A stretch of 64,000 bases of DNA. Source: Microtetraspora malaysiensis. GTDB taxonomy: Bacteria; Actinomycetota; Actinomycetes; Streptosporangiales; Streptosporangiaceae. Under the pieces are notes generated by a model. The model was not told where the DNA came from, did not search any database, and was given only the letters and a program-made list of their open reading frames with translations. Location of the stretch: contig NZ_BBYJ01000026.1 in the NCBI RefSeq assembly GCF_001528665.1, forward strand, positions 1-64,000, in the 5' to 3' direction. The position numbers and the translations under genes are program-made. Positions 1-64,000 of this stretch are shown here, piece after piece (position 1 is the stretch's first letter; each line of letters starts with the position of its first letter).

Positions 1-1163
1 TCCAGATGCCGGGTAGCGGACGCGATCGTCGCCGCATACCCGAACGACAGGCGGCCAGAGGCGAACAGGCCGGCGGTGTGGGGCAGGCGCGGAAGTTGCC
101 GGGAGAGTGTGACACGTTCTCCGGCGCGGGCGGTGCGTGACCCGGTAGCGGATGCCAGCCATGCTCCGATCGACCGCCGCCCGAACAGGTGGTGGCCTTT
201 ACCCGCTTCGGCTATCGGGAGGCGGGCGGCGATCGCGGCTTCGGCCAGATCGATCGCCCGTGCCAGGGCGACGATCTCCGCCATCGCCACCTCAACCTCG
301 GCACCGGCCTCGGCCCCTGCGCTAACACCGGCCCGAGCGCCAACACCGGTCTCGGCCTCGGCTCCAGACCCGGTCTTGGTTTCGCCCGGCACCTTCCCCG
401 CAGCCGCGGCCAGCCGCTCGGCACGAACGAGCAGGTCGATGACATCGCGTCCAGCCAGGTTCAGATCGGGCCAGTCCGCTACCCGGCTATCACCACCAGC
501 AGCATCCGGGCCCGCACCGTTCTGGCCAGCGCTGCCAACATCAGCGTCTCGGCGGTTGGTGGCAGCGCCCCGGCCATCACCAACAGCATTGCCATCGGCC
601 CGCCGGTCACTGCCACGCCGACCCACGTTCTGCTGCCGATCGTCCCGACCGGCACGCTGGGATCCGTTCGACGATGGCAGGCGGGACCGGTCGGGCCCTA
701 TGAAAGCGGACGCGATCGGCGATTGCGCCGGACCCGAAGGCCATCCACCGCCGTCAGGCTTCTGGTCTTCCGCCGCGTCCGGGAGGCCGAGCAGCCGCCG
801 AGCCCATGACTGTGTCGTCTCCGGCTCGCCGCGTCGCCCACCTCGCCCGTCAACGCGCGCCGTGGCGTCCGGCTCGTCGCGTCCCGCAGCTCGCCCCTCA
901 GAGCGCGCCGGGTCGTGCGGGGCGGGGTCAGTGACTCCCGCACAGCCGCTGGCGCTGCGGGTGCGGTCGAGGAGCCCGGCATCGCGGGCACGATCGAGAA
1001 GCACCGCCCCGTAGGAGTCACCGGAGAAGCGACCGGATCCGATGAACGGCGTGTGCCGCCTGGACCCGCGCCGCCGCGGGGACGTGGAAGGCGCGTCGGA
1101 CGGCCGGGACGGAGGCGTTTCCCCTGGTCGGCATGACAGCAGCACACCACCCGAAAGCATCAT
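1..1163 (-). CDS. DUF222 / HNH-type (13E12-like) protein, C-terminus beyond left edge
   Basis: An open frame runs leftward from 1163 off the window edge (about 387 codons seen). Reading the reverse strand gives a DUF222-type core near 1-480: a segment around LAGRDVIDLLVRAERLA, then AEAGKGHHLFGRRSIGAWLA and RLPHTAGLFASGRLS. DUF222 proteins usually end in an HNH nuclease domain and occur in many actinobacterial copies; that half lies outside the window. Start ATG-ATG at 1163/1160 is preceded by a strong GGGAGGGGAGG site about 8 bases upstream. About 200 residues before the core are low in complexity (Gly, Arg, Asp, Ser), and an Ala/Glu/Gly-rich insert of near-repeated GAEAGAE units splits the core. 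Family call is good; the biological role of DUF222 proteins is not settled. Confidence 0.72.
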   Translation of the reverse strand, partial: MMLSGGVLLSCRPGETPPSRPSDAPSTSPRRRGSRRHTPFIGSGRFSGDSYGAVLLDRARDAGLLDRTRSASGCAGVTDPAPHDPARSEGRAAGRDEPDATARVDGRGGRRGEPETTQSWARRLLGLPDAAEDQKPDGGGWPSGPAQSPIASAFIGPDRSRLPSSNGSQRAGRDDRQQNVGRRGSDRRADGNAVGDGRGAATNRRDADVGSAGQNGAGPDAAGGDSRVADWPDLNLAGRDVIDLLVRAERLAAAAGKVPGETKTGSGAEAETGVGARAGVSAGAEAGAEVEVAMAEIVALARAIDLAEAAIAARLPIAEAGKGHHLFGRRSIGAWLASATGSRTARAGERVTLSRQLPRLPHTAGLFASGRLSFGYAATIASATRHL

Positions 1164-2079
1164 CTCTTCGCACCTCCCCTCCCGGTCTGACGGTCGAGCC
1201 TCTGCGAGGATATCGTTCATGCGTTCGATAGGCAACTCTAAGTAGTCACACTTGTACTATTTGTGAGCACTGTAGATGGCATTCCGATTGGTGGGCATTC
1301 GTGAGCGGAGGCGGCCCGCCAAGGTCGGGGTCTCTGGTGTCAGGGTCTCTGGTGTCGGCGTCATCGCTGACGACTTCACGCGAAAAGGGGCACAGCCACA
1401 TCCAGCAACGTTGACACTGCCCGGCCCTGCCCGGCTTGGGCACCTTGCGCCCACACGCCAACCCCAGGACCGAAGCGTTCTCATGCTGTGAGACCGAGTA
1501 ATTGAAGGCCGTCGGCGGGATGGCTGCGGTAGTGGCCGGTGACGGCGACGAAATTGGTCAGGCCGATCAGGCGAGCCAGGCGCCCGGTCCGCGCTCTCGG
1601 CCGGAAACCCGTCCACGTTCTTGCCCAGCGTGTCGTCGTACCGCAGCTCGGCGCGCTATGCGAGTTACGCCACCGACGCTGTGCGAGTTGTGCCACCGAA
1701 ACGGCGGTGAGCCGGGGAGCGCGTCAATGCTGGCGGTGGAGCGACCTGGTCGCGGACGTGCAGATCGGCGAGTGGACCAGCCATGGAAGGCCAAGGGCGA
1801 CTGGTCGGTCAGAACGCCCCGGCCAGCGCCGTGTGGACCACCATGCGGAGACGCAGGGCTTTCTCGCCGGCTGCTGGAGCGATAGGCGCCTCCTGCGGAT
1901 CGCGCTTCGCCGGGGATCTTGGTCGAATGGACGAACAGCTCGGCGGTCTTCGGAAAAACGGACGAATTCCCCGACCGGCCCTTCTCATACCGTGGCGGTA
2001 AACATCGACCGGAGGGCTGGTACGCGTTGTCCGTTGGTCTTCATCACCGCGCTCTGATCGCCCGGCGGGGGTCCCCGCG
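1164..2079. other. 916 bp without a recognisable gene
   Basis: Several short overlapping frames exist on both strands, but none shows a known motif together with a ribosome site. One reverse-strand reading near 1400-1500 has a small Cys-rich patch (ACGRKVP then GQCQRC) that looks like a zinc ribbon, interrupted by frame changes. This may be a decayed gene, but I cannot name it. A 23-bp near-tandem repeat lies inside. Confidence 0.5.
1655..1700. repeat. Two near-identical 23-bp tandem units
   Basis: Unit one (1655-1677) and unit two (1678-1700) follow each other directly and share the core GCGAGTT-NN-GCCACCGA, differing at about four positions. The function is unknown; it lies in the gene-poor stretch downstream of the DUF222 promoter. 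Confidence 0.6.
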
Positions 2080-3159
2080 GTGAACCTCGACCTGATGCTC
2101 CAGGACCTGGAGGAGCTCGTCGTCTGCGAGTCCTTCTCCGCCGACCACGAGGCGGTCGCCCGCAGCGCCGCCGTGGTCGCCGAGCAGGGGGCCCGCCGAC
2201 TCGGGACGCCCCCGGAGACGATCGTGATCGACGGGGTCAGCCACCTGCGGTGGACCTTCGGCCGTCCCCGCGTGCTGCTCGTCGGGCACCACGACACAGT
2301 GTGGCCGATCGGGTCGCTGCGCGAGCACCCCTGGTCGGTGCGGGACGGCGTCGCCCGGGGACCGGGCGTGTTCGACATGAAGGCCGGGCTGGTGCAGGCC
2401 TTCCACGCGCTGGCCGCGCTGCCCTCCCCGGAAGGGGTGTGCCTGCTGATCACGGGTGACGAGGAGCTCGGCTCCCCCACCTCGCGGGCGCTGATCGAGG
2501 ACGCGGCGCGCGCCTGCTCGGCCGCGTTCGTGCTGGAGGCGAGCGCCGACGGCGGCGCGCTCAAGACCGGCCGCAAGGGCATCTCCGCCTATGAGCTCAC
2601 CGTGCTGGGGAAGGCCGCGCACGCGGGCCTGGAACCGCACGCGGGAGCCAATGCGGCGGTCGAGCTGGCCCACCAGATCCTCGCCCTGAGCATGATGGGC
2701 GACGGCGCGACCACGGTGACGCCGACGCTGGTGTCCGCCGGGAGCACGATGAACACCGTGCCCGCCCTGGCCTCGGTCGCGGTGGACGTGCGGGTCCCCA
2801 CCGTCGAGGAGCAGAAGCGGGTGGACGACCTGGTTCGGGCGCTGGCCCCGCGCGTGGCCGGAACCCGGCTGCGGGTGAGCGGCGGGCCGAACCGCCCGCC
2901 GCTGGAGGAGGCCTCGTCGGCGGGGCTGTTCGAGCTGGCCCGCCGCATCGCGGACGGCCTGGGCCTGCCCCCGTTGCGGGGCGTGGCCGTGGGCGGCGCC
3001 TCCGACGGCAACATCACCGCGGGCGTCGGCTGCCCCACGCTCGACGGGCTCGGCGCGGTCGGCGGCGGCGCGCACGCGGCACACGAGCACGCGCTCATCG
3101 CGGAGATACCCGGCCGCACCCGGCTGCTCGCGGAGCTGATCCGGGCGGTGCTCGCGTGA
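2080..3159 (+). CDS. M20 family metallopeptidase, probable N-succinyl-L-amino acid desuccinylase
   Basis: A 359-residue M20/carboxypeptidase-G2-type hydrolase. Two-zinc-site residues are visible: H70 and D72 in GHHDTV, D99 in GPGVFDMKAG, catalytic E128 and ligand E129 in TGDEELGS, E153, and a C-terminal His (about 332) in GGGAHAAHE. GTG start at 2080, with a G-rich stretch upstream. The downstream GNAT gene overlaps it by 4 bp, and a racemase follows. In the known N-succinylamino-acid racemase route an M20 enzyme removes the succinyl group from the L-product, so that is the most likely role here (inference from context). A plain cytosolic N-acyl-amino-acid hydrolase or carboxypeptidase is the alternative. 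No signal peptide. Confidence 0.82.
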   Translation: MNLDLMLQDLEELVVCESFSADHEAVARSAAVVAEQGARRLGTPPETIVIDGVSHLRWTFGRPRVLLVGHHDTVWPIGSLREHPWSVRDGVARGPGVFDMKAGLVQAFHALAALPSPEGVCLLITGDEELGSPTSRALIEDAARACSAAFVLEASADGGALKTGRKGISAYELTVLGKAAHAGLEPHAGANAAVELAHQILALSMMGDGATTVTPTLVSAGSTMNTVPALASVAVDVRVPTVEEQKRVDDLVRALAPRVAGTRLRVSGGPNRPPLEEASSAGLFELARRIADGLGLPPLRGVAVGGASDGNITAGVGCPTLDGLGAVGGGAHAAHEHALIAEIPGRTRLLAELIRAVLA

Positions 3160-3932
3160 CCGCCGCGCCGCGCGAGCTCCACAGCGTCCAGGAGTTCGAG
3201 GATGTCTTCCAGCTCTTCGACGACATCTGGCATCCCGAGCCGGGCGGGGCGCCCATCAGCGTCGAGCTGATGCGGGCGCTGTCCCATGCGGGCAACTACG
3301 TGGCCGGGGTCTACGAGGACGGCCGGCTGGCCGGCGCCTCGGTGGGTTTCCTGGCGGCGCCGGCGGGGCGGGTGCTGCACTCGCACGTCACCGGCGCCGC
3401 GGCCGGCCGCGGGATCGGTTTCGCGCTCAAGACGCACCAGCGGGCCTGGGCGCTCGAACGGGGCATCGAGCGGATCACCTGGACCTACGACCCTCTGGTG
3501 CGCCGCAACGCCTACTTCAACCTGGCCAAGCTCGGCGCCCGTCCGGAGGAGTACCTGCCGTCGTTCTACGGCGTCATGGAGGACGCGATCAACGCCGGGG
3601 ACGAGTCGGACCGGATGCTCGCCGTCTGGCGGCTGACCGATCCGCGTGTGCTCGCCGCCGTACGGCGGGAGCCGTACGTGCCGGTGGTCCCGGCGGACGC
3701 GGCGGTCGGGCTGGCCGACGCGGACGGACGGCCGGTCCCCGGCCGGACGGACGCGGGGACGGTCCTCGTGGCGGTGCCGGAGGACATCGAGAGCCTGCGC
3801 CGCACGGACCCCGGGCTGGCCAAGGCGTGGCGGCACGCCGTGCGCGACGTGCTCGGCGGCCTGCTGGAGGAAGGGGCCCAGGTCACCGGTTTCCACCGGA
3901 GAACGTGCTACATCGTGGAACGCACCGTCTGA
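3156..3932 (+). CDS. GNAT-superfamily acyltransferase (COG3375 type), probable D-amino acid N-succinyltransferase
   Basis: 258 residues. It starts at a GTG that overlaps the M20 stop (GTGA), so translation is probably coupled. The N-terminal half is GNAT-like: VAGVYEDGRLAGASVGF beta hairpin, then the acyl-CoA loop region AAAGRGIGFALKTHQR and the conserved WTYDPLVRRNAYFNLAKLG characteristic of this predicted GNAT subgroup. The C-terminal 100 residues are less typical. Proteins of this subgroup are encoded with enolase-superfamily racemases and act as succinyl-CoA:D-amino acid N-succinyltransferases in the characterised pathway. Substrate here is inferred from the operon. Confidence 0.8.
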   Translation: MTAAPRELHSVQEFEDVFQLFDDIWHPEPGGAPISVELMRALSHAGNYVAGVYEDGRLAGASVGFLAAPAGRVLHSHVTGAAAGRGIGFALKTHQRAWALERGIERITWTYDPLVRRNAYFNLAKLGARPEEYLPSFYGVMEDAINAGDESDRMLAVWRLTDPRVLAAVRREPYVPVVPADAAVGLADADGRPVPGRTDAGTVLVAVPEDIESLRRTDPGLAKAWRHAVRDVLGGLLEEGAQVTGFHRRTCYIVERTV

Positions 3933-3996
3933 TCGCGGCCGAACGCGGCAGGCGGTCCTACCGGAAGGAGGCGCGGCGAGACGCCGCACACCCACT

Positions 3997-5097
3997 ATGA
4001 AGATCACTGGAATCGAGCTGCGGCGGATCGCGATGCCGCTGGTCGCGCCGTTCCGCACCTCGTTCGGGACGGAGACGGCGCGCGACGTGCTGCTCGTGCG
4101 GGTCGTCACGCCCGAGGCCGAGGGGTGGGGCGAGTGCGTGGCCATGTCACGGCCGCTCTACTCCCCCGAGTACGTCGACGGCGCGGCCGAGGTAATGCGC
4201 CGCTTCCTCATCCCGGCGCTGCCCGCCCACGCCGACGCCCAGGCGGCCGGCCGGGCGCTCGCGCCGTTCAAGGGGCACCGGATGGCCAAGGCCGCGCTGG
4301 AGACCGCGGTCCTGGACGCCCAGCTCCGGGCCCGCGGCGAGTCGTTCGCGGCGTACTTCGGCGCGACCCGTGAGCGGGTCCCCTGCGGGGTGTCGGTCGG
4401 CATCATGAACTCGATCCCCGAGCTGCTCGACGCCGTCGAGGGCTTCCTGGCCGAGGGCTACGTCCGGATCAAGCTGAAGATCGAACCGGGCTGGGACCTG
4501 GAGCCGGTCCGCGCCGTACGCGAGCGGTTCGGCCCCGACCTGCTGCTCCAGGTCGACGCCAACGCCGCGTACACGCTGGCCGACGCCCCGCACCTGGCCA
4601 AGCTGGACGCCTTCGACCTGCTGCTGATCGAGCAGCCACTGGCCAACGACGACATGGTCCAGCACGCCGCGCTCGCCCGCCGGATCTCCACCCCGATCTG
4701 CCTGGACGAGTCGATCGAGTCGGCCGAGCACGCCGCGGCCGCCATCACACTGGGCGCGTGCTCGATCATCAACGTCAAGCCGGGCCGGATCGGGGGCTAC
4801 CTGGAGGCGCGCCGCATCCACGACCTGGCCCGCGCCCACGGTGTCGCGCTGTGGTGCGGCGGGATGCTGGAGACGGGCATCGGCCGCGCCGCCAACGTCG
4901 CGCTGGCCGCCCTGCCCGGCTTCACGCTGCCGGGCGACACCTCGGCCTCGCGCCGCTACTTCGCGACGGACGTCACCGCGCCGTTCGAACTGCGTGACGG
5001 CCACCTGGATGTCCCGGCCGGGCCCGGTATCGGCGTGGACCCCGTCCCGGACATCCTGGACGAGGTCACCACCTCGACCGAGTGGATCACCAGGTAG
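3997..5097 (+). CDS. Enolase-superfamily N-succinylamino acid racemase / o-succinylbenzoate synthase
   Basis: 366 residues, MenC/NSAR-type. All catalytic positions are present: K159 and K161 (KLK after VRI), metal ligands D187 (VDANAAY), E212 (LIEQP) and D237 (CLDES), and the second base K261 (INVKPGRIGG). Start ATG 3997; a longer frame upstream overlaps the GNAT gene and is rejected. A GGAAGGAGG stretch lies about 26 bases upstream, unusually far. Chemistry in the family is either OSB synthesis for menaquinone or 1,1-proton-transfer racemisation of N-succinylamino acids. There are no men genes next to it, but there is an M20 deacylase and a GNAT acyltransferase, so the racemase role is favoured. 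Dual activity is common in this family. Confidence 0.87.
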   Translation: MKITGIELRRIAMPLVAPFRTSFGTETARDVLLVRVVTPEAEGWGECVAMSRPLYSPEYVDGAAEVMRRFLIPALPAHADAQAAGRALAPFKGHRMAKAALETAVLDAQLRARGESFAAYFGATRERVPCGVSVGIMNSIPELLDAVEGFLAEGYVRIKLKIEPGWDLEPVRAVRERFGPDLLLQVDANAAYTLADAPHLAKLDAFDLLLIEQPLANDDMVQHAALARRISTPICLDESIESAEHAAAAITLGACSIINVKPGRIGGYLEARRIHDLARAHGVALWCGGMLETGIGRAANVALAALPGFTLPGDTSASRRYFATDVTAPFELRDGHLDVPAGPGIGVDPVPDILDEVTTSTEWITR

Positions 5098-5116
5098 TTC
5101 CCGGAGCTTCTTGGGA

Positions 5117-5162
5117 GTGTCTGACAAATGTTGCCCGTAGCAGGGCTTGATTTGTCAGACAC
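5117..5162. terminator. 13-bp perfect inverted repeat between convergent genes
   Basis: GTGTCTGACAAAT (5117-5129) and its exact complement (5150-5162) flank a 20-base loop. It sits between the racemase stop (5097) and the TetR stop (5207), so a bidirectional transcription terminator is likely. The TGTCTGACA core also resembles GntR/FadR-type operators, which is the alternative reading. Confidence 0.6.
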
Positions 5163-5206
5163 GACCTACTCCGAAGGGCGTGCCACGCGGCAGGCGCCGC
5201 TTCGCG

Positions 5207-5887
5207 TCAGGCCCTGGAGGGCCGCTGTCTCTGGGAGCTGTCGGCCGCGAGCGGGAGACCGCGCAGCGACAGAGCACTCGGCGGAGGTAGGGCCCCGTGA
5301 GCCGCCTCGGCGCGGAACGACTGGAGCAGGTACGCCACCAGGCGCCGGGGCGCAGCACTGTCACGCGGCAGCGCGGTGACCAGACCGCAGTGCGACAACA
5401 GGGCCACGGCGAGGTCGGAAGGGTGGAAATCGGCCCGCAGCGCGCCCGCTGCCTGGGCTCTGCGGACCAGGGTCATGAGGTCCCGCTCGGCCCGTTCTCG
5501 GGCCTGCGCGTGTTCCACCGTGCTGTCCGGGAAGGCCGCGACGAACGCGGCCGAGAACCCCTGTTCCTCCCGCTGAAGCTCGCAGGCCGTCTCGACCAGC
5601 CGCTGGAAACCCCGCCAGGGGTCGGGGTCGGCCAGCGCCTCGGTGAGCGCTCGGGCGCAGGTCTCCATCTGCTGCGCGAACGCGGCCCGGACCAGGGCGT
5701 CCCGGGTCGGAAAACGCCGGTACAGCGTCGCTACGCCGACCCCGGCCCGTCGGGCCACGGTCGCTATGGGCGCGTCGATCCCGTGCTCGGCGAAGACCGC
5801 ACGGGCGGCGACGAGGATGCGCCCCCGGTTGCGCCGGGCGTCGGCCCGCAGCCCCGGGCCCGCGATCCGAGAGGATTCCTCCACCAC
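5207..5887 (-). CDS. TetR family transcriptional regulator
   Basis: 226 residues. The N-terminal helix-turn-helix is clear: RGRILVAARAVFAEHG, then IATVARRAGVGVATLYRRFP (residues about 22-60). The C-terminal ligand domain matches the common actinobacterial type with a late LLSHCGLVTALP segment. GTG start at 5887 has GGAGGTGAG just upstream. It is divergent from a quinone-oxidoreductase-like gene, and a perfect palindrome lies between them, so it probably represses both itself and that gene. Ligand unknown. Confidence 0.88.
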   Translation of the reverse strand: MVEESSRIAGPGLRADARRNRGRILVAARAVFAEHGIDAPIATVARRAGVGVATLYRRFPTRDALVRAAFAQQMETCARALTEALADPDPWRGFQRLVETACELQREEQGFSAAFVAAFPDSTVEHAQARERAERDLMTLVRRAQAAGALRADFHPSDLAVALLSHCGLVTALPRDSAAPRRLVAYLLQSFRAEAAHGALPPPSALSLRGLPLAADSSQRQRPSRA

Positions 5888-5906
5888 TGTCTCTCACCTC
5901 CGGTCC

Positions 5907-5928
5907 AAACGGACGGTGCCGTCCGTTT
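5907..5928. promoter_or_regulatory. Perfect palindrome, probable TetR operator
   Basis: AAACGGACGG, two bases (TG), then CCGTCCGTTT: 10-bp perfect arms, 20 bases upstream of the TetR start and about 60 upstream of the oxidoreductase start. Arm length and position are typical of TetR-family operators controlling a divergent pair. Confidence 0.75.
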
Positions 5929-5987
5929 AAGAGCCTACGCTCAGGGCCAGATCCCCCGTACGGCCACTGGTGGCGAAGGTGAGAACG

Positions 5988-6950
5988 ATGGACGACCGCA
6001 CGATGAGAGCAGTACTTTTCGACCGCTTCGGCGGCCCCGAGGTGCTGTACGTGGGCCGGGTACCACGCCCCGAACCGGCGCTCGGCGAGGTACTCGTGCG
6101 GGTGCGCGCGTTCAGCGTCAACGGCGGCGAACTGGCGGCCCGTTCCGGCAGCCTCCGTCTCTTCACCGGACAGAAGTTCCCGCAACGCGTCGGGTTGGAC
6201 TTCACCGGCGAGGTTGCCGCGCTCGGCGCCGGCGCGACGGACGTCGCGGTCGGCGACCGTGTGTGGGGCACGGTGGGCCGTACCGGATTCGGCAGCGCCG
6301 CCGAGTACGTGACAGTCCGGGCCGAGCGGCTCGGCCGGGTCCCGGACGGACTGGATCTGGTGGCAGCCGCCGCGCTGCCGGTGGCAACCACGGCCATCAC
6401 GGCGCTGCGCGACAAGGCCAGGCTGCGCCCCGGCGAACGACTGCTCGTACGGGGCGCAGCGGGTGGCGTCGGCAACGCCGCCGTCCAGCTCGGACAGGCA
6501 TATGGTGCCGAGGTCACGGCCCTGGCCCGCGCCGCCAACCTCGACTTCGTCCGCACGCTCGGCGCCCACCACGCCATCGACCACCGGGCCGTCCCGCCGA
6601 GGGAACTGGGCCTGTTCGACGTGGTCCTCGACACCGCGGGCACCGACCTGCGGGCCTTCCGGCGCCTGCTGACGCCGGGCGGACGCATGGTCACCATCGC
6701 CTTCGACGTGACACGGCCCGCCGCCTCACTCGGCTACATCGCCGCCAGCGCCGTACACGGACGCGGCCGGGTGCGCTTCTTCAGCGGCAACCCCACGCGG
6801 GCGCTCTTCGACGACCTCGCCCGCCAGGTGGCGGAGGGGGGACTGCGCCCTGCGGTGGACAGGTACTTCCCGCTGGAGGAGACAGCGGCGGCCCACCGGG
6901 CGCTGGAGGCGGGCGGGGTACGGGGCAAGTACGTGGTCAGGGTCGACTGA
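5988..6950 (+). CDS. NADP-dependent quinone oxidoreductase-like protein (zeta-crystallin type MDR)
   Basis: 320 residues from ATG 5988, which has GAAGGTGAG five bases upstream; an in-frame GTG (5970) and a second ATG (6003) are alternatives. Medium-chain dehydrogenase/reductase without zinc ligands. The GroES-like N-terminal part contains GLDFTGEVAALGAG, and the Rossmann part has the nucleotide motif GAAGGVGNAAVQLGQA (about residues 150-165) and the common C-terminal LEETAAAHRALEAGG. It probably reduces quinones or enones with NADPH in the cytosol. Likely repressed by the divergent TetR protein through the shared palindrome. Confidence 0.85.
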   Translation: MDDRTMRAVLFDRFGGPEVLYVGRVPRPEPALGEVLVRVRAFSVNGGELAARSGSLRLFTGQKFPQRVGLDFTGEVAALGAGATDVAVGDRVWGTVGRTGFGSAAEYVTVRAERLGRVPDGLDLVAAAALPVATTAITALRDKARLRPGERLLVRGAAGGVGNAAVQLGQAYGAEVTALARAANLDFVRTLGAHHAIDHRAVPPRELGLFDVVLDTAGTDLRAFRRLLTPGGRMVTIAFDVTRPAASLGYIAASAVHGRGRVRFFSGNPTRALFDDLARQVAEGGLRPAVDRYFPLEETAAAHRALEAGGVRGKYVVRVD

Positions 6951-6972
6951 GCGACGGCACCCGATCCCGCCC

Positions 6973-7044
6973 GGGCGACGGGGCAAAGATCGACGGGGAG
7001 GGAATTAGTGCCCCTCCCGCCAATTTTTGCCCCGTCGCGTCGCC
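6973..7044. terminator. Large imperfect inverted repeat, intergenic
   Basis: GGGCGACGGGGCAAA on the left is mirrored by TTTGCCCCGTCGCGTCGCCC on the right around a loop near AATTAGTG; total about 70 bases. It lies between the oxidoreductase (stop 6950) and the convergent ABC operon (stop 7219), so it can terminate both. The 12-mer CGACGGGGCAAA inside it recurs at 48060-48071. Confidence 0.6.
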
Positions 7045-7126
7045 CAGGGCGGCACCTCGCTGCGTTGACGCCCCACCCACGAAAAGTCCTCGCAGGCTCG
7101 GACTTTCCGCGGGGCCCGGGATTGTC

Positions 7127-7148
7127 GGCCGTAGGCTCCGCTACGGCC
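7127..7148. terminator. Short perfect hairpin downstream of ABC operon
   Basis: GGCCGTAG, six-base loop GCTCCG, CTACGGCC. It lies 70 bases beyond the stop of the last gene of the minus-strand transporter operon and may be its terminator. Confidence 0.5.
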
Positions 7149-7218
7149 TCCTCCTCCGCCTTGCGATACACCACCCTGGATCGCCGCTCCGTCCGGGCAA
7201 ACCTTGCCGGTCACGGCA

Positions 7219-7911
7219 CTAGCTCCGGGCGAGGCGGGGAACCGCGTCGAGGAGCGAGCGGGTGTAGGCGTCCGAAGGCGCCTTCACCACCTCCTCGGTC
7301 GGCCCCGCCTCGACCAGCCGGCCCCGGTGCATCACCGCGACCACGTCGGAGACGTACCGCACCACGGCCAGGTTGTGCGAGATGAACAGCATCGACAGCC
7401 CGATCTCCTCGCGCAGCGAGCGGATCAGGTTGAGCACCGCGCCCTGGACGGAGACGTCCAGGGCGGAGGTGATCTCGTCGGCGATCAGCAGCGCCGGCCG
7501 GACGCCGAGCGCGCGGGCGATCGCCACCCGCTGCCGCTGGCCCCCGGACAGCTCGCGTGGGTAGCGCTCCGCGAGTGCGACGGGCAGGGACACCAGGGTC
7601 AGCAGCCGCTCCACCTCCGCCTGGCGGGCGGCCCGCGGCAGGCGCAGGCCCTCCGCGACCGACGCGCCGATGGTCATGCGCGGGTCGAGGGAGGTGAGCG
7701 GGTCCTGGAACACCATCTGCACCCGGCTCGGGTCCACCCCCTCGACGACCCCCGTGTACGGCACCAGCCCGCTCACCGCACGCGCGAGCGTGGACTTGCC
7801 CGACCCGGACTCGCCCACCAGGCCGACGATCGCGCCGTCGGGGATCTCCAGGGTGACGTCGTCCACGGCGGTGAAGGCGCCGAACCGGACGGTCAGGTTC
7901 TTGATGATCAC
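7219..7911 (-). CDS. Oligopeptide/dipeptide ABC transporter ATP-binding protein (DppF-like)
   Basis: 230 residues, a lean nucleotide-binding domain. Walker A GESGSGKST, Q-loop QMVFQDP, signature LSGGQRQRV, Walker B LLIADEI (Glu present) and switch His in FISHN are all present. GTG 7911 overlaps the TGA of the upstream fusion gene (GTGA), with GGAGG just before it. An upstream extension of the frame is an artefact of overlap with the fusion gene. It lacks the C-terminal OppF-type extension that is usual, making it about 80 residues shorter than typical DppF proteins. It powers peptide uptake together with the upstream permeases. Confidence 0.9.
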   Translation of the reverse strand: MIIKNLTVRFGAFTAVDDVTLEIPDGAIVGLVGESGSGKSTLARAVSGLVPYTGVVEGVDPSRVQMVFQDPLTSLDPRMTIGASVAEGLRLPRAARQAEVERLLTLVSLPVALAERYPRELSGGQRQRVAIARALGVRPALLIADEITSALDVSVQGAVLNLIRSLREEIGLSMLFISHNLAVVRYVSDVVAVMHRGRLVEAGPTEEVVKAPSDAYTRSLLDAVPRLARS

Positions 7912-9734
7912 TTGGCCTCCCAGCAGGCGACGCGGTGTCCCGCGCGGTACGGGATCAGGGGCGGCAGCTCGGCGCACTTGGCGCTCGCCAGCTCGCAGCG
8001 GTCCGCGAAGGCGCATCCGCCGGGCACCTCCGCCGGCGAGGGCTGGCGGCCGGGGATGCTCGCCAGCGGCAGCGACCTGTCGGTCTCCATGTCGGGCAGC
8101 GAGGCGACCAGCGCCCGCGTGTAGGGGTGCGCGGCGCCCGAGGCCAGCTCCCCGACCGGCAGCTCCTCGACCACCCGGCCCGCGTACATCACCACGACGC
8201 GGTGGCACAGCTCGCCGATGACGGCGATGTCATGGGAGATGAACAGGGTGGCCGCACCGGTCTCGTCGGTCACCTCGCGCAGCAGCCGGAGGATCTCCCG
8301 CTGCACGGTCACGTCGAGAGCGGTGGTCGGCTCGTCGGCGATGATCAGCCGGGGCGCGCCCATCAGGCCCATGGCGATGACGGCGCGCTGCCGCATGCCG
8401 CCGGACAGTTCGTGCGGGTGTTGCCGCGCCCGCGCGGCGGGCTCCGGGATGCGTACGTGCTCCAGCCGGTCCACCGCGCGGGCGAAAGCCTCGGCCCGGC
8501 TCGCGCCCTGGTGGACGGTCGCCACCTCGGCGAGCTGCCCGCCGACCTTCAGCGCCGGGTTGAGCGCGGCCATCGGGTCCTGGAAGACCATCGCCAGGGA
8601 CGTGCCGAGCAGCTTGCGGCACTCGTCCTCCGGCAGCTCGCGGACGTCGGCGCCGCACATCCGCAGCCGGCCGGCGCTCACCTCTCCCGGGTACGGGACC
8701 AGCCCGCCGATCGCCGCGGCGGTCAGGCTCTTGCCGCTGCCGGACTCGCCCACCAGGCCGACGATCTCGCCGGGCGCGATCGTCAGCGAGAGCCCGCGCA
8801 CCGGCGTGACGCCGCCGGGGAAGGTGACGGTCAGGTCCCGCACCTCCAGGACGGCGTCCGGGTCGGGCTCGCCGAGCTCGCCCACCTCGGGTACGGCTCG
8901 TCCGGCGGCCGCGTCGGTGGGCGTGGCACGGCGCGACGCCGCCCGCGCCAGGACGTCTCCCAGCAGGTTGAACCCGATGCCCGCGAGCGCGATCGCGGCG
9001 GCCGGGCCGAGGGCGACGGCCGGGGTGGCGTAGATCCGGCCGAAGCCGTCGAAGAGCAGCCGTCCCCAGTCGAACGACGGCGGCTGCACGCCGAGACCGA
9101 GGAAGGACATCCCGGCGAGCGCGAGAAGAGCGCCGCCCAGCACCTGGGTGAGCTGGAGGATGAGCGGCTCGGCGATGTTGGGCAGGACGTGCCTCGTCAT
9201 GACACGCCACCGGGAGACGCCGAGCATGCGCGCGACCGCGACGTAGTCGGCCCCGGCGACGGAGGCCGCGAGCGTCTGGGTGAGCCGGGCGAAGCCGGGG
9301 GCGATGGCGGCGCCGATGCCGAGCACGGCGCCGCGCGCGCCGAGCCCCGCGATCACCGCGGTGAACATCGCGAGCAGCAGGCCGGGGAACGCGACCAGCG
9401 CGTTGACCGTACCGGTGACCAGGCGCGCGCCCCGGCGCGGCAGCACCGAGGGGAGCGCGCCGAGGATGACGCCGGCCGTCGCGCCGATGAGTGTGGCGAT
9501 CATGGCGAGGGTGAGCGAGAGCCGCCCGGCGACCAGCACCCGGGCGAGGATGTCGCGGCCCAGGTTGTCGGTGCCGAGCGGGTGCGCGGCCGAGGCTCCC
9601 TGGAGGATGACCGCGGAGTCGATCCGCTCGGCCTCCGCTCCCCAGATCAGCGGCCCGGCGATCGCCAGGATCACCATGAGCGCGACCAGGAGGGTCCCGG
9701 CGATCCCGGCGGGGGTCCGCAGCAGGTGACGCAT
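7908..9734 (-). CDS. Fused permease (DppC-like) and ATPase (DppD-like) of peptide ABC transporter
   Basis: 608 residues. Residues about 1-280 are a DppC-type inner-membrane permease: hydrophobic segment near 8-30, LGTDNLGRDILARV, and the EAA-type loop YVAVARMLGVSRWRVMTRHV. Residues about 300-608 are an ATPase: Walker A GESGSGKS, MVFQDPMAALNP, LSGGMRQR, LIIADEPTTALD, FISHD, and the C-terminal Cys-rich oligopeptide motif (CAFADRCELASAKC) that marks DppD/OppD. The linker is rich in Ala/Glu/Pro. Permease-ATPase fusions of this kind occur in actinobacteria. Start ATG 9734 shares a base with the stop of the upstream permease gene. Confidence 0.9.
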   Translation of the reverse strand: MRHLLRTPAGIAGTLLVALMVILAIAGPLIWGAEAERIDSAVILQGASAAHPLGTDNLGRDILARVLVAGRLSLTLAMIATLIGATAGVILGALPSVLPRRGARLVTGTVNALVAFPGLLLAMFTAVIAGLGARGAVLGIGAAIAPGFARLTQTLAASVAGADYVAVARMLGVSRWRVMTRHVLPNIAEPLILQLTQVLGGALLALAGMSFLGLGVQPPSFDWGRLLFDGFGRIYATPAVALGPAAAIALAGIGFNLLGDVLARAASRRATPTDAAAGRAVPEVGELGEPDPDAVLEVRDLTVTFPGGVTPVRGLSLTIAPGEIVGLVGESGSGKSLTAAAIGGLVPYPGEVSAGRLRMCGADVRELPEDECRKLLGTSLAMVFQDPMAALNPALKVGGQLAEVATVHQGASRAEAFARAVDRLEHVRIPEPAARARQHPHELSGGMRQRAVIAMGLMGAPRLIIADEPTTALDVTVQREILRLLREVTDETGAATLFISHDIAVIGELCHRVVVMYAGRVVEELPVGELASGAAHPYTRALVASLPDMETDRSLPLASIPGRQPSPAEVPGGCAFADRCELASAKCAELPPLIPYRAGHRVACWEAK

Positions 9735-10768
9735 CAGGTCTCCTTCAGCTTGGAGGTGGGATCGAGCACGCCGAGCAGCAGGTCGACGAGCAGGTTCACC
9801 ACCAGCACGATCGCGCCGTAGACGAGGATCACGCCCTGGGCCACCGGATAGTCCTTCTGGGTGATGGACTCCACGACCCGCAGTCCCAGGCCCGGCCAGG
9901 CGAAGACGTACTCGACGAGCACGCTCCCGGCGATCAGCGCGCCGAGCAGCAGGCCGCCCACGGTCAGCGTCGCGGTGAGCGTGTTGGGCAGGACGTGCCG
10001 GAAGTACAGCCGGGCGGCGGGCAGCCGCTTGGCCCGGGCCAGCCGGACGTAGTCCATGCCCAGTTCACGTAGGGTCTCCACCCGGGAGATACGGGCGATC
10101 ATCGCGGTCGGCGAGATGGCCAGGGAGAGGATCGGCAGGACGTAGGACACGGGTCCCGCCTTGCCCGCGGGAGGGAACCAGCGGAGTCCGATCGCGAACA
10201 CGGTGACCAGGGCGATCGAGTAGAGGAACTCGGGCACGGCGATGGCCGCGCCGGTCGCCGAGGTGAAGGTCACCTCGGTGCCCCTGTTGCGGCCGTTCTC
10301 GGTGCGGATCGCGGCCCACATGCCGAGCGGTACGGCCACGAGCAGGGCCGCGGCGGTCGCGAGCAGGGCGAGCCCGACGGTGTTGGGGAGCCGGGAGGCG
10401 ATGATCTCCCGGACCGGCTCCCCGCTGAGGAACGACGTGCCGAAGTCCCCGCGGAACACGTTGCCCACATAGGACAGGAGCTGGGACAGGATCGGCTCGT
10501 CCAGCCCGAGCGCCGCACGCCTGGCGGCGACCAGTTCGACCGGCGCGGCCGGGCCGAGCGAGGCGCGTACGGGGTCGCCCGGGATCAGGTGCATCATCGC
10601 GAAGGACGCGACGAGCAGCACGGCCAGGGAGACGACGAACCGGACGACGCGCCGCAGCACGAACCCGCCACGGACCCGGCCGAGTGCCCGGCCGGCGAGC
10701 CTCCGCCGACCGGCCCGCCCGCCCTCGGCGGACGGACCGGCGGCGGACGGGCGCAGAGACTCCGCCAT
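9734..10768 (-). CDS. Peptide ABC transporter permease (DppB-like)
   Basis: 344 residues. After a basic, Arg/Gly/Ala-rich N-terminus of about 35 residues comes the typical DppB start (VVRFVVSLAVLLVASFAMMHLIPGDPVRASLG), then six predicted membrane segments and the EAA loop (YVRLARAKRLPAARLYFRHVL trimmed here). It directly follows the binding-protein gene (1 bp between stop and start) and precedes the fusion gene. The N-terminal basic extension is longer than usual, so a start further in is possible. Confidence 0.9.
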   Translation of the reverse strand: MAESLRPSAAGPSAEGGRAGRRRLAGRALGRVRGGFVLRRVVRFVVSLAVLLVASFAMMHLIPGDPVRASLGPAAPVELVAARRAALGLDEPILSQLLSYVGNVFRGDFGTSFLSGEPVREIIASRLPNTVGLALLATAAALLVAVPLGMWAAIRTENGRNRGTEVTFTSATGAAIAVPEFLYSIALVTVFAIGLRWFPPAGKAGPVSYVLPILSLAISPTAMIARISRVETLRELGMDYVRLARAKRLPAARLYFRHVLPNTLTATLTVGGLLLGALIAGSVLVEYVFAWPGLGLRVVESITQKDYPVAQGVILVYGAIVLVVNLLVDLLLGVLDPTSKLKET

Positions 10769-12355
10769 TCAGCCCGCCTCGGTCATCCGGATCGTGGTCG
10801 GTGCGACCGAGCCCGCCACTAGGTCGAACTTCGCGTTCTTGGTGGCGACCAGCACGGTGTCCTCCACGACCGGCACCAGGTCGGCGTCCTCGAACAGCGC
10901 GGACTCCGACTCCAGCCAGAGCTTGCAGCCCTCCTCGCCCGGCTTGCCGACGGCTTCGGTCACGAGCTTCTGGTAGCGGTCGTTGGCCAGGTGGGCGAAG
11001 TTGGCGCCCTCCGGCGCGGCCGGGCCGGACAGGAACCCTTCGAGCTGCGTGGGCAGCGTGACGCCGATCGGCAGCCAGACGACGTCCCAGTCCTGGGTGG
11101 CGGTCAGCGACTCCGACAGTTTGGTGTCGATGACGCCGTTCAGCGTGACATCGGCGCCCGCCTTCTTCCACGCCGCCGCGAGGTATTCGGCCGCGGCCTG
11201 CACGCCCGCGCCCTTGGTGGTGCCGTAGAGCAGGCGCAGGGTCAGTTTGCGCCCGTCCTTGACGCGGACGCCGTCGGGGCCGGCCTTCCACCCGGCGGCG
11301 TCCAGCGCGGCGGACGCGGCGGCCTCGTCGAAGGCCGGGACGTGACCGGTGACGCTGTCGCCCGGGCAGGGCCGCGGGTCCAGCACCAGCCCGGTGGCGG
11401 GGCGGCCGGTGCCGCTCGAGGAGATGCCGGCGAGTTCCTTGAGGTTGACCGCCTGGGTGAGCGCCTTGCGCACCGCCGGGTCCTTGGCGGGCCGGTCCTC
11501 GCCCTGGTGGTAGAAGAACTGCCCGTTGCCCGCCGAGATGACCAGCTTGCCGATGCCCGGGGTCGCCTCGAGCCGGGCGCGGTCCGCGCCGTAGATGACC
11601 GCGCCGTTGATGTCACCGGAGATCAGCAGGTTGGCCGCGGTCTGCTCGTTCGGCACGACCTTCAGCACGATCTTGTCGGGCTGACCGGATTCCTTGGTGG
11701 TGGCTCCGCCGGGTCCCCAGACGTAGTCCTTGCGCACCTGGAACGTGTAGTGGTCGCTGGGAGCCGCCTCGGTCAGCGTGTACGGCCCGGAACCCGAGGT
11801 GCCGCGGGCGAGGACCGAGCGGTCCTTCGCCCCCTTGCCGCAGACGACGAAGATCTGCGGGGCGTTCTCCAGGATGAAGCTGAACGGTTTCGGCGTGGAG
11901 AGTGTCACCGTTCCCGCCGCGTCGTCCGCCTCGGCCTTCATGCCGACGGGGACGGTCACACCGTTGAGCGGTGACTTGGTGGCGGGATCGGTGATGTGGT
12001 TGACGCTGCCGGCCACGTCCGAGGGGGTGAGCGGGGACCCGTCGGAGCAGGTGACGTCCTTGCGGAGGGTGAAGGTGACCGCGTCGGGTTTGACGTCCCA
12101 TTTCTCGGCCAGCCCAGGGACGATCTTTCCATCGGGCCCGTAGTAGACGAGCGTGTCGTACGCGAACGACAGCACGCTGTTGGTCACAGAGAGCACGGCC
12201 ATGGCCGGGTCGAGCGCGCCCGGATCGGCGCGGATCGCGAAGGTGAAGGTGCCGCCGTCGGCGGTCCGGCCGGACCCGGTGTCCGTGCTGCCGCCGCATG
12301 CGGCGGCGAACAGGCTGAGTGCGCCGATCACGGCCGCCGCTCGTGTGTTTCTCAT
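10769..12355 (-). CDS. Peptide ABC transporter substrate-binding lipoprotein (SBP family 5)
   Basis: 528 residues. Lipoprotein signal peptide with lipobox FAAAC, Cys20 the lipidation site, followed by a Gly/Ser/Thr-rich tether. Family 5 features: ADPGALDPA near the mature start, the VPGLAEKWDVKPDAVTFTLRKDVTCSDGSPL type block (parts only quoted as landmark), and a C-terminal DLVPVVEDT. Captures peptides outside the membrane for the permease encoded downstream. First gene of the transporter part of the minus-strand block; a 94-bp gap separates it from the PucR gene, enough for its own promoter. Confidence 0.9.
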   Translation of the reverse strand: MRNTRAAAVIGALSLFAAACGGSTDTGSGRTADGGTFTFAIRADPGALDPAMAVLSVTNSVLSFAYDTLVYYGPDGKIVPGLAEKWDVKPDAVTFTLRKDVTCSDGSPLTPSDVAGSVNHITDPATKSPLNGVTVPVGMKAEADDAAGTVTLSTPKPFSFILENAPQIFVVCGKGAKDRSVLARGTSGSGPYTLTEAAPSDHYTFQVRKDYVWGPGGATTKESGQPDKIVLKVVPNEQTAANLLISGDINGAVIYGADRARLEATPGIGKLVISAGNGQFFYHQGEDRPAKDPAVRKALTQAVNLKELAGISSSGTGRPATGLVLDPRPCPGDSVTGHVPAFDEAAASAALDAAGWKAGPDGVRVKDGRKLTLRLLYGTTKGAGVQAAAEYLAAAWKKAGADVTLNGVIDTKLSESLTATQDWDVVWLPIGVTLPTQLEGFLSGPAAPEGANFAHLANDRYQKLVTEAVGKPGEEGCKLWLESESALFEDADLVPVVEDTVLVATKNAKFDLVAGSVAPTTIRMTEAG

Positions 12356-12388
12356 CGGGGCTCCTGGAAGCTGGGGAGATGCCCCACA

Positions 12389-12407
12389 TTCGCCGGTTCC
12401 GGGCGAA
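12389..12407. promoter_or_regulatory. Inverted repeat upstream of binding-protein gene
   Basis: TTCGCC and GGCGAA arms with a 7-base spacer, about 35 bases upstream of the ABC binding-protein start and just downstream of the pucR-type gene. A related TTCG/CGAA pair follows. Candidate operator for the PucR regulator; weak evidence. Confidence 0.35.
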
Positions 12408-12449
12408 CCTTCTTCGTTGCTCCGGACGAAAAGCGGGTGATCTCTCGTG

Positions 12450-14069
12450 CTAACCGCCGAAGATGCGCATCTGAAGCATCACCGCCAGCCGCGCCTCGGG
12501 ATCGGCCAGGTCCAGCCCGCTGATCTGGACCAGCCGCTTGAGCCGGTACCGGAAGGTGTTGGCGTGCACGTGGATCTTGGCCGACGCGGCGTTCACGTCG
12601 CCGAAGGCGTCCAGGTACGCCCGCAGGGTGCTGACCAGCTCACTGCCGTGCCGGGCGTCGTGCTCCAGAAGCCGCTCGTAGGGGCCGGTCGGCGTCTGCT
12701 CCTCGGCCTGGACCAGGTCCGAGAGCTGGAGCAGCAGCGATTCGAAATGCACGCCGGTGTAGCCGGCGACCACGCCGGACGCCTCACGGGCGCGCAACAC
12801 CCGCAGGGCCCGGTCGGCGTCGGCCCGGGATCGCGCCACCTCGGCCAGGTTGCGCGCCATGCGCCCGACGCCGATGTTGGCCGCGTGCCGGGGACCGACC
12901 CGGGCGAGGAAGCTTTCCGCGACCCGTACGGCCCTGGCCTCCTCCTCGCCGCCCGCGTGCAGGGGCAGCACGGCGTACGCCACCGAGCCGACCAGCGCCG
13001 CGGCGGCCTTGGGATGGATGGCGCCGACGTGCAGGGCGAGCGCGTCGCAGAACCGCTGCCGGTCGCTCTCCCGGCGGGCCGCGTCGGCGTCGGGGCCGTC
13101 GCTGAGCTGGGCGGCGAGCACGCACAGGCGCTCGCTGGCCACGCCGAGCCGGCCCGCGGCCTCGGCGGCGTCCCCGCCGCCCGCCAGCACCGTGGACAGC
13201 AGGTCGGCGCGCAGCCGTCGCCGGGTGTCGGCCCCGGCCCGCTGGCGCAGCAACTGCAGGGCGACGATCTTGGCGGCGTCGGCGAGCGCCTGCCGGCGCT
13301 GCCCGCTCAGCGGCTCGCGCACCACCGCCCAGATGGAGCCGAGAATCTCGTCCCCGGAGCGCACGGCGACCGCGGCCCGCGCGATGGCCTCGTCGTTGAG
13401 TTCGATGTAGATCGGCTCGCCGCTCTGGTAGAGCTGCCGGAAGAACCCGCGCTCCTCCAGCATCCGCCGGTAGCGTTCCGGCACCTGGCGGCCGAGCACG
13501 GTCTCGATCCGCCCCGCGTCGGCCTCGTCCTGCCGCCCCGAGTACGCCAGCACGCGGGAGGACCGGTCCTCGATGGTGATCGGCGCGTCCAGCAGCGCGC
13601 ACACGGCGTTGGCCAGCGCGAACAGGTCGTCGAGCGGAGTGTCGTTCCCCGGTTCCGCGAGGTCGCCCTCGGCCAGCAGGGCGCGCAGCAGCGCCGCCAC
13701 CTGCGCCCAGGAGGCGGCCCGGGTGAGCCCCAGCACCGCCACCCCGGTCTCGCGGACCTTCGCGTGGACGCGGCCGTCCACGTCCACCGGCTGCTTGACG
13801 ACGACGCCCGCCGCCGGGCCCGCCGCGTCGAGCAGGGCGCATATCTGCTCGGCGCGATCGACCCCGACGGCGAGCACGATGCTCCCGGCGGGCAGGAGCG
13901 GCTCGTCGAGCGGATCGTAGATGTGGACTCCGGTGACCTCGGCGTCGAGGAGGTCACCCTCCGCGGCGGCAACGTCCAGGACGGTGCTGCCGAGGTCCTC
14001 CAGGATGCGGCGCAGGCTCGCGCGGGGCCGATCACTCATCCGCTCACGATAGTGAACATAAACCGACAT
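12450..14069 (-). CDS. PucR/CdaR family transcriptional regulator
   Basis: 539 residues. N-terminal PucR-type sensing region (about 15-150), a central GGDEF-like/GAF-like part, and a C-terminal helix-turn-helix of the PucR_HTH type (AKIHVHANTFRYRLKRL, residues about 490-515). The start ATG 14069 shares one base with the stop of the preceding hydrolase (TAATG), suggesting translational coupling; ATG 14039 is an alternative giving 529 residues. PucR proteins usually sense a nitrogen or amino-acid metabolite and activate nearby catabolic genes; here the target is likely this peptide-uptake block (inference). Confidence 0.87.
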   Translation of the reverse strand: MSVYVHYRERMSDRPRASLRRILEDLGSTVLDVAAAEGDLLDAEVTGVHIYDPLDEPLLPAGSIVLAVGVDRAEQICALLDAAGPAAGVVVKQPVDVDGRVHAKVRETGVAVLGLTRAASWAQVAALLRALLAEGDLAEPGNDTPLDDLFALANAVCALLDAPITIEDRSSRVLAYSGRQDEADAGRIETVLGRQVPERYRRMLEERGFFRQLYQSGEPIYIELNDEAIARAAVAVRSGDEILGSIWAVVREPLSGQRRQALADAAKIVALQLLRQRAGADTRRRLRADLLSTVLAGGGDAAEAAGRLGVASERLCVLAAQLSDGPDADAARRESDRQRFCDALALHVGAIHPKAAAALVGSVAYAVLPLHAGGEEEARAVRVAESFLARVGPRHAANIGVGRMARNLAEVARSRADADRALRVLRAREASGVVAGYTGVHFESLLLQLSDLVQAEEQTPTGPYERLLEHDARHGSELVSTLRAYLDAFGDVNAASAKIHVHANTFRYRLKRLVQISGLDLADPEARLAVMLQMRIFGG

Positions 14070-14941
14070 TATTCGCGGAGGTGCTCAATTGCCATGCGGG
14101 CCGCCCGGCCGATCGCCGCGTCCGCCTGGGGCAGCCGGAACCCGAGCGAGTCCGTCCGGAGGTAAACCGCGGCGGCGTAGCGCCGCCCGTCCGGAAATTC
14201 CACGACACCGGCCTCGTTGCGCACGCCCGGGAGGGTGCCGGTCTTGCCGGAGACCTTCACCTCGTCGCCGAACCCGGAGGAGAGGCGGTGCGGCCAGACC
14301 TGGTTGCCCATGATCTTCCGTACCTCCGCGCACGCCTCCGCCGGACCGGCCTCGTCCCGCCAGATCTTGCTCAGCAGGCTCGTGGTCTCACGAGGTGTCC
14401 CCGAGGTCGTCCGCTCCGGGTCGAGCACCGACAGCGCCCGCATCCGCTCCTCGGACACACCGGCGAGATCCTCCTCGGAGACGTTCTCGACGGAGAGGCC
14501 GAGCTCGGTCACCATGCTGCCCAGCAGTTCGGCGCAGCCGCCGATCAGGCGAGTACGCCCGAGGCCGAGCCCGCGCAGCGTGGCGTGCAGGTTGTCCAGC
14601 CCGACCCGCCGCAGCAGCACGTCGGTGGCCGCGTTGTCGCTCATGGTCATCATGAAGTGGGCCAGGTCGCGCAAGGTCAGCGAGACGTCGTCGGCGCACC
14701 CGGAGGTGCCGATGCCTCCGTCCTTGTCGGCCGTCGTGACGGTGAGCCGCTCGGTGCGATCCAGGGTCCCCGCCGCCGCCTGCCTGGCGTACTCCAGCAC
14801 TACAGGGATCTTGAACACCGAGGCGAGCACGACCGGTTCGTCGGGGTTGAGTCCGATTTCGGCGGAGCCGTCGACTTCGCGGACGTGGACGAAGCCCTCC
14901 ACGTCCGCGTCGTCGAACACCTCCTTCAGGAGGTCACACAC
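14069..14941 (-). CDS. Class A beta-lactamase-like serine hydrolase, no signal peptide
   Basis: 290 residues. The three active-site motifs of penicillin-recognising enzymes are visible: SVFK (SxxK, about residues 41-44), SDN (MSDNAA) and KTG (VSGKTGT). The omega-loop Glu-x-x-Leu-Asn that carries the class A general base is not recognisable, so true beta-lactamase activity is doubtful; an aminopeptidase or esterase role is possible. No signal peptide is seen, so it should act in the cytosol. GTG start at 14941 overlaps the previous gene by 8 bp. Confidence 0.78.
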   Translation of the reverse strand: MCDLLKEVFDDADVEGFVHVREVDGSAEIGLNPDEPVVLASVFKIPVVLEYARQAAAGTLDRTERLTVTTADKDGGIGTSGCADDVSLTLRDLAHFMMTMSDNAATDVLLRRVGLDNLHATLRGLGLGRTRLIGGCAELLGSMVTELGLSVENVSEEDLAGVSEERMRALSVLDPERTTSGTPRETTSLLSKIWRDEAGPAEACAEVRKIMGNQVWPHRLSSGFGDEVKVSGKTGTLPGVRNEAGVVEFPDGRRYAAAVYLRTDSLGFRLPQADAAIGRAARMAIEHLRE

Positions 14942-16274
14942 GGCGCAGCGCCCGTCCGTTGTGGACGTAGGCGGCCCGGCCGTCCTCGACCACGAAGGTG
15001 AGGGTCTCGTGCCTGCCCTCCTCCGGCTCGACCGCGATGAAGGAGTGATCGCGGTAGTGGACGAACCGGGTGGTGGTCTCCGGGGCCCCCGTGCTCGCCA
15101 TGAACTCGCCGGGGATCAACGTGACATCCAGGCCGCCGTCCGCCCCGGCCACCTCGTACGAGAGCGCCGGGCCGTCGTACCTGCCGGCGTAGGGCGTGGG
15201 ATCCACGGCCTGCGGCGTCGCGGGCAGAGCGGGCAGGGCGGGCACCGGGAGCCCGGCGACCTCGCGGATCAGCGGCAGGGCCACGTCGGTGAACAGCCCC
15301 ATGAAGCCGGGGCCGTTGACGGTCATCGCGATCGCGAAGTCCGCGCCGGGCGCGACCCGCCAGAACGTGCTCTGCCCGATCGTCCCGCCGTCGTGACCGA
15401 AGACCTCACCACCCCAGTCGAACAGCTCGAACCCGAGCCCCCAACGGCCGGCGAGCAGCCCGGAGACGCCGGGCACGTCGACCTGCCCGGTCCGCATGGC
15501 GGCGACCGCCTCCTCCGACAGCAGGCGGGTGCCGTCCTCGGCCACTCCCCCGGCCATGAACATCCGGCCGAAGCGGACCAGCTCGCGCGGGGCCAGGCAC
15601 ATCGTGGAGCCGGCCGGAGCGTTGGAGCGCGGCAACTGCCACGAGGGGAAGACGGTGCCCTCGGGACCGACATGTCCGGCCGACGCCCGGAAGAGGATCG
15701 CCTCCTCGGCCAGGAGCGCCCAGTTCGTGGCGCCGAGCGGCTTCAGCAGGCGCTCGCGCATCGCCTCCTCCCACGTGGTGCCCCGCACCCGCGCGACCAG
15801 CGCGCCCAGGACGCAGTAGCCCGCGTTGCAGTACGAGAACAGGGCGCCCGGCTCGTGCACGTGACCGGCGCCGTGCAGGAAGGCCACGAACTTGTCCAGG
15901 CAGTCGTCGCCGCGCCCGGTGTCCTCGAACAGGTCGCCGTCGAAGCCGCCCGTGTGGGTGAGCAGGTGCCGGACGGTGATGCTCTTCTCCGCGCCGTCGG
16001 CGACGGCGAACTCGGGCAGGTAGTCACGGACCGGCCGGTCCAGCTCGACCAGCCCTTCGTCCACGAGCTGCATGACCAGGGCGGCGGTCCAGACCTTGGT
16101 GGTGGAGCCGACCTGGAAGACGCTGTCGGGCGTGGCCTCCACGCCGGTGTTCCGGTTCACCACCCCGGTGGCGACCTCGACGAGCTCGCCGCCCGTCCAG
16201 ACGGCGAGCGCGGCGCCGGGCACTCCGTGCCGGCCGGCCGCCTCGTCGAAACGCTTCTGCAGATCCTCACGCAT
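14934..16274 (-). CDS. Class C beta-lactamase-type serine hydrolase
   Basis: 446 residues, beta-lactamase/DD-peptidase fold. S57-T-T-K60 (SxxK), Y148-C-N150 (YxN) and HDGGT as third motif. A C-terminal domain of about 100 residues (from about 340) resembles the small beta-barrel attached to D-aminopeptidase/esterase members. No N-terminal signal sequence (MREDLQKRFDEAAG), so it is likely cytosolic. It is a paralogue of the next gene upstream (same DTGRGDDC and SYCN segments), indicating tandem duplication and divergence. Likely substrate is an ester or peptide with a D-residue (inference). Confidence 0.85.
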   Translation of the reverse strand: MREDLQKRFDEAAGRHGVPGAALAVWTGGELVEVATGVVNRNTGVEATPDSVFQVGSTTKVWTAALVMQLVDEGLVELDRPVRDYLPEFAVADGAEKSITVRHLLTHTGGFDGDLFEDTGRGDDCLDKFVAFLHGAGHVHEPGALFSYCNAGYCVLGALVARVRGTTWEEAMRERLLKPLGATNWALLAEEAILFRASAGHVGPEGTVFPSWQLPRSNAPAGSTMCLAPRELVRFGRMFMAGGVAEDGTRLLSEEAVAAMRTGQVDVPGVSGLLAGRWGLGFELFDWGGEVFGHDGGTIGQSTFWRVAPGADFAIAMTVNGPGFMGLFTDVALPLIREVAGLPVPALPALPATPQAVDPTPYAGRYDGPALSYEVAGADGGLDVTLIPGEFMASTGAPETTTRFVHYRDHSFIAVEPEEGRHETLTFVVEDGRAAYVHNGRALRRV

Positions 16275-16283
16275 GCCGGCTCC

Positions 16284-17609
16284 TCAGGCGGTCTTGGGCG
16301 TGGCGCGCACGCCGAGGTGGACGTAACGCGAACCGTCGGGGAGCTCGTAGAAGACCGCCGAGGTCCACTGCGGCTCCCCTTCGGGACGGCCGACGAAGGT
16401 GGTGTCGTCCACCGGGACGAGGTCGAACTCCATGGGCGGCTGCAGCCCGGCGAGGGCGCCGGTGGCCTCGCCGTACAGCGAGAGCCGTCCGTCGCGGGCC
16501 GTGAGCGTCATCCGGACGCCGGCCCGCTCGTACACGCCGGCGTACCGCTCGACGTCGGTCTCGTACGGCTCGGCCGGGGGTCCGAGCACGGGCGGCACGG
16601 CCAGGCCGAGCAGCTCGTCGAACAGCTCGGTGGCCAGGGCGTGATGGAAGGCGGCGGTGTGGCCGCCGTTGGCCAGCACGCACACCACCGTCTCGGTCTC
16701 GGGGACCATCCAGAGCATGGCGGCCTGGCCGATGGTGTTGCCTCCGTGGGAGACGATACGGCGGCCCTGCCACTCGTCCAGGATCCAGCCGAGGCCCCAC
16801 TGCTTGCCGATCGTGTGTGGGTCGGGGATGTCCACCTGGGGCTCCCACATCGCCTGCGGGTCGGCGAGCAGCTCGGTGCCGAGGTGCGCCCGCGCGAAGG
16901 CGACGACGTCCGCGGGCCGGGCGCAGATCAGCCCCGCCGGGCCGCAGGACCGCATCAGGCCCCAGGCGGGGGCGGGCCGGCCCTGCATGTGGCCCATCGC
17001 GCCGCGGAAGCGCAGCACGTCCTCCGGCAGGGTCCAGGTGTGGGTCAGGCCCAGCGGCTCGATGATCTGCTCGCGCAGCGCGGCGTCCCAGACCTTGCCC
17101 GTGAGGCGCTCGACAACGCGCCCGGCGATGATGAACCCGGAGTTGCAGTACGACTGGGTGGCGCCGAGCGGATGGTTCTGCGCCAGGTCGGCGCACGCCT
17201 GCACGTACTTCTCCACGCAGTCGTCACCGCGGCCCGTGTCGAGGAACAGGTCGCCGTCGATGCCGGAGGTGTGCGTGAGCAGGTGCCGGATCGTGACGGT
17301 CTTGGTCACCTCGGGGTCGGCGACCCGGAACTCCGGCAGCACCTCGGCGACCGGGGTCTCGAGCGTCAGCTCGCCCCGCTCGATGAGGAGCATGATCTGC
17401 GTGGCGGTCCACACCTTGGTGACCGAGCCGATCTGGAAGAGGGAGTCGGTGGTCACCTCCACCCCGGTGTCCGTGTTGAGCACGCCCGCCGCGAACTCGT
17501 GCACCTCACCCTCGTGCAGGAAGGCCAGGTTCGCGCCGGGAACCTCGAACTGGGTGATCAGCTCGGCGAGGCGGGAGTGCCAGCGACCGGGATCCACTGC
17601 TGCAGCCAC
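16284..17609 (-). CDS. Class C beta-lactamase-type serine hydrolase (paralogue)
   Basis: 441 residues from GTG 17609 (AAAGGA about 8 bases upstream; GTG 17597 is an alternative). S62-V-T-K65, Y154-C-N156 and HGGN as third motif. Extended C-terminal domain as in its neighbour; the two share long blocks, including RHLLTHT, DTGRGDDC and SYCN. The 5' end overlaps the S9 peptidase gene by about 50 bp in another frame, so expression is probably coupled. No signal peptide. Confidence 0.83.
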   Translation of the reverse strand: MAAAVDPGRWHSRLAELITQFEVPGANLAFLHEGEVHEFAAGVLNTDTGVEVTTDSLFQIGSVTKVWTATQIMLLIERGELTLETPVAEVLPEFRVADPEVTKTVTIRHLLTHTSGIDGDLFLDTGRGDDCVEKYVQACADLAQNHPLGATQSYCNSGFIIAGRVVERLTGKVWDAALREQIIEPLGLTHTWTLPEDVLRFRGAMGHMQGRPAPAWGLMRSCGPAGLICARPADVVAFARAHLGTELLADPQAMWEPQVDIPDPHTIGKQWGLGWILDEWQGRRIVSHGGNTIGQAAMLWMVPETETVVCVLANGGHTAAFHHALATELFDELLGLAVPPVLGPPAEPYETDVERYAGVYERAGVRMTLTARDGRLSLYGEATGALAGLQPPMEFDLVPVDDTTFVGRPEGEPQWTSAVFYELPDGSRYVHLGVRATPKTA

Positions 17610-19456
17610 TCGACGATCCTTTCGTTGTAGTCCACCCGGTGGGACGGGCGGCCGTTGAGGATGAACAGATGTGAGCCGCCCGGATAGCGGACCAGCCGGA
17701 CCGGCACGCCCTGCTCGCGCAGGGCGGCGAACCACTGCTCGGCCTGGCCGACCGGGCACCGGTCGTCGGCGTCGCCGTGCAGGAGCAGCGTGGGCGTGGT
17801 CACCTGGGCGACGTGCGTCATCGGTGACTGCGCGGTGATGTCGCCCCGGCACTCGTACGCCTTGAGAAGGTGCCCCGCGTCCGAGGTGCCGGCCATGCTG
17901 ACCAGGTCGCTGACGCACCCGCCGGGGATGGCCGCCTTGAACCGGCCGGTCTGCGTCGACAGCCAGCAGGACATGTAGCCGCCGTAGCTGTAGCCGGTGA
18001 CCGCGAGCCGTTCCGGGTCAGCGGTCCCCTCGTCGACCAGCTCGTCGATCGGGTTCAGGAAGTCGCCGGTGTCGGCGATGCCCCAGGCGCCCACCGCGGC
18101 CGTGTAGAACGCCTCGCCGTACCCGTCGCTGGCCCGCGGGTTCATGGTGAGCACGGTCCAGCCGCGCGCGGCGAGCACCTGGTGGTAGAGGTGCGCCCCG
18201 TCGAACACCGGCGCCCAGGCGTTGTGCGGGCCGCCGTGCGCGTCCAGCAGGAGCGGCCCCGGCCCGGTGAGCGTCTCGTCCCGCAGCACGAACCCCTCCA
18301 CGAGGGTCCCGTCGGGCGCGGTGAAGGTACGGCGCTTCGGCGTGAACAGTTCGACGTCGTGGAGCGCGTAGTCGGTGAGCCGTGTCGTGGCCGTGTCGTC
18401 CCGGCCGTCGCCCGGGAGCGCGTCGAGGTCGGCGAGGTAGACGTCACCCGCGCTGTACGGCGTCGACGCGACATAGGCGATCCGGCCGCCCGCCGCGCTG
18501 ACGCCCGAGACCACCTGGTCACCACCGATGACCTTCTCGCCGGGGGCGCGATAGACGTGGGTGCAGCCGCCGTCCCGGGCGCAGAAGATCAGCTCGTCGC
18601 CCGCCTGCTGGGGGACGGCGCCCGGATAGCCGGGGGCGCCCACCATGATGTTGCGGTCGAGCCCCGTCTTGATCTCCACGAGGCTGTCCGGGCCGAGCTC
18701 GAACATGCGGGTGTGGCCCACCGGGTCGCCGGTGTTCCCGGCGACGAGCAGCCGCTCGCCCAGCCACCAGGCCCCGGCGCAGATCACGTCGGCGCCGGTG
18801 AGCCGCTCGGGCTCGCCGCCGGAGGCGTCCACCGCGTAGACGGCGCCGCCGGCGACCAGGTCGCGGTCGGCCTCCATGTTCGCGGTGAACGCGAGCCGCC
18901 GGCCGTCCGGCGACCAGGAGGGCTCGCCCGCGAAGAAGTCGCCCGAGGTGACCTGCCGGGTGTCCCCCGTCTCGACCTCCACCACGAAGACGTGCAGGGT
19001 GAGGCCGCGCAGCAGGCCGGTGCCGTCGGCCTTGTATTCCAGGCTGTCGGCCACGACCGGGGCGTGCGGGTCGACCTCGCCGCACGGCGCGCTGTACGCG
19101 ATGGAGCGCCCGTCGGGCGACCAGACCGCGGGGCCCGCGCCGAGGGACGCGGCGGTGAGGACGCGGGGCTCGCCCCCCTCCATGGGGAGCAGGTGAAGCT
19201 GCGGCTTCCCGTCCACGGGGCGCAGGAAGGCGAGCGAGCGCCCGTCGGGCGACCAGCGCGGGGAGGAGTCGTGCGGGCCGCCCGTCAGGCGCCGTGGCGC
19301 GCCACCGGCAGCGACGAGCCAGATCTCGGAGCGGTTCTCATCGGACTCCCGGTCGGCGGTCGTGACCGTGTACGCCACGGTGTTCCCGTCCGGGCGCAGC
19401 CGGGGGTCTCCCGGAACCGCGATTCGATAAATGTCGCTGAGGGAGAGGCGAGACAT
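17558..19456 (-). CDS. S9 family (acylaminoacyl-peptidase-type) serine peptidase
   Basis: 632 residues: N-terminal seven-bladed beta-propeller built from WSPDGR-type TolB-like repeats (about 1-370), then an alpha/beta hydrolase domain. Catalytic triad S490 in GYSYGG, D564 in HGDADDR, H596 in GGSH. Such enzymes remove residues from short or N-blocked peptides in the cytosol; no signal peptide. First gene of the minus-strand hydrolase-transporter block. A TAGGGT hexamer lies 7 bases before the ATG, so the transcript may be leaderless. Confidence 0.88.
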   Translation of the reverse strand: MSRLSLSDIYRIAVPGDPRLRPDGNTVAYTVTTADRESDENRSEIWLVAAGGAPRRLTGGPHDSSPRWSPDGRSLAFLRPVDGKPQLHLLPMEGGEPRVLTAASLGAGPAVWSPDGRSIAYSAPCGEVDPHAPVVADSLEYKADGTGLLRGLTLHVFVVEVETGDTRQVTSGDFFAGEPSWSPDGRRLAFTANMEADRDLVAGGAVYAVDASGGEPERLTGADVICAGAWWLGERLLVAGNTGDPVGHTRMFELGPDSLVEIKTGLDRNIMVGAPGYPGAVPQQAGDELIFCARDGGCTHVYRAPGEKVIGGDQVVSGVSAAGGRIAYVASTPYSAGDVYLADLDALPGDGRDDTATTRLTDYALHDVELFTPKRRTFTAPDGTLVEGFVLRDETLTGPGPLLLDAHGGPHNAWAPVFDGAHLYHQVLAARGWTVLTMNPRASDGYGEAFYTAAVGAWGIADTGDFLNPIDELVDEGTADPERLAVTGYSYGGYMSCWLSTQTGRFKAAIPGGCVSDLVSMAGTSDAGHLLKAYECRGDITAQSPMTHVAQVTTPTLLLHGDADDRCPVGQAEQWFAALREQGVPVRLVRYPGGSHLFILNGRPSHRVDYNERIVEWLQQWIPVAGTPASPS

Positions 19457-19601
19457 GCCCGAACCCTAGGCTCGGTGTGCCTCGCCTTCATCGGCCTCCA
19501 GGACGAATCCAGCTCGATCCGTTGTGCTGTTCTCCAACCCCGTACGGTGCGCGGCCGGTCGGGCGCGCGGACACGGCAGGCCCTCCCTTCCCAGGGGTGG
19601 T

Positions 19602-19886
19602 TCAGGCGGGGGCCGCGGGCCGTTCCGGGGGTGCGCCCGTCCGGTCGTGGGACTGGAGCTCGGTGAGGTGGGCGGCGATGGCGTCGATCGTCGGGTGGTC
19701 CCAGGCCAGGGTCGGCTCGACCAGCAGGCCGGTGGCCTCTTCGACATCGACGCACAGGCTGAGCGCGTGGATCGATTCCAGCCCGTAGGTGCGGAGCTTG
19801 ACCCGGGGATCGATCTCGGCGGGTGGCAGCTGGAGGTAGTGAGCTATCCGCTCGGTAAGCCATCGGTGCACGTCACGGTCGGGCAC
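19602..19886 (-). CDS. Acyl carrier protein
   Basis: 94 residues, PP-binding fold. Phosphopantetheine attachment site S38 in GLESIHAL. C-terminal tail is Pro/Ala-rich. GTG start at 19886 with CAGGAGAG upstream. 30 bp downstream of the acyl-AMP ligase gene, in one transcription unit with it and the reductase. Probably receives the acyl group from the ligase. Confidence 0.85.
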   Translation of the reverse strand: MPDRDVHRWLTERIAHYLQLPPAEIDPRVKLRTYGLESIHALSLCVDVEEATGLLVEPTLAWDHPTIDAIAAHLTELQSHDRTGAPPERPAAPA

Positions 19887-19916
19887 GGTCTCTCCTGGGT
19901 CGGATTTCTGACACGT

Positions 19917-21575
19917 TCATGAGCGGACCCGCAGCAGATCGTGCACCGCGGGTTCCAACTCGGCGTGCAGCGGCGTGAGCCTCCCGCCGCGGAAGAGCTC
20001 CCGCATGTGCCGGCGGCGCAGCTTGCCGCTGGTGGTCTGCCGCACTCCTCCACGGGCTACCAGCATCAGACTGAGCGGGATGCCGAACTCTCTCGTCACC
20101 AGGTCCATGACCCGGTCGGCCGTTTCGCTGAGGATCGCCGGATCTCCGTGGCGGACCTCCTGGATCAGGACGACGTGTTCCCGGCCGTCCGGCCGGCGGA
20201 TGCCGAAGGCGGCGCTCCGTCCTCCGGCGGAGTTCGCCCGGGAGGCCGCCTCCTCCAGGTCCTGGGGGTAGAGATTGCGGCCGTTGACGATGATGACGTC
20301 CTTGATCCGCCCGGTCACGTAGAGCTGTCCGTCCAGGAGAAAGCCCAGGTCACCGGTGCGCAGCCAGCGGCCCCCACCCGCGCGGAAGGTGGCACGGGTC
20401 TCCTCGGGACGGCCACGGTAGCCGAGGGCCACGCTCGGGCCCGCCACCCAGATCTCCCCGATCCCGCCGTCGGGCACGGGGGCGCAACTCTCCGGGTCGA
20501 CGATCCGCAGGTCGAGCCCGGCGACCGGACCGCACGCCACCAGGGGAACGCCGTCGGGGTCGGCGATCGCCTGATGCCGTTCCAGCGCGGAGGCGGCGAA
20601 CCTGCGGACCGTCACGCCCTGCCCTCGCGGCACGCAGGCGACCATCAGGGTGCACTCGGCCAAGCCGTAACCGGGATTCCAGGTGGTCGGGCGGAAGCCG
20701 GCGGGCCCGAATCTGCGCTCGAAGTCGGCGAGCGTGGCGGCCTTGATCGGCTCGGCTCCGCTGAGGGCCATGCCCAACGTGGACAGGTCCAGCCCGGCAA
20801 GCTGCTCATCGGTGATCCTGCGGGTGCACCAGGAGTAGCCGAAATCCGGGGACACGGTCCAGTCCGCGCCGTACCGGCTGATCAGCTCCAGCCAGCGCAC
20901 CGGCCGCGCGACGAACGCGTTCGGCGACATGAACACCAGGTCGGCACCCGCGTAGAGCGCGTGCAGCTGGAGGCCGACCAAGCCCATGTCGTGGTAGTGG
21001 GGCAGCCAGCCGGCCAGCCGCCGTGGCGGTTCCGCACCCGCCAGGGACAGGAACGACTCAAGGTTGTGCAGCAGGTTGCCGTGTGACACCTCGACTCCGC
21101 GCGGATCGCTCGTCGAGCCGGAGGTGTACTGCAGGTACGCGATGGTGTCGGGGCGCAGATCCGGCGAGGTCCAGGCGCCGGGATCGGCGGAGGGGGCGAC
21201 GGCGCGGGCCGAGAGGCCGGACAGCTGGGACACGTGTGCGGGATCGGTCAGGATCAGGTGCGCCCCCGAGTCCCGCAACAGCGCCGTAACGCGGCTCGAG
21301 TGCGGTGCGCCCACGTCCGGCAAAGGCGCGGGGATCGCCGGGACCCGGGCGTAGAGGCAGCCGAGGAACGCGACGGTGAAGTCGAGCCCGGCCGGATAGA
21401 GCAGCAGCGCCGGCCGGTCGGTCATGCCGCGTTCGGTGAGCCACACGGCGACGGCGCGGGCCCGCCGATCCAGTTCGGCGAACGTGAGCCGGGCCGGCTC
21501 CCCGTTGTCCTGCACGAAGACCAGTTCCCGGTCGCCGCTGAGGCGGCCCCGTACCTGCGTGACGAAATCGGTCAT
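19917..21575 (-). CDS. Fatty acyl-AMP ligase (FAAL-type adenylating enzyme)
   Basis: 552 residues. ATP-binding P-loop YTSGSTSDPRGVEVSH, FAAL-typical WLPHYHDMGLVG, core YGLAECTLM, and GRIKDVIIVNGRNLYPQD near the C-terminal hinge (here the hinge keeps GRNL as in FAALs rather than the fatty acyl-CoA ligase pattern). Expected to activate a fatty acid with ATP and load it on the neighbouring carrier protein. Start ATG overlaps the stop of the reductase gene by 4 bp. Confidence 0.88.
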   Translation of the reverse strand: MTDFVTQVRGRLSGDRELVFVQDNGEPARLTFAELDRRARAVAVWLTERGMTDRPALLLYPAGLDFTVAFLGCLYARVPAIPAPLPDVGAPHSSRVTALLRDSGAHLILTDPAHVSQLSGLSARAVAPSADPGAWTSPDLRPDTIAYLQYTSGSTSDPRGVEVSHGNLLHNLESFLSLAGAEPPRRLAGWLPHYHDMGLVGLQLHALYAGADLVFMSPNAFVARPVRWLELISRYGADWTVSPDFGYSWCTRRITDEQLAGLDLSTLGMALSGAEPIKAATLADFERRFGPAGFRPTTWNPGYGLAECTLMVACVPRGQGVTVRRFAASALERHQAIADPDGVPLVACGPVAGLDLRIVDPESCAPVPDGGIGEIWVAGPSVALGYRGRPEETRATFRAGGGRWLRTGDLGFLLDGQLYVTGRIKDVIIVNGRNLYPQDLEEAASRANSAGGRSAAFGIRRPDGREHVVLIQEVRHGDPAILSETADRVMDLVTREFGIPLSLMLVARGGVRQTTSGKLRRRHMRELFRGGRLTPLHAELEPAVHDLLRVRS

Positions 21576-22633
21576 TCCGGTAACCCCTCACGGACGTACC
21601 ACGAGACCAACCGGTCGAGGACCGCGGGAGTGACGGCCGGCGGGGCCGCCCGGTCGCGCCACTCGAAGTCGTAGTGATGCCGGAAGTAGGTCGCGGTGTA
21701 CTTGGCTCGCATGTTGACCACCGCCTCGAAGCGGTTGAACGGCTCGTCCCGGATCTGCTCGGGTGTGGCCGGGACCAGCTCGATCGGCAGCCGAGCGTTG
21801 ATCACCTCGAACAGGTCCCGGACGGGCACGGTCTCCCCGTTCACCACATGGAAGACCGGACGATCGAGATCCGCGGCGGCGAGCGGAAGCAGCCGGGAGA
21901 CCGTCGTGTCGATGGGCGTCAGATGGAGGTTGGCGTCCGGATGGCACGGCAGGCGGACCCGTTCACCGGGCGTGCGCCGGGCGAAGAAGGCCATCACGCG
22001 GAGGAAGTCGTACAGGCCGTAGTCGGTCAGCGCGCGGCCGGTCTGGGAGTGGCCGACCATCACGCCCAACCGCGCCGTCAGGACGGCACCCTCACGGACG
22101 GACCGCGACCGGGCCAGCGCGATCTCCGCCTCGCGTTTGGAGTATTCGTAGAAATTCCGGAATCGGTCCGGCGGCGCGTGCGCGGGCCAGTTCTCGGGTA
22201 CCCGCCCCTCGGTGCCGAGCCCGCACTGGTAGGCCGTTCCGATGAAGATGTAGCGCGACCCCGGACGGGCCCGCCGCTCGTAGGTGGCCAGAACGTTCGC
22301 GGAACCCGCCACGTTCACGTTCATGAGCTCCTCCTCGCGGCGCGGGAAGAACGTGACGAGCGCGGCGGTGTGCCAGTAGGCGCAGGGCTCGGCGAAGACC
22401 TCGGCCACCGGCAGGCCGAGGTCCGGCTCGTTCAACGCCAGCCTCCGCACCCGGAGCCGGCCCGCCAGGGACTCCTCGAAGCCGAGGCAGCGCAGCGCGT
22501 CCGCGACCCGGCGGCGCACCACCTCCGCGGAGGCGCGGGCCAGGGCGATCACTTCGTCGCCCCGGGCCAGCAGGGCGCCGATCAGATGGGAACCCACGAA
22601 TCCGTTGGCTCCGTCGACCACCTGAACATTCAC
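21572..22633 (-). CDS. Extended SDR / thioester-reductase-like NAD(P)-dependent protein
   Basis: 353 residues from GTG 22633 (GGAAGG seven bases upstream). Rossmann motif GANGFVGSHLIGALL near residues 8-22, active-site YxxxK in YEYSK, and the thioester-reductase-like arrangement with an IGTAYQCG strand (where many have the catalytic Ser/Thr). With an acyl-AMP ligase and a carrier protein next door it may reduce the carrier-bound acyl thioester to an aldehyde or alcohol. A plain epimerase-like SDR is the alternative. Confidence 0.78.
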   Translation of the reverse strand: MNVQVVDGANGFVGSHLIGALLARGDEVIALARASAEVVRRRVADALRCLGFEESLAGRLRVRRLALNEPDLGLPVAEVFAEPCAYWHTAALVTFFPRREEELMNVNVAGSANVLATYERRARPGSRYIFIGTAYQCGLGTEGRVPENWPAHAPPDRFRNFYEYSKREAEIALARSRSVREGAVLTARLGVMVGHSQTGRALTDYGLYDFLRVMAFFARRTPGERVRLPCHPDANLHLTPIDTTVSRLLPLAAADLDRPVFHVVNGETVPVRDLFEVINARLPIELVPATPEQIRDEPFNRFEAVVNMRAKYTATYFRHHYDFEWRDRAAPPAVTPAVLDRLVSWYVREGLPE

Positions 22634-22706
22634 CAAGGAACCTTCCCACAAGCGGCAACAAACAGTAAAGTAACCGGCACTCAACGTAGTCGAAGCGGGA
22701 GGCTCC

Positions 22707-23270
22707 ATGCTCAACGACCTGCAGCTGCGCAAGATGGCCCATCTCTTCGCACTCCTGGACGTGGACGACGACGGAGCCATCGACAAGATGGACTACTCCG
22801 CCTCGGCCGACCGGCTGGTGAACGCGTTCGGGTTCGCGCCGGGCTCGCCCGAGTCGCAGCGGGTCCGGGCCCGGTACGCGCGTCTGTGGGACGAGGTGAC
22901 GCTTCCCATGGACACCAACGGCGACGAGCGGGTCGATCTGACCGAGTTCACGGCCGGATTCGACCGGTTCGTCACACAGCCCGAGGAGGGCTACCTCCGG
23001 CATATCGCGCCGGTCGCCGACGCCTTCTACGACCTGATGGACACCGACGGAGACGGGCGGATCACCCGGACCGAGTATCTCCGCATGGCCGGAAGCGCGT
23101 TCCGCATGTCGGAGCCGAACAGCCTCTCCGCGTTCGAGCGCCTCGACCTGGACGGCAACGGCTCACTGAGCAGGCAGGAGCTGCACAGGGCGAACGAGCA
23201 GTTCTTCCGCAGCCCTGACGCGCAGGCCCCGGGCAACTGGCTGTTCGGCCCGCTCCCGCCGCGGATCTGA
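22707..23270 (+). CDS. EF-hand calcium-binding protein (calerythrin-like)
   Basis: 187 residues with four EF-hand loops: DVDDDGAIDKMDY, DTNGDERVDLTEF, DTDGDGRITRTEY and DLDGNGSLSRQEL. All have the Asp at position 1 and acidic residue at position 12 except the first, where position 12 is Asp. ATG 22707 is preceded by GGGAGG. It diverges from the acyl-activation cluster with only 73 bp between the starts, so the promoters overlap. A soluble calcium buffer or sensor; the target is unknown. Confidence 0.92.
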   Translation: MLNDLQLRKMAHLFALLDVDDDGAIDKMDYSASADRLVNAFGFAPGSPESQRVRARYARLWDEVTLPMDTNGDERVDLTEFTAGFDRFVTQPEEGYLRHIAPVADAFYDLMDTDGDGRITRTEYLRMAGSAFRMSEPNSLSAFERLDLDGNGSLSRQELHRANEQFFRSPDAQAPGNWLFGPLPPRI

Positions 23271-23324
23271 ACGACGGCGGCCGGCTCGGCGCCTGACCCG
23301 CCGCCGACCGGTCACGGCCGCCCG

Positions 23325-23849
23325 CTACCGGGTGGGCCTGGTTGTCTTCCTCGCTTCGGAGGCCGGGGAAGGCGGCAGGATGCCGACACCGGTGCGGGCC
23401 TCGAAGACGAGCTGGGTCTGGGTCTGGCGTACGCCGGGATGCACGGTGATTCGTTCGAGGATCAGGTCGCGCAGGTCCTGCGGGGTGGCGACGGCGGCGT
23501 GCACGAGGAAGTCGTCGTCGCCGCTGACGTGGAAGACCGTCAGGACGCCGGGTGTCTCAACCAGCCGGTCAAAGAGGGTGTGGACCGGGTCGCGGTAGTG
23601 GCCGCCGAGCCGGACCCGGATGATCGCGTGCAGCGGGCGGCCCAGCGCGGCGGTGTCGACGTGCGCGTGGATAGCGGTGATCACACCGGACGCGCGCAGC
23701 GCGCGCACGCGATAGGCGCACGTCGACTCGGCGACCCCGACCTGAGCCGCGAGTGCGGCGTTGGTCAGGCGGCCGTCCCGCGACAAGGCCGCCAGGATCT
23801 TCAGGTCGGTGCCGTCGAGCTGCGGATCCTGCGGTACACGTCGCGACAT
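23325..23849 (-). CDS. Lrp/AsnC family transcriptional regulator
   Basis: 174 residues from ATG 23849 (GGAGGG upstream). N-terminal HTH: LDGTDLKILAALSRDGR then LAAQVGVAESTCAYRVRAL; C-terminal RAM/AsnC ligand domain ending in LVFEARTGVG. Divergent from a Cys/Met-metabolism enzyme, which it probably controls in response to an amino acid; the 99-bp intergenic region is AT-rich relative to the rest. Confidence 0.9.
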   Translation of the reverse strand: MSRRVPQDPQLDGTDLKILAALSRDGRLTNAALAAQVGVAESTCAYRVRALRASGVITAIHAHVDTAALGRPLHAIIRVRLGGHYRDPVHTLFDRLVETPGVLTVFHVSGDDDFLVHAAVATPQDLRDLILERITVHPGVRQTQTQLVFEARTGVGILPPSPASEARKTTRPTR

Positions 23850-23948
23850 CGACCCTCCAATTACGGAATCCGCACCAACTATCCAAAAACGGACCTTCTT
23901 CCGCAACATATCTTGAAGGTGATTGGCGATTTCGCCGACAGTCGGGCC

Positions 23949-25172
23949 ATGACATCGCGTTCTCTTCATCCCGACACCGTCGCCGTCCACGCCGGGCGCG
24001 AGGACCTGACGGACCTCGGGGTGCATGCGCCTCCGATCGACCTCTCCTCGACCAACCCGTTGCCGGACATCGAGACCGGAGGGTCCGCCTACGAGACGTT
24101 GGCCTCCGGCGGATATCCGGAGGGAACGGCGGTCTACGCGCGGCTGTGGAACCCGACGGTGGCGCGGTTTGAGACGGGGTTGGCGCGATTGGAGCACGCG
24201 GAGGCGGCGGTCGCCTTCTCGTCCGGCATGGCGGCGCTGACGGCGGCGGTGCTGGCGACGACGCGGGAGACCGGGCGACGCCATGTCGTGGCGGTCCGCC
24301 CGCTGTACGGCGGCACCGATCACCTGCTGGCCTCCGACCTGCTGGGCGTCGAGACGACGTTCTGCGAGGGCACGAGCGCGGCGGTGGCCGCGGCGATCCG
24401 CCGGGACACCGCGCTGGTCGTGCTGGAGACCCCCGCCAACCCCACGCTCGACCTGGTCGACATTCGTTCCGTCGTGATGGCGGCGGACGGGGTGCCGGTG
24501 CTGGTGGACAACACGTTCGCGACGCCCGTGCTGCAGAACCCGCTCGAGTTCGGCGCCGCGATGGTGCTGCACAGCGCGACCAAGTACCTGGGCGGGCACG
24601 GCGACGTGGTGGCGGGTGTGATCGCGTGTGACGAGGAGCGCGCCGCGGCCCTGCGCCGGGTGCGCGCGATCACGGGTGCGCTGCTCCATCCGCTGGGCGC
24701 CTACCTGCTGCATCGCGGACTGGCGACGTTGCCGGTGCGGGTACGCACCCAGCAGGCGAACGCGCGCGCCGTCGCCGCCTGGCTCGCCGACCACCCGGAC
24801 GTGGCTCGCCTCTACTACCCCACCGACGACCATCCGCTGATCGGGCGGCAGATGGACGGCACCGGCGCGATGCTGTCGATCGAGTTGCGCGGCGGCTACG
24901 ACCAGGCCGCCCGCCTCACCTCAGCCGTCCAGGTGTTCACGCACGCGGTGTCACTGGGCGGCGTCGACTCCCTGATCCAGCACCCGGCGGCGCTCACCCA
25001 CCGCCCGGTGGCCCCCGAGGCCCGCCCCGACGCGGCCCTGGTCCGCCTGTCCATCGGCCTGGAGAACCCTACGGATCTCATCACCGACCTGGACCGCGCG
25101 CTGTCCGTGAACGGCCACGCGCACCCGCCCCTTACGGCGATCAGGTCCCGGATCCCGGATCTTCAGACCTGA
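23949..25172 (+). CDS. Cys/Met metabolism PLP-dependent enzyme (cystathionine gamma-synthase-like)
   Basis: 407 residues. PLP lysine K212 in HSATKYLGGHGD; the other cofactor contacts (FSSGMAALT, ETPANPT, DNTFATP) are present. The active-site loop reads LYGGT: methionine gamma-lyases normally have Cys in the position of the second Gly, so a gamma-synthase or beta/gamma-lyase of another specificity is favoured. Start ATG 23949; only a weak ribosome site and a small GGCGA-TT-TCGCC hairpin precede it. Divergent from the Lrp gene. Confidence 0.85.
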   Translation: MTSRSLHPDTVAVHAGREDLTDLGVHAPPIDLSSTNPLPDIETGGSAYETLASGGYPEGTAVYARLWNPTVARFETGLARLEHAEAAVAFSSGMAALTAAVLATTRETGRRHVVAVRPLYGGTDHLLASDLLGVETTFCEGTSAAVAAAIRRDTALVVLETPANPTLDLVDIRSVVMAADGVPVLVDNTFATPVLQNPLEFGAAMVLHSATKYLGGHGDVVAGVIACDEERAAALRRVRAITGALLHPLGAYLLHRGLATLPVRVRTQQANARAVAAWLADHPDVARLYYPTDDHPLIGRQMDGTGAMLSIELRGGYDQAARLTSAVQVFTHAVSLGGVDSLIQHPAALTHRPVAPEARPDAALVRLSIGLENPTDLITDLDRALSVNGHAHPPLTAIRSRIPDLQT

Positions 25173-25532
25173 TCACGGGGCCGCGTCCCTCCGGCCGGCC
25201 GGAAAGGCCGAGGAGACGTGACCGACGCGGGGTGGGAGCGGCCGAAACGTCGCTCCCACCCCAGGAAAGCGGCGCAGCCGGACCGGGAGGCGGCGGGACG
25301 GGCCACTCCCGGGAAGAGCGCGGCCGGCCGGATGGTTGTACGACCTGGAGCGGGGCCCCTGGCACTCCGCCGGAGAGCGCACCCCTTCCAGATGCCGGAC
25401 ATGGCCGTGTTTGCCACGTAAAGACTGAGCTTTCCTGCTATGGGTTGACTCAAGGAAATTGTTATTCCCGATGAGGGCCTTTGTCGGGGCAACACGTCCG
25501 AACGAAGGGAGCCAGGCCGACCGCCGCTCATC
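25173..25532. other. 360-bp intergenic region with terminator and AT-richer stretch
   Basis: Holds the strong hairpin at 25229-25262. Bases 25410-25475 are AT-richer than the surroundings and contain TTGACT at 25445, a possible promoter element for the downstream hydrolase, without a convincing -10 at normal distance. No gene seen. Confidence 0.5.
25229..25262. terminator. 12-bp perfect stem terminator
   Basis: GGGGTGGGAGCG (25229-25240), a 10-base loop, then its exact complement (25251-25262), 57 bp after the stop of the PLP enzyme. Confidence 0.75.
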
Positions 25533-26630
25533 ATGTGGAGCATCCGACCGCCGAAGGCGGTGACGTCCCCCCTCGCCCTGGTGGCTCGCCTCGAAGGCGA
25601 GACATGGCGCGCGGGGACGCTGGCGGCTGCCAAGATCCGCGGATGGGTGGGTGACCTCACGGCAGCGCCGTCCATGCTGGTCGCGCCATGCGGCGCCGGG
25701 CACGACGGTCCCGCCTCGGCCACGGCCGCGTGCTTCGTGGAGGCGCGTCCCGAGAGCCTGCCGCCGATCACCTTCGCCTACGAACGGCACGGATCGGGCG
25801 AGCCGCTGGTCCTCCTGCACGGCATCGGATCGCATCGTCAGGCGTGGGACCCGATCGTGCCGTTGCTCGTGGCCGAGCACACGGTGATCACGGTGGACCT
25901 TCCGGGCTTCGGCGACTCCCCCGACCTCCCGCGCGACCTGTCCCGCGATCTGCCGACCATGGTGACCGAACTGGGCGCCATGTTCACCGCGCTCGGGCTC
26001 GACCTGCCGCACGTGGCGGGCCACTCGCTCGGAGGGCTGATCGCGTTGCGGCTGGCCCAGGCCGGTCTCGCCCGGTCCGTCACCGCGCTCGCGCCCGCCG
26101 GGTTCTGGACCGAGGCCGAGCGGCGGTACGCGTTCGCCGTCCTGACCGCGGCCCGCAACCTCGCCCGGCTGCCGTCCTGGATGGTGGTCCGCCTGGCGAC
26201 GACCCCCATCGGCCGGGCCGCCCTGACCGGCACCCTCTACGGACGCCCGGATCGCTGCCCGCCGGGCGAGGTCGTGACGTCGCTGGCCATCCTGCGCCAG
26301 TCCGTGGCGTTCAACGCCACCTTGCGCGCGGGGCGGGCGTCGGACCTCTTCGTCGGCGACATCCCCGGCGTACCCGTGACGATCGCGTGGGGCAGCGCGG
26401 ACCGCGTCCTCTTCGCCCGGCAGGCGGCCCGGGCGGCGGCGACGATCCCGGGGGCGCACATGGTGTGGCTGCCCGGATGCGGGCACGTGCCCATGAACGA
26501 CGCGCCCGAGCTGGTCGCGGATGTCATCCTCGAGGCCACCCGCTCCCCCGGTCTGGTCGGCGTGCACGCGCCCGACCTCCTTCCGGAGAGCGCCCCCGTC
26601 TACTCGGTCCGCGCGAGCAAGCCGGAGTAG
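25533..26630 (+). CDS. Alpha/beta hydrolase
   Basis: Up to 365 residues. The core starts near ITFAYERHGSGEPLVLLHG, with the oxyanion HGIG, the nucleophile elbow GHSLGG, an Asp in WGSADRV and the His in GCGHVP. The first 47-70 residues do not look like this family and no ribosome site supports ATG 25533; ATG 25674 (318 residues) or GTG 25737 are plausible real starts, and a hairpin at 25585-25601 lies in the disputed part. A cytosolic esterase or C-C hydrolase; substrate unknown. Confidence 0.75.
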   Translation: MWSIRPPKAVTSPLALVARLEGETWRAGTLAAAKIRGWVGDLTAAPSMLVAPCGAGHDGPASATAACFVEARPESLPPITFAYERHGSGEPLVLLHGIGSHRQAWDPIVPLLVAEHTVITVDLPGFGDSPDLPRDLSRDLPTMVTELGAMFTALGLDLPHVAGHSLGGLIALRLAQAGLARSVTALAPAGFWTEAERRYAFAVLTAARNLARLPSWMVVRLATTPIGRAALTGTLYGRPDRCPPGEVVTSLAILRQSVAFNATLRAGRASDLFVGDIPGVPVTIAWGSADRVLFARQAARAAATIPGAHMVWLPGCGHVPMNDAPELVADVILEATRSPGLVGVHAPDLLPESAPVYSVRASKPE

Positions 26631-26642
26631 GCCGGCCCGGGG

Positions 26643-27404
26643 TCAGGTCGCTCGGGCCGGCGTACCCACGCTCGCGAGCCCGAGCGTGGTGGCCGGCTCC
26701 CCGGTGAGCTGCCACACCCGCGCGGCTTCCCGCTGGTACGGCGGCGCCGCGCGGCCGGCCAGGGGCGAGCCGCTTCCGCGGTTGTCGAAGGCGAGCATGA
26801 CGGCCAGCACTCCGAGCATGCCGCCCATGACGACCCGCTGCGCCCGCAGCCAGGCGGGGCGGCGGACGAGGAACCCGGCGATGCCGTCGGCGGCGAGCAC
26901 GATCGACAGGTTCACCGTGGTGGCGACGATGATTTGAGAACCGCCGAGAACGATGCCCTGAAGCAGCACGTTCCCTTTGCCGAGATCGATGAACTGCGGA
27001 ATGACGGATATATAGAGGATGGCGATCTTCGGGTTGAGCAGATTCGTCATCAGCCCCATCGCGAAAAGCCGGCGCGGCGGGTCCGCGGGAATGTCCTGAA
27101 CGGTGAACACCGACACGCCGCCCGGCCGGACCGTCTTCCAGGCGAGCCACAGCAGATATGCGGCCCCGACCAGTCTGATCGTCGTGAGGATCTGCGGCAC
27201 CGCGGTGAACAGCACCGCCAGACCGAGGTTCGCCCCGATCAGGTATATGAGGAATCCGGCCACGACCCCGGACAGCGATATGACTCCGGCCCGCCGCCCC
27301 TGGCTGATGCTCCGTGAAGCGAGATACATCATGTTCGGGCCCGGGGAAAGCACCATTCCGAGAGCGACGGAAACCACGCCCAGAAGCGCACTCTGTTCGA
27401 CCAT
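26643..27404 (-). CDS. LysE/RhtB family amino acid exporter
   Basis: 253 residues. N-terminal LysE pattern with SPGPNMMYLASRSISQGRRAG (first quoted part SPGPNMMY), about six membrane segments, and NLLNPKIAILYISVIPQF. About 40 residues longer at the C-terminus than typical members, with a soluble tail after the last helix. Exports an amino acid such as threonine, homoserine or arginine; specificity cannot be read from sequence. A strong palindrome lies about 110-140 bp upstream of the start. Confidence 0.9.
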   Translation of the reverse strand: MVEQSALLGVVSVALGMVLSPGPNMMYLASRSISQGRRAGVISLSGVVAGFLIYLIGANLGLAVLFTAVPQILTTIRLVGAAYLLWLAWKTVRPGGVSVFTVQDIPADPPRRLFAMGLMTNLLNPKIAILYISVIPQFIDLGKGNVLLQGIVLGGSQIIVATTVNLSIVLAADGIAGFLVRRPAWLRAQRVVMGGMLGVLAVMLAFDNRGSGSPLAGRAAPPYQREAARVWQLTGEPATTLGLASVGTPARAT

Positions 27405-27516
27405 CGGCGCCGCCTTCTTTCTGCGATCGGCCCATACGGATCAGGGCAGGCCCGCCTTTCGGAAGGTCTTTCGCGCCGAACGGGAAGGCTGATTTGAGGC
27501 TATTCCACCGATCCAA

Positions 27517-27545
27517 CCGAGTGCAATATTCCTCATTGCACTCGG
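27517..27545. promoter_or_regulatory. 11-bp inverted repeat upstream of lysE-type gene
   Basis: CCGAGTGCAAT and ATTGCACTCGG flank a 7-base spacer; a second, overlapping pair (CATTGC at 27534, GCAATG at 27547) follows. The clustering of TTGCA half-sites suggests a regulator-binding region of the Lrp/ArgP kind for the exporter gene. No regulator is encoded next to it. Confidence 0.6.
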
Positions 27546-27610
27546 AGCAATGTTGTTTTGCCTTCGCCCGCTTCCGCGTCGCGGTACGCGTTCGTCGCCG
27601 GAAACGGCGC

Positions 27611-27652
27611 CGCCCGGGGGCGCAGGGACGGGTGTCCTCGCGCCCCCGGGCG
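27611..27652. terminator. 13-bp perfect stem hairpin
   Basis: CGCCCGGGGGCGC (27611-27623) and its exact complement (27640-27652) with a 16-base loop, downstream of the M64 peptidase stop. Second of two tandem hairpins. Confidence 0.7.
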
Positions 27653-27657
27653 GGGGA

Positions 27658-27682
27658 AGCCGGGGCGGGGGGCTCCCCGGCT
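27658..27682. terminator. 8-bp stem hairpin right after M64 peptidase
   Basis: AGCCGGGG and CCCCGGCT arms around a 9-base loop, beginning 6 bp after the stop codon at 27688. Works in tandem with the hairpin at 27611-27652. Confidence 0.65.
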
Positions 27683-27687
27683 AGCTC

Positions 27688-30003
27688 TTACTCGTGCGCG
27701 TGCTCGTACGCGGCCGCCGCGCCGTGCTCGGGCACGTCGCTGCCGCGCACCGCCGCGTACGGGGCGTCCTTGCCCTTGGCCCGCGGGTCGGCGACGAGCT
27801 CGGCGCACTGGCCGGCGCCGGTGACCCCGTTCGCCACTCCGGCGTCGGACGGCGCGGGGGTGTTGCCGCTGCAGGCGAGGCCACCGCGCACGGAGGTGCC
27901 GGTGACGACGGGGGCGTCCACGGTGGTGTTGCCGGTCAGCCCGGCCGAGCCGCGCAGGTCGGAGCCCGCGACGATGAGCTGGCCGGTGGTGCCGTGGATC
28001 GCGACGGAGCCGTGCACGGTCGCCTTGAGCAGGTGGATCTCCGCGGCGCCGGTCGCGTTCAGCGATCCGCTGATCGTGCCGCCCTTGACGACCAGGGACG
28101 CGCCGGAGCCGACGGTCACCCCGCCGTTGATCCGGGCGTCGTCGAGGCAGGTGACGCCCGACCGCACGGACAGCGCGCCGTTCCGGGTGCCGGTGATCGT
28201 GGTGGTGCACTCGGGCGGCGCGGCGAGGGTGGTCACGGTGAAGCTCTTCGGCGTCCCGTAGTTGCCGCTGGGGTCGATCGACCGGTACTCGACGGTGTGC
28301 CCGCCGCGCGGCAGCTTGCCGTAGGTGAGGCTGTCGATGACCGTGCCGTTCTCGGTGAACAGCCACGGCTCGTCGGCGGACGTCGGCCAGCCGAAGTAGT
28401 TGAACCAGCCGTCGCCGTCCACGCGGGACTCGCGCACCACGTACCCGTCCCGGTCGTCCTCGCCGGTGAGACGCATGGTGAACGGGCCGTTGAACACGTA
28501 GCTCTCGCCGGACTTCACCAGCGGCTCCGACAGCTCGTACGCGGTGGCGGGCAGGGTGTTGTCCACCGTCCAGGTGCGCGTGTCGCCGCCCGCCGAGGCG
28601 GTCAGCGTGTGGTTGCCGGAGGTCAGGTCGAGCGCGGACAGGTCAAGGACCGGGCCGGTCTCACCGAGGGCGGTGCCGTCCAGCGCCCAGGTGACCGCGG
28701 GCACGCTGTCGTCGGGGTGGGTGGTCTCGACGTACACGACCTCGTCGTGGGCCACGGCGCGCTCGGTGGGGGTGGACGAGCGCAGTCCCGGCGTGACCTG
28801 GGCGGGCGTGGTGGTCGAGGCGGTGTCCACCGTCCAGGTGCGGGTCGCGGTGAGCGCGCCGCCGCGGATCGCGGGGTCGCGGACGAAGTCCGTCGGGTCG
28901 GTCACGGTCGCCTTGACCGTGTGCGTGCCGGGCGACAGCTTCAGGGTGCGCAGGTCGAGCGCGGCGCCGCGGGCGGACACGGCGGCGCCGTCCACGCTCC
29001 ACGTGGTGGTCAGCGCGTGGCTGTTGGGGTGCAGCGGCTCCACCCAGAGGACCCGGTCGGCGCCGACCGCGGCCGTGGTGGGCGTGCTGTCCTGGATGAG
29101 GCTGGTCTTGGCGGAGATCCGCTGGGTCATCACCTCGCGGCCGACCTGGTCGTAGTAGTAGCCCAGTGTCCGCATGATCGAGTGCTCGCTCGGGCGCCAG
29201 ACCTTGCTGCTGTAGTACAGGCCGCCCTCGTACCTGCCGATGGCGCCGCCGGCCTCGCTCGGCTCGCCGAGCCAGCGCCACCACTTCTTCTGCTGGTCCC
29301 GGATCTGCTGCTCGGTGAGCAGGGTGTGGTGCGCCGAGCTGGGCTCGCCGCCGGAGTACGGGCCGCCGTCGACGCCGCGGCTGTAGTACGTGTACTCGTC
29401 CTGCAGGCCGCCGAGCGAGTGGCCGATCTCGTGCGGCGCGATGAGGGCGGACATCGAGTTGTGCCCGGAGGAGGTGGCGTAGGCGCCGCCCGCTCCGCCG
29501 TACGTCCCGCTGTTGGCGAGCGCGAGGATCTGCCGGTTGGCGCTGCTCGTCCCAGCCACCATGTTGGCGTACGTGTTGGCCGCGGTGTTGCTCATGGTGA
29601 TCAGCCGCTGCACGCTGGAGGCGCTGCATCCGCCCCAGAAGGCCATGCTCAGCGGGGTGTTCTTCTTGCCGGAGGCCAGGTCGGGGTCGCAGCCGATGCC
29701 GGACTCGCCGGACACGATGTCCACCCGGTAGACGTTGAAGTAGTTCCGGTACGACTTGTACGGCTCGATGGACCACATCACGTTGAGCTGCTGGTCGGTG
29801 TCGGCCGCGAACGTGGACAGCTCGTTGTTCGTGTAGCCGTCGCCCATGATGATCAAGTTGAACCGCTTGGCGGGGTCACCGGTGACCTGGATCGGGACCA
29901 CGGTGGCGCTGCCGACGTCGGCGGCCTGCGCGGGAGGGATGGTGATCAGAGCGGCGGCCAGCGGGACCGCCGCCAGGGCCGCGAACGGCCGTCGTGCACG
30001 CAT
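27688..30003 (-). CDS. Secreted M64 family (IgA-peptidase-type) zinc metallopeptidase
   Basis: 771 residues from ATG 30003 (GGAGG upstream); an upstream extension of the frame is rejected. Sec signal peptide: basic MRARR, hydrophobic core, cleavage after AQA (about residue 28). The M64 domain follows with zinc motif H191-E-I-G-H195 and GGLQDEY. Then two copies of an Ig-like module, each with a DGxxxxxxGxxLDLxxL...GxHTL/V pattern, a bacterial Ig-like part, and a C-terminal beta-helix-like region of short Gly/Ser/Thr repeats ending near SGNTPAP. Acts outside the cell on proteins. Tandem hairpins follow it. Confidence 0.9.
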   Translation of the reverse strand: MRARRPFAALAAVPLAAALITIPPAQAADVGSATVVPIQVTGDPAKRFNLIIMGDGYTNNELSTFAADTDQQLNVMWSIEPYKSYRNYFNVYRVDIVSGESGIGCDPDLASGKKNTPLSMAFWGGCSASSVQRLITMSNTAANTYANMVAGTSSANRQILALANSGTYGGAGGAYATSSGHNSMSALIAPHEIGHSLGGLQDEYTYYSRGVDGGPYSGGEPSSAHHTLLTEQQIRDQQKKWWRWLGEPSEAGGAIGRYEGGLYYSSKVWRPSEHSIMRTLGYYYDQVGREVMTQRISAKTSLIQDSTPTTAAVGADRVLWVEPLHPNSHALTTTWSVDGAAVSARGAALDLRTLKLSPGTHTVKATVTDPTDFVRDPAIRGGALTATRTWTVDTASTTTPAQVTPGLRSSTPTERAVAHDEVVYVETTHPDDSVPAVTWALDGTALGETGPVLDLSALDLTSGNHTLTASAGGDTRTWTVDNTLPATAYELSEPLVKSGESYVFNGPFTMRLTGEDDRDGYVVRESRVDGDGWFNYFGWPTSADEPWLFTENGTVIDSLTYGKLPRGGHTVEYRSIDPSGNYGTPKSFTVTTLAAPPECTTTITGTRNGALSVRSGVTCLDDARINGGVTVGSGASLVVKGGTISGSLNATGAAEIHLLKATVHGSVAIHGTTGQLIVAGSDLRGSAGLTGNTTVDAPVVTGTSVRGGLACSGNTPAPSDAGVANGVTGAGQCAELVADPRAKGKDAPYAAVRGSDVPEHGAAAAYEHAHE

Positions 30004-30356
30004 GGGGAGGGAACCTCCAGAGCGAAGAGGGGGCGTGCCATGCACTATCGGGCTTCGCTGCTCCCCACGCACATCCCATGTCGGGATAACTCCAGATTTA
30101 TGGCTCCAGTGGGCACGGATTCGTCCCCGCCCGGCTCCCGGCCGCGTCTCCCCCGCTGACCTGGGCGAAATCCCACGCTCCGGCGCGTGCCCACCGCCCC
30201 GGCCACGTCCCGCCCGATCCGCCCGATCGCAGGAAAACCGCGCGGAACACCCGCCGCCGCCACCTCATGCTCAGCAGCGCGACACCCCATGTCACCAGAT
30301 ATCACTTGATGGATGGCTATAGTGCTCGCGTTATGGCGGCGAAAGGAGGGGCCTGA
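30004..30356. promoter_or_regulatory. 353-bp divergent promoter region between M64 peptidase and LysR gene
   Basis: Starts of the two genes face away from each other. TATAGT at 30318-30323 is a candidate -10 for the LysR gene, 33 bases before its GTG. CCCATGTC occurs twice (30075-30082 and 30286-30293), each next to an AT-rich stretch (GGATAACTCC, ACCAGATATC), a possible regulator-binding pair. No gene seen. Confidence 0.45.
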
Positions 30357-31310
30357 GTGCAGGTGGAGCTTCGCCACCTTCGCGTCATCTGCGCCATCGC
30401 CGACGCCGGGAGCCTGAGCCGGGCGGCCAACGCCGTGGGCGTCTCGCAGCCCGCGATCACCGCCCAGTTGCAACGCGTGGAGGGCGCCCTCAACGGCCAG
30501 ATCTTCCGGCGGAGCCGGCTCGGCGTCACCCCGACGCCCTTCGGCCAGTTCGTGCTCGCCCGCGCCCGGTCCATCCTGCTCGCCGTGGACGAGCTGGTCT
30601 CCGGCGCCGGCGCGTACGACAGCCGGACCGACGTCGCGCGGATCGGCGGGTACGTGACACCGGTGCTGTCCGGCCTGGTCACCCGGCTCTTCAGGCTGCC
30701 CGACCTGTCGGTCACCGTGCACACCGAGTATTCGCCCCGGCTGCTGCTCGACCTGCTGGCCTCCCGCCGCCTGGACGCGGCGACCCTCGTCGACTATCCG
30801 GGCAACGAGCTGCCCGCGCCGACCTCGGTCGGCATGCGACTGATCGCCACCGAGCCGGTCTTCGTGCTGATGAGCAGCGAGCACCCACTGGCCGGACGGG
30901 AAGAGGTCGATCTCGCCGACCTCGCCGGGGACGACTGGGTGATCTCACCGCCGGACGGGGTCGGCTGGCCGGAGTGCGTCTACTCCGCCTGCCGCCAGGC
31001 GGGCTTCACCCCCCGCGTCCCGCACAGCACGACCGAGCAGGCGATGATCCGGCAGCTCGTCGCCGCGGGCCACGCGATCTCCCCCTGCCAGGCCACGGTG
31101 CAGGACGGTCCCGGGATCGTCGTGCGCCCGCTCGCCGGCACCCCGCTGCGGCTCAGGCACCTGGTGGCCTGGCGGCGGGACGGGCCGCTCGCCGGCCGAG
31201 CCGAGGAGCTGGCCGAGTTCGCCGCGCAGGCCCACCGCGAGGCCATCGCCGACCGCCCGCACTACGCCGCCTGGATGGCCAGGCACGGCGCAACCCCGCT
31301 CGGCGGATAG
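30357..31310 (+). CDS. LysR family transcriptional regulator
   Basis: 317 residues. N-terminal winged HTH: LRHLRVICAIADAGSLSRAA then VSQPAITAQLQRVE; substrate-binding domain to the end. GTG start at 30357 with AAAGGAGGGG six bases upstream. Flanked by two genes for secreted peptidases (M64 divergent, S15 downstream), so it may control exoprotease production; this is inference. Confidence 0.9.
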   Translation: MQVELRHLRVICAIADAGSLSRAANAVGVSQPAITAQLQRVEGALNGQIFRRSRLGVTPTPFGQFVLARARSILLAVDELVSGAGAYDSRTDVARIGGYVTPVLSGLVTRLFRLPDLSVTVHTEYSPRLLLDLLASRRLDAATLVDYPGNELPAPTSVGMRLIATEPVFVLMSSEHPLAGREEVDLADLAGDDWVISPPDGVGWPECVYSACRQAGFTPRVPHSTTEQAMIRQLVAAGHAISPCQATVQDGPGIVVRPLAGTPLRLRHLVAWRRDGPLAGRAEELAEFAAQAHREAIADRPHYAAWMARHGATPLGG

Positions 31311-31503
31311 CACGGCGTTCGCGGCCACCGCTACCCGACATTTGTCGGAAATGCCTCGATCGACACAGAACGGCCGTCCGAAGACATTCCACACCCCGCC
31401 CCCTACCATCGGGCCTTCTTGGGGCTGCCTTTACGGTCCCTTGACCCCCAATGGGGCCGGTGCTCCGGCCCCTCCCGCCCTGATGGTTAGGGAAGGTTTG
31501 CCG

Positions 31504-33450
31504 ATGTCTCTGCCGCACCGGATGACGGACCCCGTGGCGTCGACCGCGTTCCGTACTCGGGGATCAGCACGCCGCGGCGCCGCCGCGCTGGGCCTCGCCG
31601 CCGCCATGTCCCTCGCCGCGGTCACCGCGAACCCGGCCGCGGCCGGCGCGGCCGCCCCCGTCGAACCGGTCTTCCAGGACGGCATGGCCCAGCCGGTGTT
31701 CTCGTCCAACCGCAACGACTGGATCCGCGAGGAGATCTGGATCGAGACCCCGATCGACAGTGACGGCGACGGCCGGGGCGACCGGGTGCACGCCGAGGTG
31801 ACCCGGCTCAAGGAGACCGAGACGGCCGGCTTGAAGTCCCCCGTCGTGTACGAGGCCAGCCCCTACTACGCCGGAGGCAACGACGTCGCGAACCACGACG
31901 TCGACCACGAGCTCCACGAGGCGCTCCGGCCGGGCAAGGGCTGGTTGAACCGCGGCGGTCCGGTGCGGGACCCGGCGGCCGACGAGCGGCTGGCCGCCGC
32001 CGGCGTGGACGAGGCGGCCGCCGCCGACGCTGCGGCGGGCACCGGCCCGCAGCCCGCCATCAGCACCAGCCACGAGGCGAACTGGCTTCCTCGCGGCTTC
32101 GCGGTCGTCCACGCCGAGTCGCTGGGCAGCGGCAAGTCCGACGGCTGCCCGACAACCGGCGGGCGCAACGAGACGATCGGCGCGAAGTCCGTCGTCGACT
32201 GGCTGAACGGCCGCGCCAAGGCCTACAACGCCGCGGGCACGGAGGTCCACGCGACGTGGACGACCGGCAAGGTCGGCATGATCGGCACGTCGTACAACGG
32301 CACCCTGCCCAACGCGGTCGCGAGCACCGGTGTCGAGGGCCTGGAGGCCATCGTTCCGATCTCGGCGATCTCCAGCTGGTACGACTACTACCGCGCGAAC
32401 GGCGCCGTGGTCGCCCCCGGCGGCTACCAGGGCGAGGACGCCGACGTGCTCGCGGAGTACGTCTACACCCGCGCGGACCGGCAGGTCTGCCGGAACGTCA
32501 TCGAGGACCTCGCGAAGGAGCAGGACCGGGTCACCGGCGACTACAACGCCTTCTGGGCCGAGCGCGACTACATGAACGACGTGGGCAACGTCCACGCCGC
32601 GGTGCTGGTCGCGCACGGGCTCAACGACTGGAACGTCAAGACCAAGCACGCCGCGCAGTGGTACGAGGCGCTCAAGGCGCGCGGGGTGCCGCACAAGATC
32701 TACCTGCACCAGGGCGGGCACGGCGGCTCCCCCAGCGTCGACGTGCTCAACCGCTGGTTCACCCGCTACCTGTGGGGCTACGAGAACGGCGTGGAGAACG
32801 ACCCGCGGGCGCTGGTCCAGCGGGAGGACAGGACGCTGGTGGAGTACCCCGAGTGGCCGGAGCCCGCCGCCGCGGACACCGAGCTCAACCTGGCGCCGGG
32901 TGTGGGCGGGGCCGCCGGTGAGCTCACCCTCGACCGGACCCGCCAGGGCAAGCCGGTGACCGAGACGATCGTCGACGACGCCACGAAGCGGGCGCAGACG
33001 CTCGCCGACGCCGCGACCTCGCCCAACCGCCTCGCGTACAAGACGGAGGCGCTGACCGGCGCGGTCCGGTTCAGCGGCACGCCGCGGGTGTCGCTGCGGA
33101 TGTCCTTCGGCCGGCCGGCCGCGAACGTCACGGCGCTGCTCGTCGACTACGACCAGAACGGCAAGGCGAAGATCATCACCCGGGGCTGGACGGATCCGCA
33201 GAACCGCAAGTCGATCTCGCGGACCGAGCCGGTCAAGCCGGGCACCCCGTATCGCATCGACGTCGACCTGCAGCCGCACGACTACGTCTTCGCGGCGGGA
33301 CACCGCATCGGCGTCGTGCTGCTGTCGAGCGACTACGAGTACACGATCCGGCCCGCTCCCGGCACGCAGCTGTTCCTCGACACGACGAAGAGCACGGTCA
33401 CGCTGCCGCTCGTCGGCGGGGCGGCCGCGCTCACCGCGGCGAACGGCTGA
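31504..33450 (+). CDS. Secreted Xaa-Pro dipeptidyl-peptidase (S15 family)
   Basis: 648 residues from ATG 31504 (GGGAAGG eight bases upstream). Signal peptide with a basic stretch and hydrophobic AALGLAAAMSLAAV, cleaved near NPAAAGA. S15 catalytic domain with S263 in GTSYNG, D375 in GLNDWNVK and H406 in GGHGG; C-terminal jelly-roll domain from about 480. Releases X-Pro dipeptides from peptide N-termini outside the cell. Followed by a GC-rich hairpin terminator. Confidence 0.92.
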   Translation: MSLPHRMTDPVASTAFRTRGSARRGAAALGLAAAMSLAAVTANPAAAGAAAPVEPVFQDGMAQPVFSSNRNDWIREEIWIETPIDSDGDGRGDRVHAEVTRLKETETAGLKSPVVYEASPYYAGGNDVANHDVDHELHEALRPGKGWLNRGGPVRDPAADERLAAAGVDEAAAADAAAGTGPQPAISTSHEANWLPRGFAVVHAESLGSGKSDGCPTTGGRNETIGAKSVVDWLNGRAKAYNAAGTEVHATWTTGKVGMIGTSYNGTLPNAVASTGVEGLEAIVPISAISSWYDYYRANGAVVAPGGYQGEDADVLAEYVYTRADRQVCRNVIEDLAKEQDRVTGDYNAFWAERDYMNDVGNVHAAVLVAHGLNDWNVKTKHAAQWYEALKARGVPHKIYLHQGGHGGSPSVDVLNRWFTRYLWGYENGVENDPRALVQREDRTLVEYPEWPEPAAADTELNLAPGVGGAAGELTLDRTRQGKPVTETIVDDATKRAQTLADAATSPNRLAYKTEALTGAVRFSGTPRVSLRMSFGRPAANVTALLVDYDQNGKAKIITRGWTDPQNRKSISRTEPVKPGTPYRIDVDLQPHDYVFAAGHRIGVVLLSSDYEYTIRPAPGTQLFLDTTKSTVTLPLVGGAAALTAANG

Positions 33451-33490
33451 CCCGGGCCGCGCCGGGCGCGTGACCACCGGCCACGTGCCC

Positions 33491-33521
33491 GCCCGCCCGC
33501 CGCAGGCCGCGGCGGGCGGGC
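33491..33521. terminator. 13-bp GC stem terminator
   Basis: GCCCGCCCGCCGC, loop AGGCC, then its exact complement, 40 bp after the S15 peptidase stop and before the convergent ABC-F remnant. Confidence 0.7.
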
Positions 33522-33622
33522 GATGCCGTGAGGCCTCCGGCCCATCCCGGGGGCCCCGCGGCCGGTGCGCCCCTGGCGTCCCGCCGCCCGGCGAACGCGC
33601 GTGTGGGCACCGCCCCGGGGAT

Positions 33623-35062
33623 TCAGCGCGGGCGCTCGACCCGGCCCTCGTGCCAAACCGGTTCCGGACTCTCGTAAACGGCCCCGTCCGCGCCGAAAAT
33701 CAGGAACCGGTCGAAGTCGGCGGCGAACCAGCGGTCATGGGTCACGGCCAGAACGGTGCCGGAGAAGGCGGACAGGCCCTGCTGCAGAGCCTCGGCGCTG
33801 GCCAGGTCCAGGTTGTCGGTCGGCTCGTCGAGCAGGAGCAGGGTGGCGCCGGACAGCTCCAGCAGCAGGATCTGCAGTCGGGCCTGCTGGCCGCCGGACA
33901 GGGTCTCGAACCGCTGGCCTGCGGCGGGCGCGAGTTCGTAGCGGGCCAGAGCGGCCATCGCCTCGTTCAGGGTGAGCGCCTGACCGGCCATGACCAGGTC
34001 GGCCGGGGTACGGCCGTGCAGATCCGGCCGGGAGTGCGTCTGCACGAAGCGGCCGGGTACCACCCGCGCTCCCAACCGCACCGTTCCGCTGTGCCGGGTG
34101 GTCGGCACCGCGCTGTCCGCGGCCTGCTCCAGCAGTTGGAGGAAGTGGGATTTGCCCGAGCCGTTGGAGCCGAGCACTCCGATGCGTTCGCCGTACCAGA
34201 TCTCGGCGTCGAAGGGCCGCATCAGCCCGGTGAGTTCCAGGTTCTCGCAGACGACGGCGCGTTTGCCGGTGCGGCCGCCGCGCAGCCGGATCCGCACGTT
34301 CTGTCTCCTGGGCGGCTGTTCGGGCGGACCGACCTCCTCGAACCGGCTCAGCCGGGTGCGCGCGGCCCGGTATGAGGAGGCCACCGCGTCGTTTTTGGCC
34401 GCGGTCTGCTGGAGGGTGCGTACCAACTGCTTGAGCCTGGCGTGTTCCTCGTTCCAGCGGCGGCGGCGCTCCTCCAGCCGGGCTATGCGGTCGCGACGGC
34501 CCTGGGCGTAGGTGGCGAAACCCCCACCGTGGACCCAGACGCCCCGGGCCTCCACGGTGACGATGCGGTCGGTGACATTGGCCAGCAGCTGCCGATCATG
34601 GGAGACCAGCAGCACGGTCTTCGAGGTCGCCTTCAGCCGCTCCTCCAGCCACTCCTTGCCGGGCACGTCCAGGTAGTTGTCCGGTTCGTCCAGCAGCAGG
34701 ACCTCGTCGGGGCCGCGCAGCAGCGCCTCCAGAACGAGCCGCTTCTGCTCGCCCCCCGACAGCGTGGCCACCGGGCGGTCCCGGACCGCGTCGTACGGCA
34801 GGCCCAGGGCGGCGGTGGTGCAGGTGTCCCAGACCACCTCCATGTCATAGCCGCCCGCGTCGGCGTAGTCGCTGATCGCCTGCGCGTAGGCCAGTTGCGT
34901 CGCCTCGTCGCCGCGGGCCGTCATCGCCGCCTCCGCCCGTCCCAGGGCCGCGGCGGCCGCGCGGACCCGGTCCGGCGCCACCGACAGCAGCACATCGTGC
35001 AGGGTCCGGCCATCACGGACGCTGCCGATGAACTGCCGCATCACCCCCAGGCCTCCGTGGAG
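33623..35062 (-). pseudogene. 5'-truncated ABC-F family ATPase
   Basis: The frame keeps the tail of the first ATPase domain (signature LSGGEQKRL, Walker B LLLDEPDNYLD, switch VSHDR), the charged linker helix (RRRRWNEEHARLKQL) and the complete second domain (Walker A GSNGSGKS, LSGGQQARL, LLLDEPTDNLD, VTHDR). Homology begins abruptly at GGLGVMRQFIG; the start of domain one with its Walker A and first signature helices is missing. Residual starts exist at GTG 35044 or ATG 35041, but the product would lack one ATP site. ABC-F proteins act on the ribosome, often giving antibiotic resistance. The lost 5' end abuts the truncated TetR gene. Confidence 0.75.
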
Positions 35063-35680
35063 GGCGCCGGGCGGCTGACCATGCGGCGGCTCGCCGAGCG
35101 CCTCGGCACCGGCTCCACCACGCTGTACTGGCATGTGAAGACCAAGGACGACGTCCTCGACCTCGCTCTTGACGCGATCTTCGCAGACGTCCGGATCCCG
35201 GGCGGGAGCAACCAGGGCTGGCGTGCCGACCTCACCGCCCTGATCGACGGATGGCGGGCCGTTCTCCTGAAACACCCCTGGTCGTCGGCGCTTCTGGGCC
35301 GTCCGATGCTCGGCCCCAACGTGCTCGCGCGCAGCGAGTTCCTGTACGCCACGCTGCTTGAGGCGGGGGTCGCCGAGCCCCACCTCACCGCCGCGGCGTT
35401 CGGGTTGTCCAACTACGTCATCGGTTCCGCGTTGATGCAGACCACCTGGTCGACCAGCGCGGAGCAGACGGTACGGCAGGCCGCCCAGGAGCACATGCGC
35501 GTCAACCGGGAGCGCTACCCCGCGCTCGCGGCGCACGGCCCCCTTGTCGCGGGCGACGACTGGGACACCAGCTTCGCCCTCGGTCTTGCCTGGCTTCTCG
35601 ACGGCATCGAGGCCAACGCCGCCACCGAGCGGGAGTCGCCCCGGGACCGGCACCTGAACGGTTCGGTCTTGGACGACTGA
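35057..35680 (+). pseudogene. 5'-truncated TetR family regulator
   Basis: Homology starts at GAGRLTMRRLAERLGTGS, i.e. in the middle of the DNA-binding domain; helix 1 and the first part of the HTH are absent. Recognition helix TTLYWHVKTKDDVLDLAL and a full C-terminal domain (TetR_C type) remain to DRHLNGSVLDD. An in-frame GTG (35057) or ATG (35081) might start a shortened protein that could not form a normal HTH. TetR genes often control a divergent resistance gene, here the ABC-F, and both lost their facing 5' ends. Confidence 0.75.
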
Positions 35681-35688
35681 TCACCTGG

Positions 35689-36948
35689 CTACCGAGTCAT
35701 CACTTCTCGTTCGCACGCGTCACCTACGCGGTCCAGTTCGTCGGCCCGGTCGAGCAGTGCGCGGCGTTCGGGTTCGGAGTAGGCGACGGAGGCCGCCTGC
35801 CGGAACAGGGCGGCGGCCCGGACGCGGTCGCCGTGGCGGGCGGTGAGGTCGGCTTCCGCTGCGACGGCGAGCGGGTAGTCGTCCAATGCGCCACCCGCGC
35901 GGGCCTGGGCGAGCAGGGCCAGCCCGGCCGTCGGCCCGTGCGCGTAGCCGTGCGCCACAGCGCGGTTCAGCTCGACCACCGGGGAGGGGTGGATCCACGC
36001 AAGCTTGTCGTACCATGCAGCGATCGCCGGCCAGTCGGTGGCGTCGACGGAGGCGGCGGTGGCGTGGCAGGCGGCGATCCGGGCCTGCAGTGCATACGGG
36101 CCGTCCTCTGGAGTTTCGGCAAGGATGTGCAGACCGTCGGTGATCGCAGTACGGTCCCAGCGGAGCCGGTCCTGCTTGTCCAGAGGGAGCAGGTTACCGC
36201 GCTGGTCGCGGCGGGCGTCGCGCCGGGAGTGCTGGAACAGGAACAACGCCAGCAGCGCCGACACCTCGCCCTGACCGGGGATGAGCTGCTGGAGGAGCCG
36301 GGCCAGGCGGATCGCCTCGTCGGCGAACGCGGGCTGGCCGTCGGCGTTGTAGCCGTGGGTGAACAGCAGGTATAGCACGGCCAGAACACCGGGGAGCCGC
36401 TCGGCGAGCGCCCGGCCGGTCGGCACCTGGTACGGGATGCCCGCGTCCGCGATCTTCGTTTTGGCCCGGGTGAGGCGCCGGGTCATGGTCGACTCGCTGA
36501 CCAGGAAGGCCCGCGCGATGTCGGCGGTGGGCACCCCGCAGATCGTCCGCAGCGTCAGCGCCACACGCGCCTCCAGAGCGAGTGCGGGGTGGCAGCAGGT
36601 GAAGATGAGCCGCAGCCGGTCGTCCACGACCTCCTCCGCCGGCGTAGGGTTCGGATCGGCAAGCGCCAGCACAGCCAGTTCTGCCAACTTGCGGCGTTCA
36701 ACCGACGCGCGGCGCAGCATGTCGATCGCTCGGTTGCGGGCCACCGTCATCAGCCAGCCGCCCGGGTTGCCCGGCGCGCCCTCCTGAGGCCACCGCTGCA
36801 GGGCGAGCGTCAGCGCTTCCTGGGCGCAGTCCTCCGCCAGCGTCCAGTCATCAGTGATGCGAATCAGCGCGGCGACGATCCGCGCGTAGGCATCCGTGCT
36901 GGCGGCTGCGATGGCGTCTGCCATCGCAGCCGAAGGCGCGTCGGTCAC
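35689..36948 (-). CDS. ECF42-type sigma factor (COG4941)
   Basis: 419 residues: sigma region 2 (ALIRITDDWTLAEDCAQEAL), region 4 HTH (CGVPTADIARAFLVSESTMTRRLTRAK, quoted landmarks only), then the long C-terminal extension with TPR-like helices that marks this group (YNADGQPAF, LNRAVAHGYAHGP). GTG start at 36948. Its partner DGPF/YCII protein is encoded 4 bp upstream, as is usual for ECF42. Not membrane-bound; there is no anti-sigma gene nearby, so control is probably through the extension. Confidence 0.92.
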   Translation of the reverse strand: MTDAPSAAMADAIAAASTDAYARIVAALIRITDDWTLAEDCAQEALTLALQRWPQEGAPGNPGGWLMTVARNRAIDMLRRASVERRKLAELAVLALADPNPTPAEEVVDDRLRLIFTCCHPALALEARVALTLRTICGVPTADIARAFLVSESTMTRRLTRAKTKIADAGIPYQVPTGRALAERLPGVLAVLYLLFTHGYNADGQPAFADEAIRLARLLQQLIPGQGEVSALLALFLFQHSRRDARRDQRGNLLPLDKQDRLRWDRTAITDGLHILAETPEDGPYALQARIAACHATAASVDATDWPAIAAWYDKLAWIHPSPVVELNRAVAHGYAHGPTAGLALLAQARAGGALDDYPLAVAAEADLTARHGDRVRAAALFRQAASVAYSEPERRALLDRADELDRVGDACEREVMTR

Positions 36949-36952
36949 TCCG

Positions 36953-37288
36953 TCAGTCGTTCAGGTCGACCAGCGGGCGCAGCTCCAGCCGTCCCGCTCG
37001 AGCCATCGGGTGGGCGCGGGCCACCTCGATCGCCTCGTCCAGATCGGCGCACTCCAGCAGGTCGTAGCCCACGATCACTTCCTTGGTCTCCGCGAACGGA
37101 CCGTCCGAGACGAGCAGTCGGCCGTTGCGGACCCGGACCGTCGTGGCCGCGGACGTCGGCGCCAGCGCGCTGCCCTCCAAACGGCGGCCGCACGTGTCGC
37201 TCTCCGACACCCACACATCGATGTCGGGCTCGTCAGCCTTGTCGGTGTCGGGCTCGGTGTCGGTGCACACGAACATCATGTACTTCAT
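36953..37288 (-). CDS. DGPF/YCII domain protein
   Basis: 111 residues from ATG 37288 (GAGGAGCGAAG upstream). YCII fold: MKYMMFVCTD start and the signature SDGPFAETKE, then GYDLLECADLDEAIEVA. Proteins of this family are the typical partners of ECF42 sigma factors; their biochemical role is open. Same operon as the sigma gene. Confidence 0.9.
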   Translation of the reverse strand: MKYMMFVCTDTEPDTDKADEPDIDVWVSESDTCGRRLEGSALAPTSAATTVRVRNGRLLVSDGPFAETKEVIVGYDLLECADLDEAIEVARAHPMARAGRLELRPLVDLND

Positions 37289-37355
37289 CTTCGCTCCTCG
37301 GTTTCGGGGACTCACCACGATGACGAACGAGCGGCCCGGTTTCGGACACAACGCG

Positions 37356-37361
37356 TCGACA
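37356..37361 (-). promoter_or_regulatory. TGTCGA motif, candidate ECF42 -35 element
   Basis: Reading the minus strand, TGTCGA lies 68 bases upstream of the DGPF start. TGTCGA is the described -35 motif of ECF42-dependent promoters; a matching -10 (CGA/CGTC type) is present only at unclear spacing. Suggests autoregulation. Confidence 0.4.
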
Positions 37362-37413
37362 ATGTCACACCACCCCGACATGCCGACGACAAGTGCTCGC
37401 ACGCCCGCAGCAG

Positions 37414-38838
37414 TCACGGAAGCAGCAGGCCCCAGTAGAGGCCCCACGGGATGAGCACCAGCCCGCCGACGACCAGGAGGCCGAGCCGTCCCCTCTCCCC
37501 TCGCGGCAGGGAGCCGCGGGCGCGGCGCCAGGCCAGCGCGGACAGAACCGTGGCGGCCACGGAAGCGACCGTGAGGGCCTGCAGCGTGAGCCAGATCAGC
37601 GGACGCCCTGCCAGCACGGGGCCGGGAGCGGCCAGCTTGCCGCCGGTCATCACCAGATAGAACAGGTAGGCGAACGACCCGAGCACCACCGTGAGCCCTG
37701 CCGCGCTGAGGAACCGCGCCGCCCTGCTCACCGGTGCCCGCGATCCGCCGCGCAGGCGACGCACCAGCGCGATCACGGGGTAGGCGGCGAACGCGACGAT
37801 GAGCAGCACCAGAGCCGCGAGCTGCGTCGGCGCCGACTCCCACCAGGCCGGCGGATCCACCGGCACGGTCGGGGACTCCTGTACGGGTGCGGGTCCGGAC
37901 GTCTGCGCGAGCGGCGGTCGGCCCGCCGTCACGTCATGAACCCAGGAGCCGACCAGTTCGGCGTAGCCGGGGGCGAGTTCGGGCAGCCGGGTGACGCCGC
38001 CGTCCGGGGTCAGGTGCGCGGCGTGGTCGGCGTCGGGGAAGAAGCGGAAGGTGTAATTCCGGTTGCCGCTCTTCTCAAGTGCCTCGGCAAACCCCGGCGG
38101 GCTCTCCTGAGGCGGAGTCAGCAGGTCGTGGACGCCCCAGATGCCGAGCACCGGCTGGCGTACGGCGGCGATGGTCGGCGCCGGGTCGTAGTACGGCTCG
38201 GGGAACATGTCGCCGTCGGCCAGAGTGCGGTACAGGTTGAGCTCGGCCCGGTCGACGAGCGAGCCCGACACCCCGGCCTTGCGCAGCCCGGCCGCCACCG
38301 CCCAGGTCTGCTGGCGCAGCGGTTGCTGGCTGTTCGCGCCCACAAGCACGACGAAGGCGACGTCCTTGGAACGGGAGGTCGCGATCGGGGCCACCCAGCC
38401 GCCCTCACTCAACCCCCAGAGCCCGACCTTCGCCGGGTCGACGCCCGGTTGGGACCGCAGCGCGGCCACGCCGCCGAGCGCGTCGCCGGCGAGCTGTGAG
38501 TACGACCGGTGGAAGAGCGAATAGCCCTCGGACCGCTTGTCGTAGATCAGAACGGACAGCCCCTGGCGGGCGAACGCGACGGCCTCGCCCATCAGTTTCG
38601 TCCGGGGCGTGGCCGTACCCGCGCCGTGCACGAGGACGATGCCGGGCCGCGCGGGCTTCGCCGAGGCGGGCGAGAGGACCGTGCCGTGCAGGGTGAGACC
38701 TCCGTCGCCGCGGAAGCTCACCTCGGTCGCCGTCAGATCGGACGGTATGGCGGAGGGAGGCTCGGCGGCGGCCGCGGCAGCCGCAGGAGTGGCGAACAAG
38801 AAGAAGGCGGCGACCGCCGTCAGGAGGCTTCGTCTCAT
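37414..38838 (-). CDS. Exported alpha/beta hydrolase with C-terminal membrane domain
   Basis: 474 residues. Signal sequence (MRRSLLTAVAAFFLFATPAA), then an alpha/beta hydrolase: oxyanion VHGAG, nucleophile in WGLSEGGW, Asp in WGVHDLL, His in DADHAAHL. After about residue 300 four hydrophobic helices follow to the end. The catalytic domain should face the outside, anchored by the C-terminal helices. No Shine-Dalgarno is visible before ATG 38838 because the start abuts an operator palindrome, so the mRNA is probably leaderless. Divergent from an ArsR-type regulator. Confidence 0.82.
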   Translation of the reverse strand: MRRSLLTAVAAFFLFATPAAAAAAAEPPSAIPSDLTATEVSFRGDGGLTLHGTVLSPASAKPARPGIVLVHGAGTATPRTKLMGEAVAFARQGLSVLIYDKRSEGYSLFHRSYSQLAGDALGGVAALRSQPGVDPAKVGLWGLSEGGWVAPIATSRSKDVAFVVLVGANSQQPLRQQTWAVAAGLRKAGVSGSLVDRAELNLYRTLADGDMFPEPYYDPAPTIAAVRQPVLGIWGVHDLLTPPQESPPGFAEALEKSGNRNYTFRFFPDADHAAHLTPDGGVTRLPELAPGYAELVGSWVHDVTAGRPPLAQTSGPAPVQESPTVPVDPPAWWESAPTQLAALVLLIVAFAAYPVIALVRRLRGGSRAPVSRAARFLSAAGLTVVLGSFAYLFYLVMTGGKLAAPGPVLAGRPLIWLTLQALTVASVAATVLSALAWRRARGSLPRGERGRLGLLVVGGLVLIPWGLYWGLLLP

Positions 38839-38840
38839 AA

Positions 38841-38860
38841 CTGCAGATAATATTCTGCAG
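38841..38860. promoter_or_regulatory. CTGCAGA palindrome, probable ArsR-type operator
   Basis: CTGCAGA and TCTGCAG arms with a 6-base AT spacer, immediately upstream of the hydrolase ATG, so binding would cover its start. Confidence 0.65.
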
Positions 38861-38884
38861 AGAGACCTCGGCAGACACATATCG

Positions 38885-38900
38885 GCAGAAATCGTTCTGC
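38885..38900. promoter_or_regulatory. GCAGAA palindrome, second ArsR-type operator
   Basis: GCAGAA, ATCG, TTCTGC; 19 bases before the ArsR start. Shares the GCAGA half-site with the palindrome at 38841. Confidence 0.6.
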
Positions 38901-38918
38901 GGTACTAGGCTGCTCCTC

Positions 38919-39482
38919 ATGAAGGATGACGAGTCGTTCCTGCTCGACGACCCGGCGCGACTCAAGGCGCTGGCCCATCCCATGCGGCGGCTCATGCTGC
39001 GCCACCTCAACGTGCACGGCCCCGCGACCTCGACGACGCTCGGCGAACTGCTCGGCGCCAAGACGGGCACGACCAGCTACCACCTGCGGCAACTCGAGAA
39101 GTACGGGTTCATCGAGGAGATCCCCGAGCGCTCGACCGGAAGGGAACGCTGGTGGCGTAAGGCCAAGGGGCCGAGAGACATGCGGCTGCCGACGCCCGAC
39201 CAGCTCGCCCCCGAGGACCGCCCCGTGCTCGCCGAGTTCCACCGGATCGGCATGGACGAGGATCGCGTGCTGTTCGAGCGCTTTCCCGAGGCGTACCGGC
39301 GCGATCCCGACTGGGCCAAGGGGTCACGCGGTCTCGGCCGGATGACCAAGGCCGAGTTCCAGGAGTTCTTCGACGCCTACATCGCACTGCTGATGAAGTA
39401 CAGCCATCCCGCGGAGGACGCCCCGCCGGATGCACGCCCCCTGCACATCCGGCTCTTCGCCCTCCCCGCCGACGAGGACTGA
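38919..39482 (+). CDS. ArsR-type winged-helix regulator
   Basis: 187 residues. N-terminal wHTH: PARLKALAHPMRRLMLRHL, LGAKTGTTSYHLRQLEKYGFI, then a wing with ERWWRKA. C-terminal 90 residues have helical content and no metal-binding Cys, so it is not a metal sensor. ATG 38919. Likely represses itself and the divergent membrane hydrolase through GCAGA palindromes. Confidence 0.87.
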   Translation: MKDDESFLLDDPARLKALAHPMRRLMLRHLNVHGPATSTTLGELLGAKTGTTSYHLRQLEKYGFIEEIPERSTGRERWWRKAKGPRDMRLPTPDQLAPEDRPVLAEFHRIGMDEDRVLFERFPEAYRRDPDWAKGSRGLGRMTKAEFQEFFDAYIALLMKYSHPAEDAPPDARPLHIRLFALPADED

Positions 39483-39521
39483 CTCAACTCGGTCGCGCCT
39501 GCACGTCCCCGACGATCGTCC

Positions 39522-40445
39522 TCAATGCGGCCGATCGACGTCAGCGTCGCTGCCCGCCCGTACCGAAGCGATGAGCGTCGCCACTCCGTCCAGCAGGCGT
39601 CGCAGGCCGAACTCGAAGAGCGTGTTCAGGTCGAGCGAGTCGGGAGGGATCCGCGACAGCAGCGGGAACTCCCGCATCTGGGGCAGCACGGCGGATTCGA
39701 GCCACTCGTCGTCGGTGGTGCCGCTCTGCTGAACGGCCTCGGCCTCGGCTTCCAGGTGGGCGGCGGTGCCGTGCACGTAGTTGGCCACCGTCACGTAGAT
39801 GTGGACCATCGTGACCGGGTCGAGGCCGAGGCCGTCCACCACCCGCATCCCCCACTCGCCCTGGGCCATCGCGTGAGGTGTGGCCATGGGGCGGGTGAAC
39901 GAGACGGCTTGCGCCAGCCACGGATGGCGGCGGTAGAGGGCCCATTGCCTTCTGGCCGACCATTCGAGGCAGGCCCGCCAGCCCGGCGGCTGCGGCTCGG
40001 GTAGCCAGCCGTCGGCCAGCACCCTGTCCGCCATGAGGGTGACCAGCTCATCCCTGCCGGACACGTACCGATAGAGCGCCATGACCGACGTTCCCAGGCT
40101 CGTGGCGATCCGGCGCATGGTCAGCGTCGCCAGGCCCTCGGCGTCGGCGATGGCGATCGCGGCCCGCACGATGCGCTCCTCGCTCAGTTCGGGAGCCGAG
40201 CGACGGGACGGGACAGCGCCCGTTCCGGCGTCGGCCACCACGGTCCCGACCCCGGGCACCGGGCGGACGAGCCCCTCCTGCTGCAGGGTGGCCAGCGCCT
40301 TGGTGGCGGTGGCCATCGCCACGCCCCATTCCCGCGTGATCTGCCGCGTCGACGGCACCCGGTCTCCGGGCCGGAGCCGGCCCGCCGTGATGCGTCGCCT
40401 CAGCTCGGTGACGATGCGCAGGTACGGAGGTGGGTCCTCGTCCAT
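39522..40445 (-). CDS. GntR-TetR fused transcriptional regulator
   Basis: 307 residues with two DNA-binding modules: a GntR/YtrA-type wHTH at 5-75 (RPGDRVPSTRQITREWGVAM) and a TetR-type HTH at about 88-135 (IVRAAIAIADAEG, TMRRIATSLGTSVMALYRYV), followed by a TetR_C ligand domain. This arrangement occurs in actinobacteria and usually controls a neighbouring drug-modifying or efflux gene. Divergent from an FAD monooxygenase gene, with GTGCA palindromes between. Confidence 0.85.
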   Translation of the reverse strand: MDEDPPPYLRIVTELRRRITAGRLRPGDRVPSTRQITREWGVAMATATKALATLQQEGLVRPVPGVGTVVADAGTGAVPSRRSAPELSEERIVRAAIAIADAEGLATLTMRRIATSLGTSVMALYRYVSGRDELVTLMADRVLADGWLPEPQPPGWRACLEWSARRQWALYRRHPWLAQAVSFTRPMATPHAMAQGEWGMRVVDGLGLDPVTMVHIYVTVANYVHGTAAHLEAEAEAVQQSGTTDDEWLESAVLPQMREFPLLSRIPPDSLDLNTLFEFGLRRLLDGVATLIASVRAGSDADVDRPH

Positions 40446-40463
40446 GGTTCACGCTCCCGCTGT

Positions 40464-40523
40464 CCTAGTGCACCAGGCCCGCTTCAGCCTGGATCGCTGC
40501 GGGACAAATTACTGCACTAGTGC
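40464..40523. promoter_or_regulatory. GTGCA palindromes between divergent regulator and monooxygenase
   Basis: CCT-A-GTGCAC-C-AGG at 40464-40477 is a near-perfect palindrome; GCACTAGTGC at 40514-40523 is perfect. The octamer CTAGTGCA at 40465 recurs as its complement at 40513. Probable operators for the GntR-TetR protein, covering both promoters. Confidence 0.6.
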
Positions 40524-40588
40524 CCTGTTAACAATGTACGCGCACTACGCATACGGTGGCCGTGCACGGACAAGCGAGGGAGCACGTG

Positions 40589-41797
40589 ATGACGAATGTC
40601 CTGATCAGCGGCGGCGGCGTCGCCGGAACCGCCCTGGCCTACTGGTTGCACCGCTACGGCTTCACCGTGACGGTGGTCGAGCGGGCCCCCGCGCCGCGCC
40701 TCGGCGGGCACACGGTCGACCTCCGCGGCGCCGCCCGCGAGGTGGTGGAGCGCATGGGGCTTCTCCAGGACGCCCGCCGGGTGGCGGTCGACTCCAAGGG
40801 GATGTCGTACGTGAACGCGGCCGGCAGGCGCGTCGCCGACATGCCCGCCTCCTTCCTCGGCGGGGTGGGCGTGGTCGGCGAGGTGGAGATTCTCCGCGGC
40901 GACCTGGTCGAACTCCTTCATGGGGCGACCGGGGACGGGACGGAATACGTCTTCGACGACACGATCACCGAGGTGACCCAGACGGCGGAGAACGTGCGCG
41001 TCGCCTTCGAACGGTCCGCGCCGCGCGTCTTCGACGTGGTCGTCGGGGCCGACGGCACGCATTCACTGACCCGCTCACTGGTCTTCGGCCCCGAGTCGCG
41101 CTTCCGCCGCGACCTCGGCTGTTACACGGCGTACTTCACCGCGCGCAACATCTTCGGCATCCAGGACTGGGAGCTGTTCCACAACATGCCCGGCCAGAAG
41201 CTGGCGGCGCTGCGGCCGTCCCGGCGGCCGGAGGACGCCAAGGTCCTGTTCGGGTTCGCGTCGAAGCCGCTGGAGTACGACCACCGGGACCAGCGACGCC
41301 AGAAGGAACTCGTGGCCGAGGTCTTCGCCGGAGCGGGCTGGCACGTACCCGCGATGCTGCGGGAGATGGAGGCGGCCACCGACTTCTACTTCGACTCGGC
41401 GACGCAGATCGTCATGGACAGTTGGTCCCACGGCAGGGTGGCGCTGCTCGGCGACGCCGGATACAGCCCCTCGCCGCTGGGCGGCAACGGCACGGGCCTG
41501 GCCCTGGTCGGGGCGTACGTCCTGGCCGGAGAGCTGGCCGCGGCCGGAGGAGATCACACGGCAGCCTTCGCCGCCTACGAGCGGGAGATGCGCGACTTCG
41601 TCCGGCAGAACCACCAACTGCCGCCGGGCGGCGTCAACGGCTTCGTCCCCAAGTCGCGGACGGCCATCCGGATGCGCGATCTGTCCATCAGGCTGATGCC
41701 CCACCTGCCGTGGGCCGGCCTGATCGCGAAGGCGATGAACCGGGCCGACGCCGTCACCCTCAAGGACTATCCGTTCAGCAGGGCCCACTGCGTTTGA
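40589..41797 (+). CDS. FAD-dependent monooxygenase (TetX-like aromatic hydroxylase)
   Basis: 402 residues from ATG 40589 (GAGGGAG seven bases upstream). Dinucleotide motif SGGGVAGTALAYWL at 8-21, second FAD motif VVVGADGTHSLTR, and GDAGYSPSPLGGNGTGLAL for the flavin. Hydroxylates an aromatic or tetracycline-type substrate with NADPH and oxygen, in the cytosol. Controlled by the divergent GntR-TetR protein. The last four codons lie inside a 43-bp direct repeat, so the C-terminus may have been altered by rearrangement. Confidence 0.87.
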   Translation: MTNVLISGGGVAGTALAYWLHRYGFTVTVVERAPAPRLGGHTVDLRGAAREVVERMGLLQDARRVAVDSKGMSYVNAAGRRVADMPASFLGGVGVVGEVEILRGDLVELLHGATGDGTEYVFDDTITEVTQTAENVRVAFERSAPRVFDVVVGADGTHSLTRSLVFGPESRFRRDLGCYTAYFTARNIFGIQDWELFHNMPGQKLAALRPSRRPEDAKVLFGFASKPLEYDHRDQRRQKELVAEVFAGAGWHVPAMLREMEAATDFYFDSATQIVMDSWSHGRVALLGDAGYSPSPLGGNGTGLALVGAYVLAGELAAAGGDHTAAFAAYEREMRDFVRQNHQLPPGGVNGFVPKSRTAIRMRDLSIRLMPHLPWAGLIAKAMNRADAVTLKDYPFSRAHCV

Positions 41798-42020
41798 TTG
41801 CCTCGCTCCGCTCGGCGGCTCGGGTCGCCCTCAGTCGATGTCTTCCCTCGTCACTCAGGGTCGCTCGTCCCTCGCTCCCCACTCGCTCCTCAGTCCAGAC
41901 ACCGCCGCGCCCCTCGCAGAGCCGCTCGTCCCTCGCTCCCCACTCGCTCCTCAGTCCAGACACCGCCGCGCCCCTCGCTGCGTTTGATTGCCTCGCTCCG
42001 CTCGGCGGCTCGGGTCGCCC
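41788..42020. repeat. Nested direct repeats: 43-bp flanks around two 56-bp tandem units
   Basis: A 43-bp sequence beginning CTGCGTTTGATTG is exact at 41788-41830 and 41978-42020. Between the copies a 56-bp C/T-rich unit is repeated exactly at 41862-41917 and 41923-41978. The first 43-bp copy includes the stop codon of the monooxygenase. Confidence 0.85.
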
Positions 42021-42188
42021 GAAGTCGGCTCGTGCCCGCCCGTGTGTTCGACATCACCTGCCAGGCGGGTAATCTGTGTCGGCCTCCCGGATTCACCCCC
42101 CGACACCGACCCGGAGATCCACGTCGACCCGCGCCGACAGGCGAGGCGGACCGCCGCCTCCGGACGAACGCAGACGAACGAAGAGATC
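41798..42188. other. 391-bp intergenic region
   Basis: Mostly occupied by the nested repeats up to 42020. The remaining 168 bp before the oxidase gene must hold its promoter; no convincing -35/-10 pair is evident. No gene seen. Confidence 0.5.
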
Positions 42189-44999
42189 ATGAGCGTCACC
42201 CACTCCGAAACGCCGCGGCGACTGACCCCGCCGGACCCCGCCGTGCTGGCGGCCGTGCAGGCCGCCGTCCCGGGGATCACCCGTTCGCGGGTGAGCGACC
42301 GCCTCGGCATGGCCCACGACGCCTCGCACTACCTGCTGACCCCGCAGGCGATCCTGGTGCCCGAGAGCGCCGAGCAGGTCGCCGCGCTGCTGCGCACCGG
42401 CCTGCCGCTGACCTTCCGTTCCGGCGGCACCAGCCTGAGCGGCCAGGCCGTGAGCGAGCACCTGCTCGTGGACACCCGGCGCAACTTCCGCGGCATCGAG
42501 GTGCTCGACGACGGCGCCCGGGTCCGGGTGCAGCCCGGAGCCGTGCTGCGCCAGGTCAACGCGCGGCTCGCCGCGTACGGCCGCAAGCTGGGGCCCGACC
42601 CGGCCAGCGAGTCGGCGTGCACGATCGGCGGCGTCGTCGCCAACAACTCCAGCGGCATGACGTGCGGCACCCACGCCAACACGTACCAGACGCTCGAATC
42701 GCTGGTGCTCGTGCTGCCCGGCGGCACGGTTATCGACACCGGCGCCCCCGACGCCGACGCGCGGCTGCGCGCGCTCGAACCCGAGCTGGCGCGGGGCCTG
42801 GAGCGGCTGCGCGACCGGGTCCGGGGCGACGCGGAGTCGGTACGCCGGCTCAAGGCCCAGTTCTCCCTCAAGAACACCATGGGTTACGGGCTCAACAGCT
42901 TCCTCGACCACGACTCGCCCGCGCAGATCCTCGCCCACCTCGTCGTCGGCAGCGAGGGAACCCTCGCGTTCGTCGCCGAGGCCGTCCTGCGTACGGTGCC
43001 GGCGAACCGGCTCGCCGCGACCGGCCTGGTCGTCTTCCCCACCCTGCGGGAGGCGATGGCCGCGATGCCCGAGATCGTCGCCGCGGGGCCCGCCGCCGTC
43101 GAGCTGCTCGACGCCGAGTCCCTGCGGGCGGCGCAGACCGACCCGAAGGCCGACGACGTGCTGCGCACGCTGTCGGTGAAGTCCCATGCCGCGCTTCTGG
43201 TGGAGTGGCAGGAGTCGGACCCCGAGCGGCTCGCCGAGCGCGAGCGGGAGGCCGAGCGGGCGTTCGGCGGGCTCTCCCTGTCCGCGCCGGCCCGGCTGAG
43301 CAGGGACACCGGCGACCGGGCGGCCCTGTGGCACATCCGCAAGGGCCTGTACGCCTCCGTCGCCGGGGCCCGCCCGAGTGGCACCACCGCCCTGCTGGAG
43401 GACGTCGCCGTCCCCGTGCCCGTCCTGGCCGACCTGTGCGACGACCTGGCCGAGCTGTTCGTCAAGTACCGCTACGAGCGCAGCGTCATCTTCGGCCACG
43501 CCAAGGACGGCAACCTGCACTTCATGCTCAACGAGCACTTCGGCACCGACCTGGAGCGCTACGCCGACTTCACCGAGGACATGGTCGACGCCGTCCTCGG
43601 CCGCGGCGGCACGCTCAAGGCCGAGCACGGCACCGGCCGCGTCATGGCCCCCTTCGTGCGCCGCCAGTACGGCGACGAGCTGTACGAGGTGATGCGCGAG
43701 GTCAAGCGGCTGTGCGACCCCGGCGGCACGCTCAACCCGGGCGTCGTGCTCACCGACGATCCGCGCGCGCACCTGCGCGACCTCAAGGCCGTCGTGACGG
43801 TGGAGCCCGAGGTCGACCGGTGCGTGGAGTGCGGCTACTGCGAGCCCGTCTGCCCGAGCCGCGACCTGACCACGACCCCGCGCCAGCGCATCGTGCTGCG
43901 CCGCGAGCTGGCCGCGGCCCGCGCCGCCGGCGACCATGAGCTCGCCCGCCGGCTGGAGGAGGAGTACGGCTACGACGCCGTGGACACCTGCGCCGTGGAC
44001 GGCATGTGCGCCACCGCCTGTCCGGTGTTCATCAACACCGGCGACCTGACCAAGCGCCTGCGCGCCGAGCGCCACGGGCGGGCGGCGCGGGCGGGCTGGA
44101 AGAAGGCCGCCGACCACTGGGGCACGGTCACGCGGGCGATGGACCTGGCCCTCGACGCGGCCGCCGCGGCGCCGCCCGCCCTGGTCGAGGGGGCCAGCCG
44201 GGCCGCCCGCGCGGTCGCCGGTCCGGACGCCGTCCCGCAGTGGAGCCGCGACCTGCCCCGCGGCGGGACGCCCCGCCGGCCGGCACCCGCCCCCGAGGCG
44301 GACGCCGTGTACGTGCCGTCCTGCCTGAACACGCTGTTCGCCCCCGCGGCCGGAGGCAGCGGGGTCATGGCCGCGCTGCAGCGCCTCGCGGAACGCGCGG
44401 GCCTGCGCCTGCGCGTCCCGGACGACATCGCCGGCCTGTGCTGCGCCACCCCGTGGTCGTCGAAGGGCTTCACCGGAGGCTACGAGGCGATGCGCCGCCG
44501 GGTGGCGAAGGCGCTCGTGGCGGCCACCGACGGCGGCCGGATCCCGGTCGTCAGCGACGCCGCCTCCTGCACGGAGGGGTTCGAGCGGCTCGTCGCCGCG
44601 GCCTCGCCCGCCGTCCAGGTGGTCGACGCGGTGACCTTCGCGGCCGAGCGCGTCCTGCCCCGGCTGCCCGCCGCCCGCCGCCTTCCCTCGCTGGCCCTGC
44701 ACCCGACCTGCTCGTCCACCCGGCTCGGCCTCGACGCCGCGATCGCCAAGATCGCCGAGGCCGTCGCGGAGCAGGTCGTCGTCCCCGACGACTGGCAGTG
44801 CTGCGCGTTCGCCGGCGACCGTGGCCTGCTGCACCCGGAGCTGACGGCGTCGGCGACCCGCGCCGAAGCGGCGGCGGTCGCGGAGAGCGACTACGCGGCC
44901 CACGCCTCGGTCAACCGCACCTGCGAGATCGGGATGACCCGCGCCACCGGGAAGACCTACCACCACCTGCTCGACCTGCTGGACCAGGTCACCGCCTGA
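42189..44999 (+). CDS. FAD-linked oxidase fused to Fe-S (GlcD-GlcF type); D-lactate/2-hydroxyacid dehydrogenase
   Basis: 936 residues. Residues about 40-270 are an FAD-binding PCMH domain (FRSGGTSLSGQ, DPASESACTIGG), then a glycolate-oxidase C-terminal domain to about 530 with VIFGHAKDGNLHF and GTLKAEHGTGR. Two 4Fe-4S clusters follow (CVECGYCEPVCP; CAVDGMCATACP), then two CCG-type Cys domains (SCLNT, CCATPWSS; TCSSTRLG, CCAFAGDRG). Such fusions oxidise D-lactate or other 2-hydroxyacids and feed electrons to the membrane quinone pool. ATG 42189 with a GAAGAG site. Confidence 0.88.
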   Translation: MSVTHSETPRRLTPPDPAVLAAVQAAVPGITRSRVSDRLGMAHDASHYLLTPQAILVPESAEQVAALLRTGLPLTFRSGGTSLSGQAVSEHLLVDTRRNFRGIEVLDDGARVRVQPGAVLRQVNARLAAYGRKLGPDPASESACTIGGVVANNSSGMTCGTHANTYQTLESLVLVLPGGTVIDTGAPDADARLRALEPELARGLERLRDRVRGDAESVRRLKAQFSLKNTMGYGLNSFLDHDSPAQILAHLVVGSEGTLAFVAEAVLRTVPANRLAATGLVVFPTLREAMAAMPEIVAAGPAAVELLDAESLRAAQTDPKADDVLRTLSVKSHAALLVEWQESDPERLAEREREAERAFGGLSLSAPARLSRDTGDRAALWHIRKGLYASVAGARPSGTTALLEDVAVPVPVLADLCDDLAELFVKYRYERSVIFGHAKDGNLHFMLNEHFGTDLERYADFTEDMVDAVLGRGGTLKAEHGTGRVMAPFVRRQYGDELYEVMREVKRLCDPGGTLNPGVVLTDDPRAHLRDLKAVVTVEPEVDRCVECGYCEPVCPSRDLTTTPRQRIVLRRELAAARAAGDHELARRLEEEYGYDAVDTCAVDGMCATACPVFINTGDLTKRLRAERHGRAARAGWKKAADHWGTVTRAMDLALDAAAAAPPALVEGASRAARAVAGPDAVPQWSRDLPRGGTPRRPAPAPEADAVYVPSCLNTLFAPAAGGSGVMAALQRLAERAGLRLRVPDDIAGLCCATPWSSKGFTGGYEAMRRRVAKALVAATDGGRIPVVSDAASCTEGFERLVAAASPAVQVVDAVTFAAERVLPRLPAARRLPSLALHPTCSSTRLGLDAAIAKIAEAVAEQVVVPDDWQCCAFAGDRGLLHPELTASATRAEAAAVAESDYAAHASVNRTCEIGMTRATGKTYHHLLDLLDQVTA

Positions 45000-45049
45000 C
45001 ACCGAGGCCGCGGGCCGGCCGGCGGCCGTCCGGGACGAGCGGCGCCCGC

Positions 45050-45281
45050 TCAGGGAACCCGGGTGAGGCGGACGAGGGCGCTGCCGTGGCCGGCGCCCGG
45101 CAGTTCGAGTGGGAGGCCGTGGGCCAGCAGGACGGCCCCGTGGTGGATCGTCCCCGTGTCGTCGTCGCGATAGCGGGCGTCCGGGTCCAGCGTGCGCAGC
45201 CGCAGCGGGACGGGCGGAGCGCCGAATCGGGACGAGAGCCGCCAGGCGAGCACGACCACCCGGTCGCCCGCGACATACTGT
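45050..45281 (-). pseudogene. C-terminal fragment of GH36-type alpha-galactosidase
   Basis: On the minus strand, about 75 residues from QYVAGDRVVVLAWRLSS through PLRLRTLDPDARYR and GAVLLAHGLPLELP to the stop match the C-terminal beta-sandwich of GH36 galactosidases. The catalytic (beta/alpha)8 barrel is entirely missing. The frame stays open to 45547, but that part lies opposite the Cys-rich fragment and shows no galactosidase features. Confidence 0.65.
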
Positions 45282-45803
45282 GTGCTCCAGGCCATCCACG
45301 CCGACGCGAACCAGTCCGCGCGGATGCGCGCCCAGGGCGACTGGGACTCCGGTGCGCGCAAGCTGTCCTGCCCGGACGACCAGCGCCTGATCGGCATCAG
45401 CCAGAAGGGCCAGGGCGGCCTGTGCACCGACACCGGCATGGCGAACATGTGGGGATCCGCCGCGGCCACCATGGTGAAGAGTGAGAGCGTCACGACCGAC
45501 TGGGCGGTCGGGTTCACCAAGTACCAGTGCCCCAACGGCTCGTTCATGAACGGCTACAGCCTGCGCGGCGACCGGGTGTCGGCCGTCCTGTGCGCCCCCG
45601 GACGCGTCCCGCTCGCCGGGGCCGGGCGGACACTGTGGGACGACCGGGGCGACAGCCGCCCCGCGTCCGGCGAGGGCGGCGACTATGCCAACGGCTACTA
45701 CAAGGCGCAATGCGCGGCCGACGAGTACGCCGCCGGGATCGCGTTCTCCACCAGCGTCGGCCGCTACGGTACCCCCGACGCGCTCTACTGCCGCAGGTTC
45801 TGA
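45282..45803 (+). pseudogene. Cys-rich secreted-type C-terminal domain, 5' end lost
   Basis: About 173 residues with a repeated pattern of paired Cys: KLSCPDDQRLIGIS...GLCTDTG, TKYQCPNGSFMNGYSLRG...VLCAPG, KAQCAADEYAAGIAF...LYCRRF. This is a lectin- or cap-like tail seen on secreted actinobacterial enzymes; I do not recognise the family by name. No signal peptide or catalytic domain precedes it, so the gene has lost its 5' part. GTG 45282 is in frame but lacks a ribosome site. Confidence 0.6.
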
Positions 45804-45818
45804 AAGGTCTCCCCTCCG

Positions 45819-46815
45819 TTGTCTGCTCTTCCCCCGTCCCTGCGGGCGGCACTGGCCCGGCCGGTGCCGCCCGGGGGTCTCGGCTCCCTCCGGCACGTCG
45901 TGTTCTTCATGCAGGAGAACCGCTCCTTCGACCACTATTTCGGGACGCTGCGCGGCGTGCGCGGGTTCGGCGACCGCAACGCCATCACGCTGCCGGACGG
46001 CCGGTCGGTGTTCGACCAGTCCGGTGTCTTCCCGTACCCGGTGCGCGAAGGGACGGGCGATCGGGACCTGACCGAAGGCGACCTCCAGTACGTCGAGGGC
46101 GTGGACCACGAATGGGAGACGGGTCAGCGGACCAGGGGCGGCGGCTGGCACGACGGCTGGATCGCGGGCAAGGGACCCGGCGCGATGGTCCACTTCGATC
46201 GCCGCGACCTGTCCTTCCAGTTCGAGCTCGCCGACGCCTTCACCCTGTGCGACGCCTATCACTGTTCGGTGTTCGGGCCGACGAACCCCAACCGCCTCCA
46301 TCACTGGTCGGGAACCGTCGGACCTGAGCCGTCCGGGCGGCGGACCACCGCGAACGACTCCTGCGAGGAGGACACCCACCCCGGCTACCGCCACACCTCC
46401 TATCCCGAGCGGCTGACGGCGGCGGGCGAGAGCTGGCGGGTCTACCAGGAGTGGGACAACTACCAGTGCAACGCGCTGGACTACTTCACGTCCTTCAAGA
46501 GGATCGCGCGCCTGGCCCTGACCCACACGCCCTACCGGAGCCTGCACTCCTTCTACACGTCGATCGCCTCCCTGCCCGAGGCGGAGCGTGCGGAGATGCT
46601 CGCGGCGCTGGAGAAGGGAGTCGCGCAGCTCGCCCCGGCCGATCTGGTCACCTACCAGCGGGGGCTGCGGCGGGTCGCCCCGGGGCGGCTCGCCGCCGCC
46701 TTCCGGGCGGACGTGGCCGAGGGCCGGCTTCCGCGGGTCTCCTACATCGTCGCGCCGGAGGCGTACTCCGAGCACCCGGACCCGTCCAGCCCGGCGCACG
46801 GCGCTGGCCTCATCT
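45819..46815 (+). pseudogene. 3'-truncated phospholipase C (phosphoesterase family)
   Basis: TTG start at 45819, 15 bp after the Cys-rich fragment. Metal-site motif MQENRSFDHYFGTLRG near residue 32, FGPTNPNRLHHWSG, YQEWDNYQCN and EAYSEHPDPSSPAHGAG all fit phospholipase C/acid phosphatase (PF04185). Homology stops at HGAGLIY; the C-terminal DEND/HVPPP metal-binding region is missing. After 46815 the frame runs 83 bases into unrelated EamA sequence. Confidence 0.78.
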
Positions 46816-47415
46816 ATGGGCGACTTCGGCCAGGTCTACCCGATCGCCAGGGGAAGCGCTCCGCTGCTCGTCGCGATCGTGGCCGGCATCCAGGGTGAAA
46901 GGCTCACGGTCCTTCAGGTGTGCGGCCTGGCCGCGACCTGCGGTGGCCTCGCGGCGCTCGCGCTCGCCGGGGTGGGGCGGCGCGACCTGCCGTCCCGCAA
47001 GGCCGTGACGGCGGCCGTGCTGACAGGGGCCGCCATCGCGTCGTACACCGTGGTGGACGGCCTGGGCGTGCGGGAGTCCGGTACCGCGCTCGGCTACACG
47101 ACCTGGATGTTCGCCGTCGAAGGGGTGCTGACCTTCGCGGTGATGACGGCCGTACGCGGCCGGGCGATCGCACCCGCGTTGCGCGACCGCTGGCTGGTCT
47201 CGGCCGGCGGAGGGACGATCTCGATGCTGGCGTACGGCCTGGTGCTGTGGGCCCAGACCCGGAGCGCGCTCGCCGAGGTCGCGGCGCTCCGCGAGACGGG
47301 CATCCTGTGGGGCGCGCTCATCGGCGCGGTGTTCTTCGCCGAACGGCTCGGTCCCCGGCGCGTGGCCGCGGCCGGGATCGTGGCCCTCGGTGTCATCCTG
47401 CTGTCCGCGCATTGA
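46816..47415 (+). pseudogene. 5'-truncated EamA/DMT transporter
   Basis: About 199 residues from ATG 46816. Homology begins at GDFGQVYPIARGSAPLL, the end of the first EamA repeat, and continues through a complete second repeat to LGVILLSAH. Roughly six of the usual ten membrane helices remain; four or five N-terminal ones are lost. ATG 46816 has no proper ribosome site. Confidence 0.78.
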
Positions 47416-47473
47416 CGACAGCCCCGCCCGTCGCATCGGGAGGGGCACCAGCGCAGCAGGCGACGTTTGCCCT

Positions 47474-47530
47474 GTTGTGAACGGCTTCGACTCCCTCTAC
47501 CCGAAATACCGAGGCGGGCAACCCAAAACG
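47474..47530 (+). mobile_element. IS630-family transposase fragment
   Basis: 19 codons reading NGFDSLYPKYRGGQPKT match the segment after the helix-turn-helix of IS630-type transposases. Both sides are unrelated, and no inverted repeats are seen, so it is a scrap left by rearrangement. Confidence 0.65.
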
Positions 47531-47563
47531 AGGTGGTCACACGGGCGGCGTCGCCTGATCGTC

Positions 47564-48028
47564 TCAGCGCTCGGCGAGCAGCAACTCGCCGACGATCTGT
47601 CCGTGGATCTCCTGCCCGGTCGGACGGAACCCGAGCCGCAAATAGAACTGCTCGGGGCCGTGCTCGCCTGCCGCCCACAGCACCGTTACCCGATCCTGCC
47701 CGCGACGGCGGGCTTCCGCGCATACCGACTCCACCGCGAAACGCCCGTAACCCCGGCCCTGCTGACCGGCCACGATGTTCAACCGCCAGATCCCGCAGCG
47801 GAACACGTCGACCGGACTTTGCGGATCGAAGCCGCCCATGACGAAGCCCACAAGCTCGTCTGCATCGAAGATGAGCCGAGGCCAGGCCGTCTCGCCGTTC
47901 GCATACGCCTCGGCGAGCGACCACGCGACCGGAGCCACGAAGTCCTCCTGCTCGGGCCGCACTCTCAACCGGCAGGCAGCGCCGACGTTGTCCGGCGTGA
48001 TCGTTTCCAGGCGCAGCGATGAAGTCAT
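47564..48028 (-). CDS. GNAT family N-acetyltransferase (diamine/spermine type)
   Basis: 154 residues. N-terminal LETITPDNVGAACRLRV, core WRLNIVAGQQGRGYGRFAVE with the acetyl-CoA loop QQGRGYG, and C-terminal FYLRLGFRPTGQ. Resembles BltD/PaiA-type diamine acetyltransferases; the substrate is not proven. ATG 48028. The start is intact and there is no sign of truncation, unlike the neighbours to its left. Confidence 0.85.
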   Translation of the reverse strand: MTSSLRLETITPDNVGAACRLRVRPEQEDFVAPVAWSLAEAYANGETAWPRLIFDADELVGFVMGGFDPQSPVDVFRCGIWRLNIVAGQQGRGYGRFAVESVCAEARRRGQDRVTVLWAAGEHGPEQFYLRLGFRPTGQEIHGQIVGELLLAER

Positions 48029-48125
48029 TCCGCCACCCTACGGATCACCCCCGACAATTCGACGGGGCAAACGTCGTCGCGGCCCGCCGAGCGGAGCGCG
48101 CGCGGAGCCGTCCCCGGGACCCGCC

Positions 48126-48148
48126 GTATCAGCTGCCACGGCTGATAC
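48126..48148. promoter_or_regulatory. GTATCAGC palindrome between P450 and GNAT genes
   Basis: GTATCAGC, 7 bases, GCTGATAC. About 55 bp beyond the P450 stop and 98 bp before the GNAT start; either the P450 terminator or an operator for the GNAT gene. Confidence 0.5.
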
Positions 48149-48202
48149 CGCCTACACCTCGCGGCCGGTCATCTTCCGGCCTCGCGGCTCGCCGCGCGCT
48201 GC

Positions 48203-49432
48203 TCACGTCCCCGGCGGCGGGGCGACTCCGTCGAACTCGATGAGGAGGTGGCGCGGACCGCGCAGCGCCACGTTCTCCCGGTAGGGCGGCGGATCGGCGA
48301 CCAGCCGGGGGTTCTCCAGCCGGGAGGCGAGCGCGGACAGCGCGAGCCGCGTCTCCAGGCGGGCCAGCGGAGCGCCGAAGCAGAAGTGGATGCCGCCGCC
48401 GAAGCCGAGGTGCTCCTTGTCCGCCCGGTCGGGGTCGAACCGGTCCGGGTCGGGGAAGTGCCCGGGGTCGCGGTCGGCGGCGGCGAGCACGAGCGTGATC
48501 GTCGCCCCCTTGGGGATGGTGGTGCCGGCGATCTCGATGTCGTCCAGCGCGGTGCGCTGGGGCAGCATCTGCACCGGCGGCTCGTAGCGCAGCAGTTCCT
48601 CGACCAGGGGGACGACGCGGCCGGGGTCGCGGCGCAGCCGGTCGAGCTCGGCGGGGTGGCGCAGCAGGGTCAGCATCCCGTTGGTGATGAGGTTGACGGT
48701 GGTCTCGTGACCGGCGACGAGCAGCAGGGAGGCGGTGCTCAGCAGTTCGTCGCGCGACATGGCCCCTTCGACGCCGTCGTCGGTGACCAGCGCGGACAGC
48801 AGGTCCCCGGACGGCTGCCGCAGACGGGCCTCGGCCAGCTCGTCCAGGTACGCGCGCAGTTCCAGGCCGGCCTCGACCCGGCGCCGTTGCGTGGCCTCCC
48901 CGGCTCTCGGGTCGATCGCCTCGACCAGCGCCGCCGCCCACACGCGGAAGCGCGGCTCGTCCTCGGTCGGCACACCCAGCAGCCGGCAGATCGCCGTGAC
49001 CGGCAGCGGGTAGGCGAAGTCGTCGACCACGTCCACCCGGGTCCGGTCCGCGAAGCCGTCGATGAGACCGGTGACGATCTCGGAGAGCGCGCCCCGCATG
49101 CCCTCGACGCGTCCGGGTGAGCGAGGCGGCCCGAAGTGCCGCATCGCCACGCGGCGGACCCGGTCGTGGTCCGGTGGATCACGGCGGATGAAGGCGGGCG
49201 GCAGGCCGGGCAGGCTCTCCCCGTCCGACGGCCCGCCGCCGGCGACGTCTTCCTCGCGGATCGAGCTGATCCGCGGATCGTGCAGCAGCTCGACGACCTC
49301 CCGGTAGGTGCTGACCACGTAACGGCCGTCGACGCGCAGGACCGGGGTCTCGCGCAGCTCGGCGTACAGCGGGTAGGGGTCGGCGCGGTTCGCGTAGTCC
49401 AGGATCCGCGCGAAGACGGACGTCTCGGCCAT
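48203..49432 (-). CDS. Cytochrome P450
   Basis: 409 residues, bacterial class I P450. Oxygen-binding AGHETT, ExxR in EELLRYEPP, heme motif FGGGIHFCFG with C351 as thiolate ligand. Hydroxylates an unknown hydrophobic substrate using electrons from the fused ferredoxin-reductase encoded 61 bp upstream. No signal peptide; cytosolic. Confidence 0.93.
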   Translation of the reverse strand: MAETSVFARILDYANRADPYPLYAELRETPVLRVDGRYVVSTYREVVELLHDPRISSIREEDVAGGGPSDGESLPGLPPAFIRRDPPDHDRVRRVAMRHFGPPRSPGRVEGMRGALSEIVTGLIDGFADRTRVDVVDDFAYPLPVTAICRLLGVPTEDEPRFRVWAAALVEAIDPRAGEATQRRRVEAGLELRAYLDELAEARLRQPSGDLLSALVTDDGVEGAMSRDELLSTASLLLVAGHETTVNLITNGMLTLLRHPAELDRLRRDPGRVVPLVEELLRYEPPVQMLPQRTALDDIEIAGTTIPKGATITLVLAAADRDPGHFPDPDRFDPDRADKEHLGFGGGIHFCFGAPLARLETRLALSALASRLENPRLVADPPPYRENVALRGPRHLLIEFDGVAPPPGT

Positions 49433-49493
49433 GGCGTCGCTCCTCGGCTTCGCGGGCTGTCCGGATGTGTACGGTGCAGGGCCGGTGTGACGG

Positions 49494-51119
49494 TCACTGC
49501 GGGCGGCGCACCAGGGTGGCTCTCCGCTCGCCCGGGTCGTGGCCGGTCACCACGACGGTGGCTCCCTGGGCGACCGCGACGCGCGGCGGCACCTCCGCCG
49601 GCACCGGGAGCATCTCGGCGGGCCGGCCGACCATGGCGAAGTCCGGCGGGAACGGCGCGGCCCGCTCGATCATCCGCTGGTAGAACTCCAGCCACATGGC
49701 CTGGTCGAACGTGACGGCCGCGGTGACGCGCCCCCGGTACCCGTAGACCGCGACGAAGCGGCGCTCGGCGACCGAGCCCTGCGCGATCACGACCTCGTCC
49801 GCGAACGTCGGCACCCCGACGGACTTGATGTTGATCCCGAACTGGCTGGACCAGAACACCGGCAGGGCCAGGTGCGCCCACCGCCGGGTCTGGTCGCTGA
49901 CCATGTTGTGCGCGGCGATCTCCGCCTGGGCGACCGCGTTGCCCCAGTGCTCCAGGGCCAGGAACTGGAACTCGTACGCCGGATGCGGGAAGCGCGCGAT
50001 GTCCCCGGCGGCGAAGATGTCGTCGGTCACCACCCCGTTGATGTCGAAGACGCGGCAGCCCGCGTCGCAGCCCACGCCCCAGACTCCGGCGGCCAGCCCC
50101 GCGCCCTCCAGCCAGTCGACGTTGCGGACCGCGCCGAGGCCGACCACCGCCGTCTCCACCTCCAGGGTGGTGCCGTCGGACAGGCGCGCGGCGCGCAGCC
50201 GCCCCTCCGCGTCGCCGTCGAGCCCGATGACGGTGGTGTCGCAGTGCAGGTCCACGCCGTGCTCCCGCTGGATCTGCGCCGCGATCCCGCCGATCACCCT
50301 GCCGAGCGCGCCGGCCAGCGGCGCCGGTCCCCGGTCGACGACTGTCACCGGCCGGCCCAGCTCCCGGCAGACGGAGGCGACCTCCGACCCGGTGAATCCG
50401 GCGCCGATGACCAGCACCCGCCCGTTCCCGGACGCGAGCCGCCGCCGCAGCAGGGTCGCGTCCTCGATCGTGCGCAGCACGCGCACGCCGTCCAGCGCGG
50501 CCTCCGCCTCGTTGGGCCACGGCCGGGCCCGCGCGCCGGTGGCGATCAGCAGGCGGTCGAACTCGACCTCCCGGCCGTCGGCGAGGCGCACCCGCTTGCC
50601 GGCCACGTCCAGGCCGGTCGCCCGCTGGCCCAGCAGCCATTCGGCGTCCAGGTCCCTCAGCCGGGGCAGCGTGGTGTGCTCCAGGGGCATCCGGCCCGTC
50701 AGCACCTGCTTGGACAGCGGCGGCCGGTCGTACGGCTCGTGCGGCTCGTCCCCGATCAGGGTGAGCGACCCGGCGAAGCCGTCCCGGCGCAGCACCGCGG
50801 CGGCCCGCACGCCGGCCAGCGACGCGCCCACGATGACGATCCGCCCGGAACGCCGGAACCCGTCCCCCCTGTCGGGAGCGCTGTCGGGGGCCGGGTACGG
50901 GTACGGCCGGGGGCCGGGGACGTGCCCGGCGAGCCGGTCGACGTGGATCGCCTGGACCGGGCACGCCGCCTGCGCCCGCAGCACGTGCTCCCGCTGCTCG
51001 TCGCTCGGGTCGGGGTCGTAGAGCAGCGACTCCTGTCCGGGCATCGCGAAGACGTCGGGCGCGGCGAAGACGCATTGCCCGTACCCCTGGCATCGGGTGA
51101 GATCGACGACGACGCGCAT
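49494..51119 (-). CDS. Ferredoxin fused to FAD-dependent ferredoxin reductase
   Basis: 541 residues. Residues 1-65 are a 3Fe-4S-type ferredoxin (CQGYGQC, then AACPVQAI); the position that would be the extra Cys is Tyr, as in P450-linked 3Fe-4S ferredoxins. From about 90 on comes a NAD(P)H-dependent FAD reductase: VIVGASLAGVRAA, LLIATGARARPW, VLVIGAGFTGSEVA and AAGDIARF. It supplies electrons to the P450 encoded downstream in the same operon, making a complete self-contained redox chain of two polypeptides. Confidence 0.92.
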   Translation of the reverse strand: MRVVVDLTRCQGYGQCVFAAPDVFAMPGQESLLYDPDPSDEQREHVLRAQAACPVQAIHVDRLAGHVPGPRPYPYPAPDSAPDRGDGFRRSGRIVIVGASLAGVRAAAVLRRDGFAGSLTLIGDEPHEPYDRPPLSKQVLTGRMPLEHTTLPRLRDLDAEWLLGQRATGLDVAGKRVRLADGREVEFDRLLIATGARARPWPNEAEAALDGVRVLRTIEDATLLRRRLASGNGRVLVIGAGFTGSEVASVCRELGRPVTVVDRGPAPLAGALGRVIGGIAAQIQREHGVDLHCDTTVIGLDGDAEGRLRAARLSDGTTLEVETAVVGLGAVRNVDWLEGAGLAAGVWGVGCDAGCRVFDINGVVTDDIFAAGDIARFPHPAYEFQFLALEHWGNAVAQAEIAAHNMVSDQTRRWAHLALPVFWSSQFGINIKSVGVPTFADEVVIAQGSVAERRFVAVYGYRGRVTAAVTFDQAMWLEFYQRMIERAAPFPPDFAMVGRPAEMLPVPAEVPPRVAVAQGATVVVTGHDPGERRATLVRRPQ

Positions 51120-51178
51120 CGGGCACCTCCCTGCGCGCGAGTGCTGTGGGCGGCCAACCGCACGGCCGTGGTCCGATT

Positions 51179-51198
51179 TACAGCGGCATACAGCGGTA
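51179..51198. repeat. 10-bp tandem repeat upstream of ferredoxin-reductase gene
   Basis: TACAGCGGCA followed directly by TACAGCGGTA, in the region between the LacI stop and the ferredoxin-reductase start. Possible activator or LacI-type binding site for the P450 operon. Confidence 0.4.
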
Positions 51199-51238
51199 TG
51201 TCCGAGAACCCGGCGGTAAGTCCGGACACGGGACGTCC

Positions 51239-52315
51239 CTACCCCGGTCGCGCGGCTCTATCCCCGCCGCCCCGCCCGCCGCCCGGGGCGGCCGAGGACG
51301 CGCGGATCCGGAAGTCGGCCGAGAACAGGCGGCCGTCGTCGCCGCCGCGGCCGTCCAGGCGGTCGACGAGCAGCTCCACCGCCGCCCGCGCGGTCTCGCC
51401 GGGCAGGAAGCTGAGCGTGCTGATCGGCGGGTCGGTGTAGGACGCCGCCGGGTCCTCCGTGGTGCAGACCAGCAGCAGGTCGCCGGGGACGGAGCGGCCG
51501 AGCCGGCGGATCGTGTCCAGCAGCAGCGGCGTGCTCAGTTCGACCAGGGTGAACAGCGCGTCCGGCGGGACCGGGGCGGCGAGCAGCTCCGTCACGGCCT
51601 GGAGCGTCTGCTCGACGCCGGGGGCGGGCAGGCAGGCGATCCGGGGGGCGCGTCCCCGCTCGGCGCACCAGTCGTGGTACGCGCGGACGGACTGCTGGTG
51701 AAAGCAGGCCGTGGTCGCGCCGGCGACGACGGCGATGCGTTCGGCGCCCGCCTCCTCCAGGTGATCGAGGACCTGGCGTACGGCGGCGTCGTTGTCGAAG
51801 TCGACCCAGCCGCCGGCCGCCCGTGCCTCGCCCGGGACCTCGGCCAGGGCCCGGCGGTCGGAGACCACGGGGACGCCCGCGGCGAGGAAGTCCCGGACCA
51901 TCGGGTCCCCCTCGACCGGGTCGATGACGAACACGCCGTCCAGCGGGATGTCCAGCCAGCAGTCGTCCGGCCCGTAGGTGGGCAGCAGGACGACGCCGTA
52001 CCCGTGCGCGAGGGCCGCCCGGGTCGTCGCGGTGACGATCTGGGAGAAGTAGGCCAGGTCGGCGTAGACCCAGGGCGTCTCGACGTACTCGCGTGCCGCG
52101 AGGCCGAGCAGGCGGGTGTGCCCGGCGCGCAGCAGCCGTGCCGTCGCGTTCGGGCGGTAGCCGAGGGCCCGGGCCACCTTCTGCACGTGCTCGCGGGTGG
52201 CCGCGGGGAGCCGCCCGGCCCCGTTCAGCGCGTCCGACACGGTCGTCTTGGACACTCCGGCGGCGCGGGCCACGTCCACGAGACGGACCCGCGGTGTGCG
52301 GTCTGACTGGCTCAT
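51239..52315 (-). CDS. LacI family transcriptional regulator
   Basis: 358 residues from ATG 52315 (AGGA eight bases upstream; longer frame rejected). HTH: VRLVDVARAAGVSKTTVSDALNGAGRL (landmarks only), hinge YRPNATARLLRAG, then a periplasmic-binding-protein-like ligand domain. Divergent from an ABC operon; a palindromic operator lies between. Likely a repressor of the transporter-amidase operon, released by its substrate. Confidence 0.9.
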   Translation of the reverse strand: MSQSDRTPRVRLVDVARAAGVSKTTVSDALNGAGRLPAATREHVQKVARALGYRPNATARLLRAGHTRLLGLAAREYVETPWVYADLAYFSQIVTATTRAALAHGYGVVLLPTYGPDDCWLDIPLDGVFVIDPVEGDPMVRDFLAAGVPVVSDRRALAEVPGEARAAGGWVDFDNDAAVRQVLDHLEEAGAERIAVVAGATTACFHQQSVRAYHDWCAERGRAPRIACLPAPGVEQTLQAVTELLAAPVPPDALFTLVELSTPLLLDTIRRLGRSVPGDLLLVCTTEDPAASYTDPPISTLSFLPGETARAAVELLVDRLDGRGGDDGRLFSADFRIRASSAAPGGGRGGGDRAARPG

Positions 52316-52370
52316 GAGCGCGATCCTGTCATCCGGGCGGACGCTCCGCCACCCACCCGTATGCAGTGCA

Positions 52371-52407
52371 GAATCGTTCCGCCTAACCCTTGTGCAGGAA
52401 CGTTCCT
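52371..52407. promoter_or_regulatory. LacI-type operator pair (AGGAACGTTCCT and imperfect copy)
   Basis: AGGAACGTTCCT at 52396-52407 is a perfect 12-bp palindrome with a central CG, the usual pattern for LacI-family operators. A related GAATCGTTCC lies at 52371-52380. They sit 69-106 bases before the ABC binding-protein start and just upstream of the divergent lacI-type gene. Confidence 0.7.
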
Positions 52408-52476
52408 TCACGAATACTCACAGCCACCTCTGCCGCACACCTGATCGTTGCGGCCCGTTCAGAAAGAGGTGGTCTG

Positions 52477-54096
52477 ATGCGCACCTCCCGTTTCGCCGCC
52501 GCAACGGCGCTGCTCGCACTCGCGGTCGCCGCCTGCGGCGGCGCCTCGCCCGCCGGCAAAGGTGGCGGCTCCGCCGCATTCGAGATCACGAAGGACACCG
52601 CGCCGGCCAGGGACGCCGTGGACACGGTGACCTGGTCGCTCTACGCCGAACCGCAGTCCCTGGACTACGCGTACGCCTTCGATTACCACCCCAACACCGT
52701 GCTCGCCAACGTGTGCGAGCAGCTCATGCGGATCACCCCCGAGCTGAAGGTGGAGCCCGGCCTGGCCGTCGCCGCGGCCAACCCCGACCCCAAGCGCTGG
52801 GTCTACACGATCCGCGACGGCGTGAAGTTCCACGACGGCTCCACGCTCACCGCCGACGACGTCGTCGCCAGTATGCGGCGCCACATGGATCCCAAGGTCG
52901 GCTCGTACTGGGTCTCCGTCTACCAGAACGTCGACAAGATCGAGAAGACCGGGCCGATGGAGGTCACGGTCCACCTTAAGAAGCCCGACCAGCTCTTCAA
53001 CGAAGAAATGGGCACCTCCGCCGGAACCATCGAGAGCGCCGCCTCGCTGGCCAAGGAGGGCTACGGCACACCGGACGTCGGAGTCAACTGCACCGGCCCC
53101 TTCTCGTTCGAGTCGTGGCAGAAGGGCCAGTCGATCAACTTCAAGAAGTTCGCCGGCTACTGGGACAAGGCGCTCGAACCCAAGGTGAACACGCTCACGA
53201 TGGTGTTCATCCCGGACCCCGCCGCCCGCGTCAACGCGATGCTCGCCGGGGAGGTCGACGGCGGCTACCTGCTGCCGCCTCCCGGATTCGCCAAGCTCCG
53301 CACCGCCACCAACGGCACGCTCTACTTCGGCCCCAACACGACGGCGGTGAGCCTGATCCCCGCCAACCTCAAGGGCACGCTCGGTGACGTCGACGTTCGC
53401 CGGGCGCTGTCCATGGCGCTCGACCGCGACGGCATCATCAAGGCCGCCGCGGGCGGAGCCGGCACACCGGCGAAGGCGCCCGGCGCCATCGGAGCCTGGG
53501 GAATCGCCCCTGACGCGGCCAAGGAGTACTACGCCAAGCTTCCGGCCCCCACCAGGGACGTCGCCGGGGCGAAGAAGCTGGTCGAGGAGGCCGGCGCCTC
53601 CGGCAAGAAGGTCGTGATCGCGACGAGCACGCTCTCGCCCGACATCGGCGTCATCGCCAACGCGGTGCAGTCGGCGGGGCAGGCCATCGGCCTGAAGGTC
53701 GAACTGAAGGCGGTCGCCCCCGAGGCCTACACGGCGCTGTTCTCCGACCCGAAGGCCCGCGAGGGCATCGACCTGTTTATGACGATCTGGTATGACTCCA
53801 CCCCCGACCCGCTGGAGTTCTACGGAATCCTGCGGACCGGCGACTTCGCCAACTACGGCGGCTACTCCAACCCCGAGTACGACGCCCTGGTCGACGAGGC
53901 CGTCGCCCAGGCCGATCCGGCCGCGCGCGCCGCGACGGTCGCCAAGCTGCAGGAGATCGCCGTCCGTGACGTGATTTGGATCCCGCTGTACGAGCCGCCG
54001 CACACCATGTTCCTGAACAAGCGACTCACCGGCGCGCCGACCGGCATCTCCCAGCTCGTCTTCCCGTGGGCGGCTCGTCTGGGTTCGGCCGGTTGA
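52477..54096 (+). CDS. Peptide-type ABC transporter substrate-binding lipoprotein (SBP family 5)
   Basis: 539 residues from ATG 52477 (AAAGAGGTGG upstream). Lipobox ALAVAAC with Cys20. Family 5 landmarks: EPQSLDYAYAFDYHPN, VKFHDGSTLTADDV, PDPAARVNAMLAGEVDG, and C-terminal VIWIPLYEPP. Binds a peptide, amide or related solute outside the membrane for the downstream permeases; the company of an amidase and an amidohydrolase suggests an amide or N-acyl compound. Confidence 0.92.
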   Translation: MRTSRFAAATALLALAVAACGGASPAGKGGGSAAFEITKDTAPARDAVDTVTWSLYAEPQSLDYAYAFDYHPNTVLANVCEQLMRITPELKVEPGLAVAAANPDPKRWVYTIRDGVKFHDGSTLTADDVVASMRRHMDPKVGSYWVSVYQNVDKIEKTGPMEVTVHLKKPDQLFNEEMGTSAGTIESAASLAKEGYGTPDVGVNCTGPFSFESWQKGQSINFKKFAGYWDKALEPKVNTLTMVFIPDPAARVNAMLAGEVDGGYLLPPPGFAKLRTATNGTLYFGPNTTAVSLIPANLKGTLGDVDVRRALSMALDRDGIIKAAAGGAGTPAKAPGAIGAWGIAPDAAKEYYAKLPAPTRDVAGAKKLVEEAGASGKKVVIATSTLSPDIGVIANAVQSAGQAIGLKVELKAVAPEAYTALFSDPKAREGIDLFMTIWYDSTPDPLEFYGILRTGDFANYGGYSNPEYDALVDEAVAQADPAARAATVAKLQEIAVRDVIWIPLYEPPHTMFLNKRLTGAPTGISQLVFPWAARLGSAG

Positions 54097-54104
54097 GTCC
54101 CGCC

Positions 54105-55055
54105 ATGGCAGGCTTCCTCCTCCGCCGGATCGGCGGGATCGCCGTGACGTTGCTCGTCACATCGTTCCTGGTCTTCGGTTCGGTCCACCTCGCCCCCGGT
54201 GACCCGGCGTCCTTCCTCCTGGGAGGGCGCTCGGCGTCACCGGCCGCCGTCGCGGCCATCAAGGAGCAGTACCACCTCGATGACCCGTTCCTGGTCCAGT
54301 ACACGAAGTGGATCGGCGGCGTCGTCACCGGCGACTTCGGCAAGTCCGCGACGTTCCGGCAGGACGTGGGCGGCCTGATCGCCGCCCGGTTGCCGACGAC
54401 GCTGCTGCTCATCGGCTATGCCGGCGTGCTCATCCTGGTCGGCGGCCTGGCGTTCGGGGCGCTGGCCGCCCTGCGGCGGGGCGTCGTCGACCGGGCGGTC
54501 CTCGTCGGCACGGGCATCGCCACGGCCACCCCCTCGTTCGTCGCGGCGATCGGCCTGATCTCACTCTTCGCCGTCCGACTCGGCTGGTTTCCCGCCTTCG
54601 GCAACGGCGGCGGTTTCGGTGACCGGATCTACCATCTGACGCTCCCGGCGGCGGCGCTCGCCCTGACCTTCGTCGGCCTGCTGGCCCGGGTGACCCGGAC
54701 GTCGATGCTGGAGGAACTGGGACGCGAGCACGTCGAGGTGGCCCGCTCACGCGGGGTGCCCGGCTCGGACGTCGTACGGCGGCATGTGCTGCGCAACGCC
54801 CTCGGCCCGATCACCACCGTGACCGGAACGGTCGTGGCCGGCCTGCTGGTCGCCACCTCGATCGTGGAGACCGCCTTCGGCCTGTCCGGCGTCGGTCAGC
54901 TGCTGGTCAGCTCCGTCACCGTCAAGGACTTCCCGGTCGTGCAGGCCGTCAGCCTGCTGGTCGTGCTGGCCTTCGTCACCGCCAACCTCGTCGTCGACCT
55001 GGTCCACCCGCTCATCGACCCCCGTCTGTCCCATGCGAAGGGAGGCAAGGCATGA
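54105..55055 (+). CDS. ABC transporter permease (DppB-like)
   Basis: 316 residues from ATG 54105; an in-frame TTG (54093) overlapping the previous stop is an alternative. Start FLLRRIGGIAVTLLVTSFLVF, then APGDPASFLLGG, six membrane segments and the EAA loop VEVARSRGVPGSDVVRRHVL. Heterodimer partner of the next gene. Confidence 0.92.
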   Translation: MAGFLLRRIGGIAVTLLVTSFLVFGSVHLAPGDPASFLLGGRSASPAAVAAIKEQYHLDDPFLVQYTKWIGGVVTGDFGKSATFRQDVGGLIAARLPTTLLLIGYAGVLILVGGLAFGALAALRRGVVDRAVLVGTGIATATPSFVAAIGLISLFAVRLGWFPAFGNGGGFGDRIYHLTLPAAALALTFVGLLARVTRTSMLEELGREHVEVARSRGVPGSDVVRRHVLRNALGPITTVTGTVVAGLLVATSIVETAFGLSGVGQLLVSSVTVKDFPVVQAVSLLVVLAFVTANLVVDLVHPLIDPRLSHAKGGKA

Positions 55056-55915
55056 CCGCCGTGCCCATCCATCGGCGCAGGTTGCTCGCGCCGCTGGCCC
55101 GCATCGCGGGCGGCGACAAACTCGTCACAGCCGCCCTCGCCGTGCTCGCCGTACTGATCGTCGCGGCGGCCTTCGCCCCGTGGATCGCACCGTACGACCC
55201 CGACTCCGTGGACCTGTCCGCGACCCTGAGCGGCTCCACCCCCGAGCACCTGCTGGGCGCGGACCAGTCCGGCCGCGACGTCCTCTCCCGGCTGATCTTC
55301 GGCGCCCGCACCGGACTGCTCGGCCCGCTGGTCGTCGTGATCGTCTCGACGCTGCTCGGCATGCTGATCGGGGTGGCGGCGGCCTGGCATGGCGGGGTCG
55401 TCGACTCCGTCCTCTCGCGGGCCATGGAGCTCATCTTCTCCTTCCCCGCCCTGCTGCTGGCCATCATCCTGGTGGCCGTCTTCGGCGTCGGGCTGACCGC
55501 GCCGGTGATCGCGATGAGCGTCGCCTACGCCCCGTACGTCGGCAGGCTCGCGCGCGGCGTGGCCCTGCAGGAGAAGGCCCGCCCCTACATCCAGGCGTAC
55601 AAGGTGCAGGGCTGGTCCGGCTGGGTGATCTGCGTGAAGCACCTGCTGCCCAACATCGCTCCGCTGATCCTCGCCCAGTCCGCGATCAACTTCGGGTACG
55701 CGCTCATGGACCTCGCGGCGCTCTCCTTCCTCGGCTTCGGTGTGCAGCCGCCCACCGCCGACTGGGGTGCGATGATCAACGAGGGCTCCTCGTCCCTGCT
55801 GCAGGGCGCGATGCTCCCCGCCCTCGCCCCCGGCGTCGCCATCGTGATCACGGTGGTGGCGTTCAGCCTCGTCGGCGAGTCCATCGCCGATCGCGTCGCA
55901 CGGCGGGAGCAGTGA
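55052..55915 (+). CDS. ABC transporter permease (DppC-like)
   Basis: 287 residues, overlapping the upstream permease gene by 4 bp. IAPYDPDSVDL, LLGADQSGRDVLSR and EAA loop QAYKVQGWSGWVICVKHLL mark the DppC type. Six membrane segments. Confidence 0.92.
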   Translation: MTAVPIHRRRLLAPLARIAGGDKLVTAALAVLAVLIVAAAFAPWIAPYDPDSVDLSATLSGSTPEHLLGADQSGRDVLSRLIFGARTGLLGPLVVVIVSTLLGMLIGVAAAWHGGVVDSVLSRAMELIFSFPALLLAIILVAVFGVGLTAPVIAMSVAYAPYVGRLARGVALQEKARPYIQAYKVQGWSGWVICVKHLLPNIAPLILAQSAINFGYALMDLAALSFLGFGVQPPTADWGAMINEGSSSLLQGAMLPALAPGVAIVITVVAFSLVGESIADRVARREQ

Positions 55916-56875
55916 TGACCACCCGGCTGCTGGAGATCGAGAACCTGACCGTGCGGCTCGCGGCCGGCCAGGCCGCGCGCCCCATCATCGACGGGGTGTC
56001 ACTGCACGTCGAGCACGGCGAGGCCGTCGGGCTGGTCGGCGAGTCGGGGTCGGGCAAGTCCGTCACCTGCCGTTCGGTGCTGGGCCTCTTCCCCGAGGGA
56101 GCCGAAGCCGCCGGCGGCCTGCGGGTGGACGGAGCGGACATCCTCACGATGTCGCCCACCCGGCTCCGCGACCTGCGCCGCCGCGACGCCTCCATGATCT
56201 TCCAGGACCCTCGGGCCTCCATCAACCCGCTGCGCAGGATCGGCGACTTCGTCACCGAGGGGTTGCGGGCCTCCGGGGTGTCCCGGAAGGGCGCCCTGGA
56301 CCGGGCCGAGGAGCTGCTGGAGTCGGTCGGCATCCGTGCGCCGCGCGCGGCCCTGCGCAGGTACCCGCACGAGTTCTCCGGCGGCATGCTGCAGCGCGTG
56401 ATGATCGCCGGCGCGCTCGCCGGAGGGCCCCGGCTGCTGCTGGCCGACGAGCCCACCACGGCGCTGGACGTCACCACCCAGGCCGAGGTCGTCTCGATCC
56501 TCACTCGGCTCCAGGCCGAGCGTGACATGGGGATGCTCTTCGTCACCCATGACCTGGAGCTGGCCGCCGCGATCTGCGACCGCGTCTACGTGATGTACGC
56601 GGGCCGGATCGTCGAGGCGCAGTCCGCCGAAGGACTCTTCAGCCGACCACGCCATCCGTACACCTCGGGGCTGCTGGCCGCGACCCCGCGTCTGGAGTCG
56701 GACCGGCCGCCGCACGGCGTCCCCGGGCGTCCGGTGTCGCTGTCCGAGGCTCCGAGCGGATGCGCCTTCGCGGCCCGTTGCGCCCACGCCCGGCCCGGCT
56801 GCACCGAGCACGAACCCGGCCTGCGGGAGATCGACGGCGCCCAGGTGGCCTGCCTGCGCGCGGAGGAGCTGATCC

Positions 56876-56883
<8 letters not shown>
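55915..56883 (+). CDS. ABC transporter ATP-binding protein (DppD-like)
   Basis: 322 residues; ATG overlaps the previous TGA. Walker A GESGSGKSV, IFQDPRASINP, FSGGMLQRV, LLLADEPTTALD, FVTHD, and the C-terminal CAFAARCAHARPGC motif of OppD/DppD. Confidence 0.93.
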
Positions 56884-57735
<852 letters not shown>

Positions 57736-57739
<4 letters not shown>

Positions 57740-59151
57740 CCGACCTCGCCTACCTGCCCGCGACCGAGGCCCTGCGGCTGTTCCGGTCCCGCGAGCTGTC
57801 CCCCGTCGAGCTGATGGCCGCCGTCATCGACCGCGCCGAGGCCGTCGAACCCCAGGTCAACGCGCTCAGCGAGCGCACCTTCGAGGAGGCCCTCCTCCAG
57901 GCGAAGCAGGCCGAGCGCGCCTACCGCGACGGCTCGCCGCGACCGCTGGAAGGGCTTCCCGTGGCGGCCAAGGACGAGCAGCCGATCGCCGGCCGTCTCG
58001 CCACGGACGGCTCGCTCGCGTACGCCGGCCACGTGGCCGAGGTGACCCACCCGATCATCGAGCGGATCGTGGCCGCCGGCGGCATCATTCATGCCCGTAC
58101 GACGACGCCCGAGTTCTGCTGCGCGGGCTTCACCCACTCGAAGTTGTGGGGCATCACGCGCAACCCGTGGAACCTCGACTACTCCCCCGGCGGCTCCTCG
58201 GGCGGCTCCGGCGCGGCGCTCGCCTCCGGTACGGCCATGCTCGCCACCGGCTCCGACATCGGTGGCTCGATCCGGCTGCCCGCCGCCAACACCGGCACGG
58301 TCGGCTTCAAGCCGCCCTACGGCCGGGTGCCCGCGATGCCGCCGTTCAACCTGGACCACTACTGCCACGACGGGCCGATGGCGCGCACGGTCGCCGACTG
58401 CGCGCTGCTGCAGAACACCATCGTCGGCCCGCACCCGCATGACGTGGTCTCGCTCCGCCCGGCCGTTCGCATCCCCGACCGGCTCGGCGACGTGACCGGG
58501 ATGCGCGTCGCGTACGCGCCCAGCCTGGGCGACTGGGAGATCGAGCCGGAGATCGCGGCCAACACCGAGGCCGTGGCCGACGCGCTGCGGGAGGCCGGGG
58601 CGATCGTCGAGGAGGTCGCGGTCGGGCTGCGCCGCGCCGACGTCATGCGCGCCGCGTTCATCCACTTCGGCGCGATCTTCGGCCCCATGGTGGGCCGGGT
58701 CGCCGCCGAGCACGGCGACCTGCTCAATCCCTACGCCCTCGCTTTCGCCGCCGACGCCGCGCGGGCGATGGAGGAGCCCGGCGCCTTCCTGACCGGGCTG
58801 GAGATCGAGGCGGCGATCTACCGGCCCATCGGCGAGCTGCTCGACCGCTACGACGCGCTGATCTGCCCGACCACAGGGGCGTCGGGCCTGCGCGCGGGCG
58901 AGGAGTACGTCGACACCAAGCTCAGTGTGAACGGCGTCGAGCTCGACCACTATCTGGAGTACTCGCTCACCACGGTTTTCAACATCGCCAGCCGCTGCCC
59001 GGTGCTCAACGTCCCGTCGGGTCGCGCCTCCAACGGCGTGCCGACCGGGGTACAGATCGTCGGCCGCGGCTACGACGACGCGACCGTCTTCCACGTCGGC
59101 ACGGCCGTCGAACACGTCCGGCCCTGGGCGCACCGCCCCGACTCGCTGTGA
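57736..59151 (+). CDS. Amidase (amidase-signature family)
   Basis: 471 residues, GTG start overlapping the ATPase stop by 4 bp with AAAGGAG upstream. Ser-cisSer-Lys triad: K79 (AAKDEQ), Ser in PGGSSGGSG (about 154) and nucleophile S178 in GSDIGGSIR. Hydrolyses a carboxylic amide in the cytosol; substrate unknown but likely delivered by the transporter of the same operon. Confidence 0.92.
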
Positions 59152-59182
59152 TCCCTCCGCTCACGTCCCAAGGAGAAACCGC

Positions 59183-60811
59183 ATGACGACCCCCGCCGAC
59201 CTCGTCTTCCTCGGCGGCCCGGTGCACACGCTCGGACCGGTCCGCACCGCGGCCACGGCGGTCGCCGTCCGCGACGGCCGGATCGTCGCCGTCGGCGCGA
59301 ACCCGGACGTCCGGCCGCTGATCGGCCGCGCCACCGAGGTCGTCGACCTGGCCGGCCGCGCCCTGCTCCCCGGCTTCCAGGACGCCCACGTGCATCCCGT
59401 CCTGGCCGGCCTCGCCATGATCCGGTGCGACCTGCACGACGTTCGCGACGCGGACGAGGCGGTCGCCGCCGTCCGCGCGTACGCCGAAGCGAACCCCGAC
59501 GCCAAGTGGATCAGCGGCGGCGGCTGGTCCATGGAGTGGTTCCCCGGCGGAACGCCGAGCAGGCACCTGCTGGACGCGGTGGTCCCCGACCGGCCCGTCC
59601 ATCTGATCAACCGGGACGGCCACGGGGCGTGGGTCAACACCCGGGCGCTGGAGCTGAGCGGCGTCGACGCGGGCACGCCTGACCCGGCCGACGGGCGCGT
59701 CGAGAGGGAGGCCGACGGCAGCCCGCAGGGCACACTCCACGAGGGCGCGTCCCACCTGGTCGACCGGCACGTCCCCGAACCGACCGCGGACATGATGCTG
59801 CGCGCGCTCCGGGCGGGCCAGCGGCGGCTGCACTCCGCCGGTGTGACCACCTGGCAGGACGCGATGGTCGATCCGAAAGTGCAGCGCGCCTATCTGGCGG
59901 CGGCCGAGTCCGGGCTGCTCACCGCGCGGGTGGTCGGCGCCCTCTGGTGGGACCGTGACAGGGGCGAGGAGCAGATCCCCGAGTTGCTCTCGCGCCGAGG
60001 TGAGGCGGGCCGGTTCCGCGCCACCAGCGTGAAGATCATGCAGGACGGGGTGGCGGAGAACTTCACCGCCGCCATGACCTCCTCCTACCTCGACGGCTGC
60101 GGCTGCCGGACCGGCAACGAGGGGATCAGCTTCGTCGATCCCGAGAAGTTGCGCGGGCACGTCACCCGCCTGGACGCCGAGGGCTTCCAGGTCCACGTGC
60201 ACGCCGTCGGAGACCGCGCGGCCCGCGAGGCCCTGGACGCGTTCGAGGCGGCGCGCGCCGCCAACGGCGCGAACGACCACCGGCACCACATCGCGCACCT
60301 GCAGGTCGTGCACCCGGACGACGTGCCGCGGTTCGCCGCCCTCGGCGTCACCGCCAACATGCAGCCGCTGTGGGCGGCGCACGAGCCGCAGATGGACGAG
60401 CTGACCATCCCGTTCCTCGGCCCCGAGCGGGCGGCCTGGCAGTATCCGTTCGGGGATCTCGCCCGCGCCGGCGCCTCGCTCGCGGCCGGGAGCGACTGGC
60501 CGGTCAGCAGCCCCGATCCGTTCCTGGGCATCCACGTCGCCGTCAACCGGTGGGTCCCGGGCGAGCCCGCGGAGGCGTTCCTGCCGGAGCAGCGCCTCAC
60601 CCTGGCGGCCGCCCTGGCCGCGTACACGATCGGCGCGGCGCGGGTGAACCACCTGGACACCGAGACCGGCACCATCGAGCAGGGCAAGGTCGCCGACCTG
60701 GTGGTCACCGACCGCGACCCGTACGCGATCCCGGCCGGCGAGCTCGCCGAGACGTCGGTGCTGGCCACGTACGTCGAAGGCCGCCTCGTCCACACCGATC
60801 CGGCCTACTGA
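59183..60811 (+). CDS. YtcJ-like amidohydrolase
   Basis: 542 residues, amidohydrolase family 3 (COG1574). H69 and H71 in DAHVHP, later HVHAVGDRA, HIAHLQVV, and D in SDWPVS complete the metal site. ATG 59183 with AAGGAG upstream, 31 bp after the amidase. Cleaves an amide or imine C-N bond; works after or beside the amidase on an imported compound (inference). Last gene of the operon. Confidence 0.9.
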   Translation: MTTPADLVFLGGPVHTLGPVRTAATAVAVRDGRIVAVGANPDVRPLIGRATEVVDLAGRALLPGFQDAHVHPVLAGLAMIRCDLHDVRDADEAVAAVRAYAEANPDAKWISGGGWSMEWFPGGTPSRHLLDAVVPDRPVHLINRDGHGAWVNTRALELSGVDAGTPDPADGRVEREADGSPQGTLHEGASHLVDRHVPEPTADMMLRALRAGQRRLHSAGVTTWQDAMVDPKVQRAYLAAAESGLLTARVVGALWWDRDRGEEQIPELLSRRGEAGRFRATSVKIMQDGVAENFTAAMTSSYLDGCGCRTGNEGISFVDPEKLRGHVTRLDAEGFQVHVHAVGDRAAREALDAFEAARAANGANDHRHHIAHLQVVHPDDVPRFAALGVTANMQPLWAAHEPQMDELTIPFLGPERAAWQYPFGDLARAGASLAAGSDWPVSSPDPFLGIHVAVNRWVPGEPAEAFLPEQRLTLAAALAAYTIGAARVNHLDTETGTIEQGKVADLVVTDRDPYAIPAGELAETSVLATYVEGRLVHTDPAY

Positions 60812-60876
60812 CGGTCTCCCTGAGGACGCGCGGGCGAGGGCGGCCTGGCCTCGCCCGCGTCCCGGAAGGACCGTAC

Positions 60877-60899
60877 TAGTTGCAAGAGATTTGCAACTA
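60877..60899. promoter_or_regulatory. TAGTTGCAA palindrome upstream of GNAT gene
   Basis: TAGTTGCAA, GAGAT, TTGCAACTA: 9-bp perfect arms, 42 bases before the GNAT start. TTGCAA half-sites are typical of MarR-family operators. No MarR-type regulator is encoded in the window nearby. Confidence 0.6.
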
Positions 60900-60941
60900 C
60901 TTGATCTAGGCGAGAGAGTCCGGGCCCAGTAGGGTGATCGC

Positions 60942-61451
60942 GTGATCAGTGACGTGACGGTTTCTCCGGCCACTTGGGACGACGGGGATGCGGTGGGCGA
61001 GATCCACGCGGAGTCGTGGAAGGCCGCCTACGCCGGCTTCTTCACTCCGGAGTTCTTCGCGGAGGCGGTGCGGCAGCGGCGCCACAAGTGGCACGACGTG
61101 CTCGCCGGGAGCAAGGGAACGATCATGCTGGCCGCCCTGAACGGGCGACCGCTGGCCTTCTCCTACTTCGGCCCCTCGGCCGAGCGGCCGGAGGCGACGG
61201 AGATCTTCGGCTTCTACGGCCACCCGGACGGCTGGGGAAGCGGTGTCGCGAGCGTCCTGATGACCGCCTCCCTGCGGAGAATGCGCGAGGACGGCGTCAG
61301 GCGGGTCCACCTGTGGACGCTACGGGACACGCTCCAGTCCCGCCGCTTCTACGTGAAGAGCGGCTTCACGGAGTCGGGCGTGGTCCGCGACCACGACTAC
61401 GGCGACGGCAACCCGATCGAGCAGGTCGAGTACGAGCTGACCCTCCCCTGA
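60942..61451 (+). CDS. GNAT family N-acetyltransferase
   Basis: 169 residues, GTG start at 60942. EIHAESWKAAYAGFFTPEF is typical of the RimI-like subgroup; acetyl-CoA region PDGWGSGVASVLMTASLRRM; C-terminal RRFYVKSGFTESG. TAGGGT ends 6 bases before the GTG, so the transcript may be leaderless. Substrate unknown; probable regulation through the palindrome upstream. Confidence 0.87.
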   Translation: MISDVTVSPATWDDGDAVGEIHAESWKAAYAGFFTPEFFAEAVRQRRHKWHDVLAGSKGTIMLAALNGRPLAFSYFGPSAERPEATEIFGFYGHPDGWGSGVASVLMTASLRRMREDGVRRVHLWTLRDTLQSRRFYVKSGFTESGVVRDHDYGDGNPIEQVEYELTLP

Positions 61452-61493
61452 CGGCCCCAGCGTCTCCACAGGGGCCGGCGTTGTCCGGTTTGA

Positions 61494-62480
61494 TCACGCG
61501 ACGCCGAGGAAACCGGCCAGCACAGGGTTGACCAGCGCGGGTTCGTCCTCGTGGAGGACGTGCCCCAGGCCGGGGAACATGCGGAGGGTGGATCCCGGGA
61601 TACTGCGGCGCAGCCGGTCGGCCTGCTCGGGGGCGACGAACGTGTCCCGGTCCCCCCACAGGATCAGCGTGGGAGCGCGGATGCCGCCCAGCTTCCGCTC
61701 GACGAGCGACAGGTCAAGCTCGCGGACCTGCTTCCACATCGCCGTGCGGTTGGGTCGGCGGCTCAGCGGCGCCCAGTACTCGTCGACGACCCTGGAGGTC
61801 ATCCGTTCACTGTGTGCGTAGGCCCCCGACAGGCCTGAGGCGAAGGTCGATCTGCCCATCAGCTTGGTCACCGCCTCGCCGATCACGGGCACGCGCATCA
61901 TTTCGAGATTGGCGTTGCCTGGCGCGTCCAGCCCCAGGGGCGCCATCAGGATCAGCTTTCCCACGCGTTCGGGACGGGTCTCGGCGAGGTACAGCGCCAC
62001 GGAACCGTTCAGCGAATGGGCGACCACGGACGCCCGCGGCACGCCGACGGCGTCCATGAATGAGCCGAGAGCATCGGTCATCGCCCGCACGTCATAGCCG
62101 AAACCCTCGTCGTGGACGCTCGTGTATCCGTATCCAGGCAGGTCGACCGCGTACACGGTGTGATCGCCGGCGAGGGCGGGGATGGTGTCGCGATAGGTGT
62201 AGATCCACAGCGTGCCACCGGGAAGCAGCACAACGGGCGAGCCGTTCCCGGTCTTGGTGTAGTGGAAGCGGGCCACGGGCGTGTCGACGAAGCGCGACTC
62301 CGCCGACCAGGACGAGCGGAAATCCCGCTCCTCGGGTGGCTGCCACGCGTACGCCACGGCCAGGAGCGCCGCGACCACCACGGCCATCAGCGCGGCGACC
62401 GCCTTCAGCGCGCGGCGTAGCCCTCGCCGCCGTGGGGCCGCCCCGGGCTGTTGCGTGGGGTTCTCATCCTTGGTGACCAT
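61494..62480 (-). CDS. Membrane-anchored alpha/beta hydrolase
   Basis: 328 residues. Basic N-terminus, one transmembrane helix (about 25-46: AVAALMAVVVAALLAVAYA), then an alpha/beta hydrolase facing outward: LLPGGTLW, nucleophile in AHSLNGS, Asp in WGDRDTF, His in GLGHVLHEDEP. Resembles haloalkane-dehalogenase/epoxide-hydrolase-type enzymes, without certain specificity. Convergent with the GNAT gene. Confidence 0.88.
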   Translation of the reverse strand: MVTKDENPTQQPGAAPRRRGLRRALKAVAALMAVVVAALLAVAYAWQPPEERDFRSSWSAESRFVDTPVARFHYTKTGNGSPVVLLPGGTLWIYTYRDTIPALAGDHTVYAVDLPGYGYTSVHDEGFGYDVRAMTDALGSFMDAVGVPRASVVAHSLNGSVALYLAETRPERVGKLILMAPLGLDAPGNANLEMMRVPVIGEAVTKLMGRSTFASGLSGAYAHSERMTSRVVDEYWAPLSRRPNRTAMWKQVRELDLSLVERKLGGIRAPTLILWGDRDTFVAPEQADRLRRSIPGSTLRMFPGLGHVLHEDEPALVNPVLAGFLGVA

Positions 62481-62815
62481 GAGACCTCGTCCTCCGTCTG
62501 CGAACTATGTATAAAGACGGCACGCCCGTGGGCCATGTGACGGCCGGGCCGCGTGAGGTCGATCACAGGCGCGCGACTCTCCGGCGGTCGCGCAGGCCAC
62601 ATCACTCAGCGATCAGCCCCGATCCGGCATCGTCCGCTCTCCACCGGCCCGCGACCGGCCCGTAATCGTCGCCGAATCAACGCGGCGTATAGTTTGAATT
62701 AACGAAATATGGCCCGCCGAACCACTCCCCGACCAAAACGGCCGGGACGCCGAAACCAAAGGGGACGCCAGCGAAAACAGCACACGCACACCGTTCAGAA
62801 AAGGTCGTAGAAACA
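62481..62815. promoter_or_regulatory. 335-bp divergent promoter region
   Basis: Lies between the hydrolase (minus) and the small EF-Tu-like gene (plus). An AT-rich patch near 62505-62515 may hold the hydrolase promoter (TATACA on the minus strand). TATAGT at 62688-62693 in a second AT-rich patch is a candidate -10 for the plus strand. The stretch 62740-62815 is purine-rich and ends in AAAAGG near the start. No gene seen. Confidence 0.45.
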
Positions 62816-63163
62816 ATGAGGAGATACAAGGTCAGAACTTTGATAACGCTGCTACGCCCGGAGGAAGGAGGACTGAAACACGAATTACTCAGCCCCACAC
62901 ATTCGCTGGTGGTCCACGTACGCCGCCGCGAAGGGACCAAGATCCGTAGCCACCTGTTCGAAACGGCGATCACGACCGACGACGACGAACCGCTGGTCCC
63001 CGGTGACAAGGACCGCCTGGTCACCATCCTCGTGACGGACGACCAGGCGAGCGAATATCTGCAGCCTGGTCAGCACTTCGACCTCTGGCCCGAGCATGAT
63101 GTGGGAGCCGCGTTCGGGAAGAACGTCGGGACCGGCGTCGTCTCCCGGCGCGTGTTCGTCTGA
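62816..63163 (+). CDS. Small EF-Tu-like beta-barrel protein of unknown function
   Basis: 115 residues, ATG 62816, AAAAGG about 10 bases upstream. Pattern RTLITLLRPEEGG, LVPGDKDRLVTILV and LQPGQHFDLWPEHDVG...GTGVV resembles the third domain of EF-Tu (a translation-factor beta barrel) but it has no GTPase part. Lower GC and more Lys than neighbours. Followed 68 bp later by archease. Confidence 0.6.
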   Translation: MRRYKVRTLITLLRPEEGGLKHELLSPTHSLVVHVRRREGTKIRSHLFETAITTDDDEPLVPGDKDRLVTILVTDDQASEYLQPGQHFDLWPEHDVGAAFGKNVGTGVVSRRVFV

Positions 63164-63231
63164 TCCGTGAAGTCTCGTATCCGCGGATCGGGCCCGACGT
63201 GCCGAACGCGGCCGAAGAAGGGGTGGACAGC

Positions 63232-63657
63232 GTGAGCAGGGGGCACCGGGTGGTCCCCCACACCGCCGGCATCGCGCTGGAGGCGTGGGCGGACGGCCGC
63301 GAGGAATGCCTGGCCGAAGCGGCACGGGCACTGGTGGAGACCTTCGCCGACGTCGGCGACGCGGTCCCGGACCACTGCGACACCATCGCCCTGGCCGAGG
63401 AGACCGACGAAGAGCTGCTCATCACGCTGCTGGACGAGGTCGTCCGCGAGGTCGAGAGGTCCGGCCGGGTGGCGGTGGACGTGTCGATCGACGAACGGAC
63501 GGGCGCCACCGAGGGGCAGGTCGAGATGCGATTGGCGACCGTCCCGCTGGAGACGGTCGGCCGCGCCGGCGCGTCACCCGCGCCGATCAGCCGCGAGGGA
63601 CTGCGGTTCGGCCGCGAGTCCGGGATGTGGCACGCCCACGTCGTGATCGGCCTCTGA
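63232..63657 (+). CDS. Archease
   Basis: 141 residues from GTG 63232 (GAAGGGG about 8 bases upstream; GTG 63199 is an in-frame alternative). Archease fold: GHRVVPHTAG (usually HTAD), WADGREECLAEAARALVETFADV, and C-terminal GMWHAHVVIGL. Archease makes RtcB RNA ligase work with many turnovers. No rtcB gene lies in the window. Metal-binding Asp in HTAD is Gly here, but Asp/Glu in the following parts are kept. Confidence 0.8.
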   Translation: MSRGHRVVPHTAGIALEAWADGREECLAEAARALVETFADVGDAVPDHCDTIALAEETDEELLITLLDEVVREVERSGRVAVDVSIDERTGATEGQVEMRLATVPLETVGRAGASPAPISREGLRFGRESGMWHAHVVIGL

Positions 63658-63672
63658 CCGGGGGAGCCATTG

Positions 63673-64000
63673 TCAGAAAGACACTCGGGCGCGGAGACGG
63701 CGCAGCATCCGGGCATCTTCGAACCCCACCTCGCGCGCGGCGGTCTCCACCGTCGTGCCACGGCCGACCAGGTGCTCCGCACGTTCCAGTCGCAGCGTCT
63801 GCTGGTAACGCAGCGGGGTGAGCCCGCCGGTGGCGCGCGCGAACAGCCGGGTCAGGGTGCGTTCGCTCACGCCGGCGGAGGCGGCCAGGTGGGCGAGCGG
63901 CAGCGGCTCGGCGAACCGCGCATCGATGAGGTCCTGTACGCGGTGGACGGTGTCGTCCAGGTGGGAGCGGTGCCGCAGCATGGCGCTGGCCTGCGGCTCG
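63673..64000 (-). CDS. AraC/GlxA-type transcriptional regulator, N-terminus beyond right edge
   Basis: The frame is open through 64000 on the minus strand; the visible 109 residues are the C-terminal AraC-type double HTH: LAHLAASAGVSERTLTRLFARATG and ETAAREVGFEDARMLRRLRAR. The part before it (EPQASAMLRHRSHLDD) fits the linker of GlxA-type proteins with an N-terminal DJ-1/PfpI domain, which would be outside the window. Convergent with archease. Confidence 0.85.
   Translation of the reverse strand, partial: EPQASAMLRHRSHLDDTVHRVQDLIDARFAEPLPLAHLAASAGVSERTLTRLFARATGGLTPLRYQQTLRLERAEHLVGRGTTVETAAREVGFEDARMLRRLRARVSF

Follow-up and report, generated by a model that had tools for sequence, protein, structure and literature searches.

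The four genes between positions 19602 and 23270 of the analyzed DNA from Microtetraspora malaysiensis (contig NZ_BBYJ01000026.1, positions 1 to 64,000; the whole stretch of 64,000 nucleotides is referred to as the window) raise the question of what an acyl-activating operon does beside a divergently oriented gene for a calcium-binding protein. Open reading frames and domain matches for all four were found where the original prediction had placed them. Three lie on the minus strand, the first encoding a 353-aa SDR (21572..22633, GTG start; NAD_binding_4, E 2.4e-21), the second a 552-aa fatty acyl-AMP ligase, FAAL (19917..21575; Pfam AMP-binding, E 1.6e-55) and the third a 94-aa carrier protein, ACP (19602..19886, GTG start; Pfam PP-binding, E 7e-12). 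The FAAL and SDR genes overlap by 4 bp, and 30 bp separate FAAL from the downstream ACP. A longer ORF from TTG 22786 was also considered for the SDR, but was ruled out by the conservation of the start among orthologs, which places it at GTG 22633. The fourth gene (22707..23270, plus strand) encodes a protein of 187 aa matching several EF-hand Pfam models at E ~1e-15, and starts 73 bp from the SDR start in the opposite orientation. The tight FAAL-ACP-reductase operon without a polyketide or peptide synthetase that had been proposed agrees with the scanned window genes, among which neither PKS nor NRPS was found. In particular, lipopeptide initiation (FAAL-ACP-NRPS) would call for an NRPS with an acyl-accepting condensation domain, but the ORFs scanned from 9734 to 30072 include no NRPS, and neither does the unit common to the genera.

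The association with the EF-hand gene, on which the original prediction depended, holds up in the relatives. All four genes were found in identical layout at 19 of 19 loci carrying an ortholog of the SDR, in Streptosporangiaceae and Pseudonocardiaceae (the window, 16 loci from one scan, and two further loci). Orthologs of the SDR and the EF-hand protein had identical distributions among the genomes: both were present in 7 of 150 Streptosporangiaceae and in 6 of 150 Pseudonocardiaceae, with no discordant genome in either family. The set is strictly conserved within a small group of soil actinomycetes. A class-wide search with the SDR gave a match at E <= 1e-14 in 11 of 394 genomes, the E values jumping from about 1e-213 to 1e-25 with no intermediates, and the eight weaker matches had no FAAL, ACP, or EF-hand match within flanks of ~1.5 kb per side. 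In a phylum search using a seven-row SDR profile, only the genome of the window was recovered (1/296), and tblastn at E <= 1e-20 revealed no plasmid-borne copies. A 17th locus of the scan that contributed 16 loci to the set, L033 from a member of the Bacteroidota (Prolixibacteraceae), encodes an SDR of 31% identity that is not an ortholog and was left out of the 19. It was rejected as a cassette because its neighbors are genes of other kinds (penicillin-binding protein, CN_hydrolase, PAD_porph, DUF3332, and DUF4837), with neither FAAL nor ACP among them.

The conserved unit appears to end with these four genes. Comparison of ~10 kb around 17 loci showed no further genes common across the genera above ~39% identity, and a wider cassette with additional genes was accordingly rejected; within the unit there is no acyltransferase, ketosynthase, or transferase. 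That the EF-hand gene is an unrelated neighbor is an explanation to which we give almost no credence. EF-hand genes are indeed common, 67 of 150 Streptosporangiaceae genomes having a match at E <= 1e-10, but a chance neighborhood is at odds with adjacency at 19 of 19 loci amid varied surroundings and with the identical genome distribution in two families. The four proteins have diverged together, and the EF-hand protein is the least diverged between the families (mean tree distance of 0.56, against 0.87, 0.95, and 1.56).

The region between the divergent starts (22634..22706, 73 bp) is likewise conserved. The gap between the SDR and EF-hand genes measures 72-84 bp at all 17 loci compared, and in 16 of these a GTANNGT element occurs at a near-identical offset (22665-22671 in the window). 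Ribosome-site-like sequences are seen on both sides, CCTTCC for the SDR (22641-22646) and GGGAGG for the EF-hand gene (22697-22702). The constant gap and the conserved element support a compact, shared divergent promoter region, as implied by the overlapping promoters originally proposed; the operon and the EF-hand gene may be under shared regulation.

The 552-aa adenylate-forming enzyme belongs, judged by its closest NCBIfam and PDB relatives, to the FAAL class rather than to the acyl-CoA ligases. Profile matches to 7r7e-g, 3kxw, FadD23, FadD32, 3pbk, and FadD28 range from E 1e-140 to 1e-78, the first CoA ligase being a 4-coumarate CoA ligase at E 4e-34; some of the matched PDB chains were deposited under other names and are presumably FAALs. 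The catalytic lysine (Lys518) is invariant at 17 of 17 loci, as is the serine of the ACP that carries the phosphopantetheine (Ser38). The best PDB profile match of the ACP is 2n98 (E 1.6e-21), which we take to be LipD of friulimicin. FAALs are described as having a plugged canonical CoA pocket and a proline-lined alternative pocket (PMC8460268).

The assignment of the SDR is less direct. It matches the NCBIfam model Thioester-redct (TIGR01746) with an E value of 8.5e-22 and 77.9 bits, and is classed merely as thioester-reductase-like because this score is below the curated cut-off of 213.35. Based on NAD_binding_4 and its invariant residues, the protein has an extended-SDR fold with a Thr/Ser-Tyr-Lys active site: T133, Y162, and K166, which we assume from knowledge of the family to form the catalytic triad, are retained at 17 of 17 loci. 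The R domain of MxaA (4u7w) is the best PDB profile match (E 1.4e-10), and among proteins of known structure, the SDR is most closely related in sequence to the MxaA and AusA R domains. In the AF2 model, the top fold match is the thioreductase domain of a PKS (8v1x), followed by many epimerases and dehydratases; the model is weak (pLDDT 61.9), and these fold matches therefore weigh little. On sequence grounds, thioester reductase activity is plausible for this SDR. Alternatively, it could be an oxidoreductase or epimerase, with the acyl-ACP used otherwise; it might then act on the ACP-bound chain (as a ketoreductase would) or have a small molecule unrelated to the acyl chain as its substrate. 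The divergent score, the epimerases and dehydratases below the top match, and the related SDR of L033, which stands without ACP or FAAL, would be in line with such a role; the kinship to MxaA and AusA, 8v1x as the top fold match, and a conserved unit offering no ketosynthase or transferase to supply or take the chain speak against it, and we consider it rather unlikely.

Taken as a pathway, the three enzymes would act in sequence. The FAAL would adenylate a free carboxylic acid, probably a fatty acid, and load the activated acyl group onto its dedicated ACP, at the phosphopantetheine arm. The SDR would then use NAD(P)H to reduce the resulting thioester, giving an aldehyde (or alcohol). Carboxylic acid reductase (CAR) combines adenylation (A), carrier (T), and reduction (R) domains in one chain. 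The cassette has adenylation, carrier, and predicted thioester reduction in the same order of use, and would thereby cover the A-T-R functions with stand-alone proteins; it differs from CAR in its FAAL-type adenylation enzyme, its fixed EF-hand partner, and the distribution of A, T, and R over three ORFs, which is seen at all 19 loci, the window included. At most, therefore, the cassette works like a CAR. A similar logic is described for tambjamine, where TamA and TamH provide an ANL enzyme that puts a fatty acid onto an ACP and a thioester reductase that then reduces it (PMC9594044). The activation of an acid onto an ACP followed by reduction is what we predict here, whereas TamA/TamH are ACP-ANL and transaminase-TR fusions that convert the aldehyde to an amine (PMC9594044), and the cassette has neither fusions nor a transaminase. 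LipA and LipD of daptomycin/friulimicin-type lipopeptides resemble the cassette in pairing a FAAL with a free-standing ACP (PMC9113097), but there is no NRPS among the scanned window genes or in the conserved unit, which has a thioester-reductase-like SDR instead.

The EF-hand protein retains the features of a calcium binder. Its four loops (residues 18-29, 69-80, 112-123, and 147-158) all have Asp, Asn, or Glu at positions 1, 3, 5, and 12 at 17 of 17 loci, which provides the Ca2+ ligands typical of calexcitin/SCP/CabD-type proteins; position 12 of loop 1 is Asp, and position 6 of loop 2 is mostly Glu. The AF2 model (pLDDT 91.5) and its fold matches predict a compact four-EF-hand fold spanning the whole chain, with Z scores from 24.0 (7pjd) to about 17 among 7pjd, 2ccm, 2scp, and 3akb/3aka, and 20.2 for 2hps. 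Calexcitin, coelenterazine-binding, and okadaic-acid-binding proteins all match full-length; in the second-look list of matches, the absence of a family is uninformative. The fold of calexcitin, juvenile hormone diol kinase, SCP, and CabD is shared over approximately residues 1-185 (Z 24.0 to 16.6), and a C-terminal GN-x-x-FG tail is common to both proteins in the alignments with the diol kinase, but identity to these proteins is only 17-30%, and the EF-hand protein differs from them in its linkage to an acyl-reduction operon. The calexcitin/coelenterazine-binding-protein fold includes binders of lipophilic ligands. The likeness to carriers of the coelenterazine- and okadaic-acid-binding type (Z 20.2 and 16.6; PMC5754374) is one of predicted fold, which alone shows no function and implies no light emission.

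A general link between EF-hand proteins and adenylation enzymes was examined at 40 EF-paralog loci (all 17 from outside the window in one set of matches and the top 23 outside the cassette in another), with 40 stretches of the same genomes as controls, of which 32 were displaced by 31 kb and 8 were arbitrary mid-chromosome stretches; paralog loci on short contigs had no displaced control, and four test stretches were <18 kb owing to contig ends. Such a link was rejected, as FAAL-profile matches were equally frequent in both (7/40 and 7/40); ACP matches occurred at 1/40 paralog loci and 0/40 controls, and SDR matches at 0/40 in both. Five of the seven test matches (L091, L093, L095, L097, and L098) apparently represent one Streptomyces-type arrangement in which the EF-hand gene lies tail-to-tail with an AMP-binding enzyme.

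How the EF-hand protein serves the operon can be read in several ways. The original prediction spoke of a calcium-linked acyl modification, which found no direct support, the conserved unit being without an acyltransferase; the parts are more in keeping with aldehyde formation by reduction. In one alternative, FAAL and ACP would supply an acyl group that modifies the EF-hand protein itself, making it a calcium-acyl switch of bacteria, and the SDR would edit the chain. The strict linkage of the acyl-loading genes to the EF-hand gene and a first-helix lysine (K9) invariant at 17 of 17 loci could be cited for this, but K9 is also found in 90% of 31 paralogs, the protein has no N-terminal Gly2, the unit offers no acyltransferase, and the reductase would be left without a clear role; we regard such a switch as very improbable. 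A stronger contender, possible although short of probable, is a Ca2+ sensor or buffer, similar to CabC or calerythrin, that regulates the enzymes or the producing cell and holds no lipophilic ligand, while the aldehyde would still be made. Calerythrin and the SCPs are plain Ca2+ buffers of the same fold, and the accounts given in PMC10574481 present calerythrin and CabB as buffers or transporters and CabC as a developmental regulator. Simple buffering, however, would not call for fixed enzymatic neighbors at 19 of 19 loci, with tens of paralogs encoded outside the cassette loci, and residues fixed outside the loops and specific to the cassette clade (H12, S33, T65, H99, N163, and R168 among others) fit a specific partner or ligand. 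This alternative overlaps with the reading that we prefer, and denies only its ligand-holding part.

Our preferred reading, which we hold to be somewhat better than an even bet, is a self-contained cassette that converts an acid via acyl-ACP to an aldehyde (or alcohol) and is calcium-coupled through the EF-hand protein. The latter would be a dedicated partner that links acyl reduction with calcium; most likely, Ca2+ would control its binding to the product or to the acyl machinery. Against this count the SDR score of 77.9 bits against a cut-off of 213 and its model confidence (pLDDT 61.9), the related SDR that stands alone, with neither FAAL nor ACP, on a contig from the Bacteroidota, and the EF-hand paralogs without a general link to acyl chemistry. 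More speculatively, and with a correspondingly low expectation, the EF-hand protein may be a bacterial counterpart of the coelenterazine- and okadaic-acid-binding proteins, which might hold a lipophilic aldehyde or derivative from the split acid reductase and release or use it upon a rise in calcium, as a Ca2+-triggered small-molecule system.

Searches of the open-licence PMC literature gave no description of the three enzymes (FAAL, ACP, and thioester reductase) together with an EF-hand protein, and the pairing points to an as yet undescribed lipid or aldehyde system linked to calcium. Among the actinomycete EF-hand proteins named in a review, a demonstrated developmental role is given for CabC only, and the roles of CabD and CabE are called unclear (PMC10574481). 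Here, one EF-hand clade has fixed enzymatic partners at 19 of 19 loci, and its function is therefore testable with four genes. The enzymes would constitute a natural split carboxylic acid reductase, and if the EF-hand protein does bind the product, the calexcitin/photoprotein fold would gain a bacterial ligand-carrier branch.

In the window, the genes for the thioester-reductase-like SDR (22633-21572), the fatty acyl-AMP ligase (FAAL; 21575-19917) and the acyl carrier protein (ACP; 19886-19602) are transcribed in this order from the minus strand, with a 4 bp overlap between SDR and FAAL and 30 bp between FAAL and ACP. The gene for the four-EF-hand protein (EF, 187 aa; 22707-23270, plus strand) is divergent and starts 73 bp from the SDR start. 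ORF analysis together with Pfam and NCBIfam, which gave concordant family assignments, confirmed this four-gene observation; the coordinates and description in the original prediction were correct, except that the SDR is likely to start at GTG 22633 rather than at the TTG of a longer ORF, since the starts of its orthologs align with the former.

The SDR was searched for without use of the EF gene, and the adjacency of EF is therefore an independent result. Scanning of genome contigs gave 17 SDR loci, comprising 16 orthologs (according to their titles, nine from Streptosporangiaceae and seven from Pseudonocardiaceae) and a 31% identical Bacteroidota relative, which was left out of the ortholog set. 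The closest cassette relatives of the window, which belongs to an 8.8 Mb genome, were from Microtetraspora species. Within the window's own family, Streptosporangiaceae, the SDR was found at E <= 1e-30 in seven of 150 genomes, including that of the window; six loci of this search were identical to six of the contig scan and were counted once. Six of 150 Pseudonocardiaceae genomes also contained the SDR, two of them new, giving 19 distinct loci (the window, 16 from the contig scan and the two new ones). EF, SDR, FAAL and ACP had the identical divergent layout at all 19. An EF-profile search of the same two genome sets identified EF orthologs in precisely the same 7 + 6 genomes, with none of the 300 discordant. 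The Streptosporangiaceae orthologs scored E about 1e-114 (next best 1e-49), and the Pseudonocardiaceae threshold of 1e-42 was chosen to be stricter than the best paralog score seen, 6e-38. Loss of the EF gene from beside the cluster in relatives, the main refutation among those named in the original prediction, was thus not observed. The open-licence literature searched contained no description of this four-gene combination.

Flanks were compared for the window and the 16 contig-scan orthologs, taking every ORF of 60 aa or longer within a maximum of about 10 kb per side. Leaving the cassette itself aside, 536 ORFs were shared, of which 526 were confined to one genus; the remaining cross-genus ones were 30-39% identical (32-33% for three common to four genera); the conserved unit is therefore exactly the four cassette genes, within varied surroundings. 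The window shares its flanks with M. fusca, and the immediate neighbours differ in M. glauca and M. niveoalba. A minus-strand cluster at 9734-19456, encoding oligopeptide-type ABC transport, a PucR-like regulator, two or more hydrolases of the beta-lactamase family and an S9 peptidase, also adjoins the cassette in M. fusca. An Lrp/AsnC-type regulator of 502 aa (23325-24833, minus strand) matches HTH and ligand domains over residues 339-478 only; its long N-terminal part is probably real, as the M. fusca counterpart is 86.5% identical across its whole 494 aa. The product encoded at 27688-30072 (minus strand) is 794 aa long and contains a domain of the IgA peptidase M64 type.

The four gene trees were broadly concordant (pairwise distance correlation 0.87-0.93), and EF was the least diverged member, with a mean between-family distance of 0.56 (SDR 0.87, FAAL 0.95, ACP 1.56). 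Catalytic residues were invariant in 17/17 loci (ACP Ser38; FAAL Lys518; SDR T133, Y162 and K166), and EF loops 1-4 had Asp, Asn or Glu at positions 1, 3, 5 and 12 in all 17. The compact divergent gap (72-84 bp in 17 loci), with GTANNGT at nearly one site in 16 of them, suggests that EF and the SDR-FAAL-ACP operon are under shared regulation.

The leading PDB relatives of the cassette FAAL are FAALs, with CoA ligases far behind; the strongest match, 7r7e-g, has 'Polyketide synthase' as its sole deposited name, and the others carry FAAL or FadD names. The structure closest to the ACP is 2n98, taken here as the friulimicin protein LipD. PMC9113097 describes lipopeptide initiation in which FAALs are partnered by free-standing ACPs of the LipD type. 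No NRPS or PKS was identified among the window genes scanned. The SDR is nearest to the reductase domains of MxaA and AusA, as a divergent member well below the curated thioester-reductase cut-off and with a poor predicted structure. A stand-alone SDR in a Prolixibacteraceae MAG (L033, 9663-10766, plus strand; matched by the profile of the cassette SDR at E 2.6e-53), near which no FAAL, ACP or EF was found, scores closer to the cassette SDR than the non-cassette actinobacterial SDRs seen. As the simplest mechanism, the cassette enzymes may constitute a carboxylic acid reductase divided among three proteins, in which FAAL would convert acid and ATP to acyl-AMP and then acyl-ACP, and the SDR would reduce acyl-ACP with NAD(P)H to an aldehyde, perhaps an alcohol. 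The same order, from acid to ACP to TR, is described for TamA/TamH in PMC9594044. The existence of related SDRs without cassette partners and the poor SDR model count against this mechanism.

The EF model is confident (pLDDT 91.5), and about residues 1-185 of it align structurally with juvenile hormone diol kinase 7pjd (Z 24.0), calexcitin (Z about 23), sarcoplasmic protein 2scp (Z 22.3), coelenterazine-binding protein 2hps (Z 20.2) and 3akb from S. coelicolor (Z 18.1). Several positions, e.g. H12, L13, S33, V38, T65, V89, H99, M111, N163 and R168, are fixed in the cassette clade and rare in 31 paralogs, a pattern compatible with a particular ligand or partner.

As a further point against a calcium-coupled cassette, a general tie of paralogous EF genes to acyl chemistry was not found: FAAL-profile matches occurred at 7/40 test loci and 7/40 control loci. 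EF-hand paralogs 37-39% identical to that of the window adjoin a molybdopterin oxidoreductase in four of seven paralog loci with a scanned neighbour, from two families (L083, 6278-9277; L084, 8727-11744; L102, 6280-9278; L104, 6170-9275), and in three of the four the EF gene comes after, on the same strand; this is perhaps another fixed EF-enzyme pair. At five Streptomyces-like loci (L091, L093, L095, L097 and L098, near 7100-10830), a more distantly related EF-hand gene and a gene for an AMP-binding, CoA-ligase-like protein stand tail-to-tail.

The gene linkage supports a putative calcium link for the cassette. OABP2, CBP, berovin and calexcitin have a common fold and bind small molecules, as stated in PMC5754374; however, plain Ca2+ buffers have the same fold as the cassette EF protein, and fold likeness is no proof of function. 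On the basis of this fold, shared with small-molecule binders but also with buffers, and of the clade-fixed positions, the EF protein likely couples the cassette to Ca2+, and a bolder proposal is that it may carry the product of the enzymes.
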